From IMG/VR virus record IMGVR_UViG_3300046792_000244, positions 1-64,000 of that record: DNA of 64,000 bases. One strand, 5' to 3'. This DNA is from a virus. This document shows, one piece after another, positions 1 through 64,000 of this stretch (positions are counted from its first letter, which is position 1; the number at the start of each line of letters is the position of its first letter). The notes beneath the pieces were generated by a model. It ran no database searches and was not told the origin of the DNA. It saw only the letters and a list, made by a program, of their open reading frames with translations. The translations under genes were made by a program, and so were the position numbers.

Positions 1-18
1 AAATGCACAAAGGTGAGT

Positions 19-561
19 ATGGCCTGGACTGAAGCCACCATCGGGCACACGCTGGCGAGAAACACCTTCAAGGCCGGCCTGGTGCTGGTGCCGAACACGT
101 CATGGACTGGCCACGAGTGCGACCTGCTCGTGCTCACCGAGCGCCTGTTCATCGTCGACATCGAGGCGAAGATCAGCCGCGCCGACTTTCGCGCCGATGC
201 GAAGAAGGACAAGTGGTGGCACCGCGACTTCTGGCGATACGGTCTGGCCGAGCCACCGCGTGTGCACCGCGACTGGCCGCCGAAGGTCTGGAAGCACTAC
301 TACGCGATGCCCAGGGCCATCTGGCGCCCCGACATGTTCGACATGGCGGCGTCGCCGGCTTCGGGGATCATCCTGCTCGGCGACGATCGCACGCCTGATG
401 CCTTCTCGGCCGAGGTCGTGCGCCGCGCGAAGCCGAACCCTAGCGCCGAGCCGTGCACACCGCGCCAGGTGCAAGAGATCGCGCGGTTGGCCAGCCTGCG
501 CATGTGGGATGCCCTGCGCGCCCGCGATCAAGCCATGGACGCCCGCGGCGCCAGTTCGTGA
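19..561 (+). CDS. PD-(D/E)XK nuclease-like protein
   Basis: The 180-residue product has E33-C-D35 followed by D47-I-E49-A-K51, the spacing of a PD-(D/E)XK nuclease core. A basic DFRAD...KKDKWW stretch follows, as in MmcB-like and related phage nuclease-like proteins. The ATG at 19 has an AAGGTGA ribosome-binding site four bases upstream; an in-frame GTG at 13 lies inside that site and is less likely. The stop overlaps the next gene by GTGA, so the two are probably translated together. Catalytic activity and substrate are inferred from this short motif only. Confidence 0.6.
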   Translation: MAWTEATIGHTLARNTFKAGLVLVPNTSWTGHECDLLVLTERLFIVDIEAKISRADFRADAKKDKWWHRDFWRYGLAEPPRVHRDWPPKVWKHYYAMPRAIWRPDMFDMAASPASGIILLGDDRTPDAFSAEVVRRAKPNPSAEPCTPRQVQEIARLASLRMWDALRARDQAMDARGASS

Positions 562-1007
562 GCGAACAGCCCTTCCTCTTCAGCGATGGCCCATGGGTGC
601 AGGTCTGGGATGGCAACTCGACAGCTGCTGCCATTTACGACCGGCACTACTCGCGCAATCCGAAGTCGCGCGGCGACCCGCGCATCGCCGGCCCAGGCGA
701 GAAGATCGTGTTGCTCACGCCGTGCGCGCGCGCACTCTTCGTGTGGCGCAAGTTCATAAGCAAAGACCAGCAAGACGGAGTGAACTGCGCCATCTTTCGC
801 AACGAAGGCGCCGGCCTGTCAAGCGATCTCATCCGTGCCGCCATGACAATCGGCTGGGCTCGATGGCCTGGCGTGCGCTTCTACACCTATGTGAACCCGC
901 GCCGCGTGGCTAGCGCCAACCCTGGCTTTTGCTTCATGGCGGCCGGCTGGCGGCGTTGCGGTGTCACCAAGACGCGCAAGCTTTTGGTGTTCGAGGCCAC
1001 GCCGTGA
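558..1007 (+). CDS. Possible Mom/GNAT-like phage protein
   Basis: The 149-residue product starts at the GTG of a GTGA overlap. It carries RHYSR (29-33), a PGEK turn near residue 47, FRNEG (80-84), SSDLIR and TYVNP. From memory, this combination marks a phage family usually labelled hypothetical or acetyltransferase-like, with a suggested link to the Mu Mom GNAT DNA-modification protein. The link is inference: I see no clear acetyl-CoA-binding Q/RxxGxG loop. Its place beside a nuclease-like gene and ahead of the replication genes would fit a DNA-modification or protection role. Confidence 0.45.
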   Translation: MSEQPFLFSDGPWVQVWDGNSTAAAIYDRHYSRNPKSRGDPRIAGPGEKIVLLTPCARALFVWRKFISKDQQDGVNCAIFRNEGAGLSSDLIRAAMTIGWARWPGVRFYTYVNPRRVASANPGFCFMAAGWRRCGVTKTRKLLVFEATP

Positions 1008-1065
1008 CCTGCCATAAGCCTTTCACCCTACTTGCAGTTTCTGCCGCACCACGGCAATCTGCGCT

Positions 1066-1120
1066 TCCCGGCTGGCTAGGAGGCATCCGAAGGGCGGCTC
1101 GTCACCGCTGCCAGCCGGGA
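1066..1120. repeat. 11-bp perfect inverted repeat
   Basis: TCCCGGCTGGC at 1066-1076 is the exact reverse complement of 1110-1120, with a 33-base spacer. It sits in the 145-base gap before the replication gene, next to a smaller hairpin, TGCCG/CGGCA, at 1042-1056. No T-run follows, so it is not a typical intrinsic terminator; an RNA structure or a protein site is possible. Confidence 0.55.
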
Positions 1121-1152
1121 TTCACTGCGACGACCTCTGACGAAGGGAACCC

Positions 1153-2139
1153 GTGCCAACACGAATGATCCGCGAGGGCCTGCTCGACAGCGAGAAGGTG
1201 CTCAGCGTGCCCGCCGACGCCCGATGGCTGTTCGTGGCCATCCAGCTGACGGCCGACGACCTCGGCTTGTTCGAGGCCACAGAATTCAGGCTGCACCGAA
1301 AAGCCGCTTTGCCTCGCGAGCACGTCGGCAAGCTCCTGGCCATGCTCGCCGACGTCGATCTCGTCAGGCTCTACGAAGCCGGTGGGCGCACCCTCGGCTT
1401 CATCCCGAAGTTCGGCCAGCGGCTGCGCATCAAGTCGGTCAAATACCCGATGCCACCCCGCGCTTTGGTTGCCGACGACGAAGACGCACTCAATAAAATC
1501 AAGCACTTAGGCATAGAAATGCCCGACACGCGCCCGTCATTGCACAGACAACGTCTGTCTGAATCGGAATCGGAATCGGAAGCGGAACTTGAAAAGAGCA
1601 ATACCGTTTCGCCAGCCGCAGCGAAAAAGCAGGCGGCAAAGCCCGAAGTCCTGGGAAAACCCTTACCAGCAGCCAAAGCCCCGGCGGCTGCGCCGAAAGG
1701 GCCTCGTGCGGCAAAGCCGCCCGACGAACCCACGCCGGGCTCCCTGGTCTTCGATGCCTACAAGCTGGCGTACCGCAAGCGCTACAAGGCCGACCCGGTG
1801 CGCAACCAGAAGGTCAACAGCCAGTGCAAGCAGCTGGCCGAGCGCCTAGGCATCGAAGCCGCACCGCAGGTCGCCGCGTTCTTCGTCGCCCACAACGGCA
1901 ACCTCTACAAGGCCAGCGGCCACGCCACGGATCTGCTGCTGCGCGACGCCGAAAGCCTGCACACGCAGTGGGTGACGAACACGCCGCTGGCCGACAGAAC
2001 GCAAACCGCCCAGCAGGTGAACGAAGCCGCGAAGGCCTCCAAGCTCGCCGGCATGACAGGCGGCAGGCTAGGAAACCCGGCCATCGGCCAGACCATCGAC
2101 ATGGAGACACCCAATGCAAACCGACCTCTCCTGGGTTGA
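1153..2139 (+). CDS. Putative replication initiation protein (lambda O-like position)
   Basis: The 328-residue protein opens with a compact basic N-terminal domain (about 1-115, MPTRMIREGLLDSEKV...), the type found in phage replication initiators. Next comes a low-complexity Ser/Glu stretch encoded by a repeated GAATCG hexamer (about 1561-1590), then a Lys/Ala/Pro-rich linker and a C-terminal helical domain. GTG start with GAAGGGA four bases upstream. The last 26 bases overlap the next gene, repeating the lambda O-P arrangement. In lambda the origin lies inside O, so the repeat/linker region here is a reasonable place to look. Family assignment is tentative. Confidence 0.5.
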   Translation: MPTRMIREGLLDSEKVLSVPADARWLFVAIQLTADDLGLFEATEFRLHRKAALPREHVGKLLAMLADVDLVRLYEAGGRTLGFIPKFGQRLRIKSVKYPMPPRALVADDEDALNKIKHLGIEMPDTRPSLHRQRLSESESESEAELEKSNTVSPAAAKKQAAKPEVLGKPLPAAKAPAAAPKGPRAAKPPDEPTPGSLVFDAYKLAYRKRYKADPVRNQKVNSQCKQLAERLGIEAAPQVAAFFVAHNGNLYKASGHATDLLLRDAESLHTQWVTNTPLADRTQTAQQVNEAAKASKLAGMTGGRLGNPAIGQTIDMETPNANRPLLG

Positions 2140-2692
2140 AGAACTGCACGCCCGCCTCGCCGTGCGCTACGGCGACAAGTGGTCGAAGATGTGGGAAGGC
2201 TTCAGCCTCGACGACATGGCAGTCGTTCGCCAGGACTGGGCCAACGTGCTGCACAACTGCACCACCGGCGGCCTGCTGTTCGCGCTCGACAACCTGCCCG
2301 TCAGCTGGCCACCGACTGCCGGCGAGTTCCTCGAAATCGTCAGGCGCAAGCCCGTGGCCAATGAAGCCCAGCAGGCCATCGCCGGGCCACGGCTGACACC
2401 GGCCGAACAGCAGGCCGAGCTTGAGCGCCTGAACACCACGCGCGAAGCCTTCGAGCAGCGCGACCCGAGTTCGTCATGGATTGCCGACCTGCAGGCGCGC
2501 CAGGCACGCGGCGAGCGTCTGACGATCACGCAGCGCGACATGCTGCGCGCAGCTCTGCCGAGATACCGCGCAGCCACGGCGCCGCCCATGCCCAACGACT
2601 TCAAGGGCGTGGCAGCGGCGAATATGCCGGCAGCCATGCGACCCGATGCCAACGAACCCCCACCCACCCCGTACGAAGGAGAACGTCTGTGA
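2114..2692 (+). CDS. Putative replication protein (lambda P-like position)
   Basis: The 192-residue protein begins inside the end of the preceding gene. It contains WVEELHARLAVRYGDKW near the N-terminus, typical of phage replication P-type or helicase-loader-associated proteins, followed by a Glu/Arg/Ala-rich helical middle and a Pro-rich tail. A helicase-loading role rests on gene order and general character; I see no Walker motif. The stop overlaps the next start by GTGA. Confidence 0.5.
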   Translation: MQTDLSWVEELHARLAVRYGDKWSKMWEGFSLDDMAVVRQDWANVLHNCTTGGLLFALDNLPVSWPPTAGEFLEIVRRKPVANEAQQAIAGPRLTPAEQQAELERLNTTREAFEQRDPSSSWIADLQARQARGERLTITQRDMLRAALPRYRAATAPPMPNDFKGVAAANMPAAMRPDANEPPPTPYEGERL

Positions 2693-3033
2693 ACTGCAAA
2701 CCCCGACAACTCGCGATGGTGACGCGCAACACCGAAGGGCATCCCTGCATTGCCAAGGATCTTGGCAGGCCCGTGATGACCGTCCAGTTGCAAAACCTGA
2801 TGACATGGCGCGGCCTCATGCCGATGTGGGTTGTCGAAGGCTACCCGCGGCTATGCCCGTACTGCGGTGGCATCGCACTCGGATTTCTCGACGCCGACCT
2901 GACGCCCATCGAACCGCTGAGCGACAACGACGTGCTGCGTGAGGCGCAAGACAACATGGCGGCGCTCACGTCGCCAGCCGAGGCCAAGAAGTCAGCCGAG
3001 GCAGCCATGCGCAGCACGAGGTTTGCGCGATGA
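2689..3033 (+). CDS. Small protein with a CxxC zinc-type motif
   Basis: The 114-residue product starts at the GTG of a GTGA overlap. Residues 56-59 read CPYC, with C3 and C20 as further possible ligands, and the C-terminal third is helical and Ala/Glu-rich. I do not recognise the family. It lies between the replication genes and a helix-turn-helix-like protein. Confidence 0.6.
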   Translation: MNCKPRQLAMVTRNTEGHPCIAKDLGRPVMTVQLQNLMTWRGLMPMWVVEGYPRLCPYCGGIALGFLDADLTPIEPLSDNDVLREAQDNMAALTSPAEAKKSAEAAMRSTRFAR

Positions 3034-3374
3034 AAGCCAACCAGCACGCGCTTTCGTTTCGCCTCACCGTGTTCTTCTGCGTGAACCCGCTGGCCATGCT
3101 GACGACGGCCGAGATCGCCGAACTCTTCGACGTCAATGTGCTGCGCGTGCCCGACATAATCCGTGGTGCCGTGGCGAACGAACTCTTCATCTGCCGCAGC
3201 ACGTTGAAGACGCACACAGCTGGCCGGCCACCGAACATCTACGGCGCCGGGCCGAAGCTCTTGCGCATGATCGTTGCCGCCGATGGCTACGTGGCACGCG
3301 AGCGACGGCTGAGCAAAGACGAGGTCGCCATCCAAGCGCTGACGGCTGAAATTCTCGACGGTGGCAAGCCATGA
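3030..3374 (+). CDS. Small putative DNA-binding protein
   Basis: The 114-residue product begins at an ATGA overlap. The segment MLTTAEIAELFDVNVLRVPD (about 25-44) reads like a helix-turn-helix/winged-helix fold, and the following residues are basic and Gly/Pro-containing (AGRPPNIYG). A regulatory or replication-accessory role is inferred from this and from the neighbours. Confidence 0.5.
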   Translation: MKANQHALSFRLTVFFCVNPLAMLTTAEIAELFDVNVLRVPDIIRGAVANELFICRSTLKTHTAGRPPNIYGAGPKLLRMIVAADGYVARERRLSKDEVAIQALTAEILDGGKP

Positions 3375-3898
3375 GCGCGGCCGTGATCCACCTGGGTTTC
3401 GATCCCGGCACATCTGGCGCCGTGGCCATGCTGACGCCGGCACCCGACTGGCGCTGCGAACCCCGGGATCTGCCGATCTACACCACCAAGGGCAGGCTGC
3501 GCGAGGTCAAGCACGTCGACGCCGCCAAGCTCGAGTTGATGCTTCACGGCATGCTCGCCGCCTACGCCGAACGGATCCGCACTGGCGCCGTCAAGGTCGA
3601 AGCCACGATCGAGGATGTCTTCACCATCCCTGGCATGGGCACGAGCTCGCACAGCAGCGACAGCCTCGTCGAAAGCCGGGTGACCTGCGAGAACGTGTGC
3701 CGCATGCTTGGCATAGCCGTCGAGCGCGTCAGGCCTCAGACTTGGCAGCGGTTCTACGGTCTCAAGGGTGGCGACAAGCGGCTCAGCGTGGGCACTGCCG
3801 ATCGCCTCTACCCGGCGGCCGGCCTCAAGCTGGTAAAGCATCACAACCTCGCAGAGGCGGTACTCATCGCTCATTGGGCGCGCAGAATGAAGGCATGA
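3371..3898 (+). CDS. RuvC-like Holliday junction resolvase
   Basis: The 175-residue protein has the RNase H-fold resolvase pattern: GFDPGTSGA with D11, the central acidic residue E81 (IEDVF), and a C-terminal HNLAEAVLIAHW helix with E162 in place of the usual Asp. RuvC-like phage resolvases cut branched DNA after replication and recombination, often before packaging. Its position after the replication genes and ahead of the terminase fits. Both ends overlap neighbours by ATGA. Confidence 0.8.
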   Translation: MSAAVIHLGFDPGTSGAVAMLTPAPDWRCEPRDLPIYTTKGRLREVKHVDAAKLELMLHGMLAAYAERIRTGAVKVEATIEDVFTIPGMGTSSHSSDSLVESRVTCENVCRMLGIAVERVRPQTWQRFYGLKGGDKRLSVGTADRLYPAAGLKLVKHHNLAEAVLIAHWARRMKA

Positions 3899-4107
3899 GG
3901 CGAAACTCAGGTCGGCGACGCGACATCGTACAAACCCTTGGCCCCGTCAACGCGGTGAGCTGTGGCGGCAAGCGCTGCTACTCGACGTGGACGGAAGCCA
4001 ACAGTGAGGCTACTCACGCGCGCCGGCGCACCGAATCCATCCTCAAGCCCTACCGTTGCCAGCACTGCCACACATGGCATGTCGGAGCGGATATGCGCAA
4101 ACGCTGA
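3895..4107 (+). CDS. Small zinc-ribbon-like protein
   Basis: The 70-residue basic protein has CGGKRCY and, later, YRCQHCHTWHVG, giving two Cys pairs plus His, as in small phage zinc-ribbon proteins. It starts at ATGA on the resolvase stop and ends in TGATG with the next gene. Nucleic-acid binding is likely; the precise role is unknown. Confidence 0.65.
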   Translation: MRRNSGRRRDIVQTLGPVNAVSCGGKRCYSTWTEANSEATHARRRTESILKPYRCQHCHTWHVGADMRKR

Positions 4108-4325
4108 TGCCTGCGCTGCTCGACGGCCGCGAGGTGCCAGCCGACTCCCCGGAATGGCGCGATCTATGCCTTGCTCGCTACGTTCTGGCGCTGCCTGAGA
4201 AAAGCCAGCGCACCGATTTTCTCGAAGATTTGCGACGCCTACACGGCGAAAAAGGCTGTCAATCCATCGAAACGCTCGTGATTGCGCTTTTTCGTGGAAA
4301 AAATACGGGCAGCCGTTCGCAGTAG
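4107..4325 (+). CDS. Small conserved-type phage protein
   Basis: The 72-residue product starts at the ATG of a TGATG overlap. Its N-terminal half (LLDGREVPADSPEWRDLCLA) resembles a small protein family common in phages of proteobacteria. No catalytic motif is visible. The 41 bases after it hold no recognisable terminator. Confidence 0.6.
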   Translation: MPALLDGREVPADSPEWRDLCLARYVLALPEKSQRTDFLEDLRRLHGEKGCQSIETLVIALFRGKNTGSRSQ

Positions 4326-4366
4326 CATCACAGCCTGCGATTCAGAAATTTTCAGGCGGTTCACCT

Positions 4367-6070
4367 ATGGCAACACGTGCGAAGGCGTCAGGCGGAAAAG
4401 CGAAACCTATAAGGGTTCCCACTGATAATTTCCGGGTTTCAGGGCTTGGCGCCCTGTTTTCGGCTCGGGCCATCGCTTCCCTCATCCCTTACGCCCGCAA
4501 CTCGCGCACGCACAGCCAGGCGCAGGTGCGGCAGATCGCCGCGCTGATCGACGAGTTCGGCTTCACAAACCCGGTGCTGGCCGATCAGGCGGGCAACATC
4601 CACGCCGGCCACGGCCGCGTGCTCGGCGCCGAGTTGCTCTACAGCCAGGGCAAGACGGTGCGGCTGCCCGGCGGCCAGGTGCTCGACGCCGGCACGATTC
4701 CCGTGCTCGACTGCACGGGGTGGAGCGAAGCGCAGCGCCGCGCCTACGTGATCGCCGACAACCGCGCGGCCCTCAATGCCGGCTGGGATGCCGAACTGCT
4801 GGGTGCCGAGCTCACCGCGCTCAAGGCAGAAGCCTTCGACCTTGGCCTGCTGGGATTCGACGACGGCGAACTCGGCCTGCTGCTGGGTGGCGAGGCGAAG
4901 ACCCGCGCCAGGAAGCCGCCCGACGAGATCCCCGACCCTGGGCCCGCCGTCACGCGCCCGGGCGACATTTGGATCTGCGGCGACCACCGCGTGATGTGCG
5001 GCGACTCGATCGTGGCCGCCGATGTCGAGCGGCTGCTGGCAGGCGAGGCGAACGCCGCGCTTCTGCACGCCGACCCGCCCTACGGCATGGGCAAGGAAGG
5101 CGATGGCGTCGAGAACGACAACCTGTACGCCGCCAAGCTCGATCGCTTCCAGATGTCGTGGTGGCAGACCTGGCGCCCATTCGTGGCCAACAACGGCAGC
5201 GCCTACATTTGGGGAAACGCCGACGACCTGTGGCGTCTCTGGCACGCCGGCGGCCTGAAGGCGAGCGAGCGCGTGACGATGCGCAACGAAATCGTGTGGG
5301 ACAAAGACACGGGCATGGGCATGAATTCGGAGACGCACCGCCAGTTCGCCACGGCGACCGAGCGCTGCCTCTTCTTCATGCTGGGCGAGCAGGGCTTCGG
5401 CAATGTCAACAAGGCTGACTTCTGGGAAGGCTTCGAGGTCATCCGTGCCCACCTTGAAGAGCAGGTGAAGGCGGCCGGGTTCGACAGCAAAGACGTACTG
5501 CGCCTGTGTGGCGTTCACATGTACGGCCATTGGTTCACGAAGTCGCAGTGGACGATGATTCCCGAGAAGCACTACATGACGCTCAAGGCAGCCGCCCAGG
5601 GCAAAGCCTTCAACCGGCCGTACAACGAAATCCGCCAGCTCTACGACGGCGGCACGGCCAGCGGTGGCCATCTGGCTGCCAAGCAGGAGTTCTACGGCAC
5701 GCGCGCCTACTTCGAAAACACCCACGAAAACATGCGCGACGTGTGGAACTTCCCGCGTGTGCAGGGCGAAGACAGGCATGGCCACGCCACGCCAAAGCCG
5801 GTGGCCATGATCGAGCGCTGCGTGAAGTCGAGCGCACCCGTGGGTGCCGCCGTGCTCGAGCCGTTTTGCGGCACCGGCACGACGCTGATCGCTTGTGAGC
5901 TCAATGGCCGCAGCTGTCGCACCATGGAACTGACGCCAGCCTACGTCGACACCACGGTGCGGCGCTGGCAGGGCATGAGCGGCGGCAAAGCAGTACTCGA
6001 AGCGACTGGCCAGACCTTCGATGACGTGCAGAAAGAACGCGCGCTGGCCGGCGAACCTTTGGAGGCCTGA
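4367..6070 (+). CDS. ParB-domain / DNA methyltransferase fusion
   Basis: The 567-residue protein has two parts. Residues about 35-135 form a ParB-like nuclease/CTPase-type domain, with the signature GHGR at 81-84 and a following DNRAALNAGWD helix. Residues about 195-540 form a DNA amino-methyltransferase with DPPYG (236-240) as motif IV and FCGTGT (500-505) as the SAM-binding motif I; motif IV before motif I is the beta-class order. Such fusions are common in phages and normally make N6-adenine or N4-cytosine methylation. It probably protects phage DNA or marks it before packaging, since the terminase genes follow directly. Target sequence unknown. Confidence 0.88.
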   Translation: MATRAKASGGKAKPIRVPTDNFRVSGLGALFSARAIASLIPYARNSRTHSQAQVRQIAALIDEFGFTNPVLADQAGNIHAGHGRVLGAELLYSQGKTVRLPGGQVLDAGTIPVLDCTGWSEAQRRAYVIADNRAALNAGWDAELLGAELTALKAEAFDLGLLGFDDGELGLLLGGEAKTRARKPPDEIPDPGPAVTRPGDIWICGDHRVMCGDSIVAADVERLLAGEANAALLHADPPYGMGKEGDGVENDNLYAAKLDRFQMSWWQTWRPFVANNGSAYIWGNADDLWRLWHAGGLKASERVTMRNEIVWDKDTGMGMNSETHRQFATATERCLFFMLGEQGFGNVNKADFWEGFEVIRAHLEEQVKAAGFDSKDVLRLCGVHMYGHWFTKSQWTMIPEKHYMTLKAAAQGKAFNRPYNEIRQLYDGGTASGGHLAAKQEFYGTRAYFENTHENMRDVWNFPRVQGEDRHGHATPKPVAMIERCVKSSAPVGAAVLEPFCGTGTTLIACELNGRSCRTMELTPAYVDTTVRRWQGMSGGKAVLEATGQTFDDVQKERALAGEPLEA

Positions 6071-6074
6071 CGCC

Positions 6075-6572
6075 ATGGTGACACCAGCCACCGGCCGGCC
6101 ACGCGGCCGCCCGAAGTTCAAGCCCACTGCCGAGCAGATGGCGGCCGTTCAAGTGCTCGTGGCCTGCGGCTTCAACCAAGAGGACATTGCAGCGCAGATC
6201 ATCAACCCCGAGACGGGCGAGCCGCTGTCTTCGCGCACCATGCGCAAGTCGATGCGCGCTGCACTTGATGGTGGCAAGGCCGGTGCCAATGCGCTCGTCG
6301 CCAAGTCGCTTTTCAAGAAGGCTACGGGAAGCGGCCCGCAAGCCGTCAGCGCTGCGATCTTCTGGCTTAAATGCCAAGCCGGCTGGAAAGAGGCGGCGCA
6401 GTCGATCGAACTCAGCGGCCCGCAAGGCGCGCCTATCGTGGTCGCCGACGCCGCGGATCTCTCGAAGCTCAGCACCAACGATCTCATCAACCTCGAGGCG
6501 GTGTTGCTCAAGCTCCAACCGCCGGTGCCCGGCCAACCCGACACCTACGCGCCACCCGACGAGGCAACGTGA
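6075..6572 (+). CDS. terS: Probable terminase small subunit
   Basis: The 165-residue protein starts at the ATG 4 bases after the methyltransferase stop. The N-terminus is basic (GRPRGRPKFKPT), followed by a helix-turn-helix-like stretch (ACGFNQEDIAAQI) and a helical middle. This and its place directly before the large subunit identify it as the packaging-initiation DNA-binding subunit. The stop overlaps the terL start (GTGA). Confidence 0.75.
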   Translation: MVTPATGRPRGRPKFKPTAEQMAAVQVLVACGFNQEDIAAQIINPETGEPLSSRTMRKSMRAALDGGKAGANALVAKSLFKKATGSGPQAVSAAIFWLKCQAGWKEAAQSIELSGPQGAPIVVADAADLSKLSTNDLINLEAVLLKLQPPVPGQPDTYAPPDEAT

Positions 6573-8056
6573 GCGCCGTGCGCATCCCTACGAGCCTCGC
6601 CGAGGTTCAGAAGGAACTCAGCCGGCGCAGCTTCCACCATTTCTTCCGGCACTTCGCGTGGCCGGCGCTGCTGCCCAACGTCGTCTTCGTCGACAACTGG
6701 CACATCCACGCGATCTGCGAGCACCTTGAGGCGGTGAAGCGGCGCGAGATCCGCAAGCTCGTCATCAACATGCCGTTCCGCCAGCTGAAGTCGACGCTGG
6801 TATCGCAGGCCTTTATGGCATGGGACTGGATTGACGACCCGAGCACGCAATACCTCACGGCGAGCTACGCCAAGGATCTGGCTACCCGTGACGCCGTGGC
6901 CAGCCGCACCATCGTCGAGTCGCCGCGGTACCGCCAGGCGTTCGGCGACGCCTTCCGCATGGCCAGCGACCAGAACGTCAAGACGCGCTACGAGAACGAC
7001 AAGGGCGGCGGCCGCGTCACCACGTCGACAGACGCCAGCGCCACGGGTTTCGGCGGCAACGTGCGCATCGTCGACGACCCGGTGAACCCACGGCATGCCG
7101 ATAGCCCGGCGCACGTACAGGCTGGCGTCGAATGGTGGAAGGGCGTCATCAGCACGCGCGCGAACGACCCGATGCGCGACGTCATCATGCTGGTGCAGCA
7201 GCGCCTGAACGAGAACGACACCACCGGCCACGTGCTGAAGAACGAGCGCGGCTGGGAACACCTCGTGCTGCCCATGCGCTACGAGCCGAAGTTCGCCGCC
7301 AAGCCGACGAGCATCGGCTGGAAAGACCCGCGCACCGTCGAGGGCGAACTCATGATGCCGGCGCGCCTCGACGACGCCACGGTGGTCGACATCGAAAAGG
7401 CGATCGGCAGCTACCACACCAACGCCCAACTGCAGCAGCGACCGGAACCCCGCGGCGGCATCATCTTCCAGCGCAGCCACTACCGGTTCTGGAAGGCGCT
7501 GCCCGAGCTCGACGAGGTGGTGATCAGCGTCGACTGCACCTTCAAGGCGCTGCAGACCAGCGACTTCGTGGCCATCCAGGCGTGGGGCAACCGCGGCGCG
7601 AACAAATACCTGCTCAAGCGCGTCAAGGAGCGCATGACGTTCGCCGGCACCTGCGACGCAGTGCGCAGCATGCACGCCCTGTTCGAAAATGAGTGCATCG
7701 CCGTTCTCATCGAGGACAAAGCCAACGGGTCGGCGGTGATCGAAACCCTGACGGGTTCGGTTCCCGGCGTGATCGCCGTCAACCCGGATGGTGGAAAAGC
7801 GGCGCGCGCCTACGCCATGCAGCCCGAGCACGAGGCCGGCAACATCTGGCTACCAGACCCCGAGGTCGACGCCACTATCGAAACCTTCGTGAGCGCGTCG
7901 TCGAGCTTCACCGGTGCCGAGGGTGGGGATGACGACGAGGTGGACGCAATGACACAATACGTAAATTGGCGCCGGGTAAGGGATAAGAGCAACGGCCTGT
8001 CCGACCTGCTGCGCGCTCAGGCTGAAGCCATGGAAGCCGCCCGCAAAGCCGCGTAG
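6569..8056 (+). CDS. terL: Terminase large subunit
   Basis: The 495-residue packaging motor has an N-terminal ATPase and a C-terminal nuclease. The phosphate loop is at 67-76 (NMPFRQLKST); it keeps the Lys-Ser pair but departs from the usual PPRHGKS form. The Walker B-like strand is NVRIVDDPV at 164-172. The RNase H-fold nuclease has acidic residues D322 (SVDCTF), D383 (EDKANG) and the D457/D459 cluster. It starts at the GTG of a GTGA overlap with terS and ends 3 bases before a parS-like palindrome. Confidence 0.92.
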   Translation: MSAVRIPTSLAEVQKELSRRSFHHFFRHFAWPALLPNVVFVDNWHIHAICEHLEAVKRREIRKLVINMPFRQLKSTLVSQAFMAWDWIDDPSTQYLTASYAKDLATRDAVASRTIVESPRYRQAFGDAFRMASDQNVKTRYENDKGGGRVTTSTDASATGFGGNVRIVDDPVNPRHADSPAHVQAGVEWWKGVISTRANDPMRDVIMLVQQRLNENDTTGHVLKNERGWEHLVLPMRYEPKFAAKPTSIGWKDPRTVEGELMMPARLDDATVVDIEKAIGSYHTNAQLQQRPEPRGGIIFQRSHYRFWKALPELDEVVISVDCTFKALQTSDFVAIQAWGNRGANKYLLKRVKERMTFAGTCDAVRSMHALFENECIAVLIEDKANGSAVIETLTGSVPGVIAVNPDGGKAARAYAMQPEHEAGNIWLPDPEVDATIETFVSASSSFTGAEGGDDDEVDAMTQYVNWRRVRDKSNGLSDLLRAQAEAMEAARKAA

Positions 8057-8058
8057 AC

Positions 8059-8072
8059 GTTTCACGTGAAAC
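8059..8072. promoter_or_regulatory. parS-like centromere site
   Basis: GTTTCACGTGAAAC is a perfect 14-base palindrome identical to the core of the bacterial chromosomal parS consensus TGTTTCACGTGAAACA, which ParB binds; only the two outermost bases differ. It lies in the 27-base gap between terL and the next gene. Host ParB binding is inference, but a chance match to 14 fixed bases in 64 kb is unlikely. Confidence 0.6.
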
Positions 8073-8083
8073 CGGAGAAGCCG

Positions 8084-8410
8084 ATGATCGACCTCGACAA
8101 AGTGATGCCACAGATGACCCAGGCCGTCGGCAATCACTACGTCTACGGCACGGCAGCCGGCATCGTGGGCGTCGTCGGCGCCTGCGTCTTCCACCGGCCC
8201 GACCTGGCTCCGCATGCCGGCTTCGGTCTGGGTTGCCTGGCAGCTGGCTTCAAGGAAGGCACCGACGCGCTGTTCAACTGGCTGCAGGTGCGCAAGGGCG
8301 AGGCGCCCACCCACGGCGTGCAGTTGACGCATGCCCTGGCCACGGTTGCCGGGGGTACCGTCGTCGCCGCGGCAGCACTTGCCATCAACCTCAGCAGGAT
8401 CACGCCATGA
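8084..8410 (+). CDS. Small membrane protein
   Basis: The 108-residue product is read from the ATG at 8084, which has GGAGAAG just upstream; an in-frame GTG at 8066 falls inside the parS-like site and is less likely. It has two clear hydrophobic segments, about 18-37 and 85-103, and a Gly/Ala-rich amphipathic middle (GCLAAGFKEGTDA). It lies in the head-gene operon between terL and portal. Function unknown. Confidence 0.6.
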   Translation: MIDLDKVMPQMTQAVGNHYVYGTAAGIVGVVGACVFHRPDLAPHAGFGLGCLAAGFKEGTDALFNWLQVRKGEAPTHGVQLTHALATVAGGTVVAAAALAINLSRITP

Positions 8411-8952
8411 GCGAAATCAGCGACCTCATCAAAGCGCAGCGTGGTCAGGGCGTTGTCATGACGCCGCAAGGTGAGTTCCACGAGAAGCTCGTGGCTGCCG
8501 TCGCCTTCGTGGCGGCATGCGGCGTGCCCGACCTGCTGGCAAAGAGCGGCGAAGAGCAGCCACGCGACGACGACGGACGGTTCGCTTCTGGTGGTGGCGG
8601 ATCAAAGCAAGAAAGCCTGTCGCCAAGACAAGCCGCCCTCCGAGAATCAGGCAGCTCGCGCTATGCTGGCCGCACGAACCCGCCTGTCGGCACCGAGGGC
8701 CATGGCAAGAGCGGCGCGACACTCACGCCCGTCGGTGGCACAGGTGCACAGTTGACTGACAAAGCCAATGCTGCATCGCGCAAGGCCTCAAAAATCGGCG
8801 CCGACAACAAGGGGGCTCTTCACGACACTGCCGCCACCGCCCATGCGCTCGCAGCCACGCAAAACGCGAGCGAAGGAAACCGGGTCGCAGCTGAAACGCA
8901 CCACAGCATGTCGATTTACCACCAGTCGCAGGCGCGACTGCATGGGGGTTGA
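8407..8952 (+). CDS. Head-operon protein of unknown function
   Basis: The 181-residue product starts at ATGA. A short helical N-terminus is followed by the DDDGRFASGG motif often seen in phage head-assembly proteins, then a long low-complexity Ser/Gly/Ala/Lys region and a His-containing helical tail. Its place immediately upstream of the portal gene suggests a head-assembly or internal protein; this is inference. Confidence 0.55.
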   Translation: MSEISDLIKAQRGQGVVMTPQGEFHEKLVAAVAFVAACGVPDLLAKSGEEQPRDDDGRFASGGGGSKQESLSPRQAALRESGSSRYAGRTNPPVGTEGHGKSGATLTPVGGTGAQLTDKANAASRKASKIGADNKGALHDTAATAHALAATQNASEGNRVAAETHHSMSIYHQSQARLHGG

Positions 8953-8954
8953 CC

Positions 8955-10709
8955 ATGGCTGACACGGGCACCGGCGGCCGCGAATCCATGGGCACCAACG
9001 TCGAGCCGACGCTCGTGCAGCGCCTCGTGGCCGGCCTGCGCTATGCCGTGCAGGGCGTCGGCCCGGACAATTGGTTCGGGCCAATGAACCCGCTGGTGCC
9101 GCAGGCTCAGGATCGCACCGAAGGCCGGCAGTTCGATTACCCCGTCGGCTACAACCTGCGGATTCAGCCGCGCAGCGGCGAGAACATCAGCTTCGGCACG
9201 CTGCGTGCCCTCGCCGACGGCTACGACCTGCTGCGCCTCGTCATTGAGACACGCAAGGATCAGTTGGAAGCCTTCGACTGGGAGATCGTGCCGAAGCGCA
9301 AGGAATCCAATGCCGATGCCATGGCCGACGACATCAAGGAGGTCACCGACTTCCTGCAATCGCCCGACAAGGAGCACGACTGGCCGCAATGGCTGCGCAT
9401 GCAGCTCGAAGACCTGCTGGTTATCGACGCCGTGACGATCTACCCACGGCTGAACCGCGGCGGCGGCCTCTACGCTTTCGAGCTCATCGACGCCGCCACG
9501 ATCAAGCGCGTCATCGACGAAGGCGGCCGCACGCCGCTGCCGCCCAGCCCGGCCTATCAGCAGGTGCTCAAGGGAATACCCGCAGCCGACTACAGCCGCG
9601 ACCAGCTGGTCTACCGCATGCGCAACCCGCGCACGAACCGCATCTACGGCATGAGCCCGGTCGAGCAGGTGCTGATGACGGTCAACATCGCCATGCGTCG
9701 CCAGATGTCGCAGCTCGACGCCTACACGCAGGGCAATATCCCCGAGGCCATCGCCCAGATGCCTGAAAACTGGACGGCCAAGCAGATCAGCGAATTTCAG
9801 GGCTGGTGGGACGCCGTTCTGGAAGGCAACAGCGCTGCCAAGCGCAAGATGCGCTTCATCCCCAGCCTGAAGGACATCAAGTTCCCCAAGGAGCAGGTGC
9901 TGAAGGACGAATACGACGAGTGGCTGGCGCGCATCGTGTGCTTTGCCTTCTCGGTCAGCCCGTCGGCACTCATCAAGCAGGTCAACCGGGCCAGCGGTGA
10001 ACAGATGGCCGACACGGCGAAAGAAGAAGGCCTGATGCCGCTGCTGCGCTTCATGGAGTCGCATATGTCGACGCTGATTCAGCGCTTCTTGAAGAAGCCC
10101 GGCCTGCGCTTCCAGTTCAAGATCGTCAACCGCGTGGCGCCGCTCGATCAAGCCGGCATCCACAAGATTTACGGCGACATGGAAGTCTTGACGCCCGACG
10201 AGATCCGCGAAGAGTTGGATCGCGACGCCCTCACACCCGAGCAGCGCGAGGAAGCCTGGCCGACGCCAGTCGCCCCGGGCTTCAACCCAGACGGCACGCC
10301 GATTCTTCCGAAGGGTGCGCCCGGCCAGCCTGTGCCGGCAGCACCTGGCGGCGGCGCACCTGCTGCCGGCGAGGGAAAACCCCCGGCAGTCGCCAAGCCG
10401 CCGGCCGAGCCACCAAAGCCAGCCGGGCCGACTGAAGCCGAGAAGATGCTGGCTCAAGCCCTGGCCATGCTCGACCCCGAGCGCATCGCCAAGATCGCCA
10501 CCGATGCCATCCGCGCCCAGCCCGCGCAAGTCGTCGAACTGCGCCCCGAGGTCAACGTCGAGGTCGGCGACACCACGGTGCACGCGCCGGCACCGCGCAT
10601 GGAAGGCATGGAGAAGCTCTTCCGCGACCAGACGCTCGCAAAGAAAGTGCTCGTCGGTCGCCGCATGGCCGACGGCTCGATGGAAGCCAAATGGAAGGAC
10701 GCCCCATGA
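8955..10709 (+). CDS. Portal protein
   Basis: The 584-residue protein is portal-like: N-terminal PVGYNLRIQPRSGE, a helical LLRLVIETRKDQLEAFDWEI segment, a central wing domain with YRMRNPRTNRIYGMSPVEQ, and the helix with VSPSALIK. A Pro/Ala-rich linker (about 435-500) precedes a C-terminal acidic/coiled extension. Portals form the dodecameric DNA entry ring and bind terminase. I chose the ATG at 8955 over the TTG at 8949. The stop overlaps the next gene by ATGA. Confidence 0.85.
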   Translation: MADTGTGGRESMGTNVEPTLVQRLVAGLRYAVQGVGPDNWFGPMNPLVPQAQDRTEGRQFDYPVGYNLRIQPRSGENISFGTLRALADGYDLLRLVIETRKDQLEAFDWEIVPKRKESNADAMADDIKEVTDFLQSPDKEHDWPQWLRMQLEDLLVIDAVTIYPRLNRGGGLYAFELIDAATIKRVIDEGGRTPLPPSPAYQQVLKGIPAADYSRDQLVYRMRNPRTNRIYGMSPVEQVLMTVNIAMRRQMSQLDAYTQGNIPEAIAQMPENWTAKQISEFQGWWDAVLEGNSAAKRKMRFIPSLKDIKFPKEQVLKDEYDEWLARIVCFAFSVSPSALIKQVNRASGEQMADTAKEEGLMPLLRFMESHMSTLIQRFLKKPGLRFQFKIVNRVAPLDQAGIHKIYGDMEVLTPDEIREELDRDALTPEQREEAWPTPVAPGFNPDGTPILPKGAPGQPVPAAPGGGAPAAGEGKPPAVAKPPAEPPKPAGPTEAEKMLAQALAMLDPERIAKIATDAIRAQPAQVVELRPEVNVEVGDTTVHAPAPRMEGMEKLFRDQTLAKKVLVGRRMADGSMEAKWKDAP

Positions 10710-10894
10710 TTCTCGACACCACCCGCGGCCCCGTTCTCGCAGCCCTGCTCGAAAAGCGCGAGACGACGCGCGAGATCCCGGCCGGCCAGTTGACGACCGT
10801 TGAATACCTGCTCGACGGCGAGGTCGTGAAGTGCGATCAGACCGTGAAGGTTTCCGAAGCTGCCATGGAAGGCTTCGGATCGGCTCAAATCTAG
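10706..10894 (+). CDS. Small hypothetical protein
   Basis: The 62-residue product begins at an ATGA overlap with portal. It is mixed alpha/beta with no recognisable motif (MILDTTRGPVLAALLEKRET). I do not recognise the family. It probably shares the portal transcript. Confidence 0.5.
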   Translation: MILDTTRGPVLAALLEKRETTREIPAGQLTTVEYLLDGEVVKCDQTVKVSEAAMEGFGSAQI

Positions 10895-10925
10895 CCCACC
10901 CATCACCCCCTCACAGGAGAACGCA

Positions 10926-11450
10926 ATGAATGCACTCACGATCACCGCCGGCCCGATGTCACCCGCCCTGCAGCTGCCTCGCAGTCTGCGCCGCCTGAAG
11001 ACGCTGCTCGAGCCGCTCTTCATGGCCATCACCACGGCAATGTGCACGAGCTACAAGGTCGAGCTCATGACGGCCACGCACAACCACGCCGTCGGCGGCA
11101 GCAACTTCAAGCTGGCGCTGTTCGACAGCACGGCCACGATGGATGCCACGACCACCACGTACAGCGGTGCCAACGAAGTGGCGAACGGCAGCGGCTACAC
11201 CACCGGCGGCAAGGCGCTGACGAACTCGGCGCCAACCTCAAGCGGCACGACGGCGTACACCACGTTCACCGACTTGGTCTGGACGGCCAGCACGTTCACC
11301 ACGCGTGGCGCGCAAATCTTCAACAACAGCGCAGCCAACAAGTCGGTCGGCGTGTTCGACTTCGGCGCCAACATCAGCGTGTCGGCCGGCAACCTCACCG
11401 TGCAGTTCCCGACAGCCAATGCAACGGCTGCCGTGCTGCGCCTGGCTTGA
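10926..11450 (+). CDS. Putative minor structural protein
   Basis: The 174-residue Thr/Ser/Ala/Gly-rich, mostly beta protein follows an AGGAG site at about 10914-10918. From residue ~33 (MAITTAMCTSYKVELMTATH) it resembles a phage structural-protein family with repeated T/S-rich strands and FKLALF. An internal ATG at 11023 is an alternative start. A virion surface or decoration role is inferred from composition and position. Confidence 0.6.
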   Translation: MNALTITAGPMSPALQLPRSLRRLKTLLEPLFMAITTAMCTSYKVELMTATHNHAVGGSNFKLALFDSTATMDATTTTYSGANEVANGSGYTTGGKALTNSAPTSSGTTAYTTFTDLVWTASTFTTRGAQIFNNSAANKSVGVFDFGANISVSAGNLTVQFPTANATAAVLRLA

Positions 11451-11455
11451 CAGCC

Positions 11456-12163
11456 ATGAAAACAGACGTCGTCAACGGCATCATCCTGCTGGTTTGCGCC
11501 CTTGTATTGGCAGCGTCGGCGCATGCTCAGTCGGGGGGCGGCCAGCCAGGTGACCCGCCGGTGAACGTCGCCGGCTCGGTATGCAATCCAGTTGGTGCAC
11601 TGGCGAAAGCAAGAGATGCGGGCATCGGCCCGTCGCTGTCAGGTCTGTGGTTCTCCCATTGGTGCAAAGCCGCCGACGGCAAATATGGACTCAACATCGG
11701 GGTCGTCGCCTCATCCGATATCGCGAGCTTCCCCGGCATGGCTCACGACTGGATGGTGGCTATCAACGGCGGCAGTGGTTACGACGCCGTGATGGCGGCA
11801 TACCGCGACAAATACGCAGCGCAGACAGGCGACCCGTACGCACCGAAGTTCAAGGCCATCTGGTATCCGTCGCTGGCTGCCATCATGGCGGCAAAGCCAG
11901 CCGATGAGACTCCGCCCGTCGTAACGCCGCCTGTTGCCGCCTATGTGGTGCAGAGCAACGGCAGTCTTGGCGGTATTCCGCGGGCTACGCGGCCGGCCTA
12001 CCCATTCGCATCCGGCGTGCGATCGACCGTGCAAAAAGGGACGGCGCTTGTCGGCCAGCCATGCTTTCCAGACGTCGCTCTCAGCGCTGAAACCGGCGGC
12101 AAATACATGGCCTACGGCCCGGCGCAGGCTGCGACATCTGTGGCGCTGTGCGCGCTCAAGTAA
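11456..12163 (+). CDS. Secreted protein with Sec signal peptide
   Basis: The 235-residue protein has a clear N-terminal signal: KTDVVNG, a hydrophobic core IILLVCALVLAAS, and a likely AHA cleavage site at about residue 24. The mature part has four or more Cys and Trp-rich stretches (GLWFSHWCKA). Export to the periplasm is unusual in a head-gene operon. I do not recognise the fold. The end overlaps the next small gene by 16 bases. Confidence 0.6.
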   Translation: MKTDVVNGIILLVCALVLAASAHAQSGGGQPGDPPVNVAGSVCNPVGALAKARDAGIGPSLSGLWFSHWCKAADGKYGLNIGVVASSDIASFPGMAHDWMVAINGGSGYDAVMAAYRDKYAAQTGDPYAPKFKAIWYPSLAAIMAAKPADETPPVVTPPVAAYVVQSNGSLGGIPRATRPAYPFASGVRSTVQKGTALVGQPCFPDVALSAETGGKYMAYGPAQAATSVALCALK

Positions 12164-12369
12164 ATCATGGTCGCTTTCTCATCGGTGACGCCGCCGATCA
12201 GTTGGAGGCTCAGCAAGATTTCAAGCGCAAGCTCATGCACTGCAGGGCTGATGAAAAGCGCAAGGCACTGAAGGCCCGCCACAAGAAGTTGATGCGCCAC
12301 GGCTTCGATGAATTCGTGGCCAATGTAGTCGAACAATGCCACGCTCTTGGGCGTTGGCCGAGGGCCTGA
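12148..12369 (+). CDS. Small basic helical protein
   Basis: The 73-residue product from a GTG start is rich in Lys/Arg/Glu helices (ADEKRKALKARHKKLMRHG). No good ribosome-binding site is seen, so translation may be coupled to the preceding gene, which it overlaps by 16 bases. Function unknown. Confidence 0.45.
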   Translation: MRAQVNHGRFLIGDAADQLEAQQDFKRKLMHCRADEKRKALKARHKKLMRHGFDEFVANVVEQCHALGRWPRA

Positions 12370-12370
12370 A

Positions 12371-12730
12371 ATGTCTGTTCTGCTGACGATTTCTTCCCAA
12401 GCCGTTGCAAGCGGCGCCACGCTGGCCACGGGCTGGGTTACCGTTCCCCCCGCGTGGCTGCACGTCGTCGTCAACATAGACGGTACGCTATGGCCGGCTG
12501 GAACCGTGCTTGATGGCCACGCCGACATTTCAGAAGATGGTGGCAACAGTTTCCACCAGTACGGCGCGATTCACGTCGCCAAGCCGTTTCTCATCGGCGG
12601 ATGGTGCTCATGCGTGCTGCCGCCTTTCCCACTGAATGCCAACGCCAGTCGACGCATTCGGGCTTTCGTGGCGTGTTCGGCTGGGCCTGGTTTTAATCTT
12701 CTCGGCAACATCAGCGACGCGCTGCATTGA
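12371..12730 (+). CDS. Hypothetical beta-rich structural-type protein
   Basis: The 119-residue product starts one base after the preceding stop. It is strand-rich with Trp and Gly (WVTVPPAWLHVVVNIDGTLW), suggesting a beta-sandwich. It lies among putative structural genes. I do not recognise the family. Confidence 0.5.
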   Translation: MSVLLTISSQAVASGATLATGWVTVPPAWLHVVVNIDGTLWPAGTVLDGHADISEDGGNSFHQYGAIHVAKPFLIGGWCSCVLPPFPLNANASRRIRAFVACSAGPGFNLLGNISDALH

Positions 12731-12733
12731 ACT

Positions 12734-13723
12734 ATGAGCGGCTACCTGTCCCTTGTCTCAGCAACGGCGCCTTCTGGCAGCTACAACCTGACGGCGCTGG
12801 GCCAAGACGACTGGCGGGCTATCGACGCCTCACAGGTAGACAACCACAAGTCGGGCGGCGCCAACCGCATTCAAGTGCCAACCAACGTAGGGGGCGCGAG
12901 CTCGCTGGCCTCGACGCTCCACAACTGGAGCGATGGCACACCGACGGCCTCGCAGAGCAACGACAACCAGGGGTACTACAGCTACAACAACAGCGCGCCG
13001 TTGATGAGGCAACCCATCCTCACTCGCACGACCGTGGATGACTATTACCTGCTTGTCGGCGGCGGCACGGACACGCGTTGGGCTATCTCGCTCAGCGATG
13101 CGAGCGCATCACCCATCAATGGCACGTTCGGATCCGCTGGCGATGTGCTGCTGCACATTCAGGCGGCGTCGGCCACAGCGAATCAGACGCTCAACGTAGA
13201 CGTCGACGGGATTTCCAACTACGCATACATCGACTCGTGCTGGTTGGTGAATGGTGTCGGAGACCTCACGGTTTTACTCGCCAGCGCGCAGGCCACGGGC
13301 GCAGTTTCTGCGCTCACGATGAACTACCCACAGCAGGTGCTTGAACCTGTTTCTGATATCACCGCAGCCAATTGGGTGCCGTCTACGGGCGCGTCTCTCT
13401 ACGCCATGATTGACGAAGCCGCACCAGACGACAGCGATTACATCTACAACCTTGGCATCGTCGGCAGCGAATGTGCGGTTGGTTTGTCGGCTGGAAATGC
13501 GCCGGCTTCGAATGTCGGCAACGTGGTGACGTATCGAATCAAGGGCGACGGCAGCAGCTCGCTCACCGTGACGCTCAAAGAAACCACGACGACAATCGCG
13601 ACGTGGACGCATTCGCCGTCGCCGACGAACTACACGACGTACGTGCAGGAACTCAGCACAGCGCAGGTCGCCTCAATCGGAAACTTTTCCAACCTGCGCC
13701 TCTACTTTGGAGCAACACCATGA
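12734..13723 (+). CDS. Putative structural/adhesin-like beta protein
   Basis: The 329-residue protein is rich in Ser, Thr, Asn, Tyr and Gly, with alternating strands throughout and no helical catalytic domain. A C-terminal module (about 205-329, SDITAANWVPSTGA...) looks like a carbohydrate-binding type jelly roll. A virion-surface or host-contact role is inferred. The stop overlaps the next start (ATGA). Confidence 0.5.
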   Translation: MSGYLSLVSATAPSGSYNLTALGQDDWRAIDASQVDNHKSGGANRIQVPTNVGGASSLASTLHNWSDGTPTASQSNDNQGYYSYNNSAPLMRQPILTRTTVDDYYLLVGGGTDTRWAISLSDASASPINGTFGSAGDVLLHIQAASATANQTLNVDVDGISNYAYIDSCWLVNGVGDLTVLLASAQATGAVSALTMNYPQQVLEPVSDITAANWVPSTGASLYAMIDEAAPDDSDYIYNLGIVGSECAVGLSAGNAPASNVGNVVTYRIKGDGSSSLTVTLKETTTTIATWTHSPSPTNYTTYVQELSTAQVASIGNFSNLRLYFGATP

Positions 13724-14871
13724 GCCACACCCATTCTCAGCGTCTCGAATCCTGGCTCGGTGCGGCCGCTGTCAAGCGCCTGTCGGATTCAATGCGCACG
13801 TTCTACCATCCGATCGCGCTGCATGGTGTCCCCGGCGCCGTCTATGCCATGCCGGGCGGCGACTTCTGCGGCGAGATCCGCGCCGGCAGCGAAGTCTCGG
13901 CTGTTGATCGAGCCGTCGACAGCATGCGTCGCGAAGATCGGGCGCGCCGGGCCCAGGTATCACTGCACAAAATCTCGGCATCGCACGTGCTGCGCTCACG
14001 TCTTGATCGGCGCCAGCACGCCTTCGCCAGCATGTCGGCGCTCATCGCTGCCGGCACGGGCGGAAAAGCGCAATCGCTGATGTACAACAAAGCCGGCGTG
14101 GCATCGAATGCCATCGGCAACTGCATCGACCTGTGGACATTGGGTAACTTCCCGACGGCAGGCGCTGCCGGCGCCGCGGCTCCCGGTGGCTCGTCGCCAA
14201 CGAGTGCATCGGCTGGCGCACTGCTCTATGGCAACCCGGCGACGGCAAACGGTGGGCACTTCGTTACGGCATGGCCGACGGCAAGCGTAGCCAACAATAC
14301 CCTGCTGATGTACGACCGACTCTTCGCCGTCGCGAAGACGATGAACAGTAGCGCCACCGAGGCGGTTTCCGGCACCTATGCCCGCTATCAGAATCTGACG
14401 GCAGGCGCTGACGACTTTGTGGGGGGTACCTTCTGTTTCCCGAGTTCACCAACCACGGTTCTCGCGGCAACGGCGCACAACTGGACGGTGTGTCAGTACA
14501 CGAGCCAGGCAAACACCACATCCAACTTCCCCAGCATCGCCGGCGTGTCGGCCTCGGTGAAGAACGGCGTTGATCTTGCCGCCGGCAACTGGTTCATGCC
14601 ACTGGCATCCGGGGATGTCGGCATCAAGGCGCTCAAGCAGATGCAGTGCAGCGCGCTTGTCGCCACGGGCACGATCGATTTTGTACTTGGGCACCCGATC
14701 GCCTTCATGCCGTGCCCGATCGCCAACCTGATCTGCGTGGTCGACGGCATCAACACGGCGTTCAATCTCGAGCGCATCTACGACAACGCCGCGCTGGCTT
14801 TCTTGGAAATGCCGAAGCCGGCCACGACGGCGACAACCTACAGCGGGCAGATCCGCATCGTGGCCGAATAA
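13720..14871 (+). CDS. Putative virion structural protein
   Basis: The 383-residue protein has a helical basic N-terminus (1-105, SHTHSQRLESWLGAAAVKRL) and a long Ala/Ser/Thr/Gly-rich beta C-terminal domain. It carries several Cys, including CIDLW and CPIANLICVV. It matches no enzyme I recognise. It is cotranscribed with the neighbouring structural genes (ATGA at the start). Confidence 0.55.
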   Translation: MSHTHSQRLESWLGAAAVKRLSDSMRTFYHPIALHGVPGAVYAMPGGDFCGEIRAGSEVSAVDRAVDSMRREDRARRAQVSLHKISASHVLRSRLDRRQHAFASMSALIAAGTGGKAQSLMYNKAGVASNAIGNCIDLWTLGNFPTAGAAGAAAPGGSSPTSASAGALLYGNPATANGGHFVTAWPTASVANNTLLMYDRLFAVAKTMNSSATEAVSGTYARYQNLTAGADDFVGGTFCFPSSPTTVLAATAHNWTVCQYTSQANTTSNFPSIAGVSASVKNGVDLAAGNWFMPLASGDVGIKALKQMQCSALVATGTIDFVLGHPIAFMPCPIANLICVVDGINTAFNLERIYDNAALAFLEMPKPATTATTYSGQIRIVAE

Positions 14872-14880
14872 GGACGGGTC

Positions 14881-16701
14881 GTGTCGATCCTCTTCACACT
14901 GCTTGGCGCGTCGCTTACTCAGCCTTCGCTGAGCCAGTGGCAGCCCGGCGGTATCGGTGGTGAGCATGACCCGAACCCGCCAGTCGGCATCCTGGCGCCC
15001 ACGGGTTCCGTTGCATTCGCTCAGCTGATTCTCAACGCGGCGAGCAGCAGCGGCGACGCCACGACGACGCTGACCGGTGTTGCCGCTACGGCCGCAATCG
15101 GATCAGTACAAACCCTCGTCGATAGTTCTGTTGCCCTGACAGGTGTCGTCGCCACTGGCAGCCCGGGCAGCCTGGCGGCATCGTCGGAAACCACGGTCTC
15201 CATCACTGGCGTGAGCACCACCGGCCAAATCGGTGGACCCACCGTCACGGCGTCTTCGACGGCAAGCCTCGTCGGCGTTCAATCCGCGGCGGCCGTCGGC
15301 AGCCTGACGGCATCATCAGCCACGGCGGTAACGCTGACGGCAGTCGTGGCTACGGCCGGCGTGGGCACGCTCAGCGCGAGCAGCGCGTCGGTGGCCAGCA
15401 TCGTGGGCGTACAGGCTGCAGGTGCTGCCGGTGCACCTGCGGCGAAATCTGACAGCCTCGCCAGCATCACCGGCGTGGCGGCGACGGGCAGCGTCGGCAA
15501 CATCGTGGCGGCGGCAGCAACGGCTGACGCCACGGCCAACATCAGCGGCGTGACAGCGAGTGGCGCCGTCGGTGCGCTCACGCTGGCCACCGACTCGACG
15601 GCCTTCCTGACCGGCGTTTTCGCCACGGCGGCAACCACCGCACCGGCGGCGAGCAGCACGTCGACCGCCTCGCTTGCCGGTGTCGCCGCGGCCGGGCAGG
15701 TCGGCGCCATTGCTGGGCATTCCGATTCCCTGGCATCGATCGTCGGCACCCAGGCAGCTGGCGCCGCCGGCACCATGTCGGCGAGTTCGGCGTCGAGCCA
15801 GCTGACGACATTGCAGGGCATCGAGACCACGGCTTCGGCGGGCACGCTGGCCGCGCGCGCCGACAGCCTGGCTGCGATCAGCGGTGTGGCCGCGGCGGCT
15901 CAGGTCGGCACACCCGTGGCAGCCGGCAATTCGCTGGCCACGCTGAGCGGCACCTCGGCAACGGCAGCCGTCGCCGGGCTGGGCGTGATGGTCGACAGCA
16001 CCGGGCAGATCCTCGGCGTGTTCGCCACCGGCCAGCCGGGCAGCCTGTCGACAGCCGTCACGTCGACGGTGGTGCTCGCCGGTGTTCAAGGCGTGGGCCA
16101 GCCGGGCACGATTGTCGGCAGCGGCAGCAGCGGCAACACTGCACTGGTTCCCGCGCTGACAGCCACTGGTGCCGTGGGCGTGGTTAGCGCGCACTCTGAT
16201 TCCGTCGCCTTGATCGTGGGCCAGCAGGCGCAGGGCGATGTCGGCGCCCTGGTGCTGGTGGCCAGCGGTGCCGTAGTCACGCTTGCCGGCGTGGAAGCCA
16301 GCGGCCAGGTCGGCAGCATCACGGCGTCGATTCCCGTCGTCGAGACGCAGCAGGCGCTGGACGGCGCCGGTTGGGGCCGCGGCAACCGCGTCGAGCACGT
16401 CATTGATCGCACGTACCGCAAGTCGGCCGTCGTCTCACTGGCTGGCGTCAGCGCTCAAGGTGCCGTCGGCATGCCGCAGGCGCGCGGCGACTCAGCCAAG
16501 CCCGTTGTGGTGGAATTGCCTCCCGAGGTCATCCAACCGCAGCGCATCCGCCTGGGTGCCAGGGTCGATGCCGTAGCCGTCATCACCGGCGTGCAGGCGC
16601 GCATCATCGAGTTCCGGCCGCGCCCATTGGGCCAGCCCGTGCCGGTGGCCGACGCCGAGCTCGAAGACTTCCTCGAGTTCGCCCGAAAGGCGTGGGCATG
16701 A
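14881..16701 (+). CDS. Repeat protein with about 21 imperfect 22-residue repeats
   Basis: The 606-residue protein from a GTG start has a short N-terminal segment, about twenty repeats of the pattern (L/I)xGVxATGxVGxxxA..S..., and a short C-terminal helix (AELEDFLEFARKAW). Composition is extreme: Ala, Ser, Gly, Val and Thr make up most of it. Regular short repeats of this kind form elongated beta-solenoid or fibre-like rods, so a fibre or head-spike is the best guess. It ends in ATGA with the head-morphogenesis gene. Confidence 0.65.
   Translation: MSILFTLLGASLTQPSLSQWQPGGIGGEHDPNPPVGILAPTGSVAFAQLILNAASSSGDATTTLTGVAATAAIGSVQTLVDSSVALTGVVATGSPGSLAASSETTVSITGVSTTGQIGGPTVTASSTASLVGVQSAAAVGSLTASSATAVTLTAVVATAGVGTLSASSASVASIVGVQAAGAAGAPAAKSDSLASITGVAATGSVGNIVAAAATADATANISGVTASGAVGALTLATDSTAFLTGVFATAATTAPAASSTSTASLAGVAAAGQVGAIAGHSDSLASIVGTQAAGAAGTMSASSASSQLTTLQGIETTASAGTLAARADSLAAISGVAAAAQVGTPVAAGNSLATLSGTSATAAVAGLGVMVDSTGQILGVFATGQPGSLSTAVTSTVVLAGVQGVGQPGTIVGSGSSGNTALVPALTATGAVGVVSAHSDSVALIVGQQAQGDVGALVLVASGAVVTLAGVEASGQVGSITASIPVVETQQALDGAGWGRGNRVEHVIDRTYRKSAVVSLAGVSAQGAVGMPQARGDSAKPVVVELPPEVIQPQRIRLGARVDAVAVITGVQARIIEFRPRPLGQPVPVADAELEDFLEFARKAWA
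15070..16620 (+). repeat. Degenerate 66-bp tandem coding repeats
   Basis: The DNA behind the 22-residue repeats is a tandem array of about 66 bp units, well diverged from each other in sequence (for example LTGVVATGSPGS, ISGVTASGAVGA, LAGVEASGQVGS). Unit length is mostly 22 codons, with a few units of 23-25. The divergence suggests an old array held in frame by selection. Confidence 0.6.
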
Positions 16702-17615
16702 CGCGCACGGTGTTCGTTCGTACACCGTGTGGGTGCTCTTCGCCCGGCATCGCAGCCGCGCTCGATCGCGAGGTGTTCGACAAAGCCGCGGCGCAGCAGC
16801 TCAGCAAGGGCCGCCGCCAGCCGCAGCTGACGCCAGTCGCCGTCTATGTCAAGCGCAAGCAGGCCGGCGTGACGCGCAAGCTGGCGAAATACCTGCGCAG
16901 CCTGCGCGCGCCAGCCAAGAAGAAGCTGCTCGCCCTCTACGCGCCACCGGCCGAGAAACTGGCAAAAGCCGAGAAGAAGCCGCCGACGAACGAGGAAATC
17001 ATCGCCGCCCTCAACTCGCTGTGGATTGCCGACGACCTCGACGGCTACATCACGCCGGCGCTGATCGCCGCTTATCACCGAGGCATGGACAACGGGTTCA
17101 CTCAGGTGGGTTTTGACCTCGGCGAAGCCACCGAGCAGATCGACACGGCAGCCGTGGCCTACGCCGAGGCGCGCGGCGGCGAGCTCATCACCGACTTGTC
17201 GGGCACGACGGCCGACGACATGCAGGCGCTGCTGGCCAGGGCAGTCGATCAGGGCATGAGCACCGACGAACTGGCGACGGCGATCGACGACAGCGGCGCC
17301 TTTGGTGAGTACCGCGCCAACATGATCGCGCGTACCGAACTCGCTTTCGCCCACGTCGCCGGCAATGTGCAGGGCTGGCGCGACAGCGGCGAGGTTTCGG
17401 GCAAGCGCAGCATCCTCGGCGATCTGCATGATGTGCCCGACGTGTGCGATGACTGCGCCGACATCGGCGAGGTCGGCCTCGACGACGAGTTCGTCGACGG
17501 CTTCGAATTCCCGCCGTATCACCCGCACTGCGTTTGTGATGTCGTGCCGATCCTGAGAGAATCTGACGACACCACGGCGTCGGATGACGCATCAACCTCC
17601 CAGGAGTCGCCATGA
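16698..17615 (+). CDS. Head morphogenesis protein (Mu F / SPP1 gp7-like)
   Basis: The 305-residue product starts at ATGA. Residues about 190-281 hold the MuF-type domain: RTELAFAHVAGNVQGW, then CDDCADIGEVG, ending in FPPYHPHCVCDV, the hallmark HP-x-C-x-C end of this family. These minor head proteins bind the portal and are injected or used in capsid assembly. The acidic Ser/Thr tail after it is probably disordered. Confidence 0.8.
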   Translation: MTRTVFVRTPCGCSSPGIAAALDREVFDKAAAQQLSKGRRQPQLTPVAVYVKRKQAGVTRKLAKYLRSLRAPAKKKLLALYAPPAEKLAKAEKKPPTNEEIIAALNSLWIADDLDGYITPALIAAYHRGMDNGFTQVGFDLGEATEQIDTAAVAYAEARGGELITDLSGTTADDMQALLARAVDQGMSTDELATAIDDSGAFGEYRANMIARTELAFAHVAGNVQGWRDSGEVSGKRSILGDLHDVPDVCDDCADIGEVGLDDEFVDGFEFPPYHPHCVCDVVPILRESDDTTASDDASTSQESP

Positions 17616-17905
17616 AAGTTCTGATCGAAGTCACCACCACCGCCGCGCTCGTGCCGGCTGCCACCGTCGCCGGCAAATACCGATTCCAGCTGCTGCAGGG
17701 AACCACCGTCGCTGCCGAGCAGGAAACCGACGCGCCCGAGGCTCTGTTCGACACCGTTGCCGACGGCGACTACGTGGCCAGCGTGTCGCGCCTCGGCTCT
17801 GATGGTGCCCAGCTGGCCGATGCCGTGACGCAGGCCTTCACCGTCACCAGCCCGGACATCAGCGTCGACGTTCCATCGGCTCTGACCATCACAACCTCGC
17901 TGTGA
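17612..17905 (+). CDS. Small beta-rich protein, possible head decoration
   Basis: The 97-residue product begins at an ATGA overlap. It looks like one immunoglobulin- or fibronectin-like beta-sandwich (KYRFQLLQGTTV...GDYVASVSRLGSDG). Such single-domain proteins often decorate capsids. It ends by GTGA with the next small gene. Confidence 0.5.
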   Translation: MKVLIEVTTTAALVPAATVAGKYRFQLLQGTTVAAEQETDAPEALFDTVADGDYVASVSRLGSDGAQLADAVTQAFTVTSPDISVDVPSALTITTSL

Positions 17906-18027
17906 CAACCGAACGGGACATGCTGCGTCTCGTCTTGCAGTACCTGCTCAGGCTGCTGCATCTCAAGACCGTGGATGTCCCCGCCAGTGTTCACGTGCGC
18001 CAGCGCCAGGATGGGCGCAAGCCGTGA
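17902..18027 (+). CDS. 41-residue linker ORF
   Basis: A tiny ORF (VTTERDMLRLVLQYLLRLLH...) starts at the GTG of a GTGA overlap and its stop is the TGA of another GTGA overlap, so it bridges two genes exactly. The residues form one amphipathic Leu-rich helix. Its use in translation coupling, or a real short protein, is inferred from this fit. Confidence 0.45.
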   Translation: MTTERDMLRLVLQYLLRLLHLKTVDVPASVHVRQRQDGRKP

Positions 18028-18596
18028 ACCTTGATCGGCTGCTGCTGGGCGCCCTGCGCTGCAGCGCGGCCGAGCCAAGGCGCGCACCCCTCGCAGTCTT
18101 GCTGCGAAAGAACATCGACGCCGCCGCGCACTCGGCGGCAACTTCTGACCTGAACCTTCGGCCGGCGCCCACCGAGGGCCAGGCAAAGGCCGGCAACTAC
18201 CGCAAGGGCCACGTCGTCGTGTCCGGCCTGCGCGTCGCCATCGAGAACCCGGCCGGCAGCCGCAGGCGCCCGGAATGGCCACCCATGCAGGCCCACTATG
18301 GCTACGTCAAGGGCACGGATGGCGCCGATGGCGATCAGGTCGACGTCTTCATTCGACCGGCTACCGAAACCGACTGGAACGGCGCGGTCTACGTCATCGA
18401 CCAGTGCGACGCCGACGGAACCTTCGACGAGCACAAGTGCATGCTCGGGTTCGACGACGAGCGCCAGGCCACGCGCTGCTACCTCTCGCACTACCCGCGC
18501 GGATGGAAGCTCGGCGCCGTCACCGCCATGTCGGTGGCGCGGTTTCGTGAGTGGCTTGGCACCGACACAACCAAGCCCTGCGCGGCCGAGGCTTGA
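18024..18596 (+). CDS. Pyrophosphatase-like domain protein
   Basis: The 190-residue protein contains AGNYRKGHVVVSGLRVAIEN, then HYGYVKGTDGADGDQVDVFI and a C-terminal DEHKCMLGF. This pattern is familiar from phage proteins labelled inorganic-pyrophosphatase-like, often next to head genes. The conserved H/Y/D/D residues suggest a catalytic or metal site, but activity is unproven. It starts on the stop of the 41-residue ORF. Confidence 0.6.
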   Translation: MNLDRLLLGALRCSAAEPRRAPLAVLLRKNIDAAAHSAATSDLNLRPAPTEGQAKAGNYRKGHVVVSGLRVAIENPAGSRRRPEWPPMQAHYGYVKGTDGADGDQVDVFIRPATETDWNGAVYVIDQCDADGTFDEHKCMLGFDDERQATRCYLSHYPRGWKLGAVTAMSVARFREWLGTDTTKPCAAEA

Positions 18597-18629
18597 CGGC
18601 ACCAGATTGCAAGCCGCTGTGAACTTTCA

Positions 18630-18665
18630 GTGGGCTGGTGCACAATTTGCCCACTTTGTAGGCAA
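18630..18665 (+). promoter_or_regulatory. Two mutually exclusive hairpins before the prohead gene
   Basis: In the 103-base gap before 18700, GTGGGC (18630-18635) can pair with GCCCAC (18649-18654), and TTGCC (18647-18651) can pair with GGCAA (18661-18665). The two stems share bases and cannot form together, as in attenuator-like switches. No T-run follows, so this may affect translation or processing; weak evidence. Confidence 0.3.
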
Positions 18666-18699
18666 CTTTGTGCCTTCCACCACCTTCAGGAGCTAGACC

Positions 18700-20226
18700 A
18701 TGGGCATGCAACTCTTCGCGCAACTCTCCAAGGTCGACGAAGCCAAGCGTCTCGTCTATGGCATCGCAGCCCAGCAGGTGCCAGACCTGAGCGGCGAGCT
18801 CATGGACTATGCCAGCAGCAAGCCGCACTTCGCCAAGTGGAGCGAGCAGGTGTCGAAGGACACCGACGGCAAGAGTCTCGGCAATCTGCGCGCCATGCAT
18901 GGCAAGGTGGCAGCCGGCAAGCTCACGCAGATCAACTTCAACGACGCCGATCTGTCGGTCGAGGTCTGCGCCAAGGTCGTCGATGACAACGAATGGAAGA
19001 AGGTGCTCGAGGGCGTCTACACCGGCTTTTCGATCGGCGGCAGCTACGTCGGCGAGAAGAAGATCGAGAAGGTCGACGGCAAAGACGTGGCGCGCTACAC
19101 CGCGGCGCCCAATGAACTCAGCCTGGTTGACCGGCCGTGCATCCCCACCGCCAAGTTCTTCGAAGTGCAGAAGGCCGACGGCACACTGAACAAGGTCGAA
19201 TTCAAGGCGGCGCCAGACGACGCAGTAATTCAAGGAACACCCGAAGAGGTGGACGAATTCTGCAAGGCGCTCAATTCCGGCGGCTTGTCGCTGGGCGAAC
19301 TGCTGAAGGCCATGCCGGATTTCATCGCCGCCAAGAAGAAGGGCAAGGGCGGCGAGAAGCCCGGCGACAAGAAAGATGACACCGAGGGTGACACCGATGC
19401 CGACGACGCCAATGCCGGCGCGCAAGGCGATGCCGCCAAGCCGAAGAAGGGCGCCGGCGCCAGCGATGCCGCCGACAAATCGGCGCAGATCGGCGCACTG
19501 CGCAAGGGCGTCTACGACTGCGGCGGCTTTGCCAGCGTGATCGCGCAGCTCGTGAGCCTGAAGAAGAACGCCGCCTACGAGGCCTACATCGAGGGCGACA
19601 ACAGCCCGCTGCCCGCCAAGATCGGCGCCTGCATCGCCATGGTCGGCGAGGTCTTCAAGGCCTTCATCGACGAGTGCATCGCCGAAGACAAGGCCGGCAC
19701 CGAAGGCAGCCCGCTGATGGCCAGCATGATCGCCCTGGCCGAACAGGCTGGTGACCTCGCCAAGTCGGCTGGCAATGCCGACCCGCTTCTGACGCTCGTC
19801 AAGGTCGGTGCCCGCAACAGCGCATCGGACACGGCACGTCTCGCCAAGATCCACGAACTGACGGTGGAACTCGGCCACAAATGCGAAGCCGCAAAGGCAG
19901 CACCTGCCGGCGACCTCGAAAAGCTCGACGCCGCCGCTCTGCAGAAGATGGTCGACGCCGCCGTGGCACCGCTGCAAAAGACCGTCGGCGAGCAGGCCGA
20001 CCTCATCAAGACGCTGCAGGCTCAGCCGGCAGCCGCATCCATCCGCGTGCGCGCCGTCGCCAAGTCAGACGACTTGATCGACGACCCGCAGGCCGTCAAG
20101 AAAACCGAAGCCGTGGCTGTCGTCGACAACCGCGGTGAAACCCACGAGGCCGCAGGCCTCATCAAGTCCCTGCATCAAACCGGTGGCGTACCGCTGGCAT
20201 TGCCCGGCGATCTGCGCAAGTCTTAA
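18700..20226 (+). CDS. Putative prohead protease/scaffold protein (XkdF-like)
   Basis: The 508-residue protein has an N-terminal domain (about 1-155) with GVYTGFSIGG and ELSLVDRPCIP, features of XkdF-like head-maturation proteases. A Lys/Asp/Ala-rich acidic linker and a helical, coiled-coil-rich C-terminus (about 300-460) follow, resembling a scaffold. It sits directly before the major capsid gene, the usual place for a protease-scaffold fusion. ATG at 18700 with CAGGAG upstream; a second ATG lies 6 bases on. Catalytic residues are not certain. Confidence 0.65.
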   Translation: MGMQLFAQLSKVDEAKRLVYGIAAQQVPDLSGELMDYASSKPHFAKWSEQVSKDTDGKSLGNLRAMHGKVAAGKLTQINFNDADLSVEVCAKVVDDNEWKKVLEGVYTGFSIGGSYVGEKKIEKVDGKDVARYTAAPNELSLVDRPCIPTAKFFEVQKADGTLNKVEFKAAPDDAVIQGTPEEVDEFCKALNSGGLSLGELLKAMPDFIAAKKKGKGGEKPGDKKDDTEGDTDADDANAGAQGDAAKPKKGAGASDAADKSAQIGALRKGVYDCGGFASVIAQLVSLKKNAAYEAYIEGDNSPLPAKIGACIAMVGEVFKAFIDECIAEDKAGTEGSPLMASMIALAEQAGDLAKSAGNADPLLTLVKVGARNSASDTARLAKIHELTVELGHKCEAAKAAPAGDLEKLDAAALQKMVDAAVAPLQKTVGEQADLIKTLQAQPAAASIRVRAVAKSDDLIDDPQAVKKTEAVAVVDNRGETHEAAGLIKSLHQTGGVPLALPGDLRKS

Positions 20227-20268
20227 CCCATCAACCCAACCGTTTCCCCCGAATTCAGGAGCAAAACC

Positions 20269-21783
20269 ATGAACGCTCAAGTCTCAGCAGAAACCCTGGC
20301 GGCCGTCAAAGCCGCCATGGGTAACCCCGACAGCGCCCTCGCGAAAGCCTGGACGCAGAGCGCTTCCGCGATCAGTGGCATCACCGCCTACGATCTGGAA
20401 GCACCGAGCAAGAAGCTCTACCCGGTGATCACGCCGCTGCGCAACGAAATCCCGCGCGTGAGTGGCAAGGGTGGCATCCAGGCGAACTGGCGCGCCGTCA
20501 CCGGTGTCAACACCAACAACACGTCGCCCTATGTCAGCCAAGGCAACCGCAGCGCCGTCATCCCCACGTCGACGCAAGACTACACGGCGTCGTACAAGGG
20601 CCTCGGCCTGGAAGACACGGTCACCTTCGAAGCCGACTATGCGTCGGAGAACTTCGAAGACGTGAAGGCGCTGTCCGTCGAAGGCCTGCTGCGCGCGATG
20701 ATGATCGCCGAAGAGAAGGTCATCCTCGGCGGCAACACCTCGATGCTGCTTGGCAACACGCCGACGCCCACGTTGACCTCGGCGAACACCGGCGGCGCGC
20801 TCGTCGGCGGCGCCAACTTCGGCGTCGGCTGCGTGGCGCTCACCTTCGAGGGCTACATGATCGCCAGCCTGGCCGGCGGCATCGTGCAGACCACGACCCG
20901 CACCAACGCTGACGCATCAAGCGACGTCATCAACGGCGGCACCGGTCGCCCGAGCTCGCAAGCCAACGTGGTCGTCGCGGCCTCGGCGAACATCTCGACG
21001 ATCTCGGCATCCGTGGCCGCAGTCGCTGGCGCCGTCGCCTACGCATGGTTCTGGGGTGCGAACACCGGCAACCTGACGCTGGGCGCCATCACCACGATCA
21101 ACAGCGTTCTGATCACCGCCGTGGCAACTGGCAATGCCTCACAACCCGGTGGCAACTTCCAGGCGCTCGTCGCCGCCGACAAGTCGACGAACTCGCTGGC
21201 CTTCGACGGCATGCTGACCTTCGCCAGCCAGTCGGCGCTGGGCAGCAACCAAGTGATTCAGGCGACCGGCACGCCTGGCACCGGCACGCCGCTCACCAGC
21301 GACGGCGCCGGCGGCATCGTCGAGATCGACTTGGCGCTCAAGGGCTTCTGGGACAACTACCGTCTCAGCCCGTCAACGCTGTGGGTCAACAGCCAGGAGA
21401 TGCAGAACATCGGCAAGAAGATCCTGGCCGGCAACTCGACGGCGGCTCAGCGCTTCGTGTTCAATGCCGATCAGGGCATGATCGGCGGCGGCATCATGGT
21501 GCGCACGTACCTGAACAAGTTCGCGATGGACGGCGCCACCGAACTGAAGATCCGCCTGCACCCGAACATGCCGCCCGGCACGATGCTGTTCACCACCGAC
21601 AAGCTGCCCTACCCGCTGTCGAACGTGACGAACATCCTGCAGATGCGCATGCGTCGCGACTACTACCAGATCGAGTGGCCGCAAACGACCCGCAAGTATC
21701 AGTACGGCGTCTACGAAGACGGCGTGCTGCAGAACTACTTCCCGCCGTCACAAGGCGTGATCACCAACATCGGCAACGGCTGA
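20269..21783 (+). CDS. Major capsid protein
   Basis: The 504-residue protein follows the scaffold/protease gene and precedes the head-tail joining genes. It has an N-terminal arm (SKKLYPVITPLRNEIPR), a capsid core with SYKGLGLEDTVTFEADYA, and a C-terminal region with QMRMRRDYYQIEWP and YGVYEDGVLQN. A Val/Ala/Ser/Thr-rich stretch at about 225-300 (SISASVAAVAGAVAYAWFWG) reads as an inserted Ig/FN3-like domain in the capsid, probably surface-exposed. Confidence 0.85.
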   Translation: MNAQVSAETLAAVKAAMGNPDSALAKAWTQSASAISGITAYDLEAPSKKLYPVITPLRNEIPRVSGKGGIQANWRAVTGVNTNNTSPYVSQGNRSAVIPTSTQDYTASYKGLGLEDTVTFEADYASENFEDVKALSVEGLLRAMMIAEEKVILGGNTSMLLGNTPTPTLTSANTGGALVGGANFGVGCVALTFEGYMIASLAGGIVQTTTRTNADASSDVINGGTGRPSSQANVVVAASANISTISASVAAVAGAVAYAWFWGANTGNLTLGAITTINSVLITAVATGNASQPGGNFQALVAADKSTNSLAFDGMLTFASQSALGSNQVIQATGTPGTGTPLTSDGAGGIVEIDLALKGFWDNYRLSPSTLWVNSQEMQNIGKKILAGNSTAAQRFVFNADQGMIGGGIMVRTYLNKFAMDGATELKIRLHPNMPPGTMLFTTDKLPYPLSNVTNILQMRMRRDYYQIEWPQTTRKYQYGVYEDGVLQNYFPPSQGVITNIGNG

Positions 21784-21805
21784 TCGGCCGCTGCGCAGAT
21801 GCAAC

Positions 21806-21840
21806 CCGGGAAACTGCTGGCCGCGGTTTCCCGGTTTTTT
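21806..21840 (+). terminator. Rho-independent terminator after the capsid gene
   Basis: CCGGGAAAC (21806-21814) pairs perfectly with GTTTCCCGG (21826-21834) around an 11-base loop and is followed at once by six Ts. It lies 23 bases after the major capsid stop, so it probably reduces read-through into the tail genes. Confidence 0.9.
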
Positions 21841-21858
21841 CACTTCAGGAGTTCACAG

Positions 21859-22068
21859 ATGGGCAATCAAAATCCGTTCACCAAGTCGATGGTCAAGCTG
21901 AGCGTTCCCGCACACATGGGTTCGAATCTGAGCGTGGCCGGCTTCAACCTCGACACCGATGACGACGGCTGCGTCGAGGTGCCGCGCGAGCACGTTGACG
22001 TTCTCAAGGCGCATGGCCTCACCGAATACCAGCCGCCGGAGCAGAAAGCTGCCGTGAAGGCGAAGTAA
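21859..22068 (+). CDS. Small capsid-adjacent protein
   Basis: The 69-residue product is read from the ATG at 21859, which has CAGGAG upstream; the longer reading from 21799 would begin inside the terminator. It has an acidic centre (NLDTDDDGCVEVPREH) and a basic tail. Such small proteins between capsid and connector are common in phages. Function unknown. Confidence 0.55.
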   Translation: MGNQNPFTKSMVKLSVPAHMGSNLSVAGFNLDTDDDGCVEVPREHVDVLKAHGLTEYQPPEQKAAVKAK

Positions 22069-22072
22069 AGCC

Positions 22073-22843
22073 ATGGCCGACCTCACCACCACCGATCGCG
22101 TCAAGTCCTATCTGGCCATCACAACGGCCGGCCAGGACGCCAACATCGGCGCGCTCATCACGCGCGAGTCGGCACTCGTCGAGCGTTGGTGTGGTCGGCA
22201 GTTTTCGCGCATCGTGGCGCGCAGCAAGCGCCTGAACGGAAGCGGCACGTCGCGCCTCTTTCTGCCGGACACGCCTGTCGTCTCGGTTTCATCGGTGAGC
22301 GTCGGCAATACGCCGCTCACCTATGCAGCTGACGGCCTCACGGCCGGCTTCAGTTTCGACGAGAACTGCATCTATCTGGCGGCTGGCGAACGCTTCCCCT
22401 ACGTGCCGCAGAGCGTGGCCGTGGCGTGGACCGCGGGCTGGCAGGAAACCGACGAACAGTTCATCCCCACCGGCAATGCACCGACACTGACGCCGACCAA
22501 CGGTGGCTTCGCCGTCAGCGACGAGGGTGTCGTCAGCGCTGCCGGCACCGTCTTCACTGCCGTCGGCAACACGCCGGCAGCCGGCCAATACGTCTTTGCC
22601 GACGGCGTCTATGCCTTCAACATCGCCGACATCGGTATCGCCGTCACCATGAGCTACGCCTACGTGCCGGGACCGATCGAGCAGGCCGTGATCGAGCTCG
22701 TCGGCCTCGACCTCAAGCAGCGCGACAACCTCGGCATCAAGTCGAAGACGCTGGCCGGAGAAAACGTCACCTACGAAGACCGAGGCCTGCCCACGTCGAT
22801 CACCGACATGCTGCGGCCGTATCGCCAGATGGTGCCGGCGTGA
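22073..22843 (+). CDS. Head-tail connector/adaptor protein
   Basis: The 256-residue protein has the gp6-type head-tail adaptor start (VKSYLAITTAGQDANIGALI...RESALVERWCGRQF), then a long beta insert (about 125-200) and a helical end (IEQAVIELVGLDLKQRDNLG). Position after the capsid gene and before the tail-completion genes supports this. The beta insert is larger than in minimal family members. Confidence 0.75.
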   Translation: MADLTTTDRVKSYLAITTAGQDANIGALITRESALVERWCGRQFSRIVARSKRLNGSGTSRLFLPDTPVVSVSSVSVGNTPLTYAADGLTAGFSFDENCIYLAAGERFPYVPQSVAVAWTAGWQETDEQFIPTGNAPTLTPTNGGFAVSDEGVVSAAGTVFTAVGNTPAAGQYVFADGVYAFNIADIGIAVTMSYAYVPGPIEQAVIELVGLDLKQRDNLGIKSKTLAGENVTYEDRGLPTSITDMLRPYRQMVPA

Positions 22844-23196
22844 AGCTCATCGACCTCGACCCCGAGTTCCTGCGCTATGGGCGCGATCCGCTGACGGGTG
22901 GCGCTGTCTTTCCGCACGTCGACAACCTAGCGGATGCTCAGGGCGTGTCCTTCCTATGCCCGCATTGCTTTCAGGCGCTTGGCGGCGCCCGCGGTTGTCA
23001 CTCCGTCATCTGCTGGTCGGCTGAGCGCGGCGTTCCCGCCACGGCGAGCCCTGGGCCCGGCCGCTGGCGTCTCGTTGGCAATGGCGTTGGCGACCTGACG
23101 CTCGACGCCGAGCCGCCGTGTGGCCTCCGGTCGGTGGTGCTCAATACCTGCGGCGCCCACTTCTTTGTCACCAACGGCGAGGTGACGCCGGCATGA
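22840..23196 (+). CDS. Small zinc-ribbon-like protein
   Basis: The 118-residue product starts at the GTG of a GTGA overlap. It has FLCPHCFQ and GCHSVICW, and a C-terminal CGAHFFVTNGEV strand, resembling a small phage family with CxxC...CxAHF. Structural zinc is likely. Its place inside the connector genes is odd for a regulator. Confidence 0.6.
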   Translation: MKLIDLDPEFLRYGRDPLTGGAVFPHVDNLADAQGVSFLCPHCFQALGGARGCHSVICWSAERGVPATASPGPGRWRLVGNGVGDLTLDAEPPCGLRSVVLNTCGAHFFVTNGEVTPA

Positions 23197-23636
23197 AGAT
23201 CACCGTCGACATCCGCGCCGAAGAGTTCCTGGCCAGGCTGAAGGGTGCCGGCGAGCGGCTGCACGCCGTCATGGTTCGCGTCGTCACGCGGCTGTCGATC
23301 GAGATCCAGGCGGCTGTCGTCAGCGACAAGCTAAGCGGCCAGGTGCTGCACACGCGAACGGGCACGCTGCGCCGAAGCATCAACCGCGTGGTCTTCGACG
23401 AACCCGGCCGAATTCTTGCGCAGGTCGGCACCAACGTCGTCTACGCACGCGTGCATGAGTACGGATTCCAGGGCATTCAGAACGTGCGCGAGCACGCCAG
23501 GAAGGGGCACATCGTTCGCGCGCACGTGCGCAACGTCAACATGCCAGAGCGAAGCTTCCTGCGGTCGACGCTGAGAGAGTTCGAACAGAAGATCCGCACC
23601 GACATCCGGCGCGCAGCCATGGAAGCCTTGAAATGA
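23193..23636 (+). CDS. HK97 gp10-like head-tail joining protein
   Basis: The 147-residue product starts at ATGA. It is a small alpha/beta protein with LHTRTGTLRRSINRVVF, then VVYARVHEYGF and a helical end (RSFLRSTLREFEQ), the typical pattern of HK97 gp10/minor tail proteins that join head and tail. Confidence 0.8.
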   Translation: MKITVDIRAEEFLARLKGAGERLHAVMVRVVTRLSIEIQAAVVSDKLSGQVLHTRTGTLRRSINRVVFDEPGRILAQVGTNVVYARVHEYGFQGIQNVREHARKGHIVRAHVRNVNMPERSFLRSTLREFEQKIRTDIRRAAMEALK

Positions 23637-24085
23637 CACGCGAATCCATCTACGCCGCGGTCTTCGCCTTCTGGCAGTCGCTGACGATCGGCGGCACGCC
23701 GGCCTTCAAAACGGCAACGCGCAAGGCTCAGGCCTGGGATGGCGTCGCCCCCGAGGACACCCCAGCCCTTCTGCAGATGCAGGTGAGCGAAGAGGCTGTT
23801 TACCGCAAAGGCCTGCCAACCATCTGGAAGCTCAAGGTCAAACTGCTGGTCTACGTGCACACCGGCGCGCAGAACGACCCGGCCTTGATCCCGTCGATCA
23901 TCTTCAACCCTCTCGTCGACGCCGTTGTCGACGCCCTCGTCATTGACGACCCCATCAACAACGCCTGCACCCTGGGCGGCATCGTCAGCCATTGCGCCGT
24001 CGAGGGTGTCGTCGAAATTTTCGAAGGCGACCTCGGAGACACCGCGGTCGTCGTAATTCCCCTCACAATCTTGACTTCACCGTAG
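23633..24085 (+). CDS. Tail completion/terminator-like protein
   Basis: The 150-residue product begins at ATGA on the previous stop. It has an N-terminal helix (YAAVFAFWQSL), then WDGVAPEDTPALL and a central KLKVKLLVYVHT strand. Order (gp10-like, this gene, tail tube) fits the tail terminator/completion protein. Family assignment is by position and overall pattern. Confidence 0.65.
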   Translation: MTRESIYAAVFAFWQSLTIGGTPAFKTATRKAQAWDGVAPEDTPALLQMQVSEEAVYRKGLPTIWKLKVKLLVYVHTGAQNDPALIPSIIFNPLVDAVVDALVIDDPINNACTLGGIVSHCAVEGVVEIFEGDLGDTAVVVIPLTILTSP

Positions 24086-24095
24086 GAGATCCATC

Positions 24096-24830
24096 ATGCA
24101 ATACTCATTCGGTTCCGGCGTGCTCTATGGCCGCAGCATCGACACCGTGAATGCCACGCCGGTGCGCTTCGGCGCGTTGCAGGGCGTTTCCCTCGACTTC
24201 TCCTTCACCGTGAAGGAGCTGTACGGCAGCTTCCAGTTCCCGATCGCGCTCGGCCGCGGCACTGGCAAGATCACCGGCAAGGCCGACTTCGCGCAGATCA
24301 ACGCCCAGGCCTACAACGACCTGTTCTTCGGCACCGGCAACGTTGCCACTGGCGCGCTGCGCACCGCCGTCGGCGAAACCGCCACGGTGACGGCCAACAT
24401 CGTGACGGCCAGCCACAACAGCACCTTCGTCAACGATTTGGGCGTCATCCGGTCGAGCGATGGCGCGGTTTTCACCAAGGTGGCCAACGTTCCGGTGGGC
24501 ACGCAGTACGCCTGCAACACCAGCACCGGCGTCTACACCTTCAACGCCAGCCAGGCGAACGCCGGCGTGGCCATCAGCTACACCTACAACGACGCCAACT
24601 CTGGCAAGCAGATCAGCATCACGAACCAACTGCTGGGCACGTCGCCGCAGTTCGCCGCGGTGTTCACTGAGACGTTCAACGGCAAGTCGATGACGATCGC
24701 CCTGAACGCCTGCATGTCGAGCAAGCTCAGCATGTCGACGAAGCTGGAAGACTTCACGATTCCAGCCTTCGACTTCATGGCGTTCGCCGATGCGTCGAAC
24801 AACATCGGCACGATCAACACCGAGGAATGA
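24096..24830 (+). CDS. Major tail tube protein
   Basis: The 244-residue, beta-rich protein (FGSGVLYGRSIDTVNATPVR near the start; NQLLGTSPQFAAVFTETFNG later) lies directly upstream of the frameshifted chaperone and tape-measure genes, the standard position of the tube protein. A Thr/Val/Asn-rich segment at about 85-165 may be an added surface Ig-like domain. Confidence 0.75.
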   Translation: MQYSFGSGVLYGRSIDTVNATPVRFGALQGVSLDFSFTVKELYGSFQFPIALGRGTGKITGKADFAQINAQAYNDLFFGTGNVATGALRTAVGETATVTANIVTASHNSTFVNDLGVIRSSDGAVFTKVANVPVGTQYACNTSTGVYTFNASQANAGVAISYTYNDANSGKQISITNQLLGTSPQFAAVFTETFNGKSMTIALNACMSSKLSMSTKLEDFTIPAFDFMAFADASNNIGTINTEE

Positions 24831-24834
24831 CGCC

Positions 24835-25218
24835 ATGAGCGACGACAACGACGAAATCCAGAAGGTGCAGCCGACGGGCAAGCGCGGCGGCAAGTGGGTT
24901 ACCCTGGGCCTGGAGGCATATCGCATCCCGGCTCTGGGGTTTGCCGCCATCGCGGATCTGCAAGACGACGTCGAGTCGTTGCGCGACATGGGTGGTCGAC
25001 CGAGCCCCGAGCACATGAAAGTCGTCGCCAAGATCGTGCACGCCGCCATGCTGCGCAACTATCCCGAGATGACGGTGGCCGAGGTCGAGGACATGCTCGA
25101 CCTCGACAATTACAGCCCGGTGTTGTCGGCGGTTCTCAGCATTTCCGGCTTCAGCAAAGGCCCGACCACAGTGGGGGGGGCGCCGGCGTCGGTTGGGACT
25201 CCACCTATGTCGCACTGA
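24835..25218 (+). CDS. Tail assembly chaperone, short form (gpG-like)
   Basis: The 127-residue product has a basic Gly-rich start, then a helical domain (GRPSPEHMKVVAKIVHAAML, EVEDMLDLDNY). It lies between tube and tape-measure genes. Its 3' end holds an eight-G run where a -1 shift would extend it. The residues after the G run are unconstrained Pro/Ala/Ser-rich tail. Confidence 0.8.
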   Translation: MSDDNDEIQKVQPTGKRGGKWVTLGLEAYRIPALGFAAIADLQDDVESLRDMGGRPSPEHMKVVAKIVHAAMLRNYPEMTVAEVEDMLDLDNYSPVLSAVLSISGFSKGPTTVGGAPASVGTPPMSH

Positions 25219-25481
25219 TCGACGCCTTTGGCTGGACGTGGGAATACATCGACGAGGAAATGACGCTGCCGCGCTACGCGGCGATTTGTGACCACTGGCG
25301 GCACACGCCGCCGCTGGCCACCACGGCAGCGATCATCGCGAGGCGTATGGGCGCGATGAAGGCAGCCGAGGCAAAGCCCACGGTCGAGAATCAGGCTGAC
25401 AAGCGGCAGCAGCTGCTCGACCTGCTTGGAGGCTCGGCTGGCTTCAGCAAGGAGAAGCCGGCATGGCTGACGAAGACGTAA
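24835..25481 (+). CDS. Tail assembly chaperone, frameshifted long form (gpGT-like)
   Basis: A -1 ribosomal shift on the G run at 25173-25180 joins the first chaperone to the downstream frame, which continues GWDSTYVALIDAFGWTWEYI and ends at 25481, giving about 215 residues. The downstream part has no start of its own and is protein-like (ATTAAIIARRMGAMKAAEAK). The lambda G/GT system and many siphoviruses use this to make two chaperone forms that help load the tape measure. Confidence 0.75.
25173..25180 (+). promoter_or_regulatory. Ribosomal -1 frameshift site (G8 run)
   Basis: Zero-frame codons here are GTG GGG GGG GCG. With GGG in both P and A sites, sliding one base back still pairs fully, and the -1 frame then reads GGC GCC GGC GTC GGT TGG. 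No clear downstream pseudoknot was worked out. Confidence 0.75.
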
Positions 25482-28400
25482 ACATAAAGTTCGGCGCCAG
25501 CATCGACGACCTCAAGTCGAAGATGGAAGAGGTGCAGGGTGTCTTCAAGCAGGTCACCGAACGCTTCGCCGTGATGGCGGCCGTGGTCGCTGGCGGCGCT
25601 GCGTTCAAGGAATTCATCAACGAGACGAACAAGCTCAACGGTGAAGCCACCAAGCTCAGCAAGACGTTGGGCATCACGGCGACCGATGCCGGCACACTGA
25701 ACACTGCGTTGGGCGACATCGGCAGTTCTGCCGATGAATACTCTGGCGCCTTCCTCAAGTTCAACCGCCAGCTGCGCAACAACAGCGAAGAGATGAAGGC
25801 CATGGGCGTCGATGTCGACGCGCTCAAGAATGGCCAGAAAGACAGCAACCAAGTCTTTCAGGAGTCGATCCGCCTGATCGCCCAATACAAGCCCGGCGTC
25901 GACCAGACGCAGGCCTCCATGAAACTGCTGGGGCGCGATGTCGAAAGCGCGCAGAAGCTGCTTAAGCTCTTCGGCGGCACCACCGAGGAGACAACCAAGA
26001 AGCTGGAAGAGGCACGCAAGAAGAACCTCGAGCTTGGCCTCACCATCACCAAGGAAGGCCTGGAATCCACGCGCGCCTACAAGGCGGCGATGAATGACGT
26101 CAACGACGTGATGGATGGCCTGAAGAAGACCATCGGCAGCGCCGTGATCCCGATCTTCACCGAGATGGCCGAGAAGCTCGCCGCCATCGGTCCCACGCTG
26201 GTCGAGGGCACACGGGCAGCTGTGACGGTGTTCGTAGACATCTGGCGCACCCTGCAGGAAACCGTCGCTATCGTCTGGGATGCCGTCAAGGAAATTGCCT
26301 CGCAATTCGGTGAGGTCTGGCAACAGGTGTTCGGCAAAGACGGCCCGGGCGCCATGGAAATCTTCATCAACGCCCTGCGCATCGTGCAGGCTGCGGCGAT
26401 CGGCTTCCGCATCGGCGTGCAGGTCGTCATCGAGGCCGTGAAGACCAGCCTCGCTGTGCTCACGAATTCGGTGATGAGCTGGGCGGCCGTCGCGAACCGC
26501 GCCTTCCATCTCGACTTCGCCGGCGCAAAGGCAGCCTGGATCCAAGGCGCCGCCGAACAGGAGAAGATCCTCGCGCAATCCGGCGCGCGCCTGGTGGCCA
26601 TCGCCGAGAAGGGTCGTGCGGATCTCGACAAGGCGCTGATGACTGGCGGCGACAAGAAGCCGACGACAGCAGCTGGTGCGCCGAAGGGCGGCAGCAAGGA
26701 GATGCCCATCGAGGACAAAGGCGCTGACGCCAAAGCGGCTGCCATCGCCGCGGCGCGCCTGGCCTTGCAGAAGGCAACCGACGAGGCGTCTCTGAATCTT
26801 CAGCAAGAGTACCTGCGGCAATACCAGTCGCAACTCGACGACGCCTACAAGCGCAACCTCATCAGCGACAAGGACTACTTCGCGGCGAAGCTTGCCGGCG
26901 AGCTCTTGTCGGCAGACGCCAGCATCGCGACGAAGCGCAAGGAGATGGAAGCCGCGAAGGCAGCGGCCAACAACCCGACGGCGAAGCCCGAAGCCAAGCT
27001 CAAGTTCCAGAAGGAAGAGCAGGAGCTTCTCGGCCAAATCAACGTGCTCGAGGCCAAGCGTACGGACATCGTGCGCGCGAATGCAGCCGCCTATGCCGCC
27101 GTCGAACAGCAGCGCATGGATGCACTCGCCAGCATTTCAGCAAATCGAGCGAAGACGAAGGCCGACGCTGAAGTAGCGACAGAACGTCAGGCGCTCGACC
27201 AGTTGGTCGGCCTGCGCAAGATCAGCGCCGACGACGCCCTGGCCATTCAAGCCCAGCAGGAACAGAAGAGCTACTCGGCGACGCTGGCACTACTCAAGGC
27301 CAAAGGAGATGCCATCCACGGCAGCGAGGCCGAGGCGTTGCAGCAGCGCGCGGCACTGGCAGCCGAGGCCGAATCAGCCGAACAGCAGCATCAGGCCAGG
27401 CTGAGCCAGATTGCCAATGCGGCCGAGACCGAGCGCTACAAATACGCCTCCAGCATTCAGCAGCAGGCGCAGGCCGACTTCGCCACCATGGTCGGCGCCA
27501 TGGAGCAGGGAACGCTGAGCGTGAGCGACGCCTTCAAGGGCATGGGCAAGTGGATCGAACGCACGTTCGGCAACCTGATTGCCCAGAAGTTCACCGAGCA
27601 GTTGTTCGACACCGCCGGCATCAACGACGCCATCAGTTCGATCGTGACGACGATCACCGATGGCCTGACGGCGATCATCAAGAAGTTTCTGCTCAGCGAG
27701 ACGCAGAAGACGGCCGCCGAGAAGGCAGGCGCCGTTCAGCGCAAGGCCATACAGACCACAGAAACGGCGGCGAGCATCTCGGCCACTTCCGTGAAAACAG
27801 AGGCCGCGGTGGCTGGCGAGGCTGTCGAGGGTGAAGCCGCGGTGGCAGGTGCAGAAGTAAAGATTGCCGCCGATGAAACAGCCAGCGGTGCGTCTATCGC
27901 GGCCACGGCAGCCAGTGCCATCGCAAACATTGCCGCGAAGGCCTGGGAAGTGGCGGCCAGCGTCTACAGCGCGCTCGCTGGCATACCTTACGTGGGGCCG
28001 TTCATAGCCCCCGTGGCAGCCATTGCAGCCACCGCCGTGGTGCTGGGCTTCATTGGCCGCATCGCATCGTCTGAAGGCGGCGAAATGCAGGTCGGAGAAG
28101 ACCGGCTCAATTTCGTTCACAAGGATGAAACCATCCTGCCGGCGCCGTTCGCCAGCGGCCTGCGTGAGCTCGTCGGCAAGGGCAGCGTGGGCCAGATCAA
28201 AGACGGCATGGCGCAGATCCTCGACACGCTGGCGCCCACGGGGGCGCGCCCGAATCCGCAGGGCCAGCCGCCTGTCGATACGGCGACGCCGACGCAGCCC
28301 CCTGGGCCCGGCCAACTGAACCCAGGCACCACGGCTGCCGTCGACTGGTGGCGTGTTCCAGAAAACCCGCTGTCATCACTGCAGCGTCAAGCGCAGAACG

Positions 28401-28570
28401 TCGAGCCCGTGCCGGCTCAGGGTCGCGACAATCAGCGCAACGGCGGTGACGTGCACCTTCACGTAGATGCAGTCGACGGTGCCAGCGTGAAGCGCTTGTT
28501 CATGGAACACGGCCGCAGCATCGCGTCATCGCTGCAAAATCAGGCGCGCAACTTCAAACCGAAGAAGTAG
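25463..28570 (+). CDS. Tail tape measure protein
   Basis: The 1035-residue protein is long, helical and coiled-coil-rich. It has the phage tape-measure start (NIKFGASIDDLKSKMEEVQG), hydrophobic stretches that may cross the host membrane (about 295-325 and 790-860), and a C-terminal disordered Pro/Gly-rich part. It starts at ATG 25463 with AGGAG eight bases upstream, overlapping the chaperone by 19 bases. Length scales with tail length, so the tail is predicted to be of the order of 150 nm (about 1.5 angstrom per residue). Confidence 0.9.
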   Translation: MADEDVNIKFGASIDDLKSKMEEVQGVFKQVTERFAVMAAVVAGGAAFKEFINETNKLNGEATKLSKTLGITATDAGTLNTALGDIGSSADEYSGAFLKFNRQLRNNSEEMKAMGVDVDALKNGQKDSNQVFQESIRLIAQYKPGVDQTQASMKLLGRDVESAQKLLKLFGGTTEETTKKLEEARKKNLELGLTITKEGLESTRAYKAAMNDVNDVMDGLKKTIGSAVIPIFTEMAEKLAAIGPTLVEGTRAAVTVFVDIWRTLQETVAIVWDAVKEIASQFGEVWQQVFGKDGPGAMEIFINALRIVQAAAIGFRIGVQVVIEAVKTSLAVLTNSVMSWAAVANRAFHLDFAGAKAAWIQGAAEQEKILAQSGARLVAIAEKGRADLDKALMTGGDKKPTTAAGAPKGGSKEMPIEDKGADAKAAAIAAARLALQKATDEASLNLQQEYLRQYQSQLDDAYKRNLISDKDYFAAKLAGELLSADASIATKRKEMEAAKAAANNPTAKPEAKLKFQKEEQELLGQINVLEAKRTDIVRANAAAYAAVEQQRMDALASISANRAKTKADAEVATERQALDQLVGLRKISADDALAIQAQQEQKSYSATLALLKAKGDAIHGSEAEALQQRAALAAEAESAEQQHQARLSQIANAAETERYKYASSIQQQAQADFATMVGAMEQGTLSVSDAFKGMGKWIERTFGNLIAQKFTEQLFDTAGINDAISSIVTTITDGLTAIIKKFLLSETQKTAAEKAGAVQRKAIQTTETAASISATSVKTEAAVAGEAVEGEAAVAGAEVKIAADETASGASIAATAASAIANIAAKAWEVAASVYSALAGIPYVGPFIAPVAAIAATAVVLGFIGRIASSEGGEMQVGEDRLNFVHKDETILPAPFASGLRELVGKGSVGQIKDGMAQILDTLAPTGARPNPQGQPPVDTATPTQPPGPGQLNPGTTAAVDWWRVPENPLSSLQRQAQNVEPVPAQGRDNQRNGGDVHLHVDAVDGASVKRLFMEHGRSIASSLQNQARNFKPKK

Positions 28571-28573
28571 ACC

Positions 28574-29185
28574 ATGGGTGACTCTGTCTATCCTGTTTTC
28601 CAGGGCCGCATGTGGGACACCACGATGGCCCCGAACTTCAACACCAAGACGCAGGTCTCGGTGTCGCTGTCAGAACTGCGGGCAAGCTTCGCGGCCACGC
28701 CGATCTATCACTTCAAGCTCGGCTACGACGTGCTCAGGGATGGCGTGCAGCACCTCATCACTTACACCGAGATGCGCGACCTCATGGGCTTCTACCTGGC
28801 GCGCCAGGGCCGCTTTGATTCCTTCCTATACGAGCATCCCGATGACCACGAGGTCGTGGCGCAGGTCTTCGCCATAGCCGACGGTGTCACGTCGAACTAC
28901 AACCTCGCGCGCACGCTTGGCGAGTTCACGGAGCGCGTCGCCAATGTCAACGCCGTTGCTGAAATCACGGTGAACGATGTGCCGACATCGAATTACACGC
29001 TCACCAGTCAGGGCGTCGTTCAATTCACGTCACCGCCGGCGCTCGACGCTTCACTCGGCTGGTCTGGCACCTACTATTACCGCTGCAGATTCACCAACGA
29101 CTATCAAGAGTTAAACCAGTTCATGCACCAGCTGTGGAACGCAAAAAGCGTCGAGTTCGACGGCTGTCTGGGGACAAAGTTGTGA
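28574..29185 (+). CDS. DUF2460-like distal tail protein
   Basis: The 203-residue protein resembles the DUF2460 family found in phage and gene-transfer-agent tail tips: VYPVFQGRMWDTTMAPNFNT near the start, YHFKLGYDVLRDG, then GRFDSFLYEHPDDHEV. It follows the tape measure, as expected for a distal tail/baseplate component. The stop overlaps the next gene by GTGA. Confidence 0.8.
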   Translation: MGDSVYPVFQGRMWDTTMAPNFNTKTQVSVSLSELRASFAATPIYHFKLGYDVLRDGVQHLITYTEMRDLMGFYLARQGRFDSFLYEHPDDHEVVAQVFAIADGVTSNYNLARTLGEFTERVANVNAVAEITVNDVPTSNYTLTSQGVVQFTSPPALDASLGWSGTYYYRCRFTNDYQELNQFMHQLWNAKSVEFDGCLGTKL

Positions 29186-30564
29186 AGACGGCCACGCCCG
29201 AACTCATCGCCCTGCTGGCCGACTCCAAGCAGTTCGTCATGTGGGAGACGTACACGATCACGCTGTCGAATGGCAACGTAGTGCAGTACTCCACGCGAGA
29301 CGCCGACGCGCCGATGTTGCCTACGGTCCCCGAATACAACACCAGCTACTTGCTGGACACGTTCACCGGAACCGGCAATCTGTCGACGCACATTGGCGAG
29401 GCCGGATCAAATTGGGCGGCCGTGAATTACCCGCCGCCGCTTGAAGACTATTTGATCAGCGGCGGCGCACTGCACCTACCGCAGGCCGGGCAGGACAACA
29501 TCTTCCTCACGCAATGGGCCCCGAACAACACGACGCTGCAGGACTTTTTCATGGAGGCCAACCTGTCCTGCAACGTTAACGGCGCCTCCGTCAATATCGG
29601 CGTGCAGAGCGCCAACACGTCGGCCTACATGTACGCCTACGCCGACAACAACGGGTCGGCCAACGTGGTCTACGCGAAGCTCCGCATGGACGCCGACGGA
29701 GGCCTCTACGACTCGGGATACGTCGAGATGCCGGTGCTGGCCAACGTGCCGTTCACCATGAGGTTCGAGGCGACGGCCAACAGGACGCACGGCGAGCTCT
29801 TCATCAACAGCGTCTCCGAGGCCAACGGCACCATCTCGTCCAACCACACCCTGGGCTCCATCGGCGTCTCGTACATGCACCTCACCTGCTCCTACGGCTC
29901 TGAGGGCGCCACGCTGTACAGCATCGCCGGGGACAGGATAGCCCCGCCGCCGTTCTTCCTCGACACGTTCACTGGCACCGGCAACCTGACGACGCACGTC
30001 GGAGAGACGGCGAACCCCTTCGTCGTCTACTACATCGGCACCTCCATCGGCACTGCCAACATGGTCCTGACCGGCAGTGGCGGTGTCTACAACAACACAT
30101 TCGTCGGCGAGGGGCAGGTGCTGCGCAGCCAGTACGCCTGCATTCCTTCTGGCACGTCTGACTTTTACGCCCTCGCTGACGTCAGCATGCGGCACAACAC
30201 GGAGGCCTACGCCTACCAGATGGGCGTCTTCCTCGGCAACGACGCCGACTCCACGGAGGTCTCGCTGACGCTGCAGAAGAACGGGCTGGGCGACGGCACC
30301 CCTGTGACAGGCTCGGCGAGCCTCTTCGACGGGAGCTCCTATGGCAACACGTTCGACGCCGGGCTGGTGAACTCCGGCCAGGTGAAGCGGCTGCTCATCG
30401 AGGTGACCAACCTGCGTAAGACGTTTACCTACTTCCTCGACGGGGTGCAGGTGGGCACCACGACGAGGGCCTCGTCGCAGACGTTCGACTTTATAGGCCT
30501 CTACGTCTTCAGCAACGCAGACACCAACACAATCGCGCACCGCGTCGAGGGAGGTCCGCTATGA
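29182..30564 (+). CDS. DUF2163 N-terminal fragment with two inserted lectin-like domains
   Basis: The 460-residue product starts at the GTG of GTGA. Residues 1-45 (TPELIALLADSKQFVMWETY) match the opening of DUF2163-type tail proteins. Then come two paralogous beta domains of about 200 residues, opening with DTFTGTGNLSTHIGE and DTFTGTGNLTTHVGE, Asn/Tyr/Ser/Thr-rich as in LamG/concanavalin-like folds. The DUF2163 sequence resumes in the next gene. AGG (Arg) and ATA (Ile) codons are more frequent here than in nearby genes, suggesting an acquired segment. Confidence 0.7.
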   Translation: MKTATPELIALLADSKQFVMWETYTITLSNGNVVQYSTRDADAPMLPTVPEYNTSYLLDTFTGTGNLSTHIGEAGSNWAAVNYPPPLEDYLISGGALHLPQAGQDNIFLTQWAPNNTTLQDFFMEANLSCNVNGASVNIGVQSANTSAYMYAYADNNGSANVVYAKLRMDADGGLYDSGYVEMPVLANVPFTMRFEATANRTHGELFINSVSEANGTISSNHTLGSIGVSYMHLTCSYGSEGATLYSIAGDRIAPPPFFLDTFTGTGNLTTHVGETANPFVVYYIGTSIGTANMVLTGSGGVYNNTFVGEGQVLRSQYACIPSGTSDFYALADVSMRHNTEAYAYQMGVFLGNDADSTEVSLTLQKNGLGDGTPVTGSASLFDGSSYGNTFDAGLVNSGQVKRLLIEVTNLRKTFTYFLDGVQVGTTTRASSQTFDFIGLYVFSNADTNTIAHRVEGGPL

Positions 30565-31280
30565 GCGACCCGATCGTGAAGAGGGGGACCACCAGGACGG
30601 TCATAGGCACGGAGGTGAGCGAGCTGGAGGTCGTCTTGATGTCTTCAGGCGCCAACACAACGGTGGAAGGCCAGTCGCTGGGTGCCTTTGCTCAGCAGGG
30701 CGGATTCGATGGCGCCGTCGTGCAGGTCGAGCGGCATTTCGCGCCTGATTGGAGCTCAGATACCGGTGCGCTGACGATGTTCGTCGGCACCGTCGGCGAC
30801 GTTACCGTCACGGGCACCGAGGTAACGCTCGCCTTGAAGTCACCGCTTGAGCTGCTGGGCATTCAGATGCCGCGCAACATCTACTCTGGGCAGTGCATTC
30901 GCACGCTCTACGATCAGGGTTGCACGCTTGTCGCATCGGCCCTCACCGACACCATCACGGCAGCTGCCAACAGCACGCGTTTCTCTTTGCTTTCGACTGG
31001 CGATTTTCAGATCAACGGCTACTACGAGTTGGGAACAATCGAGGCCCTTGACGGCCTGAACGTCGGCAAGAAGCGCACGGTGAAGAAATACCTGAACACC
31101 GGATCTGGGCATGGCCAATTCAAGCTGGCCTTCCCGTTTCCATATGCACCGCAGGCCGGCGACACCTTCAGCGCCAAGCCAGGCTGCGACAAGCTGCTCG
31201 ACACCTGCGACAACAAGTTCGGCAATCGCGACAACTTCCGCGGCTGGCCATTCATTCCGCCACCGGAGTCGACGTTGTGA
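30561..31280 (+). CDS. DUF2163-like tail protein, main part
   Basis: The 239-residue product starts at ATGA. It continues the DUF2163 family from its KRGTTRTVIGTEVSELEVV strand, then GALTMFVGTVGD, KSPLELLGIQMPRNIY and the Cys-rich end (CIRTLYDQGC, CDKLLDTCDNKFGN, RGWPFIPPPES). With the first 45 residues of the previous gene it would make one complete family member. Together they probably form part of the tail-tip hub that touches the host. Confidence 0.8.
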   Translation: MSDPIVKRGTTRTVIGTEVSELEVVLMSSGANTTVEGQSLGAFAQQGGFDGAVVQVERHFAPDWSSDTGALTMFVGTVGDVTVTGTEVTLALKSPLELLGIQMPRNIYSGQCIRTLYDQGCTLVASALTDTITAAANSTRFSLLSTGDFQINGYYELGTIEALDGLNVGKKRTVKKYLNTGSGHGQFKLAFPFPYAPQAGDTFSAKPGCDKLLDTCDNKFGNRDNFRGWPFIPPPESTL

Positions 31281-31720
31281 GCCCCGAGCAACGCGACGCC
31301 ATAGTGCGCGAAGCCGAGGGATGGCTGCGCACGCCATGGCATCACAACGCCAGGGTGAAGGGTGCCGGCGTCGACTGCGCCCAGCTCATCATCGCCGCGT
31401 ACGTCAACGCCGGCGTCATTGCCGACGACATCGACACCGGCCAATACTCGCGCGATTGGATGCACCACAGAGAAGAAGAGAGGTTCCTCGCCTGGGTTCG
31501 TCTCTACCTTGATGAAGTCGCAGTGCCTGGCCGCGGCGACGTGGCGGTGTGGCGTTTCGGCAGGTGCTATTCGCATGGCGGCATCGTCGTCAAGTGGCCG
31601 CAGATCATTCACGCCTACCAGCCGGAACGCTGTGTCACGTATTGCGATGCGCTGAGCGGAAAGCTGGCGAAGAAAGACAGGGCCGTGCTCTTCTTCACGG
31701 CAGACAGGAGAACGCAATGA
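31277..31720 (+). CDS. NlpC/P60-type tail peptidase
   Basis: The 147-residue protein begins at GTGA. It has C34 in VDCAQLIIAAY, H100 in YSHGGIV and H112 in IIHAY, the catalytic Cys-His-His set of NlpC/P60 enzymes that cleave peptidoglycan peptides. Its place between the DUF2163 and tip genes matches the tail-tip hydrolase that opens the cell wall during DNA entry. Confidence 0.85.
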   Translation: MSPEQRDAIVREAEGWLRTPWHHNARVKGAGVDCAQLIIAAYVNAGVIADDIDTGQYSRDWMHHREEERFLAWVRLYLDEVAVPGRGDVAVWRFGRCYSHGGIVVKWPQIIHAYQPERCVTYCDALSGKLAKKDRAVLFFTADRRTQ

Positions 31721-33873
31721 GCGGTGGCGGCGACCCCATCAAGATCACGAACACCGAGAACAAGGTCGGTGCGCTGCGCGTTCAGTCGGCGACGCAGGGC
31801 ATGCCCGTGCAGATCGCCTATGGCCTGACGCGTGTGTCTCCGAACATGGCCTGGTACGACGACTTCACGGCGATTGCGCACACCACGGTGACGGAAAGCG
31901 GCGGCGGCGGCGGCAAAGGCGGCGGCGGCGGTGGCGTGACGACGACCGACACGACGTACACCTACACGGTGGCGTGTCTGCTGTCGTTGTGCGAAGGCCC
32001 GATCGGTCACTCCACAGAAGGCAGCCCGCAAATCGTCAACCGCGTGTGGAAGGGAAAAGAAAAGCCAGGCCTTGAATTCGCCGAGTATCAAGGCTCGTGG
32101 AGCAATGCAACAGGCCAGACACCCTACGGCTATATCGTCACGAATCATCCCGAGCAGGCGCTGAGCTATAGAAATACAGCGTACCTCGCATCAGGGTCTC
32201 TCGACCTCGGTTCGTCGACGAGCATTCCAAACTACTCGTTCGAAGTATTCGGCCTGCTCGACCCGAGTTTGTGCACGCCAGATGTGAACCCGAAGGACGT
32301 GTTGATCGACGTGCTGACAGCGCCTAACTACAGCGCCAATTTCCCGAGCGATTATCTCGACGTGCTTGAGAACTTCGGCAACTTCTGTGCGGCCTCGAAT
32401 TTCATGTGCGCGCCGCTGTATTCATCGCAGCGGCCGGCGGCTGACATCGTGAAAGAACTCTGCATGATCGGCAACAGCGCGCCGGTCTGGTCTGAGGGAA
32501 AACTCAAGGTCATTCCATACGGCGACGAAACCGTCGCGCACACGCCGAATGTCTACAGTAATTCCGGCAATTGCACGCTGGGCGCCGAGAGGACATGGAT
32601 TCCAGACCTCACGGTTCAATATGACCTGACCGTCGATGATTTCATTGCCGACCCTGGCACAGATCCCGTCGTCGTTAATCGCAAACGCCAAAGCGATGCG
32701 TATAACTCGGTGCAGGTCGAGATACTTGATCGCGACAATGATTACAACGTGCTCGTGTGTTCGGCCGACGACCTCGGAACCGTCGAGCAGTTCGGTCTGC
32801 GCCAGGCTGATCCCGTCATCATGCATTCGGTGTGCAATGCCAACATCGGTCGCGCCATTGCTCAGGCTCAGCTGCAGCGCACTCTCTACGTGCGAAACAC
32901 CTACGCGTTTCAAGTCGGTTGGAAGTTCGCGCGCCTGGAACCCATGGACATCGTGAGCCTCACCGAGCCGACGATTCCGCTCGACCACTACGCCGTGAGA
33001 ATCACCGAGGTGGAAGAGGACGAAGACGGCATGCTGTCGATCGTCGCCGAGGATCTCAGCGCCGGCACGGGCACGCCGGGAAGCTATGCGACGCAGCCAT
33101 CGTCTGGCGTGTCGATCGACACCTCGATCGCCCCCGGTGATGCTTCGGCACCCGTGATTTTTCAGCCGCCGGTTGAGCTCAGTGGTGTGCCGCAAATCTG
33201 GCTCGGTGCCGCCGGCGGCATCTATTGGGGTGGCGCTCAGGTCTGGGTGAGCGACGACGACGCCTCCTACGTGCAGCTCGGCACGCTTGGATCTGCGGCA
33301 CGCTATGGCGAACTCACTGCCAACTTCCCGGCCGGCGGCGACCCCGATACCACGCACACGCTCAGCGTCGACTTCAACATCTCAGCAGCGACGATGACGA
33401 GCGCGACGCCGGCGCAAGCCGATGGCAACGACACGCTGTCGTGGCTCGACGGTGAGATCGTGGCCTACTCGACGGCGATTCTCACGGCGCCGTACACCTA
33501 CGATTTCACGTCGTACATTCGCCGGGGTCTGCGCTGCAGTTTTGAAGGCAACCACCTGGCGGGCTCGAAATTCATGCGACTCGATGGCGCCGTCGGAAAG
33601 TTCGGCATCGCATCGTCGCGTGTCGGTTCGACGCTCTACCTCAAGTTGGTGAGCTTCAACATCTATGGGCTCGGCCTTCAGGATCTCGCCTCGGTGACGC
33701 CGTATACCTATGTGGTGCAACCGCTGGGCATCGTCGCCGCCAATGGCGTGCTGCCCGATGTCATCACGGCAGAGCAGGTGCTTTGCATCCCACCGGCCAC
33801 GCAGATGTCGATCTTTGGCCGCATGACGGTCTACGGTCGGATCAACTGCGACGGCCGTCTCATCATCAACTAG
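31717..33873 (+). CDS. Tail tip protein (GTA TIM-barrel / phage-tail hub family)
   Basis: The 718-residue protein has the typical early Gly run (ESGGGGGKGGGGGG), then YTYTVACLLSLCEGPIG, a large central beta/alpha hub region (RPAADIVKELCMIGNSAPVW) and Ig-like strands toward the C-terminus. This is the large tip/host-specificity protein of siphoviruses with a DUF2460, DUF2163, NlpC order. Starts at ATGA on the peptidase stop. Confidence 0.8.
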   Translation: MSGGGDPIKITNTENKVGALRVQSATQGMPVQIAYGLTRVSPNMAWYDDFTAIAHTTVTESGGGGGKGGGGGGVTTTDTTYTYTVACLLSLCEGPIGHSTEGSPQIVNRVWKGKEKPGLEFAEYQGSWSNATGQTPYGYIVTNHPEQALSYRNTAYLASGSLDLGSSTSIPNYSFEVFGLLDPSLCTPDVNPKDVLIDVLTAPNYSANFPSDYLDVLENFGNFCAASNFMCAPLYSSQRPAADIVKELCMIGNSAPVWSEGKLKVIPYGDETVAHTPNVYSNSGNCTLGAERTWIPDLTVQYDLTVDDFIADPGTDPVVVNRKRQSDAYNSVQVEILDRDNDYNVLVCSADDLGTVEQFGLRQADPVIMHSVCNANIGRAIAQAQLQRTLYVRNTYAFQVGWKFARLEPMDIVSLTEPTIPLDHYAVRITEVEEDEDGMLSIVAEDLSAGTGTPGSYATQPSSGVSIDTSIAPGDASAPVIFQPPVELSGVPQIWLGAAGGIYWGGAQVWVSDDDASYVQLGTLGSAARYGELTANFPAGGDPDTTHTLSVDFNISAATMTSATPAQADGNDTLSWLDGEIVAYSTAILTAPYTYDFTSYIRRGLRCSFEGNHLAGSKFMRLDGAVGKFGIASSRVGSTLYLKLVSFNIYGLGLQDLASVTPYTYVVQPLGIVAANGVLPDVITAEQVLCIPPATQMSIFGRMTVYGRINCDGRLIIN

Positions 33874-33882
33874 GGGCACGCC

Positions 33883-34347
33883 ATGAGCGAACTCGTTCTC
33901 ACCGCAGAAGCAAATCCGGGCGCGCTCGGTGCCAACTTGTCGGCGTTCTTCTTCAACCTGTCGGGCGTGCCCAGCTATGTCGGAAACGACGGCGTCGAGC
34001 ACAATCTCCTCGCCTCGGGTGGAAACTTGCCGATCGCAAATGCCAACGTCAGCGGCAACATCACGCTGGCCGGCAACTTCGTGGTGTCGTCGGCGAACTC
34101 GGGAGTGACAGGCAATGCCACGATCAACAAGGCGACGGGTCGAGTCATCGCCGGCATTGCCGCCACCGTGCTCGTCGTCACCAACAACATGGTGACGGCC
34201 AACTCGCACGTCTTCGCCCAGCCGTCGGCAAACGATGCTACCGGCCGGGTTACTGCCGTGACACCGGCGGCCGGAAACTTCACAATCTCGCTGACGGCAC
34301 CCGCCGCCAACATGCCGATCGACTTCTTCGTCGTCACCGCCGGGTAA
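33883..34347 (+). CDS. Small putative tail-tip or fibre-associated protein
   Basis: The 154-residue Asn/Ala/Gly/Val-rich beta protein (NLSAFFFNLSGVPSYVG near the start, ITLAGNFVVSSANSG later) follows the tip gene. It resembles decoration or fibre proteins by composition only. I do not recognise the family. Confidence 0.5.
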   Translation: MSELVLTAEANPGALGANLSAFFFNLSGVPSYVGNDGVEHNLLASGGNLPIANANVSGNITLAGNFVVSSANSGVTGNATINKATGRVIAGIAATVLVVTNNMVTANSHVFAQPSANDATGRVTAVTPAAGNFTISLTAPAANMPIDFFVVTAG

Positions 34348-34368
34348 CCGGCCAGAAAGGATGTCACC

Positions 34369-34581
34369 ATGAACCCCTGGCTTGTTCTCGCCATCATCGC
34401 CGCCGTCTTTGCTGTCGTCGTCAGCCTGCGATCGATGCGCGCCGATCGCGAACTGCGCAACCAGGCTGGCGTCAAGACCGGGCCAGAAACCGACTGGAAG
34501 CCGACGCAGCCAAGCGGTGAGGACGGTCATGTGACGACGCAAGACAGCGGTGGCGGCACGGTTCCGCAGCATCCGAAATGA
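34369..34581 (+). CDS. Small single-span membrane protein
   Basis: The 70-residue product has one N-terminal membrane segment (about 4-20, WLVLAIIAAVFAVVVSL) and a hydrophilic Gly/Thr/Asp tail. GAAAGGATG is upstream. It opens the lysis block; a holin-accessory role is possible but not shown. Confidence 0.55.
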   Translation: MNPWLVLAIIAAVFAVVVSLRSMRADRELRNQAGVKTGPETDWKPTQPSGEDGHVTTQDSGGGTVPQHPK

Positions 34582-34940
34582 AGCACCGCAACACCGCGCT
34601 GGCACTTCTTCTCGTCGGCATGGCGCTGAGCTATGGCTGGCAGTGGGCACCCGAAGAGCTCATGGGAACCGCCTGGAACATCACGACGTCGGTCTTGGTG
34701 ATCCTGCTGCTGGCGCTGCTTGGCCTCGTGCTGGCCAGCCCTGAAATCTGGCTCGTCGCTGCCCTGCTGGCGGTGTTCAAGCTCGTCGTCATCACCTGCG
34801 ACGTCTGGTATGCCGTCGCGCCCTGGCCAGTGAAGCCCGGGCAGGCGCTGTGCTCGGCGCGCCTCAACCTTCCACTTGGCGTCGTCGGCCTCTTCCTCGG
34901 CGTCGTGCTCGCCGCTGCCATCTACAGGGGTAAACCATGA
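34578..34940 (+). CDS. Multi-span membrane protein of the lysis block
   Basis: The 120-residue product begins at ATGA and has about four hydrophobic spans (about 8-20, 37-53, 57-74 and 99-114). It lies with other membrane proteins directly before the endolysin gene, so a holin or pinholin-type role is possible. Confidence 0.55.
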   Translation: MKHRNTALALLLVGMALSYGWQWAPEELMGTAWNITTSVLVILLLALLGLVLASPEIWLVAALLAVFKLVVITCDVWYAVAPWPVKPGQALCSARLNLPLGVVGLFLGVVLAAAIYRGKP

Positions 34941-35344
34941 CAGATGTCGTCACAACCGCTGCGGTTTGCGTGGCCACGGGCACGATCACCGCGGGCTTTT
35001 GCGCGAGTTTCGGCTTCGACCCCAAGCTATTGATAGGTGGCACCGTCGGTGGTTTTCTCGGCTGCCTGATCGTGCAGACGCTGATTCCCGACAAGGCCGG
35101 TCTCGACTTCGCTGGCATCCTGAAAATCATGGTCGGCAGCGTGCTGCTCGCCACCGTGGCCACGCTGCTGTGCTCGCCTTGGGTGATCCGCACGCTGAAT
35201 CTTGAAGAAGTGCCGGCCGGCGCGGTTCGTCTCGGCATCGGTGCCGTCATCGGTGCCTGCGCGCAGCCGCTGGCCATCATCGGCCGCGCGCGCCTCATCA
35301 AGTGGTTCGGCAGCGTAGGGCCAAAGGAGAACGGCAATGCTTGA
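34937..35344 (+). CDS. Multi-span membrane protein, holin candidate
   Basis: The 135-residue product starts at ATGA and has several hydrophobic segments (about 5-25, 31-49, 64-82, 97-115). Gly- and Ala-rich helices resemble holin-like proteins. The end overlaps the next gene by 8 bases. Which of the four membrane genes is the true holin cannot be told from sequence. Confidence 0.5.
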   Translation: MTDVVTTAAVCVATGTITAGFCASFGFDPKLLIGGTVGGFLGCLIVQTLIPDKAGLDFAGILKIMVGSVLLATVATLLCSPWVIRTLNLEEVPAGAVRLGIGAVIGACAQPLAIIGRARLIKWFGSVGPKENGNA

Positions 35345-35702
35345 AACCCTGAACGCCACGGTCTGCGTCATCCTCATGGTGCTGCTGGCGCCGGTGGCCA
35401 TCACCATGAATCACGCCGGCCACTGGCCGCAGCGCTTGGCATTCATCGTCGTCGCGCTGATCTTCAGCCTGCAGGTCGTGCAGCCGCTCTTCACCGAATG
35501 GCTGGCCGCGCCCACATGGTTGCAGACGGCTTTCAACGTCGTCGTCATGCTCGTCGTTCTATCGGCACGCCGTGAAATCATGGCCGTCGTCAGGCTGAGC
35601 GTGGGCAAAAGGCCTCCCGAGATGGAAGGGCACCCGCTGCGGCGCGCCGACGACATGCCAGCCGATTTTCTGAGCCAGGTGCACGGCCGAGGCAATCCAT
35701 GA
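35337..35702 (+). CDS. Holin-like membrane protein directly before endolysin
   Basis: The 121-residue product has three hydrophobic spans (about 7-24, 34-50, 63-77) and a charged C-terminal tail (RRADDMPADFLSQV). Three spans plus a charged tail and immediate ATGA coupling to the endolysin make it the best class-I holin candidate of the four. Confidence 0.6.
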   Translation: MLETLNATVCVILMVLLAPVAITMNHAGHWPQRLAFIVVALIFSLQVVQPLFTEWLAAPTWLQTAFNVVVMLVVLSARREIMAVVRLSVGKRPPEMEGHPLRRADDMPADFLSQVHGRGNP

Positions 35703-36349
35703 TCACCACCGCGCTACTCATTTCGGCCGGCGTGCTGCCCACGCAGGCGCGCATCTGGTCGGCGCCGCTTGAAGCCGCTTGCCAGCGGTTTGAGATCCTC
35801 GCCGTCGACCAGCTGGCCGGCTTTCTTGCGCAGGCCATGCATGAGTCGGCCAGGTTCACGCGCCTGGAAGAGAACCTGATGTACAGCAACCCGGCGCGCA
35901 TCGCCGACATCTTCCGCAGCGGCTTCGACTTGAATCGCGACAGGCGCATCCAACCCGAGGAAATCGAGTTCGCGCGCGCCTATGTGGACAAGCCCCGCGA
36001 ACTGGCGTGCCGCGCCTATGCCGGCCGCAACGGCAACGGCGACGAGGCCAGCGGCGATGGCTGGCTGTTTCGAGGCAGTGGCCCCTTCCAGCTGACGGGC
36101 CGTGGAAACTTCCAGGCCTTCAGCCATGCCATCGGCGTCGACTACGTGGCAAACCCAGACCTCGTGCGCCAGGTGCCGGATGCCGGCGCCATGGCGGCCG
36201 GTTGGTTCTGGGCAGAGACTGGCTGCAACGACATCATGGCCGGCCACGGCGACTTCGATGCCACCACCAAGCGCATCAACGGCCCGGCCATGCTGGGTGC
36301 CGCCGAACGCCGGGCGCTGTTCTACACGTGCAGGCAGGTGTTCGCGTGA
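35699..36349 (+). CDS. Endolysin, glycoside hydrolase family 19 type
   Basis: The 216-residue protein has the GH19 chitinase/lysozyme fold: LAGFLAQAMHESARFTRLEE with E49, then the substrate-binding FRGSGPFQLTGRGNF and NPDLVRQVPDAGAMAAGWFW. It would cleave the peptidoglycan sugar backbone. No signal peptide is seen, so release depends on a holin. Starts at ATGA on the holin-like gene. Confidence 0.9.
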   Translation: MITTALLISAGVLPTQARIWSAPLEAACQRFEILAVDQLAGFLAQAMHESARFTRLEENLMYSNPARIADIFRSGFDLNRDRRIQPEEIEFARAYVDKPRELACRAYAGRNGNGDEASGDGWLFRGSGPFQLTGRGNFQAFSHAIGVDYVANPDLVRQVPDAGAMAAGWFWAETGCNDIMAGHGDFDATTKRINGPAMLGAAERRALFYTCRQVFA

Positions 36350-36714
36350 ACCCGCTCAGCATCGTTCAAAAGGCGATTGCCTATGGCCTCGCAGCTCTGC
36401 TGGCGGTGTCAACTCTGGCAAACGTGTTGCTGTGGCTCGACAATGGCAGCCTCGAGCGCCGGCTGAAGACCTGCGATGAGCAGAAGGCCGAAGCCATCGG
36501 CAGCCTGACGCTGCAGAACACGGCCATCGCCGAGCTCAAGAAGCGTGCCGACGCCGCCGAAGCCGCGGCCAGCGCTGCCCTGGTTCGTGCCGAAGGCGCT
36601 GAAAAGGCCAACCGCAGCCGAATCCAGGCCCGCCAGGAGGCGATCGCGGCGCCGCCGGGGGGTAAGACGTGCTCGGATGCTTTGCGCAGCGTACGCGAGG
36701 GCCTGAGGCCATGA
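36346..36714 (+). CDS. Rz: Rz-like inner-membrane spanin
   Basis: The 122-residue product begins at GTGA on the endolysin stop. One N-terminal membrane segment (about 10-30) is followed by a coiled coil rich in Ala/Glu/Lys (about 40-90) and a CSDALRSVR end. This is the i-spanin pattern: an inner-membrane anchor with a periplasmic coiled coil that meets the outer-membrane partner. Confidence 0.8.
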   Translation: MNPLSIVQKAIAYGLAALLAVSTLANVLLWLDNGSLERRLKTCDEQKAEAIGSLTLQNTAIAELKKRADAAEAAASAALVRAEGAEKANRSRIQARQEAIAAPPGGKTCSDALRSVREGLRP

Positions 36715-36968
36715 CGCGCGCTTGTTTGCTGCTACTTTGCTGCAGCCTGGCAGCGTGCGCCACGCGGCCACCGGTGGCCAGCGTGCCCGTGCCGGTGTCG
36801 TGCGTGAAGGCGAAGCCGGTGCGGCCGGCGCTGACCACCGAGGCCGAACTCGCTCGGCTCGATGATTACCAGCTGGTGCTCGCGCTCGATCTCTACCGCC
36901 TGCAGGCCGGGCCGTACGTGCTCAAGCTCGAGGCGGTTGTCGACGCCTGCGCAGCGGCCGCGCCCTGA
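36711..36968 (+). CDS. Rz1: Rz1-like outer-membrane lipoprotein spanin
   Basis: The 85-residue product has a lipoprotein signal with lipobox LAAC (Cys16) and a Pro/Val-rich mature part (PPVASVPVPVSC), typical of o-spanins. It overlaps Rz by 4 bases instead of being nested within it. With Rz it would fuse the membranes at the last step of lysis. Confidence 0.8.
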   Translation: MTRACLLLLCCSLAACATRPPVASVPVPVSCVKAKPVRPALTTEAELARLDDYQLVLALDLYRLQAGPYVLKLEAVVDACAAAAP

Positions 36969-36971
36969 TGT

Positions 36972-37457
36972 CTATACTGCCGGCGTGCGCTCAGGCGTGG
37001 CAGTTCGACCCTGCCTCGCTGGCCTAGCTGCGGTAGAGGACGGCGGTGGTAACCAACCCACATCCGAGCCTGGGCTGGTGGGTCGCTTCATAGCGGCCAC
37101 ACCTGAGCGCACCAAAACAACAGGAATTCCTTTGAACATCTGCTGGTGCTCGGCGCACAACGCGTCGATGCCGGCCGTGTAGTGTTTGCATGTTTCTGGC
37201 CTGTTCGCATAATCGGAGCATCGGCCATCAGCACCAAGCCATCGGCAGTTGAATTGCACGGCTACCTTCCCTGTTTGTTCATGGGCATCGCTGCCGATGA
37301 ACAATCTCACGGGATAGAACGGAACCCTGCGACGACGCATTTCTTTCCTGGCTTCTTGCTTCCATCGAGTCGCATCGAATCGCAAACTCAGTATGAAGCC
37401 GCTGCAGCAAGCGCCAGGGGAGCGACAGGTTTCACAGAGGTTTTCTGCCATAGTCAT
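36972..37457 (-). CDS. YkgJ-like cysteine-cluster protein
   Basis: The 161-residue protein has CETCRSPGACCSGF near the N-terminus, then FNCRWLG...CSDYANRPETCKHY, the spaced Cys pattern of YkgJ-type proteins thought to hold a metal. The start is taken at the ATG at 37457 (ATGA overlap with the gene upstream). The last 50 residues are basic and Pro-rich and look unstructured. It ends 3 bases from the lysis genes' end, convergently. Confidence 0.65.
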   Translation of the reverse strand: MTMAENLCETCRSPGACCSGFILSLRFDATRWKQEARKEMRRRRVPFYPVRLFIGSDAHEQTGKVAVQFNCRWLGADGRCSDYANRPETCKHYTAGIDALCAEHQQMFKGIPVVLVRSGVAAMKRPTSPGSDVGWLPPPSSTAARPARQGRTATPERTPAV

Positions 37458-37630
37458 CCTGCCGCCGTCGCCTTTTCCCAGATATCGTTCAGGGTGTCGG
37501 CTTGCTTCTTCGTGAGGCCGGTGCCGTCTCGCAGCCATTTCCCAATGCTGTCGACAAACCCGCGCTCCCAATCGCTCAGTCGCGACTCACGGGCTTCGCA
37601 GTCGGCGACCATCTGCAACTGCTCTTCCAT
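37454..37630 (-). CDS. Small helical protein
   Basis: The 58-residue product (MEEQLQMVADCEARESRLSD) starts in a TGATG overlap and ends in ATGA. It is helical and acidic, with GLTKKQADTLNDIWEK. I do not recognise the family. Confidence 0.5.
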   Translation of the reverse strand: MEEQLQMVADCEARESRLSDWERGFVDSIGKWLRDGTGLTKKQADTLNDIWEKATAAG

Positions 37631-37860
37631 CACTTGTCTCCCACCCAGAAGCAAACGTAGCGGCCAAGCGGCAGCCGCGGGCAACCTGGCCGACGCTGCA
37701 TGAGCGGCACGATGCCGCCCTGCCCGCCGAGCACGACGTCGAGTTCAAACGTCGGCTCGCCGCTCACATGGCCGGGATGCTTGAGCTTGTAGGCGTCGAT
37801 CACGGCCTGCGCCTCAGCGCGTTTACGCTTCAGCCATTCGGGCATGAACTCGTCTTTCAT
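37630..37860 (-). CDS. Small hypothetical protein
   Basis: The 76-residue product opens with a basic helix (MPEWLKRKRAEAQAVIDAYK) and then a Gly-rich strand region. It ends in the TGATG overlap with the next gene. Function unknown. Confidence 0.5.
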   Translation of the reverse strand: MKDEFMPEWLKRKRAEAQAVIDAYKLKHPGHVSGEPTFELDVVLGGQGGIVPLMQRRPGCPRLPLGRYVCFWVGDK

Positions 37861-37863
37861 GGC

Positions 37864-38586
37864 CTACTTCTTCGCCTTGCACTGCCATGTCTGGCCGGGC
37901 GCCAGCACGCGCTCGCAGGGCAGCACGGTCTTGACGCGCTTGCGTGGCTTCACGACCGGAAGTTCGACCGTCGGAACATAGATCAGCGTCGGCTGGGTTG
38001 GCAGCGGCGGAAGCTTCAGGGCGTCGCACTCCGCGCGCGTCAGGTCGAGGTAGGCGGTTCCGCTCGACTTGAAGCCCGGCAGAAGCTTAGCGGTGAGCAG
38101 ATCCTGCACTTGCTTGGCACTGGCGTACTGGCATTGCTCTACGTAGGCGTTGCGCAGCGCGATGAGCACGCAGTCGCTGTTGTCGGTGCGGCCGTGGGCG
38201 ACGCTGGCGAAATTCCAGCCGATCGACGCCGCATCGTTTGTAATGCTGACGCCGGCCGGGCAGTCGACGGCCGCCATGGGTGGCGTGAAGACCGGCGCCG
38301 GCAGAACGTACATGTGGCTCGAGAAGCTCGACGCGTCGCTGACGTTGCCGCCCTGGCCGATGCCGACGGCGTTCTGCTGCTGGCCCTGATGTTGCCCCTG
38401 GTGCTGGGCGGCGCTGGCATCAGCCGCGGCCGTCGCGCTGGCGGTGCTGCTGGTCGACGTAGACGGTGCAGGTGATGCAGGCGTGCAGGTCGGCCAGTTC
38501 GTCGCGCCGTTCGTGCAGTGCGTGGCGTGTGCCGCCGCGTAGGCCAGAATCAGGGCAGTAAGTGCCGCCGGTTTGAGGAATCGCAT
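37864..38586 (-). CDS. Secreted Gln/His-rich protein with signal peptide
   Basis: The 240-residue product has a Sec signal (core ALTALILAYAAA, cleavage near AHA at about 21), a Ser/Thr/Ala/Gln/His-rich linker (AAQHQGQHQGQQQ) and a folded C-terminal part with several Cys. It is probably periplasmic. A superinfection-exclusion or lysogenic-conversion role is a guess. Confidence 0.6.
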   Translation of the reverse strand: MRFLKPAALTALILAYAAAHATHCTNGATNWPTCTPASPAPSTSTSSTASATAAADASAAQHQGQHQGQQQNAVGIGQGGNVSDASSFSSHMYVLPAPVFTPPMAAVDCPAGVSITNDAASIGWNFASVAHGRTDNSDCVLIALRNAYVEQCQYASAKQVQDLLTAKLLPGFKSSGTAYLDLTRAECDALKLPPLPTQPTLIYVPTVELPVVKPRKRVKTVLPCERVLAPGQTWQCKAKK

Positions 38587-38613
38587 GTTGGTCTCCGGTC
38601 AGGGCAAGTCGCC

Positions 38614-38700
38614 CGGGCAGCACCGAAATCACAGTGGCTCACGGAAGGCTGGGCGGCAAACCGCGTGGCCGAGTCTCTGTCTCTCATTCGGTGCTGCCCG
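38614..38700 (-). repeat. 14-bp inverted repeat enclosing an inner hairpin
   Basis: CGGGCAGCACCGAA (38614-38627) is exactly complementary to 38687-38700. Within the 59-base interior, GCGG-CAAA-CCGC (38653-38664) forms a 4-base-loop hairpin, flanked by GGC/GCC. It fills the 131-base gap between two minus-strand genes. No T-run follows either way. It may be a structured RNA or a protein-binding site. Confidence 0.65.
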
Positions 38701-38717
38701 CGCGGCTCGCGGTTGCT

Positions 38718-38918
38718 TCAGCGCAAAGCCTCATGAATTCGGCGCAGATCGTCGTCGGTCGGCTCACGATCGAGCGACAGCAGCAGCGCCTTCTTGTTGT
38801 CGAACATGCGCGAGACGCCGATCGCGCGCGCTTTTTTCCAATCTGCGGCTTTGCAGTCTTTGCACCATGGGTTGTAGAACTTGTGAGCGCTACAGCAAGC
38901 CGGTGGGAGTGTGCTCAT
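38718..38918 (-). CDS. Small Cys-containing protein
   Basis: The 66-residue product starts at the ATGA on the SDR stop. The N-terminal half has ACCSAHKFYNPWCKDCKAADW, a Cys/His set typical of a small zinc-binding fold, and the C-terminal half is helical. Function unknown. Confidence 0.55.
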   Translation of the reverse strand: MSTLPPACCSAHKFYNPWCKDCKAADWKKARAIGVSRMFDNKKALLLSLDREPTDDDLRRIHEALR

Positions 38919-39601
38919 TTCGCCAGGAACCCGCCGTCGAGCACCACCACCGTACCGGTTGTCCACGGCGCGTCGGTCAACAGCCGGATGGCTTCCCTGG
39001 CCACGACCTCGGCGCTGCCGAAGCCCAGCGGGTGCGCCGCCACGTAGGCATCCTGCGCACCCTGCGTCATGCGCGCCGTAATGCGGTCGTGCATCGGCGT
39101 GCGCACGGCGCCGGCTGCGATGGCGTTCACGCGGATGCCGCGCGGCGCGAGCTCGATGGCGGCCGATCGTGTGAGTGCGTCGACGGCGCCTTTGCCGGCG
39201 CTGTAGGCTGCCATGCCGGGCGCGCCGCGCTGAGCTGCCACGCTCGACATCAGCACCACGCTGCCGCCGTCGTTCATCACGCCCTTCGACGCCACGGCGC
39301 GCAGGATGCCGAAGGCACTCGTCGCCGCCATCATCGACTCCGACCAATTGAGATCGGTGGTCATCCGTAGAGGCGACACCAGCGCGACGCCGGCTGCGTG
39401 AAAAATGCCATCAAGCGGGCCGTGTGCTTGTGCAAGCGCGCGCAGAGCTTGCGTCACCGCGCCGGCATCATTGAAGTCGCAATCGGTGCGGCCAAGTCGG
39501 TGCACGTCGAAGCCGAGGCCTTCGGTGCCGTGCGGGTCGAGCCATTCCCACACCTGATGCCCGATACCAGACGAGGCGCCCGTGATAAGGAAGCGGCTCA
39601 T
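38915..39601 (-). CDS. SDR-family reductase, FabG-like
   Basis: The 228-residue protein has the NAD(P) motif TGASSGIG (7-14) and the catalytic set S120 (MSSVAA), Y133 and K137 (YSAGK). It is a little shorter than typical FabG. In this operon, near an acyl carrier protein and a KAS III, the likely reaction is reduction of a 3-oxoacyl-ACP to a 3-hydroxyacyl-ACP. A sugar-ketone substrate is the alternative. Starts at the ATGA with the gene upstream. Confidence 0.8.
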   Translation of the reverse strand: MSRFLITGASSGIGHQVWEWLDPHGTEGLGFDVHRLGRTDCDFNDAGAVTQALRALAQAHGPLDGIFHAAGVALVSPLRMTTDLNWSESMMAATSAFGILRAVASKGVMNDGGSVVLMSSVAAQRGAPGMAAYSAGKGAVDALTRSAAIELAPRGIRVNAIAAGAVRTPMHDRITARMTQGAQDAYVAAHPLGFGSAEVVAREAIRLLTDAPWTTGTVVVLDGGFLAK

Positions 39602-39795
39602 GGCATCACCCGCCAGACCATGATCAGCATCGAGGCGGCGAAGGCCAGAAAGCCGATGCCGGCGAGCGTGAAGGCGCACCACAGCATGCGTGGGAAGCGC
39701 TCAGGCTTGCCACTGATGACCGTGGGAATGGGATTCTTGAAGAGCTTCACCATCAAGATCCCGAGGAAGATCAAAAACAAACCGATGGCAGCCAT
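39598..39795 (-). CDS. Two-span membrane protein
   Basis: The 65-residue product starts in a TGATG overlap, with AGGAGG four bases upstream. Two membrane spans (about 1-17 and 39-62) are joined by a short basic loop. It lies between glycan-block enzymes. Role unknown. Confidence 0.55.
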   Translation of the reverse strand: MAAIGLFLIFLGILMVKLFKNPIPTVISGKPERFPRMLWCAFTLAGIGFLAFAASMLIMVWRVMP

Positions 39796-40013
39796 CACGC
39801 CTCCTTTTCTGGGGTGACTACGGTCAAATCCACATCGGGATGCATCACGAGGATGCGCTCGGCGATGTGCGCGAGTTCTGGCCGCGATTTGAGCCAGGCT
39901 GAGAAGTGGCGCATCTGCTCGTGGTTGAGTGCCTTTTGCGGCCGCACGACGAGCACGTCGCCGGGTTTCATGGTGAGGCAGGCAACGTCGAGAATGAGTT
40001 GGGTCGCATCCAT
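39795..40013 (-). CDS. Small hypothetical protein in the glycan block
   Basis: The 72-residue product (MDATQLILDVACLTMKPGDV) is a small alpha/beta domain. It ends in a TGATG overlap and lies directly after the KAS III gene. I do not recognise the family. Confidence 0.5.
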   Translation of the reverse strand: MDATQLILDVACLTMKPGDVLVVRPQKALNHEQMRHFSAWLKSRPELAHIAERILVMHPDVDLTVVTPEKEA

Positions 40014-40022
40014 GGCATTCCT

Positions 40023-41015
40023 TCAGAGTTCAACGACCTTGACGAATTCCAGGCCGGTGAGGTCGACCGAAGCCGCGCCCCACGACCAGCCCGAACCGAA
40101 GCCCAGCATGGCGGCGCGCCTGATCATGATTCGATCGCTTGGCATGTGCCACCAGTCGGCCAGCAGAAGTGGAATAGACGCGCTCGAGCAGTTGCCGAAG
40201 CGCTCAAGGTTTGTCGGGATCTGCTTAGGGGAAAAGTGCTCAAGCAGGCGCGTCTTCTTCACGAGGTGGTCGAGCATGAACTTGTTCGCCTGATGGAAGA
40301 GCAGCAGGTCAGGCATGGGCGTGAGCGCCGTCAGGTCTTCGACGAGGCCGGGCACGCGCTTGAGCGTGAAGTTGAAGACGGCGGCGCCATCCATGTGCAT
40401 GTGCGCCCGGTTGTGCGGCGTCACGTTGACTTGGCTCAGCCGGTCGTTGTTGACACCATCGCAGCCCGTGATGAAGAAGTCGCTGGCCATGGGGTCGAAC
40501 TCGACGGCCGTGGCGCTGCCGGCGTCACCGAAGAGCGGCGCCGTGGCTCGATCGGCTGGGTCGCACATGCGGCTGGACACATCGCCGACGAGCAGCAGCA
40601 CGCGCGCATCGGGCCGCGTGGCCAGCTTCTGCGCGAGCTTCAAGCCCTTGACGTAGCCCGAGCACGAGTAGTTGACCTGCACGACATCGCACGACTGGTC
40701 GAGTTGAAGCCTGTGGTGCAGCGTGAAGGCAGGCGCTGGCATGCGCTGATTCGGGGTCTGCGTGACGAAGACGAGCGCGGTGACCGTCTTTGATGCCCAC
40801 TGCAAGCCATTGAGCAGCGCCGCCGCGGCTTCGAAGCACAAGTCCTCGGCGTCGCCGTTGACTGAAATGCGACGCGCATCCACACCCGTCACCTTCGCGG
40901 CTTCTTCGGCCATGAGCCAGCCAGCTGAAGGCAGGATGCCGCTGGGCACGCAGGCCACGATGCCGCGGATGCGGCCGGTGCCGGATTCAAAGAGGTTGCC
41001 GTTGCGTGTCGTCAT
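40023..41015 (-). CDS. 3-oxoacyl-ACP synthase III (KAS III)
   Basis: The 330-residue thiolase-fold protein keeps the full KAS III triad: C118 in VNYSCSGYVKGL, H241 in LFHQANKF and N275 in FGNCSSAS. FGDAGSA and GFGSGWSWGAA glycine motifs are also present. KAS III enzymes start chains by joining an acyl-CoA to malonyl-ACP. Placed next to the ACP (ATGA overlap), it probably makes a short 3-oxoacyl group, for example acetoacetyl-ACP. Start taken at ATG 41015. Confidence 0.88.
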   Translation of the reverse strand: MTTRNGNLFESGTGRIRGIVACVPSGILPSAGWLMAEEAAKVTGVDARRISVNGDAEDLCFEAAAALLNGLQWASKTVTALVFVTQTPNQRMPAPAFTLHHRLQLDQSCDVVQVNYSCSGYVKGLKLAQKLATRPDARVLLLVGDVSSRMCDPADRATAPLFGDAGSATAVEFDPMASDFFITGCDGVNNDRLSQVNVTPHNRAHMHMDGAAVFNFTLKRVPGLVEDLTALTPMPDLLLFHQANKFMLDHLVKKTRLLEHFSPKQIPTNLERFGNCSSASIPLLLADWWHMPSDRIMIRRAAMLGFGSGWSWGAASVDLTGLEFVKVVEL

Positions 41016-41227
41016 GCTGCCGCCAACGCCAGGATGTCGCCCACGGTGGAGCACTTCGCCAATTGCTGCCCGTCGACGAGCACGCCCGCCTTCTCGTCGA
41101 GCAGGCCGATCACGCACACGATGGTGAGGCTGTCCCACGGCATGCCGTCGGCACCCATGACGGTTTCAGGTGTGAGCACCGGGCATTCGAGGATCTCGGC
41201 GAGTCCCTGCAGGAAGTCTTCGTTCAT
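41012..41227 (-). CDS. Acyl carrier protein
   Basis: The 71-residue acidic protein has the phosphopantetheine site in WDSL (Ser33), with a helical bundle before and after, as in ACPs. It starts at an ATGA overlap and its stop overlaps the KAS III start, so both are made together. A host phosphopantetheinyl transferase would have to activate it. Confidence 0.8.
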   Translation of the reverse strand: MNEDFLQGLAEILECPVLTPETVMGADGMPWDSLTIVCVIGLLDEKAGVLVDGQQLAKCSTVGDILALAAA

Positions 41228-41538
41228 GGGGTTCTCTTCAGTGGTGGAAGGTTGGCAACGATGGCGCGCGCGGTGTTCCACGCCCTGAACTCGCGCGCCT
41301 TGCAGTCTTGGTGCATCTTGGCGACGGCTTTCACCTCGTCGGGATCACGCATGATTGAGCACCGCCTACGTTGCTTGCGGCGCGAGACTTCCTCGCGCAT
41401 CTGTTTCACGGCGACGAGATCGCGCAGGGCGTCCTGGGTTTCGGCGATCTGCTCGCGCAGGCTCTGCTGGGTGTCGAGCGCGTAGTGGCAGAAGCCCTCG
41501 CACGTTTCGCAGTTTTGGCCTCGGGTGTGCAGGCTCAC
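41224..41538 (-). CDS. Helical protein with N-terminal Cys set
   Basis: The 104-residue product has CETCEGFCHY near its start and a long charged coiled-coil-like middle (about 22-60). It overlaps both neighbours by ATGA. Function unknown; probably an ordinary small phage gene inside the enzyme block. Confidence 0.5.
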   Translation of the reverse strand: MSLHTRGQNCETCEGFCHYALDTQQSLREQIAETQDALRDLVAVKQMREEVSRRKQRRRCSIMRDPDEVKAVAKMHQDCKAREFRAWNTARAIVANLPPLKRTP

Positions 41539-41792
41539 GTTGCGCTCCCGGTGGCCTTGGCGATGGCAGCGCGGGCGTCAGTCAGTGCAGCGTCTAGCTC
41601 GTTGCTTCGGTACGGCTGCAAACGATGCTCGCCTGCGCCGAACGGATGCCCAACGCAATCGAACAGATCGACCAGCCCGTAGCCATTGAGGTTCGCTCGT
41701 GGGTTGCCGTGCGCAGCGCGCGCATCGTCGTCGCATTTGATGATGGCTTGAAGCGCGGCCAACAGCGGCCCCGGCGTGTGCTGTGCGCTCAT
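41535..41792 (-). CDS. Small phage protein with MSAQHTPG start
   Basis: The 85-residue product begins MSAQHTPGPL and ends in a helix DARAAIAKATG. The opening recurs in the gene at 42013-42219. Such TPG-start proteins are common in phage early regions. Function unknown. Confidence 0.5.
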   Translation of the reverse strand: MSAQHTPGPLLAALQAIIKCDDDARAAHGNPRANLNGYGLVDLFDCVGHPFGAGEHRLQPYRSNELDAALTDARAAIAKATGSAT

Positions 41793-42016
41793 GCTGGGCC
41801 CCCGGTGGCCTTGGCGATGGCGTCTTGCAGTCGGCGGGCGTCAGCGGTGACGCGGGCGTCCTTGTTGATGGCATCCTTCACCCTATGGTTTGCGTCGTGC
41901 AATTCCTCCAGTAAGAAGCCGAACCGCGCGGCGACCTCACCATCGCGGTGTTCCTGCGGAAGCTCCTGCTTCAGATGCTCCCACGCGCCGCTGAGAATGT
42001 CGAAGGCGTAGCTCAT
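41789..42016 (-). CDS. Small helical phage protein
   Basis: The 75-residue product (FDILSGAWEHLKQELPQEHR) is helical and shares the C-terminal IAKATG ending with the 41535-41792 product, suggesting related modules. ATGA overlaps at both ends. Confidence 0.5.
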   Translation of the reverse strand: MSYAFDILSGAWEHLKQELPQEHRDGEVAARFGFLLEELHDANHRVKDAINKDARVTADARRLQDAIAKATGGPA

Positions 42017-42219
42017 GACTGGCTCCCGGCGGCCTTGGAGAGGATGTCGTCCACAATGATCACGGCCTGCCCCTCGGCGATCGCGTCACGGATGCACCGC
42101 GTGGTGCGCTCACTGATTCCGCCAAATTCTTTCTTCTCAAGCCGCGCCAGTTTTTGCAGCGAGATCAGGCGACGGCCAACATCATCAAACGATTTGCCGG
42201 GCGTGTGCTGCGCGCTCAT
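42013..42219 (-). CDS. Small phage protein with MSAQHTPG start (second copy)
   Basis: The 68-residue product opens MSAQHTPGKSFDDVG and ends ILSKAAG. It shares its first eight residues with the product of 41535-41792. The start at 42219 is fixed by an ATGA overlap. Confidence 0.5.
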   Translation of the reverse strand: MSAQHTPGKSFDDVGRRLISLQKLARLEKKEFGGISERTTRCIRDAIAEGQAVIIVDDILSKAAGSQS

Positions 42220-42377
42220 GCTGCCGCCCGTTGCATGCGCAGGCACGACAGCAGGAAGCGCGTGGCATCGTGCAGCGAGATGCCAACCGAGGTCATCAGT
42301 GCGACGGCCCGGCCGAACTCGTGGCGCGCGACCATCTTGGCGCGGGTGACTGCGATCTTGAATGCGGTGGTGTGCAT
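42216..42377 (-). CDS. 53-residue basic protein, first gene after a promoter
   Basis: The short basic protein (HTTAFKIAVTRAKMVARHEF) starts at ATG 42377 with AAGGAG upstream and about 20 bases after the predicted start of transcription. Helical; role unknown. It leads the leftward run that includes the ACP, KAS III and SDR genes. Confidence 0.5.
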   Translation of the reverse strand: MHTTAFKIAVTRAKMVARHEFGRAVALMTSVGISLHDATRFLLSCLRMQRAAA

Positions 42378-42404
42378 GGCGTCTCCTTGGTTGTCGATGG
42401 CTTC

Positions 42405-42434
42405 ACTATGCACGTATTACGCAACACTTGTCAA
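42405..42434 (-). promoter_or_regulatory. Promoter with CTTGACAA dyad, leftward
   Basis: On the minus strand, TTGACA (42429-42434) and CATAGT (42405-42410) are 18 bases apart. The -35 overlaps the stop codon of the gene upstream and sits in GACAAGTGTTG, the dyad shared with the sites near 49.9, 56.7 and 60.2 kb. Confidence 0.6.
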
Positions 42435-42931
42435 GCAGTCGGCGGAACCTGTGCGATATCACCGAAAAGAGGCTTCACGTGCCCAGACGCGACCAGCACT
42501 TCGCGCACGTCGAGCCCAGCCGCCACGGCGCGCATGAGGTCATCGTACGGGAAGTTCAATGCCGCACAGATGCCGCGCACGGTGAGCTCGACCATCACGG
42601 CACCGACTTTGGCCACCTCGTCGCGGTCAATTTGCAGGCCGCGGTCTATGACGGCACGTGCGTCTTCGATCAGCGCCTGCGCGGCTTCGATGAAATCCGG
42701 CACATCGGGTTCGATGTCGTGGTCGTCAACGGCCTTCGCTACCGTCAGCATCAGCCCGCAGCAGCTCGCGGCCAGGCTGGGCAGATCGTTCTTCAGCAGC
42801 GCATTGCCGATCACCTCGTCGCTTATGAGGCGGATATCGCGCCGGCTCATCGTCACGCTTTGCTTAATTTCTGCGACACCATCGGGCACGGGCTTCTTGC
42901 CGGCGCGAACGAGGTCTAGTTCGAACTTCAT
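42431..42931 (-). CDS. Hypothetical protein at the end of the GT operon
   Basis: The 166-residue helical protein (MKFELDLVRAGKKPVPDGVA) has long hydrophobic helices but no membrane span and no recognisable motif. It starts at ATGA on the previous stop. Function unknown. Confidence 0.5.
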   Translation of the reverse strand: MKFELDLVRAGKKPVPDGVAEIKQSVTMSRRDIRLISDEVIGNALLKNDLPSLAASCCGLMLTVAKAVDDHDIEPDVPDFIEAAQALIEDARAVIDRGLQIDRDEVAKVGAVMVELTVRGICAALNFPYDDLMRAVAAGLDVREVLVASGHVKPLFGDIAQVPPTA

Positions 42932-43134
42932 GGTGGTGTTTCCTCAATTCTTTTGAAAAGTACGACCTCTTCTTCGTTGAAGTCGATGTAACCGAGGCGG
43001 TGCTCATCATCGGGCGCGATGATCAGTAGATTGCCAACGGCGTTAACGCAAAGCCGGCAATCTGGCAACCCGCCAAGCAGGTGCTGCAGTTTCTCGGCGC
43101 TGATCGTCTTGATGCCTGTTTCGGTGTTGAACAT
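42928..43134 (-). CDS. Small hypothetical protein
   Basis: The 68-residue product (MFNTETGIKTISAEKLQHLL) is alpha/beta with two Cys (CRLC). It lies 5 bases after the glycosyltransferase and overlaps the next gene. Unknown. Confidence 0.45.
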   Translation of the reverse strand: MFNTETGIKTISAEKLQHLLGGLPDCRLCVNAVGNLLIIAPDDEHRLGYIDFNEEEVVLFKRIEETPP

Positions 43135-43139
43135 CGTGA

Positions 43140-45101
43140 TCAATCGTTGCGGTTGCTCATGTCGTCGGCACGGCTGCTCTCTTCGACCCAGGACGTTGAA
43201 CTGATGACAGCGGCGGCGCTGGCCTGCATGTCTTCGTGGTCGCAGTAGATAGCCCACATCGCGTCTTCGATCGCCGATTCCTGGCCGGCTGGCGGCGCGC
43301 CGAAGAAGATGTCCTGCAGGTCGAGCCCGCGCAGAAACTCCCGGTGAGCGTTGCGCATGTCGGCATCTTCGATCAGCTGAATCGCCTTTGCCACGTAGTC
43401 TTCGCGGGTCTGCGCAATGAAGAACTCGTCGATGCCGGCGCGGCGAATCATCATTGCGTCGAAGCGCTCGTGTGGTTCCAGGCCTTCGAGCGTGAGCACG
43501 GGAATGCCCAGCAGGAAGCTGTCGATGTTGCTGTTCGTGCCGCCGAACGGGAAGGTGCTCAGGTGCAGGCAGCACGTGCGCAGGCGCTCCAAATAGGCGT
43601 TGTAGTGCGCGCGCTCGTAGACCAGGGCATCGGGCAGCCAGTCGCGGATCTCGCGCGCCGTCTGGAAGAGGTTCAAGCCCATCATGTTGACGAAGAAGTG
43701 GAAGCGCACCTTCTTCTTCGTCCCCTGCTCGATGTCGCGCAGCGTCGACAAGAAGGGCGCGTTGAGCTTGCACAGCATTGCCGGGATGGCGATGTTCACG
43801 ACTTCGGCGTCGTCTTCGGTGATCAACTCTGGAAACATGGCGTCTGGCCGCATGACGAAGCGCGCCGAGAAATCCGGGTAGGTGATCAACTTCTCGGTGA
43901 ACAGCGAGGCATCGCCGACGGCGCCTTCGTCGCAGAGCACGTAGTCCATCACCGGGCTGCGGCTGCTCGCCGGGTGGCCAAGCGACATCACCTGAATGGG
44001 TGCGAATCGCTCGCTGGCCATGGCGACCCACCATAGCGCCATGCCCACCGACGGGTAATAGATGATGTCGGGCGCGATGGCGTTCACGCGCTTGGCGATG
44101 TCGCTCATCATGATGTTCTCTTGGTCGATGGCGTGCCACTCGTCGAACTCGGCCTTGCCCTGCTCGTCGATGTCGCTCGGCCTGCACATGGCGACGACGT
44201 GGAAGCGCTTGCGCAGCTGGCGGATGACCGGCGCGTAGCAGCGGTACATGGCGTGCAGGCTCGTGAACCACTCGATGCCGACGAGCATCACCGGCTTGCG
44301 TTCGTGTTTGCTCAGCGACAACAGGCGCCTCGCCTTGAGCTCGTCAGCCGTCGGAATCACGACGTCATGCCGGCGCATCTTGTTCGAGAAAATGCGGTGG
44401 ATCGTCGCCTTCGCGTCGTGCTTCGTCTTCGACGTGCCGTAACTCGTATACATGTAGGCGTCGCTCAGCGTCGGCATGGCGGCGTCGCTGATGATGGTGT
44501 CAGCGAAGATGGCGTGCAGCGACGAGATCAGTTCGCGGCGCTGGTGTGCCTGGCTGGCCACCGTGAGCAGCGCCGACAGCATGCCTGCCCACAACGAAAC
44601 GAACTGCTGCGGGCTGCGCTTGAAGGTCTGCTCGAAGTTCAGGGCGAACGATGATCGCAGGCTGTAGGTCATCAGAAACTTGGCGATGCCGGGCCCGTCT
44701 TTGAGTCGCAGTTTGTTGCGGTCGATCTCGCCGGGGTTCTGCGCGAGCTGCGGCAGCATGTGGTCGCTCGTCTCGAAAATGCTGCCGCGGAACAGCAGGT
44801 CGGTGATGGCGTGCTCGCTCGCGATGAAATCAAAGCCATCGGTCGACACGCTGAACTTGTCGTCGACGAGCAGCGCCACGATGGCGGCAGCGAATCGCGA
44901 ATACAAGACAGGCTTCACGCGCTGATCGATCGGGTAGCCGATGAACTCGGCGCCGGCCTTGAGCTTGCGCAGGTTCTTCAAGAGAAGCGCACCCGCGGCT
45001 TCGTACTGATGGCGGTACACCAGGCTTTCGAACTCTTCCAGGCTGATGTTCTCGATGCGCACCTGGCCGGCTGGCACGGGGTCGTTCTGGGCTTCTGTCA
45101 T
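43140..45101 (-). CDS. HMW1C / O-GlcNAc-transferase-like protein glycosyltransferase (GT41-type)
   Basis: The 653-residue protein has an all-helical N-terminal half (about 1-290) and a GT-B-type C-terminal half with two hallmark stretches of HMW1C-like GT41 enzymes: LGHPASSRSPVMDYVLCDE (374-392) and FPFGGTNSNIDSFLLGIPV (517-535). Family members move a hexose from a nucleotide sugar to Asn (HMW1C) or Ser/Thr (OGT) of proteins in the cytoplasm. Beside genes for a nucleotide amino-sugar it is the likely transfer step, though an unusual donor would be needed. ATG 45101 is in an ATGA overlap. Confidence 0.75.
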   Translation of the reverse strand: MTEAQNDPVPAGQVRIENISLEEFESLVYRHQYEAAGALLLKNLRKLKAGAEFIGYPIDQRVKPVLYSRFAAAIVALLVDDKFSVSTDGFDFIASEHAITDLLFRGSIFETSDHMLPQLAQNPGEIDRNKLRLKDGPGIAKFLMTYSLRSSFALNFEQTFKRSPQQFVSLWAGMLSALLTVASQAHQRRELISSLHAIFADTIISDAAMPTLSDAYMYTSYGTSKTKHDAKATIHRIFSNKMRRHDVVIPTADELKARRLLSLSKHERKPVMLVGIEWFTSLHAMYRCYAPVIRQLRKRFHVVAMCRPSDIDEQGKAEFDEWHAIDQENIMMSDIAKRVNAIAPDIIYYPSVGMALWWVAMASERFAPIQVMSLGHPASSRSPVMDYVLCDEGAVGDASLFTEKLITYPDFSARFVMRPDAMFPELITEDDAEVVNIAIPAMLCKLNAPFLSTLRDIEQGTKKKVRFHFFVNMMGLNLFQTAREIRDWLPDALVYERAHYNAYLERLRTCCLHLSTFPFGGTNSNIDSFLLGIPVLTLEGLEPHERFDAMMIRRAGIDEFFIAQTREDYVAKAIQLIEDADMRNAHREFLRGLDLQDIFFGAPPAGQESAIEDAMWAIYCDHEDMQASAAAVISSTSWVEESSRADDMSNRND

Positions 45102-45376
45102 GTCTTGCCTTTCAGGGTGGTTGTGAAAACTTCGTAGTAGTCTTCGTTGCTGAAGCCTGGATAACCAGCGCGTTCGCTGTAGGCTTCCAACCATGCCGTC
45201 GGTGCGATGGCATGGCCAGCGATATTCATGGCGCTCACGAGTTCTTTGCGCAGCGAGAACAGACGATCGACTTCGGCGTTCGCACTTGCCTTGTCAAGCC
45301 ATGCCGAAAGCAGCCGCGTCTCCTGATCGTATTCAGGGTTGCCGCCGATGCCGACGACGTAGATTTCAACGTCCAT
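45098..45376 (-). CDS. Small acidic hypothetical protein
   Basis: The 92-residue product (MDVEIYVVGIGGNPEYDQET) overlaps the dehydratase end by 11 bases and the glycosyltransferase start by ATGA. It has a short strand-rich start and a Tyr-rich tail (YPGFSNEDYYEVF). Unknown. Confidence 0.45.
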   Translation of the reverse strand: MDVEIYVVGIGGNPEYDQETRLLSAWLDKASANAEVDRLFSLRKELVSAMNIAGHAIAPTAWLEAYSERAGYPGFSNEDYYEVFTTTLKGKT

Positions 45377-46343
45377 ACGTCGCCGCATAGTCTGGGTTGT
45401 CGAGGTGCCAGCCGACGATCGACGCCATGCGCTCTTCGATCGGTTCTCGTGGTGCCCAGCCGAGCATGAGACGCGCGTAGTCGTTGTTGACGGCATAGCG
45501 GCGGTCGTTGCCCGGCCTGTCGTTGACGTAGGCAATCTCGTGGCTTTCACCGATCGGCCGCACGGCTGCGCGCACGATCGAAGCGATGGTGAAGTTGCTG
45601 CGCGCGCAATTGCCGCCGAAGTTGTAGACCTCGCCGGGCAGGCCTTTTTCAAGCGCAGCGAGCAGGCCGGCGCAGTGATCCTCAACGTGCAGCCAGTCGC
45701 GCACATTCAGACCGTCGCCGTGAAGCGTCATGGCATCGCCTGAACTTGCCTGACTGATCAACTTCGGAATGAGCTTCTCGGGGTGCTGCCGTGTGCCGTA
45801 GTTGTTGCTGGCATGCGTGACGATCACGGGCAGGCCGAAGGTGCGGTGGTAAGCCCTGGCCATGTGGTCGCCCGCTGCCTTGCTGGCCGCGTAGGGATTG
45901 TTCGGCGCATAGGGGCTGTCTTCTGTCCAGGGCTCGGCATCCGGCGACAGGCTGCCGTACACCTCGTCGGTGCTCACCTGAAGAAACCTGAAGCCGCCAG
46001 CCGGGTTGAAGTCGTTCCAATAGCCCAGGCAGGCGTCGAGCAGGCGCGCCGTACCGACCACGTTGGTTTCGAGGAAGGCGCCGCGGTGACCGATCGAGCG
46101 GTCGACGTGCGACTCGGCAGCCATGTTCACAACCCAGTCTGGGCGGAAGTTGCGCAGGTGATGCTCGACCAGCAGTTGATCACCGATGTCGCAGCGATGC
46201 CAGCGGCGCGCGTACCGCAGGTTCTGCTGCCGGCCGGCATAGGTGAGGGCGTCGAGGATGTAGACCTCGTGGCCTGCGGCTTCAGCGGCGTCGACGAAAT
46301 GTGAGCCGATGAAACCAAGACCTCCGGTGAGAAGAATTTTCAC
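45366..46343 (-). CDS. RmlB-type nucleotide-sugar 4,6-dehydratase
   Basis: The 325-residue extended SDR has the NAD motif GGLGFIGS (7-14), AAESHVDRSI, the catalytic STDEVYG with T125, D126 and E127, and Y151/K155 (YAASK). NNYGTRQHPEKLIPK and RPGNDRRYAV are RmlB signatures. It would turn dTDP-glucose into the 4-keto-6-deoxy sugar. GTG start with GAGGAA upstream. No RmlA (thymidylyltransferase) is in the window, so the host would supply dTDP-glucose. Confidence 0.88.
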   Translation of the reverse strand: MKILLTGGLGFIGSHFVDAAEAAGHEVYILDALTYAGRQQNLRYARRWHRCDIGDQLLVEHHLRNFRPDWVVNMAAESHVDRSIGHRGAFLETNVVGTARLLDACLGYWNDFNPAGGFRFLQVSTDEVYGSLSPDAEPWTEDSPYAPNNPYAASKAAGDHMARAYHRTFGLPVIVTHASNNYGTRQHPEKLIPKLISQASSGDAMTLHGDGLNVRDWLHVEDHCAGLLAALEKGLPGEVYNFGGNCARSNFTIASIVRAAVRPIGESHEIAYVNDRPGNDRRYAVNNDYARLMLGWAPREPIEERMASIVGWHLDNPDYAATYGR

Positions 46344-46581
46344 TTTGCTGTTCCTCTTGTTGTTGACGAATCAAGTAGCTCAAGCCATCAGTCATGGGCG
46401 TCGTCTCCCATGGCGTCGCCAAGTCGCTGGCGATGGTGTCGGCGCTGATGTTGAAGAAGCGCTCGCGCGTGAAGACGAAGCCGGCGCGCTTGAGTTCGTT
46501 GCGCAGCCACGCCGCCATCTGCCATTCGTTTTTGAATTGGATGGCATCGCTGGCCCTGACTTCGAACTCGACGACCTTCAT
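46282..46581 (-). CDS. Small hypothetical protein overlapping the dehydratase start
   Basis: The 99-residue product (MKVVEFEVRASDAIQFKNEW) starts at an ATGA overlap and runs 62 bases into the dehydratase gene, an unusually long overlap. Its first 75 residues look folded and the basic tail (HRRSWFHRLTFRRRR) may be a by-product of the overlap. Confidence 0.45.
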   Translation of the reverse strand: MKVVEFEVRASDAIQFKNEWQMAAWLRNELKRAGFVFTRERFFNISADTIASDLATPWETTPMTDGLSYLIRQQQEEQQSENSSHRRSWFHRLTFRRRR

Positions 46582-47663
46582 GCGAGGCACGCGCTCAGAC
46601 GAGCGCAGACCTGAGCAATATCGGCGGCCGTCAGGCTGGTGTGAAACGGCAAGCCCAGCAGGCAGTCGCTGAGCCCGTCGGCAACCACCATGGGCCGGAT
46701 CATGTTGGCGATGCCGTCAAGGCTCGGCCGCTCGTGTAGAAACGGCTGGTACCACTGCCGGCATTCGATGCCGTGTTTGAGCATTTCATCGGCGACGCGC
46801 GCCGCGTAGTAGCCAGCCGGCAGCAGCACCGGAAACAGTGTGTAGTTGCCGCGCGTTGGCTCGTCTTGAAATACCAGCCGGTGGTCGTCGTTCAGCGCTT
46901 CAAGGTAGGCGTCGTAGACGCGCATCACCCTTTCATGCTTTGCCGCCAGTCGCAAGGCGTCAGCCAGGCCGACAGCGGCGTGGTATTCGCTCATCTTGGC
47001 GTTGGTGGCGCCTGGCCCGGCAAAGCACGCGAGGCCGCGGATTCGATCGGCCATGTCTTGACTTCCGCAGGCCACGGCGCCGCCTTCTCCGCATCCCCAG
47101 AACTTCGTGGCGTGCAGGCTGAAGACGACGTGCACATTCGGTGAGCCGCCGCAATCCTGCTCGGTAAGCGCGCCGGCGGCGTCGATCACCACGGGGATGC
47201 CTGTCTCCTTGGAGAACCCAACCCACTCGGCGAGGTCGACGGGTGAACCGAAGGCGGCGACCGGCATCACGGCGTCGATGCGCTGCGTCATGGCGATCGA
47301 ACGCGCCATGCTGGGTTCAAGTTTCCACGTGTGCGCGTCGACATCGGCCAGGATGGGGATGCAGCCGGCGTTGACGATGGCCAGGGCGCTGGCAACGTAG
47401 GTGACGCTGGGCACGAGCACGCGTGGCAAGTCGTCGAGGCCGGTGCTCGTCGCGCTGAAATCCAGCGCCTTCAGCACGAGTTCAAGACCCAGCGTGGCAT
47501 TCGCCACCGTCACCGTGGGCGCGCACGTGGCGTTGCGCAGCACGCGCTCGAATTCAGCCACCAGGGGGCCGCCGTTGACGTATTGGCGGTTGGCGTCGAT
47601 GCGCCGCAGAAACGGCAGCACCTCGTCGGCCGTCGGCATGTCGGGAATCAGAAGTTTGATCAC
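46578..47663 (-). CDS. DegT/DnrJ/EryC1-type sugar aminotransferase
   Basis: The 361-residue PLP enzyme has D161 (VVIDAAGA) to hold the cofactor and the Schiff-base K187 in SLHATKFWGCGEGGA, the family signature. It would transfer an amino group to the keto sugar made by the dehydratase. No 3,4-ketoisomerase gene is seen, so amination at C4 (a 4-amino-4,6-dideoxyhexose) is the simplest reading. GTG start on a GTGA overlap. Confidence 0.87.
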   Translation of the reverse strand: MIKLLIPDMPTADEVLPFLRRIDANRQYVNGGPLVAEFERVLRNATCAPTVTVANATLGLELVLKALDFSATSTGLDDLPRVLVPSVTYVASALAIVNAGCIPILADVDAHTWKLEPSMARSIAMTQRIDAVMPVAAFGSPVDLAEWVGFSKETGIPVVIDAAGALTEQDCGGSPNVHVVFSLHATKFWGCGEGGAVACGSQDMADRIRGLACFAGPGATNAKMSEYHAAVGLADALRLAAKHERVMRVYDAYLEALNDDHRLVFQDEPTRGNYTLFPVLLPAGYYAARVADEMLKHGIECRQWYQPFLHERPSLDGIANMIRPMVVADGLSDCLLGLPFHTSLTAADIAQVCARLSACLA

Positions 47664-47968
47664 AGGTAGACCCTTCGTTTGGTGTTGTTGCACTGCGTGC
47701 AAACGGTAAACCGCGTCGCGCTAGATGGGCAGGTCGGGCACGGCTCGGTGAAGAAAAGCGCGTGACGATGTGGCAGTTCAAGACCGAAGCCTTCAAACAT
47801 CGACTTCGGCGTGATGTCGACGAAGGCGTGCGGATCTGCAAAGCGCAGCGTCGCCGCCGCGTCTTCGCTGAGCCAAAGCACTTGACCAGCCTTGACGACC
47901 GGCGCCTTGAAGTAGATGCCGTCGTCACCGACCGATGTCGTGCGAACGCAGCCGATGGCGCGCATCAT
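47660..47968 (-). CDS. Small protein with C-terminal zinc-ribbon Cys pairs
   Basis: The 102-residue product has a beta-rich body (about 20-75) and a Cys tail, PCPTCPSSATRFTVCTQC, with two CxxC pairs. It starts inside the end of the oxygenase. Role unknown; perhaps a small phage protein. Confidence 0.5.
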   Translation of the reverse strand: MMRAIGCVRTTSVGDDGIYFKAPVVKAGQVLWLSEDAAATLRFADPHAFVDITPKSMFEGFGLELPHRHALFFTEPCPTCPSSATRFTVCTQCNNTKRRVYL

Positions 47969-48909
47969 GTCGCCGCCCACTTGCCGCGTTGCTGGCGAAA
48001 GCATGCGATGCGCTCGTCGCCCTTGCCGAGAACGCCGGGGAAATCGGCTGGCACATGCGCGCAGATCGCCGCGTCTTCGCGAAACACCTTCTCGTTCAGT
48101 CGCGCCACGCTATCGAAGTAGTTGAACGCCGCCGGGCTGTTGGCTGGTGCCGCGTAGAGACGATGCAGAAAATGCGTGCGGCCGTCAGGCTGCGGCCAGT
48201 AGTTCTGCAGGCTGTAGGTGAAGCCGCGCGTCGAACTCACGGCCGCGTAGGGGTAGAAGTATGTGTGCTCGTAGTCCCATGGCTTATCCATGTTTCGCGG
48301 CATTGCTGAGCCTGGGCTACGAAAGAATTGTCTGAGCTTGTCGAGGCGCTTGGCTTCAGATGAATGCAGGCGCGCGCGCGAAGACCCGTCGGGCGCCGTG
48401 TCACTGCCTAGCACTTCGTCAGTCAGGCCGAGCCGAGCCAGGCTGTCGGCGTGAACGTGCTCGACGTGCTCAAGGTCGAGCGCGTTCTCGACGGCGACCG
48501 TCCAGTCGCAATCCATGGTGAACTGCAGGCGGCTGTAGAGCGTCAAGTCCGGTGGCGCCTCTTCCAAGATGTCGGCGACTAGCATTGGCAGCTGAAGCGA
48601 CACGCACTTAGTCGGGTCGGTCTGGCCGGCCACGAACACCCAGCCGTTGACAAGGCAATGCGACAGCGTCTTCAGGAGGTGAGGCTTCGCGCAGCGCCCG
48701 TGGTATTCACACACCGGCGCGCGGTTGCCTGACGATTCCTTGAAGATGCGCATGCCGCGGTGTGGGCAGCGGTTGTCCCACGCATGCAGGTAGCCCTCGT
48801 AGTTCATCACGGCGATCTCGCGGCCGTCGCCGAACACGGGGAGCGCCACGAAGTCGCCCGGGTTTTGCAGTTCGCTTACGTGGGCGACAAGGTGCCAGCG
48901 GTCAAGCAT
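47965..48909 (-). CDS. Rieske non-heme iron oxygenase
   Basis: The 314-residue protein has the [2Fe-2S] Rieske site C48-x-H50 (CPHRG) and C67-x2-H70 (CEYHG), 16 residues apart, and a downstream helix ENALDLEHVEHVHAD with His148, His151 and His153 near the mononuclear iron site. Such oxygenases hydroxylate or desaturate small molecules with a partner reductase, not seen here. In this operon the sugar or acyl group is the likely substrate. Confidence 0.82.
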   Translation of the reverse strand: MLDRWHLVAHVSELQNPGDFVALPVFGDGREIAVMNYEGYLHAWDNRCPHRGMRIFKESSGNRAPVCEYHGRCAKPHLLKTLSHCLVNGWVFVAGQTDPTKCVSLQLPMLVADILEEAPPDLTLYSRLQFTMDCDWTVAVENALDLEHVEHVHADSLARLGLTDEVLGSDTAPDGSSRARLHSSEAKRLDKLRQFFRSPGSAMPRNMDKPWDYEHTYFYPYAAVSSTRGFTYSLQNYWPQPDGRTHFLHRLYAAPANSPAAFNYFDSVARLNEKVFREDAAICAHVPADFPGVLGKGDERIACFRQQRGKWAAT

Positions 48910-49273
48910 GATCGCGCTCCTGTCTCACGAGGTCGTGCACTTCCCGATAGAGGCGCTCGGCGAGTTCGCCTGAATCCATGCCGCGGTGGCTGTCGAGCAT
49001 GTCGGCCAAGCCTTTGCGAATGGCTGGCGGCACGAACAAAGGAACGGGAGTGATGGTGACGCCGTTGATCTTCAGCACCGTGTCGCGGCCCTGATATAGG
49101 TCTTTTTCGCGGCCATCGGTAACAACCGTTATGCCGTACACGGCCTTGCGCTTTGCTTCCATCAACATGGCCTCGTGGTCGTCGCGCGGCACTTCCAAGC
49201 CAGTCAGCCTCACGCCCGGGAACTTGCGCGCAATTTCTTCGCAAGCCATCGTCACATCGATCAGGTTTCTCAC
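48902..49273 (-). CDS. Hypothetical protein in the glycan block
   Basis: The 123-residue product (MRNLIDVTMACEEIARKFPG) is helical with a central beta part (VLKINGVTITPVPLFVP). It overlaps the acyltransferase (ATGA) and the oxygenase (8 bases). I do not recognise the family. Confidence 0.5.
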   Translation of the reverse strand: MRNLIDVTMACEEIARKFPGVRLTGLEVPRDDHEAMLMEAKRKAVYGITVVTDGREKDLYQGRDTVLKINGVTITPVPLFVPPAIRKGLADMLDSHRGMDSGELAERLYREVHDLVRQERDHA

Positions 49274-49881
49274 TTCACTCTCCTTGCTGGATTGCCGAAA
49301 ACGGTGGCGCCGGCTGGCACGTCTTGCACGACGACGGCACCGGCGCCGATGATGGCGTCATTGCCGATCGTCACGTCGGGCAGCACCCGCGCGCCGCTGC
49401 CGAAGAACACGCGGTCGCCGATCGTCACGCGCCCGCAGATGTCGACGTGCGAACTCAGCGTGCAGAAGTCGCCGATCCTCACGTCGTGTCCCACCGTGGT
49501 GTGCGTGTTCAGCACGCAGGCGCATCCCAGACTGGCGTCGATGCTGATCAGCGAATACGGCAGCATGATCAGGCCACGCAAGGCGCTGGCATGGTTCACC
49601 TGAATGGCGGTGCGGTGCCGGAAATTTCCGATGCCTATACGCTGAGACGCGCGTCGCCACACCTGCGCACGCATGTTCGGGTCGGCGATGGCGATGTGGG
49701 CAACGTCTTCGGCCTCAAAGTTAAAGGCGTCGAGCGGCGTGGCGGTGTGGCCGCTGAACTTGACGCGGCCGATCTTGTCGTCAATGAAGATGCAAGGCGG
49801 CGACGTGCTCGGCCCTTCGCATCCCCACTCATAGACCTCGCGGCCGAGTGATCCCGCGCCGATGATGATTCTTCTGCTCAT
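49270..49881 (-). CDS. NeuD/PglD-like hexapeptide-repeat N-acyltransferase
   Basis: The 203-residue protein has an N-terminal nucleotide-binding-type domain (IIGAGSLGREV) and C-terminal left-handed beta-helix repeats (VGHDVRIGDF, RVTIGDRVFF, VTIGNDAIIG), ending in NPARRV, as in PglD and NeuD. The catalytic His is probably H127 or H132 (NTHTTVGHDV). PglD-type enzymes acylate the 4-amino group of a nucleotide amino-sugar. First gene of the operon, behind a good promoter. Confidence 0.82.
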   Translation of the reverse strand: MSRRIIIGAGSLGREVYEWGCEGPSTSPPCIFIDDKIGRVKFSGHTATPLDAFNFEAEDVAHIAIADPNMRAQVWRRASQRIGIGNFRHRTAIQVNHASALRGLIMLPYSLISIDASLGCACVLNTHTTVGHDVRIGDFCTLSSHVDICGRVTIGDRVFFGSGARVLPDVTIGNDAIIGAGAVVVQDVPAGATVFGNPARRVK

Positions 49882-49900
49882 GTCGTTCCTTGTCGCCGGG

Positions 49901-49928
49901 ATTATCAGCGGTCGTCAATGGTTGTCAA
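49901..49928 (-). promoter_or_regulatory. Strong promoter of the glycan operon, leftward
   Basis: On the minus strand, TTGACA (49923-49928) and GATAAT (49901-49906) are 16 bases apart, a near-consensus sigma-70 pair. It overlaps GACAACCATTGAC, one of the shared dyads. The acyltransferase starts 20 bases downstream, with AAGGAA in between. Confidence 0.7.
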
Positions 49929-50325
49929 GCGGGAAAAGTTCAGCGTTGCCGAGCCTAGAACGTCGCGTCATGGCTGCGGTTTCAACGTGGTGTTTCGCGT
50001 CATAGCGCAGGTGGTGACGCTGACACCATGCCCGCAGATTCTCGGCGTCGCAGTTTTCCGGCGTGTGGTCGAGGTGCGCCACGGTGAGCACGATTTCGAT
50101 GACCTTGAAGCCGTCGGCGAGATCCGCGGCTTCGACATCAAGTGTGTCGTGTTCACCCTTCATGCAAATCTGCACGAAGGCCGCGCCCTGCCAGTAACCG
50201 ATCGCGTGGTTCTTCACGCCGCAGCCTTCCCACTCACAGCGATGCGCTGCGCGCTCAAGGATGCCGGCGCGGATCTGCGGCCAGTTGCGTGGATACCGAG
50301 CCTTGTTCTCGGGTCGGATGGGCAC
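49915..50325 (-). CDS. HNH endonuclease-like protein
   Basis: The 136-residue product has RCEWEGCG (first zinc pair) and the HNH core TVAHLDHTPENCDAENLRAW followed by CQRHHLRYD. GTG start, with GAAGGG upstream. It may be a small free-standing homing-type nuclease or a packaging/regulation HNH. Its last bases overlap the glycan-operon promoter. Confidence 0.8.
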   Translation of the reverse strand: MPIRPENKARYPRNWPQIRAGILERAAHRCEWEGCGVKNHAIGYWQGAAFVQICMKGEHDTLDVEAADLADGFKVIEIVLTVAHLDHTPENCDAENLRAWCQRHHLRYDAKHHVETAAMTRRSRLGNAELFPLDNH

Positions 50326-50328
50326 AAC

Positions 50329-50514
50329 TCACCCTTCCCGACTCATCTGCTCGCAGCTGGCGCACTTCGGCGAGCAGAACACCATTTCGTTTTCCGTGAC
50401 GACGGCTTTTCCGTTCACGCGGTCGCGGCCGAAGATGCGCTGCTGGAAAGGTTCGACGATCGGCTTGTTGCAGTACGGGCATGGCTTCGGCGCCACGTTC
50501 TTTGTGTCATCCAC
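50329..50514 (-). CDS. Small zinc-ribbon protein
   Basis: The 61-residue product from a GTG start (AAAGGAG upstream) has CPYC (about 12-15) and CSPKCASC (about 47-54), two Cys pairs of a treble-clef or ribbon fold. Unknown role. Confidence 0.55.
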   Translation of the reverse strand: MDDTKNVAPKPCPYCNKPIVEPFQQRIFGRDRVNGKAVVTENEMVFCSPKCASCEQMSREG

Positions 50515-50719
50515 GTTGGTTCTCCTTTGGTGGTTGAAGGCTTGACCCGAGCGAGCCCGGGAAGTCGCGCTCAAGCTCGCGCAGCTGGCGCTCGGTTTCG
50601 ATCATGGCCACGAGCTCGCGGCAAAGCCACCGCGCTGCATCGTTGCCACCCGTCACCGAGATGATCACGGTGTCGCCTTCGACGCGCACACCGCGCATTG
50701 GCCAGGGTCGCGCGCTCAC
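50507..50719 (-). CDS. Small hypothetical protein
   Basis: The 70-residue product (GVRVEGDTVIISVTGGNDAA) has a beta hairpin and a C-terminal charged helix. It overlaps both neighbours. Unknown. Confidence 0.5.
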   Translation of the reverse strand: MSARPWPMRGVRVEGDTVIISVTGGNDAARWLCRELVAMIETERQLRELERDFPGSLGSSLQPPKENQRG

Positions 50720-51174
50720 GATTTCGGCCCCTCGATGGCTGGCAGCATGTTCTCGGCGACGTGCTCAAGAATCGTGCGACCGCTGGGCAGCAATATCTGT
50801 CCAAGGAAGGCGCCATCGAAGCTCAGCACGCCGGTTTCAATGGCGGTGATTTGCCCTTTGATCCAATCGCGCAGGATGCTGTAGACGGCCGTCGATGCCA
50901 CACCCATGGCGCGCTTCTCGTAGTCCGCACGCGTGCATCGGCGGTTGTTCCCGAACGGGTGAGCCTTGAGCCACGCAGCCGCATAGCCCTTGATCGACGC
51001 CTTGCAGCTCACCGGCCGGCCGCGATATTCAAACTGCACGAGGATCGAACCCTCGGCTTCGTCGCTCATGCTGCCGAACTTCGTGCAGCCGAAGGCGCGC
51101 AGTAGTTTCTGGATGTCGCTGAGCGCGCGGTCGCCACTCGTCGCGCCCTCATATGGAAGTTTCTTGGCCGCCAT
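50716..51174 (-). CDS. Conserved-type early phage protein
   Basis: The 152-residue protein resembles a phage early family of about 150 residues with an FGC...FGSM start, a RGRPVSCKASIKGYAAAWL strand-helix and a C-terminal SILRDWIKGQITAIETGVL. No catalytic motif is clear. Confidence 0.55.
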   Translation of the reverse strand: MAAKKLPYEGATSGDRALSDIQKLLRAFGCTKFGSMSDEAEGSILVQFEYRGRPVSCKASIKGYAAAWLKAHPFGNNRRCTRADYEKRAMGVASTAVYSILRDWIKGQITAIETGVLSFDGAFLGQILLPSGRTILEHVAENMLPAIEGPKS

Positions 51175-51340
51175 GGTGGTGCTCTGTTTTGTCGTCGTTG
51201 ACTATCCAGGCCACGGTGTCACCGTCGAGGCCCAGGGCTTCGCCGAGCTGCTCGCAGGCCTGCTCATGCGTGGCGCCTTTCTGGCGCGCTTCCTGATACA
51301 TGCCGACAACGCGCCGGCGTGGGATGACGTTGTGTGCCAT
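51149..51340 (-). CDS. Small helical protein
   Basis: The 63-residue product (AHNVIPRRRVVGMYQEARQK) is helical, with EQLGEALGLDGDTVAWIV resembling a small DNA-binding helix pair. Ends with a 26-base overlap of the next gene. Unknown. Confidence 0.5.
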   Translation of the reverse strand: MAHNVIPRRRVVGMYQEARQKGATHEQACEQLGEALGLDGDTVAWIVNDDKTEHHHGGQETSI

Positions 51341-51342
51341 CG

Positions 51343-51546
51343 TCAGGCCTTGCACATGCGCTTCAATTCGCGCACCCTGATCCAAAGCTTCGCCTCGGCC
51401 TTTTCAGCGCGCTTAAGTGCCTGCGCAGTGCCGCCATGCACGCTGTCGGAGAAGAAGGCTGTCAGGCGCTGGCCGGGCGCCAAGTGCGCTCGAGCTTGCC
51501 ACCCGTGTGTGTGGCCACGTGGGTTGTCGATGCGTTGCACGCTCAT
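51343..51546 (-). CDS. AP2-like small DNA-binding protein
   Basis: The 67-residue product has HGWQARAHLAPGQRLTAFFS, then DSVHGGTAQALKRA, the three-strand-plus-helix layout of AP2/ERF-type domains found in phage proteins and homing-endonuclease accessories. It probably binds DNA. Confidence 0.55.
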   Translation of the reverse strand: MSVQRIDNPRGHTHGWQARAHLAPGQRLTAFFSDSVHGGTAQALKRAEKAEAKLWIRVRELKRMCKA

Positions 51547-52022
51547 GGCTGCACGCCTTCATTCGTGCGCTGCGGAAACGACCATGCACGCGCGATGTCG
51601 AGGTCGGTACCGTTCTTCAGCAGCATGGGCGCGTCGTCTGGCTCGACGGGAACGCGCTCGACGGGCGCGATGTCGAGGTCGGCGCCGGCACCGCAACCCG
51701 ATGTGTCGGCGGCGATTGCCTTGTGCCAGTTGCAGAGCGCGGCCGCCGCACTGATGGTGTGGTGGAGCGCCCCTTCCTTATCACCAGTGATGGCGGCGCG
51801 CAGGCACTTTCCGGCCAGGTAGCCGACGAGCCAGAACCAGTTCTCTGCGCTCTTGTCGCGGTCGTGGGCTTCGCCCCACTTCTCGACTTGATGCGCAGCC
51901 TCGGCGCGCACGCTTTCGAGGAAGTCGGCGGTCTGTGCGTTGTTGATCAGGGCGGTTAGGCGGTCGCCTTCAAGCGCTCGCGCGATCAATGCCTTGTGCT
52001 CGTCGTCTGTCATGCAAATCAC
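51543..52022 (-). CDS. Helical phage protein, MazG-like or nucleotide-handling
   Basis: The 159-residue product starts at the GTG of a GTGA overlap. The helices EAAHQVEKWGEAHDRDK and WFWLVGYLAGKCLRAAITGD (about 45-90) match a common phage family sometimes linked with all-alpha nucleotide pyrophosphohydrolases. Enzyme activity is not shown. Confidence 0.55.
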   Translation of the reverse strand: MICMTDDEHKALIARALEGDRLTALINNAQTADFLESVRAEAAHQVEKWGEAHDRDKSAENWFWLVGYLAGKCLRAAITGDKEGALHHTISAAAALCNWHKAIAADTSGCGAGADLDIAPVERVPVEPDDAPMLLKNGTDLDIARAWSFPQRTNEGVQP

Positions 52023-52390
52023 GGTGTCTTTCCTTTCGGGTAGGTGCGGCCCACGTTGGAGCGCGCGATGGCGGAACGAATGGTGGAGGTGTGCGTGGCC
52101 CATGCTGGCGCGTCGAGGCCGGCCAGCGCGTAGGCCTGCGCAATGAGCGGCCGCACTTCGATGCGCTTTGCCCGGCTACCGGGAATGGCGCGCAGCTGAG
52201 AGAAGTGCTGGTGGGCGAGGTGAATGTCGCAAGGGAACGGCCATGCCGGCGGCGTGCACCTGGCCACGAGCCGAAGACTGCGCGGTGCCGCCCGGAAGTG
52301 CAGGAAGTGGAAGAACCAGCCGTCCAGCTGGCCACCCTTGATCCTGCCGAATGCCGGCACACGCAGCGCCTTGACGATATCGGTGCGCAT
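52019..52390 (-). CDS. Hypothetical protein
   Basis: The 123-residue basic product (MRTDIVKALRVPAFGRIKGG) starts one base inside the stop of the gene before it. It has Trp and His pairs (GWFFHFLHF) and a basic tail. I do not recognise it. Confidence 0.45.
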   Translation of the reverse strand: MRTDIVKALRVPAFGRIKGGQLDGWFFHFLHFRAAPRSLRLVARCTPPAWPFPCDIHLAHQHFSQLRAIPGSRAKRIEVRPLIAQAYALAGLDAPAWATHTSTIRSAIARSNVGRTYPKGKTP

Positions 52391-53022
52391 TACTGCAGCG
52401 CGGTGCCGCCGGTGTTGCGCGCGATGAATTGCGCCGTGGCGTCGCCTTCATCGCCGGGCTGCTCTTCGTCGTCACCACCCGTGAGCTTTTGACCGGCTGG
52501 CAGTTCCTGCTGGGTGTCTTCAGGGCCGGCGATCGTGACTTCGATCTCCTGCTGAATGAGCGAGCACAACTTGCCCATCTCCTTGTCGGGCACCTTGGAG
52601 GCCTGCAGGCGCCAGCTGACGCGCACGGTGCCGCCTTCCTTCATGTCGAACTTGAAGGCGTCGATCTTGCATCCGCCCAGCACGAGATCGCTGCGGCCGC
52701 CGATGCCGTGGTCGATGACCAGCGTGTAGCCGGTGCCCTCGAAATCCCAGCCCACGGGTTGCTTCATTTTCGGGAAGCGCAGGTTGGGCAGCGAGCTCAC
52801 GACGGGCACGCCGTCAAGCTCGGCCTGGGGCGTGGCCTCGCCGCCCTCGGCCTTCTTGTAGTTGGCGTGCAGCAGTTCGGCGTGGAACTGCGACAGCACG
52901 TCGTTGGCGAAGTCGGCCGACATCTTCAGGTCGATCGCCGGCACGTGCTCCTTTCCGTGCAGCTCGGATCGCGGGTTCGCATCGTCGAGCTTGACCTTGG
53001 TGAGTGCGAGCAGTTGAAACAT
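52390..53022 (-). CDS. Conserved-type phage protein, possibly recombination-linked
   Basis: The 210-residue protein has a start of LLALTKVKLDDANPRSELHG and a beta-rich middle (GTVRVSWRLQASKVPDKEMG), followed by an acidic tail. I have seen similar proteins close to phage recombination genes, but the function is not known to me. Confidence 0.5.
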   Translation of the reverse strand: MFQLLALTKVKLDDANPRSELHGKEHVPAIDLKMSADFANDVLSQFHAELLHANYKKAEGGEATPQAELDGVPVVSSLPNLRFPKMKQPVGWDFEGTGYTLVIDHGIGGRSDLVLGGCKIDAFKFDMKEGGTVRVSWRLQASKVPDKEMGKLCSLIQQEIEVTIAGPEDTQQELPAGQKLTGGDDEEQPGDEGDATAQFIARNTGGTALQ

Positions 53023-53058
53023 GGGTGCCTTTCGTTGTTGGCGTGGTGGTGGAAGTGA

Positions 53059-53775
53059 CTATTGCGGGACGTGGTTGTCGCCGATCGACATGGGGATGCC
53101 TTCGTTCTCGTCAACGAAGTCGAAGCCGTCGACGACGAGCAGAGGGTCGACCTCTTGGAGCAAGCCGCCGATGACCTGGGCCCGGCCCTTCTCGTCGAGC
53201 TCATCCCAGCGGTTCACCTTTTGGGCGACACGCGCGATGACGCCGCCCAGGCTCATGGCCTGTATGTTGTAGCCGCGCATGAGGAACTTGCGGGCACGCA
53301 TCATCGAGCCGCCGGCCTCTTCGTCGCGCACTGGGAACGTGTAGACGAGGCGCTTCGCGGCGAGGTCGGAATAGAAAGCGTCGGCGCACACCGACTTCCA
53401 GACCTTGTGCACATTGTCGAACCAGATCACGGCCTGGCAGACGGTGAAGTCGAACGACTCCATGCACTTCTGGGCGTCGTCGAACACCCAGCGGGTGATC
53501 CACTGCACGGGCATGCGGCCCTTCGCCAGCAGCGTGATCGCGTTGTCGGTCGTGTGGAGCTTGGCGCGGCGTTCCTTTGCGAAGGCCTCGGCGGCGTCGA
53601 GCAGCGCGCCTTTCGACGGCCCGAAGATGTCGGCGTCGCTGACCTTCCCGCCGGCGATCGTCTCGCGGATGAAACCGCCGCCGCAGAAGAACGGCTGGGC
53701 CATGAGCATTTCGCGCACGTCTTTGGGGATGCGCGTCACGACGAAGCGCAGGTCGGTGGGGGTGAGTTCGGCCAT
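53059..53775 (-). CDS. Nucleotidyltransferase-fold phage protein
   Basis: The 238-residue protein has the signature CGGGFIRETI (31-40) and D47-A-D49 (SDADIF) of the polymerase-beta-type nucleotidyltransferase fold. Later parts are helical (WDELDEKGRAQVIGGLLQEV). The substrate is unknown; related phage proteins may modify RNA or other small molecules. ATG start. Confidence 0.65.
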   Translation of the reverse strand: MAELTPTDLRFVVTRIPKDVREMLMAQPFFCGGGFIRETIAGGKVSDADIFGPSKGALLDAAEAFAKERRAKLHTTDNAITLLAKGRMPVQWITRWVFDDAQKCMESFDFTVCQAVIWFDNVHKVWKSVCADAFYSDLAAKRLVYTFPVRDEEAGGSMMRARKFLMRGYNIQAMSLGGVIARVAQKVNRWDELDEKGRAQVIGGLLQEVDPLLVVDGFDFVDENEGIPMSIGDNHVPQ

Positions 53776-54069
53776 GTTGGCTCCTGAGTTGATTGATGCC
53801 GGTTACTGCCGTCCGGCGCCGCATCCTGTGCGGCAGGTGTCCGCTATATCCGGCAACGCGCTCAGCGAACTCGGCGCGCTACCCCTCGGGTCAACTGCAA
53901 GATGGCGCAGTTACTACGGCCCTTGGCTCGGGGTTTCAGGAAGAAAGTGGGGCCGCCGAAGCGGGCATGCAGGCAAGACAAAGCGTCGTCAGGGAGGGAG
54001 GGAGGAGGGAAACGCTTTGCCATTGGAGACAAGGAAGACAGGCCTGCATGGCTCACCCGAAAACTGGTG
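53776..54069. other. 294-base gene-free region with G-quadruplex and hairpins
   Basis: No convincing gene is present. It holds a G-rich run GGGAGGGAGGGAGGAGGG at 53992-54009 on the plus strand, four G3 tracts with short loops. This lies between CAAAGCGT (53979-53986) and ACGCTTTG (54012-54019), an 8-base perfect inverted repeat. An outer 9-base repeat, CATGCAGGC (53966-53974) and GCCTGCATG (54042-54050), surrounds it. A small hairpin, GCCGCA-TCCTG-TGCGGC, is at 53818-53834. Confidence 0.7.
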
Positions 54070-55473
54070 CTACTTGTCCACGTCGTCGAAGACAGAGCGG
54101 GTGCCGTCGGCGTTCATCAGCGTGCCGTCGGGCGCCCAATACTGGCCGCCGGGCAGCGGATCGATCTTGGCAAGCATGTTGGCGACGCGGCGCGCAAGCT
54201 CGACGGTAGGCGGCTTCTTCGACTTCGCCAGCGTGCCGTCGGCGTTGATCGCCTTCAGCAGATCCACGATGTCGGGGATGGCCTGCACCTGCGCTTCGAG
54301 AAGGGCGGCGCGTGCCTCGGCTTCTTCGCGCGCGCGCCGCTGCTGGGCGGCGAGTTCATCGCGTTCGCGCTGCGCCACGGCCTCGCGCTCATCCTGCTCG
54401 CGCTTTTCCTTCGCGCGGCGTTCGCTTTCTGCGGCCTCGCGCTGGCGGGTTTCTTCGGCCAGGCGGTCGGCCTCGCGCTGGCGCTGCTCACGGGCGGCAC
54501 GCTCGGCGCTGATCGCGGCCGCGTGCATGGCTTCGATCTTCTTCTTGGCGTCTGCCACGAGGTCGGCAGCCTCCTGACCTTCGGCGGCGAGCTTGCCGAG
54601 GTTGAACAGCGCGGCCTCGAGTTCGCCAGCCGTCTGGCCGATGGCTGCCATGACGATGCCCGTCACCTTCTCGCGGAAGGCGCTGGCGGCGCGCGCGAGC
54701 TCCTGGCGCTGGCGCTCTTCAGCGTCGGCCGCCTCCTTGCGCTGGCGATCGGCTTCGGCCTGGGCTTCGCGCTGCGCCTGCGCTTCGCGCTCGAGCTTGT
54801 CGTTCGCCTCCTGCTGCGCCGCCAGTTGGCGCTGGGATTCAGCGAGGGCGGCGGCGTTGCGCTCGGCGACCTCACCGGCCTTCAGCAGTTCGTTGAGCGT
54901 TGTCAGCGTGTCGGCGCGCGCCTCGACAGCTGCCGGCGTGAGTTCCTCGAAGGTGGACGTGTCGATCTTCTCGACGAGCTCGATCTTCTCGCGGATGTAC
55001 GCCACGTCTTTGCCGATGGCGCGCGAGGCGAAGCCACGGATGGTTTCGATGCGCTGGCGCAGGGTGTTGACGCGTTCCTGCTCTCGCTGCGCCCGGGCGA
55101 TCTTCTCGTCGTCGATGCGTTGCAGTTCTTTGTCGATGTCGGCGGCGATCGGGTCTTCGAGGTCTTTGATGCGCTTCGTGATGCGCTTCGCCTCGTCGTT
55201 GCGGCGATCGATTCGCGCCTGGTCGTCGCCGTTCAGTTGCAGGCGCTTCTTGTCGAGCGTGGTGCGCAGCGTGCGCAGCTCTGAGCGCATGCCCTTCGCA
55301 AACAGCATGCCTTCTTTCGTCGTCACTTCGACGAGCACTCCCTTCATTCGGAATTCGAGCTTGGCCAGGGCGGCGGCCGTCTCGCTGTATTCGACGACAT
55401 CGGTGATGCCGGTGCCTTCCGGCTGCACCCCGTCTTCAAGCGTCGTCTGGTTCGTATCGTCTGCCACGTGCAT
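54070..55473 (-). CDS. Coiled-coil protein of the recombination region
   Basis: The 467-residue product has a folded N-terminal part (about 1-75, VVEYSETAAALAKLEFRMKG), then a long Glu/Arg/Ala/Gln heptad-rich coiled coil (about 75-390), and a small C-terminal globular end. Similar coiled-coil proteins occur next to phage exonuclease/annealing genes. Probably a structural or clamp-like accessory; activity unknown. Confidence 0.65.
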   Translation of the reverse strand: MHVADDTNQTTLEDGVQPEGTGITDVVEYSETAAALAKLEFRMKGVLVEVTTKEGMLFAKGMRSELRTLRTTLDKKRLQLNGDDQARIDRRNDEAKRITKRIKDLEDPIAADIDKELQRIDDEKIARAQREQERVNTLRQRIETIRGFASRAIGKDVAYIREKIELVEKIDTSTFEELTPAAVEARADTLTTLNELLKAGEVAERNAAALAESQRQLAAQQEANDKLEREAQAQREAQAEADRQRKEAADAEERQRQELARAASAFREKVTGIVMAAIGQTAGELEAALFNLGKLAAEGQEAADLVADAKKKIEAMHAAAISAERAAREQRQREADRLAEETRQREAAESERRAKEKREQDEREAVAQRERDELAAQQRRAREEAEARAALLEAQVQAIPDIVDLLKAINADGTLAKSKKPPTVELARRVANMLAKIDPLPGGQYWAPDGTLMNADGTRSVFDDVDK

Positions 55474-55497
55474 TCTCCTTGGTGGTGGTGGTGAGGT

Positions 55498-55561
55498 GAG
55501 GGGCTGATCGCGCCGTTATGGATACCGTCTCCACAGAACCCGGTGACCCGGGCAGCCCCTC
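55498..55561. repeat. Inverted repeat between recombination genes
   Basis: GAGGGGCTG (55498-55506) is complementary to CAGCCCCTC (55553-55561). Inside, CCCGG-TGAC-CCGGG forms a second hairpin near 55539-55552. The gap is 92 bases. A leftward transcript would fold here, for example as a processing or partial-termination site; no T-run. Confidence 0.5.
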
Positions 55562-55565
55562 GGAA

Positions 55566-56654
55566 CTACTTGCTGAAACGCTGGCGGTAGATGGTCGCCA
55601 GCTGCTCGACCTGCTCAGGCTGCAGGAACTCCTTGGCCTCGTCGAGTTCGATGTCGGCCACGTCTTGCGCCGCCGTCTCGACGAGCTTCTTGTAGGCGTC
55701 GAAGCCTTTGCCCTGCGGCACGCCTGCTGTCTTGGCGGTGCCCGGCACATCGGTGATTTCGCCGGTTCCCTTGTCGGCGCGATCCTTCGCCGTCTTGGCG
55801 GCGGCCGTCTTGCCGGCGCCCTTCAGGTCGTTGAGCGTCTTGCCGGTGGCGCCGCCATCGCCGCCCGTGGTGGGCGCGGCTTCGATGTCGAACCAGTCGC
55901 TGGGCACGCTCATGTCGTCGCGCAGGCTGGCGTAGACGCGCTTCAGGCCGACGACCTGAGCCGGCTGGATGCTGTCGAGCCGCCGCTGAATGCGCTTCTC
56001 GATGTGCGCCTTCGTCACGCCGAACTCGGCGAAGGCGTCGACCATCTTCACCATGGCTTCGGGGCTGGTGTCGGCCTTCGCGCTCAGCGTCACGGCGGCC
56101 TGTTCCATGGCCATTTCCGTCACGTCGCCGGGAATCTGCGCGAGGATGCACGCGCGCTTGCGGCGCTGGGCCTGATTCGCGCAGAGTTCGTAGATGTCGC
56201 GCTCGTCTTTGAGCTTGTAGCCGCCGCTCTTCGTGTCGCGCCAGTGCCTGACGACGAACTGGATGGACTCGCGGCCGTTGCTCTCGTAGTCGACGCTGTA
56301 GGCCTCGACCTCGGAGACGCCGACGCCATCGGGGCCGATGCTGCGCGACAACTCGCGCCAGCCGTTGCTCATGTTGCCCCACTGCTGCGCGATGGCTTCA
56401 GCGGCGCGGATGCTCGGCCCCGTGATGTCGCTGCCGCCGCGTGCGAATTGGTACGCGGCTTTCTCGGCCAGCGTGGGCCGCGTGAAGGCGTTGCGGATCT
56501 TGTCGGCGCAGACGATCAGGTCGCGCGGGAAGCGTTTCGCCGACGCCACCATGGCCATCACCTCGGTGTTCTCTCGTGCGGCCACCTGTCGGTGTGCCGC
56601 GGTGTCGGCGACCTGTCGGCTGCCCTCGAAGGGGTTGGCAATTTCTTGGCCCAT
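55566..56654 (-). CDS. Putative recombination protein beside the exonuclease
   Basis: The 362-residue protein has a helical N-terminus (ARENTEVMAMVASAKRFPRD), a conserved-looking middle (SDITGPSIRAAEAIAQQWGN, RDTKSGGYKLKDERDIYE) and a low-complexity Ala/Lys/Thr/Gly tail from about 260. Its place directly after a RecE-like exonuclease suggests a single-strand annealing partner (RecT/Erf/Redbeta class), but no diagnostic motif confirms it. Confidence 0.55.
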   Translation of the reverse strand: MGQEIANPFEGSRQVADTAAHRQVAARENTEVMAMVASAKRFPRDLIVCADKIRNAFTRPTLAEKAAYQFARGGSDITGPSIRAAEAIAQQWGNMSNGWRELSRSIGPDGVGVSEVEAYSVDYESNGRESIQFVVRHWRDTKSGGYKLKDERDIYELCANQAQRRKRACILAQIPGDVTEMAMEQAAVTLSAKADTSPEAMVKMVDAFAEFGVTKAHIEKRIQRRLDSIQPAQVVGLKRVYASLRDDMSVPSDWFDIEAAPTTGGDGGATGKTLNDLKGAGKTAAAKTAKDRADKGTGEITDVPGTAKTAGVPQGKGFDAYKKLVETAAQDVADIELDEAKEFLQPEQVEQLATIYRQRFSK

Positions 56655-56690
56655 GGATTCTCCTGGCTGGGTTTGTGGGAAGAGGTTGCG

Positions 56691-56719
56691 AATGTCCGCG
56701 CGGCGGCAACAATTGTCAA
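56691..56719 (-). promoter_or_regulatory. CTTGACAA dyad site before the recombination protein
   Basis: On the minus strand, TTGACA (56714-56719) lies in GACAATTGTTGCC, with the palindrome ACAATTGT at 56709-56716. A weak -10, GACATT (56691-56696), is 17 bases away. It overlaps the stop of the exonuclease gene, as at 42.4 kb. Confidence 0.45.
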
Positions 56720-57576
56720 GCGTTACGGCGGCGACGCAGGTTCAACACCTCGATGTCGTCGCTGTAGCCCGGCCACGTGTCGGTGTCTTCGCAGACGCGA
56801 AAGCGCGTCAGCAAGTCGCGGTAGTCGTTGCGCGCCAGATCCAAGTCGGCTGGCTTCAGGATGGTGGTGGATGCCTTGAACGGCCACTCGGTTTCCATGG
56901 CGATGAACACGAAGCCCAGCACCTCGAGGCCGGTTGCTTCCTCGTAGCCGTCGGTATAGAACGCGCCCTGACGATCGTAGTCTTTGCGGTCGACCTGGCG
57001 CGCGAAACCCGCCGGGCTGGCGTCGCTGAAGGTCTTGCCATCGAAGAGGATCACGCCGTCGCCGATCGGCGTCTCGACGGGGTGCACCCAGTCGGGTCGG
57101 CAGCGGCAGCGCACACCCGTTATGGGGTCGACCCAGAAGGCCGACACCTCGGCGTATCCGGTGGCCAGCCCCTCGTGCACGGTGCGCAGGTTGCGGGCTT
57201 CAGCAGCCTGTGCGAAGGCGGTGTCGCGCTGGTCTTGGCTGATCGGCTCGAGGCCGGCTTCGGCGCACTCTGCCGCGTAGGCCTTCCACACGTTCGTGAG
57301 CTTGGAAACCGGCGGGCCGACGGAATAGCGCGCGTCGAACTCGTAGGGCTCGAAGAGCGCGCAGTGCGCGAGCGTGCCTTCGAGCTGGCCACCCTTCGTC
57401 TTGCGCGGCGGTCGCGCTGGGTTGCGGTGGCGGTTCCAGTAGTGGCTGGGCGACTTGGCGAAGTCGTTCAGGCCGGAATTGCTCACCGCCTGGCCAATGG
57501 AGTGATAGATGTGGTTGGGCAGGTCGCGCACGATGCCGCGCATGGGCACCACGATTGAGACATCGGCGGCGCTCAT
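56716..57576 (-). CDS. RecE/ExoVIII-like PD-(D/E)XK exonuclease
   Basis: The 286-residue protein has the lambda-Exo/RecE nuclease pattern: H71 (LAHCALF), E143, D162 (RPDWV), D179-G-K181 (ILFDGKTFS) and the Q203-x3-Y207 end (YDRQGAFY). Such enzymes chew 5' ends of double-stranded DNA to feed an annealing protein. ATG in an ATGA overlap with the previous gene. Confidence 0.8.
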   Translation of the reverse strand: MSAADVSIVVPMRGIVRDLPNHIYHSIGQAVSNSGLNDFAKSPSHYWNRHRNPARPPRKTKGGQLEGTLAHCALFEPYEFDARYSVGPPVSKLTNVWKAYAAECAEAGLEPISQDQRDTAFAQAAEARNLRTVHEGLATGYAEVSAFWVDPITGVRCRCRPDWVHPVETPIGDGVILFDGKTFSDASPAGFARQVDRKDYDRQGAFYTDGYEEATGLEVLGFVFIAMETEWPFKASTTILKPADLDLARNDYRDLLTRFRVCEDTDTWPGYSDDIEVLNLRRRRNA

Positions 57577-57770
57577 GGTGCCGAACCCTCGGTGTTCTTC
57601 ACGGCGTCAAGGCGCCGCTGCTCGTGAACCCACGCACCATTGAGCGAGCGCATCGCGGCTTCGACCTTGCGTGCAGTTGTGCCGCACCCCACTTTGTCGA
57701 GGCGGTTGCGCGCCTGCAGGAGTGCCTCCTGTGCTGCCCACAGTTCTTCGAGCTTGGTCGGCGCGCTCAT
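57573..57770 (-). CDS. Small helical protein
   Basis: The 65-residue product (MSAPTKLEELWAAQEALLQA) is helical. The start at 57770 is fixed by ATGA with the gene upstream. Unknown. Confidence 0.5.
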   Translation of the reverse strand: MSAPTKLEELWAAQEALLQARNRLDKVGCGTTARKVEAAMRSLNGAWVHEQRRLDAVKNTEGSAP

Positions 57771-58093
57771 GGCTTGATCTGCCACACGGGCGCCGTGATG
57801 AAGCCGCTGGCCGCGCGCGGCAAGTCGTCGCGCAGCTGGAAAAGACCGCTCGCCATGGCTTCGGCCGCGAGTTCCTCCTGATCGTGATCCTTCACGTAAA
57901 AGCAGTCAGCCGGCAGAGCGCGAGAATCCCGCGAACACTGCGGCATGTACATGTTGTGGCTGAGCTTCGCCAGCGGCTCGCCGCTCTCAAGATCGAGCAC
58001 GATTGCCGTCGGGCCATCTTCTGCCCCGTAGGTCGCGCGGTACACCAGCACGGTGCCCCATTGCTTGCTTTGGAAGGTGCCAATCTTTTTCAC
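57767..58093 (-). CDS. Conserved-type early phage protein
   Basis: The 108-residue protein is beta-rich, with WGTVLVYRATYG and PTAIVLDLESGEPLAKLSHN; similar sequences are common in phage early regions. Probably a small beta-barrel. Unknown role. Confidence 0.55.
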   Translation of the reverse strand: MKKIGTFQSKQWGTVLVYRATYGAEDGPTAIVLDLESGEPLAKLSHNMYMPQCSRDSRALPADCFYVKDHDQEELAAEAMASGLFQLRDDLPRAASGFITAPVWQIKP

Positions 58094-58284
58094 GGTGTTC
58101 CCTTGAAGACGTTGCCGAAGAGTGCGTCGAGCCGGCGAGCGAGCCAGCCTTTGCGCGGTGCAACCGGCGGTGCCGGTGGTTTCGGTGGCGGCGGTGGTTT
58201 CATCGCGCCACTGAACTTGTAGCCGCGCTGTTCGCGCGGTGCCATGGCAGTGAAGGCTTCGCCTTCGTTGCGTGGGTCTTTCAT
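58090..58284 (-). CDS. Small Pro-rich protein
   Basis: The 64-residue product carries a Pro run (PPPPPKPPAPP) between a polar start and a short amphipathic helix (WLARRLDALFGNVFKG). It may anchor to another protein or membrane. ATGA at both ends. Confidence 0.5.
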   Translation of the reverse strand: MKDPRNEGEAFTAMAPREQRGYKFSGAMKPPPPPKPPAPPVAPRKGWLARRLDALFGNVFKGTP

Positions 58285-58523
58285 GATGCCTGCTGCCGGT
58301 TAGGCCTCAAGTAAAGCATGAAGGCGGCGCCGATCATGCGCAACACAGGAAGCGATCGACTGCGCATGCGCGCGCGGCGGATGATGATGCGGCGCCAGCG
58401 GTTGCGCAGCATGACGTGGCAGGCCCATGCATCGCTGCACGAGCCGTCGACGCTGCGGTCGAAGAGTTCCTCTTCGTCGCAGCTGAGCAGCCACGACTGC
58501 CACAGGTATTGAAAGAGGTTCAT
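58281..58523 (-). CDS. Small basic Trp/Arg-rich protein
   Basis: The 80-residue product (MNLFQYLWQSWLLSCDEEEL) has an aromatic start and Arg-rich helices (RNRWRRIIIRRARMRSR). Nucleic-acid or membrane binding is possible. Unknown. Confidence 0.45.
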   Translation of the reverse strand: MNLFQYLWQSWLLSCDEEELFDRSVDGSCSDAWACHVMLRNRWRRIIIRRARMRSRSLPVLRMIGAAFMLYLRPNRQQAS

Positions 58524-58831
58524 GGGTAGAGCACGTCCGGTAATTCGGCGATCAAAACGCGCGCCGTCACGAGCAAGGGTTCGTCGCTGCCATCATCCAT
58601 AGCCTCGAGCAGGGCCTTCAGCGCAGCGGCGAGACGAGGCGCGTAGTTGAGCGAGTCGGCGGCGATCTGCGCGTCAAGCGCGGTGCCGAACTCGGCGATT
58701 GCCTCGTATTCGTGCCGCAATTCATCGCCGATGCGAATGGTGTCGGTGATGCGCTGCGTGTCTTCGATCGCGGCTTGGTGGCAGCAACTGTGCTCCGTGT
58801 TGCTGGTGACGATAAAACGTGGCTTGTTCAT
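58520..58831 (-). CDS. Small helical protein
   Basis: The 103-residue product (MNKPRFIVTSNTEHSCCHQA) begins with a strand and a CC pair, then long helices (NYAPRLAAALKALLEAMDDG). ATGA overlap at its start. Unknown. Confidence 0.5.
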   Translation of the reverse strand: MNKPRFIVTSNTEHSCCHQAAIEDTQRITDTIRIGDELRHEYEAIAEFGTALDAQIAADSLNYAPRLAAALKALLEAMDDGSDEPLLVTARVLIAELPDVLYP

Positions 58832-59031
58832 GCGCCCACCTTTTCGCCGACGTGGGCAACGACGAGCAGGTGGCGGCTGGCCGTCAGCGCGCGGTCGAGC
58901 GGCTGACGGTCGAATTGCTGCAGCGGTGTCGCGGCGGTGCGCAGCTGCATGGCGAGGACGATGTTCAAGGCGTCGGCCATGGTGAAGACCGGCAGGGCCG
59001 CGATGGCGGCGCATACGGTTTCGGTGCTCAC
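58828..59031 (-). CDS. Small hypothetical protein
   Basis: The 67-residue product (VFTMADALNIVLAMQLRTAA) is a helical bundle-like sequence. ATGA at both ends. Unknown. Confidence 0.45.
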   Translation of the reverse strand: MSTETVCAAIAALPVFTMADALNIVLAMQLRTAATPLQQFDRQPLDRALTASRHLLVVAHVGEKVGA

Positions 59032-59303
59032 AACTTGCCGCCTTCCGGGAAGTGGAGTTCAGCGTGGAGCGGCGCGAGTTCGGCGACGTGGCTGTCAGGC
59101 CAGCCGAGTTCGCGGTACTGATCGGCCAGCTTCGCAACGGCGTCGGAACCTCGCACGGTGGCAACGGTGAGACGCGAGAAGCCCGACACGGTGTCGCGCA
59201 GTGCGCGCATGGCACGGGTGCGGCCGCGAAGGCGCGCGGCTTCGATCTTGAGTTGCGCCTTCTGCTCAGGCGTCGGCGCGTAGTAGTGGCGGTCGATGTT
59301 CAC
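59028..59303 (-). CDS. Small basic helical protein
   Basis: The 91-residue product (MNIDRHYYAPTPEQKAQLKI) has a basic helix and a C-terminal acidic/His stretch. It has AGGAG upstream. Unknown. Confidence 0.5.
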   Translation of the reverse strand: MNIDRHYYAPTPEQKAQLKIEAARLRGRTRAMRALRDTVSGFSRLTVATVRGSDAVAKLADQYRELGWPDSHVAELAPLHAELHFPEGGKL

Positions 59304-59364
59304 GTGTGTTCTCCTGTTTAGATGCTGGCTTGGTTGTGGGCGCGCATGGCGGCGGCTGGTCTGC

Positions 59365-59865
59365 TCAGTGCTTCGGCTTGAAGGTGTGGTCGTACACCTT
59401 GACGGCTTCGGCGAGGTCGGCGATGAACCGCTTCGCCTTCAACTTCGCCAGCGCGTCTTCTGGCTTCTTCGCTACGAGGTCGCGTTGTGCCTGCGTCACC
59501 GTCTTGGTGGCGCCGTAGGTGCCGTCGAGCTTCTCGAAGACGATGCGGGTCTTCAGGTCTTTCTTCACCGCGCGCTCGACCAGCCACGCGTTGAAGAGGT
59601 CGCCGATCAGCATGTCGGCGTTCTGCTCAAGCGTGGTGCCGAAGCACTCGACGGGCGGCAGCGTCTTGGCGTAGGCGTTGATGCGCTTCTCCACATCCCA
59701 GTCGCTGTAGCGGTCGGGGCCGCCGTGCCCGTCGTTGCTGACCTCGCAGGCCTTCTTGCCGTCGATGTAGACGACAGCCGCGAAGGCGTTGGTCTCTTCG
59801 CTCAGTCGAGCGCAAAACGTGACGTTGCGGAGTTCGATCTTCATGGTGGCGGTTGCAGTGTTCAT
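59365..59865 (-). CDS. Early phage protein of unknown function
   Basis: The 166-residue product opens TATATMKIELRNVTFCARLS, has a beta domain (NAFAAVVYIDGKKACEVSND) and a helical C-terminal half. Similar proteins are common near phage early promoters. ATG at 59865; a second ATG lies 21 bases on. Unknown role. Confidence 0.55.
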   Translation of the reverse strand: MNTATATMKIELRNVTFCARLSEETNAFAAVVYIDGKKACEVSNDGHGGPDRYSDWDVEKRINAYAKTLPPVECFGTTLEQNADMLIGDLFNAWLVERAVKKDLKTRIVFEKLDGTYGATKTVTQAQRDLVAKKPEDALAKLKAKRFIADLAEAVKVYDHTFKPKH

Positions 59866-59908
59866 GGTCGTGCTTCCTTGTCGTGGGTTTGTTGTGGTGG
59901 GTGAGTGA

Positions 59909-60151
59909 TCAGAGGTAGAGGGCGGCGGCGGCGTTGAAGCCGATCCAGTTGCCCGCCTTGTCGAAGCCGCGACCGGCCAGCAGTTGCGCGGCGACCTTCT
60001 TGGCATCGACCCGGCCTTCGAGGATGGCGAGCAGCGCGTGGTGCCCGAGCAGTTGGCAGGTGCCTTCGACTTCCTCGGCGACATCGGCCGCGCTCTTCGC
60101 GGGGATGTACGGCGTGGCCTTTTTGGCGGTGCGGGTGGTGGTGGTGTTCAT
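59909..60151 (-). CDS. First gene of the early leftward operon
   Basis: The 80-residue product has a Thr/Lys-rich start, then helices (VEGTCQLLGHHALLAILEGR). It is the first gene after the divergent control region. Anti-repression or anti-host roles are common for such genes; function here unknown. Confidence 0.5.
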   Translation of the reverse strand: MNTTTTRTAKKATPYIPAKSAADVAEEVEGTCQLLGHHALLAILEGRVDAKKVAAQLLAGRGFDKAGNWIGFNAAAALYL

Positions 60152-60186
60152 CTCGTCTTCCTTGTCTGTCGTTGTTCGATGCCTTC

Positions 60187-60214
60187 ACTCTATCCGTTCG
60201 ACAACACTTGTCAA
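60187..60214 (-). promoter_or_regulatory. Early leftward promoter with perfect operator dyad
   Basis: On the minus strand, TTGACA (60209-60214) and TAGAGT (60187-60192) are 16 bases apart. The -35 overlaps GACAA-CAC-TTGTC (60200-60212, plus-strand reading), a perfect 13-base dyad that fits a dimeric regulator. Confidence 0.65.
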
Positions 60215-60275
60215 GCAAAAGAATGCCGACTTTTTCACGATCCCCCATTCAGGTGGTGGCATGTGTTGCCATTGC

Positions 60276-60304
60276 TTGACAAACGAGGCAGTGAAGGGCA
60301 GCAT
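60276..60304 (+). promoter_or_regulatory. Weak rightward promoter with CTTGACAA
   Basis: TTGACA at 60276-60281 lies in GCTTGACAA. The -10 candidate, CAGCAT (60299-60304), 17 bases on, is poor. The repressor-like gene begins 9 bases later, so this transcript would be leaderless; weak evidence. Confidence 0.35.
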
Positions 60305-60312
60305 CCGCAGCC

Positions 60313-60558
60313 ATGAAACCTCAAACCCTCAAAAACTGGTGCAAAGCGCGGCGTGGCCGAGCTGCTGCGCTTTCCATCCAACTCGGTTGCTCGCGCGAGT
60401 TCGTGCGGCAGATTTCAGTCGGCGAGCGGTCGATCTCGACCCACATGCTGAAACTGCTGCCGGCTGCCATTAAGTGCTGCGAAGCAATCGAGGCGCGAAC
60501 GCTCAAGGCGTCGATGACGCGCATTGAAGGCAACATGCCGACCGCGGTGCGTCGATGA
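60313..60558 (+). CDS. Cro/CI-type helix-turn-helix regulator
   Basis: The 81-residue product has a helix-turn-helix at about 17-45 (RAAALSIQLGCSREFVRQIS) and a basic N-terminus. It is the first rightward gene of the divergent region and the best candidate to bind the CTTGACAA dyads. No good ribosome-binding site is seen. A YdaS-like relative is possible. Confidence 0.7.
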   Translation: MKPQTLKNWCKARRGRAAALSIQLGCSREFVRQISVGERSISTHMLKLLPAAIKCCEAIEARTLKASMTRIEGNMPTAVRR

Positions 60559-60854
60559 TGCTTAGCCAGGAGCCGCGCGTTCTCGCGCTCTTCGCCAGCG
60601 GTTTCCGCGGCACGTGCAGCACCGCCGCCGTGCAACTTCGGATGGCAAAGCCGACGATCTACAAGCATGTGCGCGCGCTGGAATCGCGCGGCATCGTCAC
60701 CGTCGTCGATACCTGCGGAGACGCCGACATCTGGGCGCTTACGCGCGGCGGTGACGCCGACGTCGTACGTTCCGATGAAAACGTCGGCATGGTGGCACGC
60801 GCGCTCGCGTCTCGGCCTGCTCTGCACCTCTGGGCAATCGGTGAACTTCGATGA
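60555..60854 (+). CDS. Winged-helix-like putative regulator
   Basis: The 99-residue product starts at ATGA on the regulator's stop. It has CSTAAVQLRMAKPTIYKHVR and ALESRGIVTVVD, a typical winged-helix recognition helix and wing. A second regulator or a DNA-binding accessory. Confidence 0.65.
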   Translation: MMLSQEPRVLALFASGFRGTCSTAAVQLRMAKPTIYKHVRALESRGIVTVVDTCGDADIWALTRGGDADVVRSDENVGMVARALASRPALHLWAIGELR

Positions 60855-62611
60855 CTACGACGATCTTGACCGGTGATTGCCGGGCTGTGCTCGCTACCAT
60901 GGCCAGCGAGTCGATCGACTGCTGTGTGACTAGCCCACCGTACTACGGTTTGCGTTCGTATCTACCGGAAGGTCACCCGGACAAGGCGCTTGAGATCGGC
61001 AGCGAAGCCACGGTAGAGGAATGGGTGCAGGTGATGGTCGAGGTGTTCCGCGAAGTGCGGCGCGTCTTGAAACCGCAAGGCACCATCTTTCTGAACCTCG
61101 GCGACTCATACGCGGGTACGCGTGGCGCTGTGGCATCGTGGCCATCGGCTTCCTCGATCGAAGCGCGCGACATGGTTGCAAGTCGGCGTCGTGACAATGA
61201 GCCTATACCTCGCAGCGACACCAAGCAGCGCAACTACAAGCCGAAAGACATGCTCGGGCAACCCTGGCTCGTGGCGAAAGCGCTGCAACAGCCGTACTAC
61301 ACCGGCAAGATTCGTAGCGAGGCCGACCGCGTATGGCTCGCCGCGATCATCGACGGCGAGGGGTGCTTCTTCATTCACAAGCGCAAGGCTGGCGGTTTGA
61401 CGGGCTCGAAGTTCACGCGATCCGATGGTGAGGAAGTCAACTATGCGCGCACCGCTGATACGTTCGGCGTCGGTCTGGAAATCTGCAACACAAACAAAGC
61501 CATCATCGACCGCGTGCAGGCTATCGTAGGGGCCGGCAGCGTTAACACTCAAGGCCCTGAGCAGAACAACCGACGCAAGCAGATGATTTACCGTTGGCGC
61601 GTGTCGCCGAATGAGGCGAAGCGTGTGGCCCAGGAGTGCTACCCGCATCTTGTCGGCAAACAACACCAAGCGCGTTTGCTCTTCAATTGCCCATCAGCGG
61701 GTCAGGCTGGCGCAGCTGCTCATCAGGCCATGATGGATTTGCACAACGGCGTCGCCACTGCTGTCGATTACCCGCCGCCGCCTTCACTCTATGAGCCGGG
61801 CTTCTACCTGCGCCAAGAAATCATATGGGCGAAAAAAAACCCAATGCCGGAAAGCGCACGCGACAGGTTCACGAAGGCGCACGAGCACATCTTCTTGCTG
61901 TCGAAGTCGGAGCGCTACTACTTCAATTTCAAAGCCGTGCAGGAACCCGTGAGCGGCACCGCGAATGCTCGACGTGCCCTTCCCGACCCGAGCGGATGGG
62001 CACGCGGCAACGTGCATACGCCGGCAGCACACCAGACGGCGAAGCAACATCGCAAGACGAACAACGGCGTAGGCTTCGGTCACGGCTTTGATGCGCAGCC
62101 AAAGCCGCGCACGGTGGGCGTGAACCCGAAGGCAGCGATGGCCGGCCGCAACGACAGCGCATACACCGATGGCAAGAGCGAGTCGCTGGGTCGTGGGCCA
62201 GGCTGGCGGGTCAAGCAAAACGGCAGCATGAGCGAAGCCATCAGCGGCGCCCTGGTCGAGACACGCAACCCACGCACGGTGCAAGACATCGACGAAGACG
62301 AGTGGCTGCAGTTTCTCGCCTGGAAGGCTGAGCAGCAGGTGGCACCCGATGTGTGGAACATCCCGACGCACCCATTCAAGGGCGCGCACTTCGCCACCTT
62401 CCCGCCGGCGCTTGCCCGCAAATGCCTGCAGGCCGGGTGCCCGCCCGGCGGCCGCGTGCTCGACCCCTTCGGCGGCAGCGGCACCGTGGGCCTCGAAGCC
62501 GATCGGCTGCAGATGGACGCCGTGCTCATCGACCTCGACGCCCGCAACGAACCGATGGCGCGCGATCGCATCGAGGGCGACGGTTCACTTTTCGCCGAGG
62601 TGCAGTCATGA
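60851..62611 (+). CDS. DNA methyltransferase with inserted LAGLIDADG-type domain
   Basis: The 586-residue protein has SPPY (28-31) and FGGSG (540-544) of an amino-methyltransferase (N4-cytosine or N6-adenine). Between KALQ (about 143-146) and GFYLRQEIIWAKKNPMPES (317-335), where plain family members run straight on, there is an added domain with LAAIIDGEGC (163-172), a LAGLIDADG homing-endonuclease motif, and the later YPHLVGKQHQARLLF. No intein splice motifs are obvious, so the domain probably stays in the enzyme. Such inserts occur in other phage methyltransferases. Confidence 0.85.
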   Translation: MTTTILTGDCRAVLATMASESIDCCVTSPPYYGLRSYLPEGHPDKALEIGSEATVEEWVQVMVEVFREVRRVLKPQGTIFLNLGDSYAGTRGAVASWPSASSIEARDMVASRRRDNEPIPRSDTKQRNYKPKDMLGQPWLVAKALQQPYYTGKIRSEADRVWLAAIIDGEGCFFIHKRKAGGLTGSKFTRSDGEEVNYARTADTFGVGLEICNTNKAIIDRVQAIVGAGSVNTQGPEQNNRRKQMIYRWRVSPNEAKRVAQECYPHLVGKQHQARLLFNCPSAGQAGAAAHQAMMDLHNGVATAVDYPPPPSLYEPGFYLRQEIIWAKKNPMPESARDRFTKAHEHIFLLSKSERYYFNFKAVQEPVSGTANARRALPDPSGWARGNVHTPAAHQTAKQHRKTNNGVGFGHGFDAQPKPRTVGVNPKAAMAGRNDSAYTDGKSESLGRGPGWRVKQNGSMSEAISGALVETRNPRTVQDIDEDEWLQFLAWKAEQQVAPDVWNIPTHPFKGAHFATFPPALARKCLQAGCPPGGRVLDPFGGSGTVGLEADRLQMDAVLIDLDARNEPMARDRIEGDGSLFAEVQS

Positions 62612-62886
62612 CGCCGAAACGACCCGAGGGTGGCTGGCCATGGGAAGGCCGGCCGGGATTCTTCACCGAGCTCATGCGCGAGCACGACTGGCCACCGGGT
62701 TTCAAACCGACCCAGCTGGGCTTTCGTGAGCTCGACGACTTCACGCGCAGCCGCACGGCGGCCGCAGCACGCGACGTGCAGCTGTCGAACGGCCACACGG
62801 GCAGCATCGCCAACATGAGCCGGAAGGCAAACGAGCGCCTCGAGGCGACGCGCGACGCGGCCATCCGGCGAGCGAAGAAGCCATGA
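62608..62886 (+). CDS. Small basic protein
   Basis: The 92-residue product starts at ATGA on the methyltransferase stop. It is Trp/Arg/Pro-rich (RPEGGWPWEGRPGFF) and basic at the end. It lies between the methyltransferase and the PAPS-reductase-like gene. Unknown. Confidence 0.5.
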   Translation: MTPKRPEGGWPWEGRPGFFTELMREHDWPPGFKPTQLGFRELDDFTRSRTAAAARDVQLSNGHTGSIANMSRKANERLEATRDAAIRRAKKP

Positions 62887-63992
62887 GCATCAAACACGTC
62901 GTCAGCGTCAGCGGTGGCAAAGACAGCGCGGCGACGCTGCTGATTGCCCTGCATCGTTTCGGCCACGCCCGTGTGGTTCCCATCTTCTGCGACACCGGGA
63001 ACGAACACGAGCAAACCTACGAGTACCTGGGATACCTCGAAAGCGCCCTCGGCGTCGTGATCACGCGACTGCGCGCCGACTTCAGCGAGCAACTCATCGG
63101 CAAGCGCATGTTCATTGCACGCGATGTACGGAAAGCACGCGAATACAAGCGCGTGCCGAAGACCGATCGCAACGGCCAGCCCGTGTGGAAGCGCGACAAG
63201 CTCGGCGAGATCGTCAAGGAACCCGTGTATGAACTCGACGCCGACGGCAAGCCCACCGAGGTCGTCAAGGAATGGCGTCAGGTGCAACGCATGGGCTGGG
63301 ATGCTGGCCGCAAGGTGAAGTGGTCGAACAAGGCGAAGCGGCGCGCGCTGTCGGTGATGCAACCGAGCGGAAACCCGTTCCTCGACTTGTGCATGTGGAA
63401 GGGCCGGTTCCCGTCACGCAAGGCGCAGTTCTGCACCGAAGAGCTCAAGACGAACATGGCCGTCGAGTTCCAACTGGCCCTGATCGAGCAAGGCCACAAG
63501 GTCGTCAGCTGGCAGGGCGTGCGCCGCGATGAATCGTTCAACCGGCGCAACGTGCTGAAGTTTGAGGCTATCGGTGGCGGCATGTTTTGCTTTCGCCCGA
63601 TAGCCGATTGGTCGGCCGCTGATGTCTTCGCCTTCTGTGCACTGCACGGCCTCAAGCCGAACCCGCTCTACCTGCAAGACATGACGCGCGTCGGCTGCAT
63701 GCCGTGCATCAACGTGAACAAGCCCGAGCTCAAACAGATCGCGCTGCGCTTCGGCGAACACCTCGTGCGCATCAGCGACTGGGAATGGAAGGTCAGCATG
63801 GCGAGCAAGCGCGGCTTCTCGACGTTCATGGCCGATGCTCACGCAGCGAAAGACCGGCGCGTCATCTTCGCCGAGCTCAACATCTGGGAACGCGTGCGCT
63901 GGGCCAATACCTCGCGCGGCGGCCGTCAGTTCAGCCTCATCCCGGAAGAAGAGTCGAAGGCGTGCTCGAGCGCCTACGGCTTGTGCGAGTGA
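62883..63992 (+). CDS. PAPS reductase-family ATP-pyrophosphatase protein
   Basis: The 369-residue protein has the PP-loop SGGKDSAA (10-17), an ATP-pyrophosphatase motif shared by PAPS reductase, DndC and tRNA thiolation enzymes. A linker of about 75 residues follows the first domain, then FCTEELK and a CMPCINVN cluster. In phages these are often near DNA-modification genes and may activate or transfer sulfur. Substrate unknown. Starts at ATGA. The last 8 bases of the window follow it and hold a possible next start (ATG at 63997). Confidence 0.75.
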   Translation: MSIKHVVSVSGGKDSAATLLIALHRFGHARVVPIFCDTGNEHEQTYEYLGYLESALGVVITRLRADFSEQLIGKRMFIARDVRKAREYKRVPKTDRNGQPVWKRDKLGEIVKEPVYELDADGKPTEVVKEWRQVQRMGWDAGRKVKWSNKAKRRALSVMQPSGNPFLDLCMWKGRFPSRKAQFCTEELKTNMAVEFQLALIEQGHKVVSWQGVRRDESFNRRNVLKFEAIGGGMFCFRPIADWSAADVFAFCALHGLKPNPLYLQDMTRVGCMPCINVNKPELKQIALRFGEHLVRISDWEWKVSMASKRGFSTFMADAHAAKDRRVIFAELNIWERVRWANTSRGGRQFSLIPEEESKACSSAYGLCE

Positions 63993-64000
63993 CGACATGC

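Follow-up and report, generated by a model that had tools for sequence, protein, structure and literature searches.

The window analysed here (the whole stretch of DNA, 64,000 bases out of an IMG/VR virus record of 65,089) has a genuine phage setting, as the record carries terminase, portal, tape measure and tail genes; a DNA methylase is also encoded on it. A cassette on the minus strand runs from 49881 to 38915, with a VioB/PglD-type N-acyltransferase (NAT) first, followed by a Rieske oxygenase, a DegT aminotransferase, a dTDP-glucose 4,6-dehydratase (RmlB-like), a GT41 glycosyltransferase, a conserved helical protein (u166), an acyl carrier protein (ACP) and a KAS III condensing enzyme, and with a short-chain dehydrogenase (SDR) last (Table 1). 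Several neighbouring genes overlap by approximately 4 bp (among them ACP/KAS III, NAT/48902-49273 and 47660-47980/DegT), as expected for a single transcription unit, and KAS III and SDR are separated by two small ORFs. The original prediction described the genes at 38915-41227 as a mini fatty-acid system; all three are present there and intact on the minus strand, and the PglD-like enzyme that it paired with them is located in the same cassette (49270-49881). The fatty-acid label does not hold, however, as ACP, KAS III and SDR form the acyl-supply part of a larger sugar and GT41 cassette, in which the aminotransferase, dTDP-glucose dehydratase, Rieske oxygenase and GT41 indicate that the purpose is a glycan rather than a lipid.

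Table 1 Features of the cassette and the facing tail module in the window.
Feature	Position	Strand	Evidence
NeuD/PglB/VioB-family sugar N-acyltransferase (VioB role)	49270..49881	-	TIGR03570 162.0 bits (cut-off 160.8); catalytic His
Small protein, overlaps both neighbours	48902..49273	-	No Pfam/NCBIfam/PHROG match
Rieske-type oxygenase	47965..48909	-	PF00355 + VanA_C; iron-site motifs
Small protein between Rieske and DegT	47660..47980	-	One homologue, same place, in L005
DegT/DnrJ/EryC1 aminotransferase (VioA role)	46578..47663	-	PF01041 E 3e-48
dTDP-glucose 4,6-dehydratase (RmlB-like)	45366..46343	-	TIGR01181 352 bits (cut-off 365.1), E 3e-105
GT41 glycosyltransferase related to HMW1C/NGT	43140..45101	-	E 2e-74 to AaNGT (8p0o); model; trees
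Conserved all-helical protein u166	42431..42931	-	32-45% identity across six phages; also in L053
Acyl carrier protein (acp role)	41012..41227	-	D-S site; profile match to ACP structures, E 9e-4
KAS III condensing enzyme (VioS role)	40023..41015	-	Pfam ACP_syn_III/III_C; Cys-His-Asn
Short-chain dehydrogenase / 3-oxoacyl reductase (VioR role)	38915..39601	-	PF13561 E 7e-39
Tail module, convergent: tail assembly, NlpC/P60, host-specificity-like tail protein, LamG-like protein; candidate acceptors	28574..34347	+	PHROG tail matches

Single-sequence queries recovered one relative or none, and further relatives were recovered with alignments as queries. The order NAT-Rieske-DegT-(RmlB)-GT41-u166-ACP-KAS III-SDR is common to seven phages, namely that of the window and six others: IMG/VR 3300047160_011983 (L002), 3300049483_000112 (L005), 3300032156_000830 (L006, partial cassette), 3300031730_000013 (L010), the pair 3300031152_000006 and 3300031152_000005 (L011 and L053, which together carry a single cassette divided within GT41) and a contig from the bin of a betaproteobacterial MAG (L012). 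Most cassette proteins share ~40-55% identity with those of the window, with lower values for ACP, u166 and SDR in some phages, and, with the entire order retained at this level of identity in six other phages, chance is excluded. In the window, L002, L006, L010, L012 and L053, the cassette is convergent with the same tail module, with no tail-module match within the stretch of L005 examined. While u166 follows GT41 in all seven phages, the RmlB-like gene is found in only two of these cassettes (window and L011). The AlphaFold model of u166 (pLDDT 83) returned no significant fold match, and a HisE/MazG-like assignment was discarded because its weak matches (Z up to 8.1) fall within the chance range for helical proteins.

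Acyl-supply and sugar-pathway enzymes

The predicted Cys-His-Asn triad of KAS III is borne out, with Cys118-His241-Asn275 unchanged across six phage homologues and aligned with C112/H244/N274 of E. coli FabH in all seven phages. Set against FabH in the strict sense, the enzyme retains this triad but lacks W32/R36 and the F87 gate; W32, R36, F87, N210 and R249 are replaced in every one of the seven aligned phage KAS III sequences, and the score against the FabH model TIGR00747 is far below the cut-off (113.5 versus 292.1 bits). In FabH, W32 and R36 position acetyl-CoA, with R36 known to aid substrate placement (PMC10054515), and F87 limits the length of the chain and favours acetyl-CoA (PMC3734052). 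The retained residues suggest that KAS III is likely to catalyse condensation, with a primer and chain length that are not fixed by FabH-type residues. The replacement of the W32, R36, F87 and R249 equivalents makes the acyl chain less certain than the 3-hydroxybutyryl group originally proposed, which stays the best guess. Matches to KAS III in the cultured-phage collection (<31% identity for long matches, mostly in short unannotated records) look like bacterial contamination and were set aside.

The SDR shows the expected Ser-Tyr-Lys residues in the window; across all phage relatives aligned, TGxxxGxG, Ser and Tyr133 are unchanged, and Lys137 is kept in all except L002, where it is Arg. For the serine ascribed to the ACP, the D-S site and its position are kept in five phages, but the PF00550 profile match is weak (14.4 bits, under the 20.8 cut-off). 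Neither a dehydratase nor an enoyl reductase was found among the annotated cassette genes, as originally noted. The phage records searched contain neither a phosphopantetheinyl transferase (PPTase, ACPS family) nor RmlA (NTP_transferase family); both dTDP-glucose and the loading of the ACP must therefore come from the host.

Membership of NAT in the NeuD/PglB/VioB family is indicated by both its TIGR03570 score and its catalytic His, aligned with the position at which the perosamine N-acetyltransferase entry 4eaa has Asn in place of His; its sequence is compatible with either an ACP or a CoA thioester as donor. The PLP-Lys motif of DegT (HATKF) is unchanged in the two phages aligned, as are CxH, CxxH and the HxxxxH iron-site histidines of the Rieske oxygenase in six phages. 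The Rieske enzyme is a recurrent partner of the acyl-sugar module, since the module without GT41 also occurs in a bacterial genome (L047) and in two unrelated phages (L007 and L008). Its target may be the sugar or its acyl chain. CMAH is a Rieske enzyme that hydroxylates the N-acyl group of CMP-sialic acid, and by analogy the phage enzyme might hydroxylate the N-acyl group.

A phage GT41 clade with differing acyl-supply modules

The AlphaFold model of the window GT41 (pLDDT 72) matches HMW1C/NGT structures (AaNGT/ApNGT) with Z 24 over 531 residues, and OGT/SPINDLY with Z 14, and the protein retains the HMW1C N-terminal acceptor domain PF18071. A wider scan identified 18 phage GT41 loci, and 17 phage sequences form one clade (support 98/92). 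Its sister is a bacterial GT41 (L020/L033) located in a DegT-GT41-NAT cluster, and the two together are separated from the NGT clade (100/100). No match to GT41 was found in the cultured-phage collection, and bacterial GT41s from 399 genomes of the Methylibium order share at most 34% identity with the phage enzyme and thus reveal no recent bacterial donor.

AaNGT residues H276, R280, G369, H370, K440, T519, N520 and D524 are kept in all phage GT41s, which also have in common the changes S277A, T437M and H494R; H214 is likewise changed, R177 is replaced in 17 of 17 sequences and D215 remains in 15 of 17. Uracil is contacted by H494 in AaNGT, where R177 and D215 recognise the Ser/Thr at +2 and the mutants R177A and D215A have no activity (PMC10507012). 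The H494R change and the loss of R177 fit a change of both sugar nucleotide and acceptor rule. The phage enzymes thus share the NGT fold and pyrophosphate-site residues but not the R177/D215 recognition of Asn-X-Ser/Thr, and the score against the NCBIfam equivalog NF049992 is 304 bits (cut-off 1000). On these sequence features, the phage GT41 should not be filed as an NGT.

When locus contents are set against the tree, the acyl supply is seen to have changed inside the GT41 clade. GT41 is found with an AMP-binding enzyme (confirmed by Pfam in L061 and L066) and with no ACP, KAS III or SDR in L057, L059-L063, L065 and L066, and these loci usually also hold DegT, RmlB and a hexapeptide NAT. The ACP-KAS III-SDR-NAT-Rieske set reappears in a distant relative (L069). 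Conversely, the acyl-sugar module is found without GT41 as DegT-ACP-KAS III-SDR-Rieske-NAT-KAS III in the bacterial L047 and as an ACP-KAS III-SDR-Rieske-NAT cluster in the viral L008. GT41 is accompanied by DegT and/or NAT even where the AMP-binding enzyme replaces the acyl module, and also in the bacterial L033.

Proposed pathway, its acceptor and known systems

We propose that ACP, KAS III and SDR probably provide the N-acyl group for a 4-amino-4,6-dideoxy sugar, which the phage GT41 would then attach to protein. It is very likely that the cassette makes a sugar nucleotide with an N-acyl group, and we are equally confident that GT41 acts on protein. Also in favour of the proposal is a NAT-GT41 pair of a bacterium that has a 2067-aa adhesin-like ORF next to it (L034). 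In the pathway, dTDP-glucose and ACP loading would come from the host; dTDP-4-keto-6-deoxyglucose would be formed by the RmlB-like enzyme, or by its host counterpart in phages without it, and then aminated at C4 by the DegT enzyme. KAS III would condense a primer acyl thioester with malonyl-ACP, SDR would reduce the product to a 3-hydroxyacyl-ACP, and the VioB/PglD-type enzyme would move this acyl group onto the amine of the sugar. The product would be oxidised further by the Rieske oxygenase, perhaps through hydroxylation of the acyl chain, and GT41 would transfer the finished sugar in the cytoplasm from the nucleotide to a protein, most probably a virion (tail or capsid) protein. We infer the individual reactions, the sugar isomer and dTDP as the nucleotide. 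Counting against this pathway are the loss of R177, the replaced FabH-site residues, the lack of RmlB in five of seven cassettes and the Arg in the SDR of L002.

A virion protein, of tail or capsid, is the acceptor that we somewhat favour, given the constant tail neighbourhood, the position of GT41 beside head and tail genes (adjoining the major head protein in L070 and L072, and tail and tail-fibre genes in L068) and the absence of an integrase in five of the six records searched, including that of the window. N-X-S/T sequons are 1.6 times as frequent as expected in 15 tail-module proteins of five phages (134 versus 82); the reversed motif is equally enriched (127), and a sequon-specific signal was therefore rejected.

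The best-surviving alternative, which we consider rather unlikely, retains the same sugar and GT41 and places the sugar on a host surface or flagellar protein, so that the infected cell or lysogen is altered, for example by a superinfection block. The nearest known chemistry decorates flagellin (PMC3927599), HMW1C enzymes decorate adhesins, and the relative G001 has a tyrosine integrase close to the cassette. Against this, the window record and four others searched contain no integrase, diverged phages retain the cassette opposite the tail module, and GT41 lies within structural genes in L068, L070 and L072.

The other explanations are much less probable. In one of them, the cassette makes a small molecule that diffuses (a signal, or a sugar conjugate resembling an antibiotic) and GT41 glycosylates it. 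This would accord with the occurrence of KAS III, DegT and Rieske enzymes in secondary metabolism and with a bacterial KAS III-SDR pair near an AMP-binding enzyme (L013), but it is improbable, as characterised GT41s modify protein and the phage enzyme retains the N-terminal acceptor domain of HMW1C. A true fatty-acid auxiliary gene set that raises host lipid synthesis during infection is even less probable: although each of KAS III, SDR and ACP has a fatty-acid homologue (FabH, FabG and AcpP, respectively), the dehydratase and enoyl reductase of a type II fatty-acid synthase are not seen in the cassette, KAS III scores well under the cut-off of the FabH model and lacks the CoA-site residues of FabH, and amino-sugar and glycosyltransferase genes surround the module in all seven phages. 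Phages often use glycosyltransferases to decorate their DNA against restriction, and the record encodes a DNA methylase, but a T-even-style role of the sugar on phage DNA is the least credible of all, given that the GT41 family modifies protein and that no modified-base synthesis gene was recognised among the cassette genes.

If the pathway of protein acylglycosylation is correct, these phages build a complex acylated sugar largely with their own enzymes and attach it to protein, probably on their particles, where it could influence the stability of the particle, the binding of receptors or the evasion of host defences. We tentatively extend this to a possible self-contained system of virion-protein glycosylation, in which a new GT41 clade would use 4-amino-4,6-dideoxy sugars that are dTDP-linked, N-acylated and oxidised by the Rieske enzyme, would draw on interchangeable modules for acyl supply and would follow an acceptor rule other than Asn-X-Ser/Thr. 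Cytoplasmic glycoengineering beyond UDP-glucose would gain a GT41 clade whose sugar-nucleotide site is altered, and the presence of one transferase family beside two acyl-supply modules makes donor specificity directly testable.

Solved PglD and perosamine N-acetyltransferase enzymes use acetyl-CoA, whereas the phage NAT, of the same family and with the catalytic His kept, may receive a 3-hydroxyacyl-ACP supplied by neighbouring genes. Compared with E. coli FabH, the phage KAS III has the triad in common and differs at the five other positions compared. HMW1C-like NGTs (AaNGT and ApNGT) have the fold, N-terminal acceptor domain and pyrophosphate-site residues in common with the phage GT41, which forms a separate clade and has its own amino-sugar pathway alongside instead of UDP-glucose. 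As may be the case for the cassette, viral sugar or glycosyltransferase genes serve the virus's own particle in giant viruses, which have sugar pathways for their fibrils (PMC10117803), and in mycobacteriophages, for which virion glycosylation has been proposed (PMC11256854); these viruses are unrelated to the cassette phages, and the abstracts of these reports describe no ACP/KAS III acyl module or GT41 relative of NGTs. Within the open literature (with subscription papers and preprints outside this scope), we found no earlier report of phage viosamine, of a Rieske enzyme with a sugar nucleotide, of phage HMW1C or of phage ACP/KAS sets.

The closest known system is the viosamine island of Pseudomonas syringae, with which the flagellin glycosylation island of P. 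aeruginosa PAK is grouped. The viosamine island encodes an aminotransferase (vioA), an N-acyltransferase (vioB), a KAS III (vioS), a reductase (vioR), acp, vioM and vioT, and its proposed product is dTDP-N-(3-hydroxy-1-oxobutyl)-2-O-methylviosamine, for flagellin, with dTDP-N-(3-hydroxy-1-oxobutyl)viosamine as the compound ascribed to vioA, vioB, vioS, vioR and acp; modified viosamine is gone from flagellin in the vioR mutant, and the proposed vioS-vioR-acp-vioB chemistry is supported by mutants and mass spectrometry (PMC3927599). By gene list, the phage cassette shares the five core functions in one cluster (DegT, VioB-type NAT, KAS III, SDR and ACP). This chemistry and the co-occurrence of the genes in seven phages support the originally predicted single-round 3-hydroxyacyl-ACP as the substrate of the PglD-like NAT, with less certainty for the 3-hydroxybutyryl length. 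The island differs in its location on a bacterial chromosome, its flagellin target, its methyltransferase and its VioT (1,173 aa), which extends a rhamnose chain, whereas the phage cassette adds RmlB, Rieske and GT41, none of which is among the seven viosamine-island ORFs. The acyl-sugar chemistry is already known from bacterial flagella, while the phage setting and the GT41 clade appear to be new.

Surroundings of the phage GT41 genes

In the related loci L070 and L072, the GT41 gene lies within structural genes and adjoins that of the major head protein, while in L068 it is likewise embedded among structural genes, next to tail/tail-fibre genes; this placement points to a virion protein as the target of the transferase. 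The all-helical protein encoded after GT41 in all seven cassettes is a possible partner of the transferase, and homologues are also found in L063, L066 and L067. Phage contigs L057, L059-L063, L065 and L066 combine a GT41 of the same family with an AMP-binding enzyme, and often also with a GFO/IDH/MocA oxidoreductase-like ORF; L061 additionally encodes a GT2/radical-SAM fusion (711 aa).

Positions of features in the window and in related loci
Locus	Positions	Feature
Window	42431-42931	All-helical protein, unknown function
Window	60899-63992	DNA methylase (N6_N4_Mtase), then PAPS-reductase-domain protein; right end of record
L002	1484-2488	Tyrosine integrase
L002	13799-14539	SDR variant
L007	10001-14081	Two KAS III genes, SDR, NAT
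L008	8272-12927	Two KAS III genes, SDR, NAT, ACP, Rieske
L033	8835-12507	DegT-GT41-NAT operon
L034	9907-18544	NAT-GT41 pair, adhesin-like ORF

Cassette variation and KAS III pairs

The SDR of L002 (IMG/VR contig 3300047160_011983) carries Tyr-Ser-Gly-Ala-Arg in place of YxxxK in an otherwise intact cassette. A tyrosine integrase lies close to the cassette in this one relative, so a temperate lifestyle is possible for one or more of these phages. In the unrelated phages L007 and L008, the KAS III pairs lie inside larger sugar clusters.

Bacterial GT41 loci

The bacterial operon L033 and the bacterial gene pair of L034, which adjoins an adhesin-like ORF of 2067 aa, are possible glycoprotein systems with N-acyl amino sugars.
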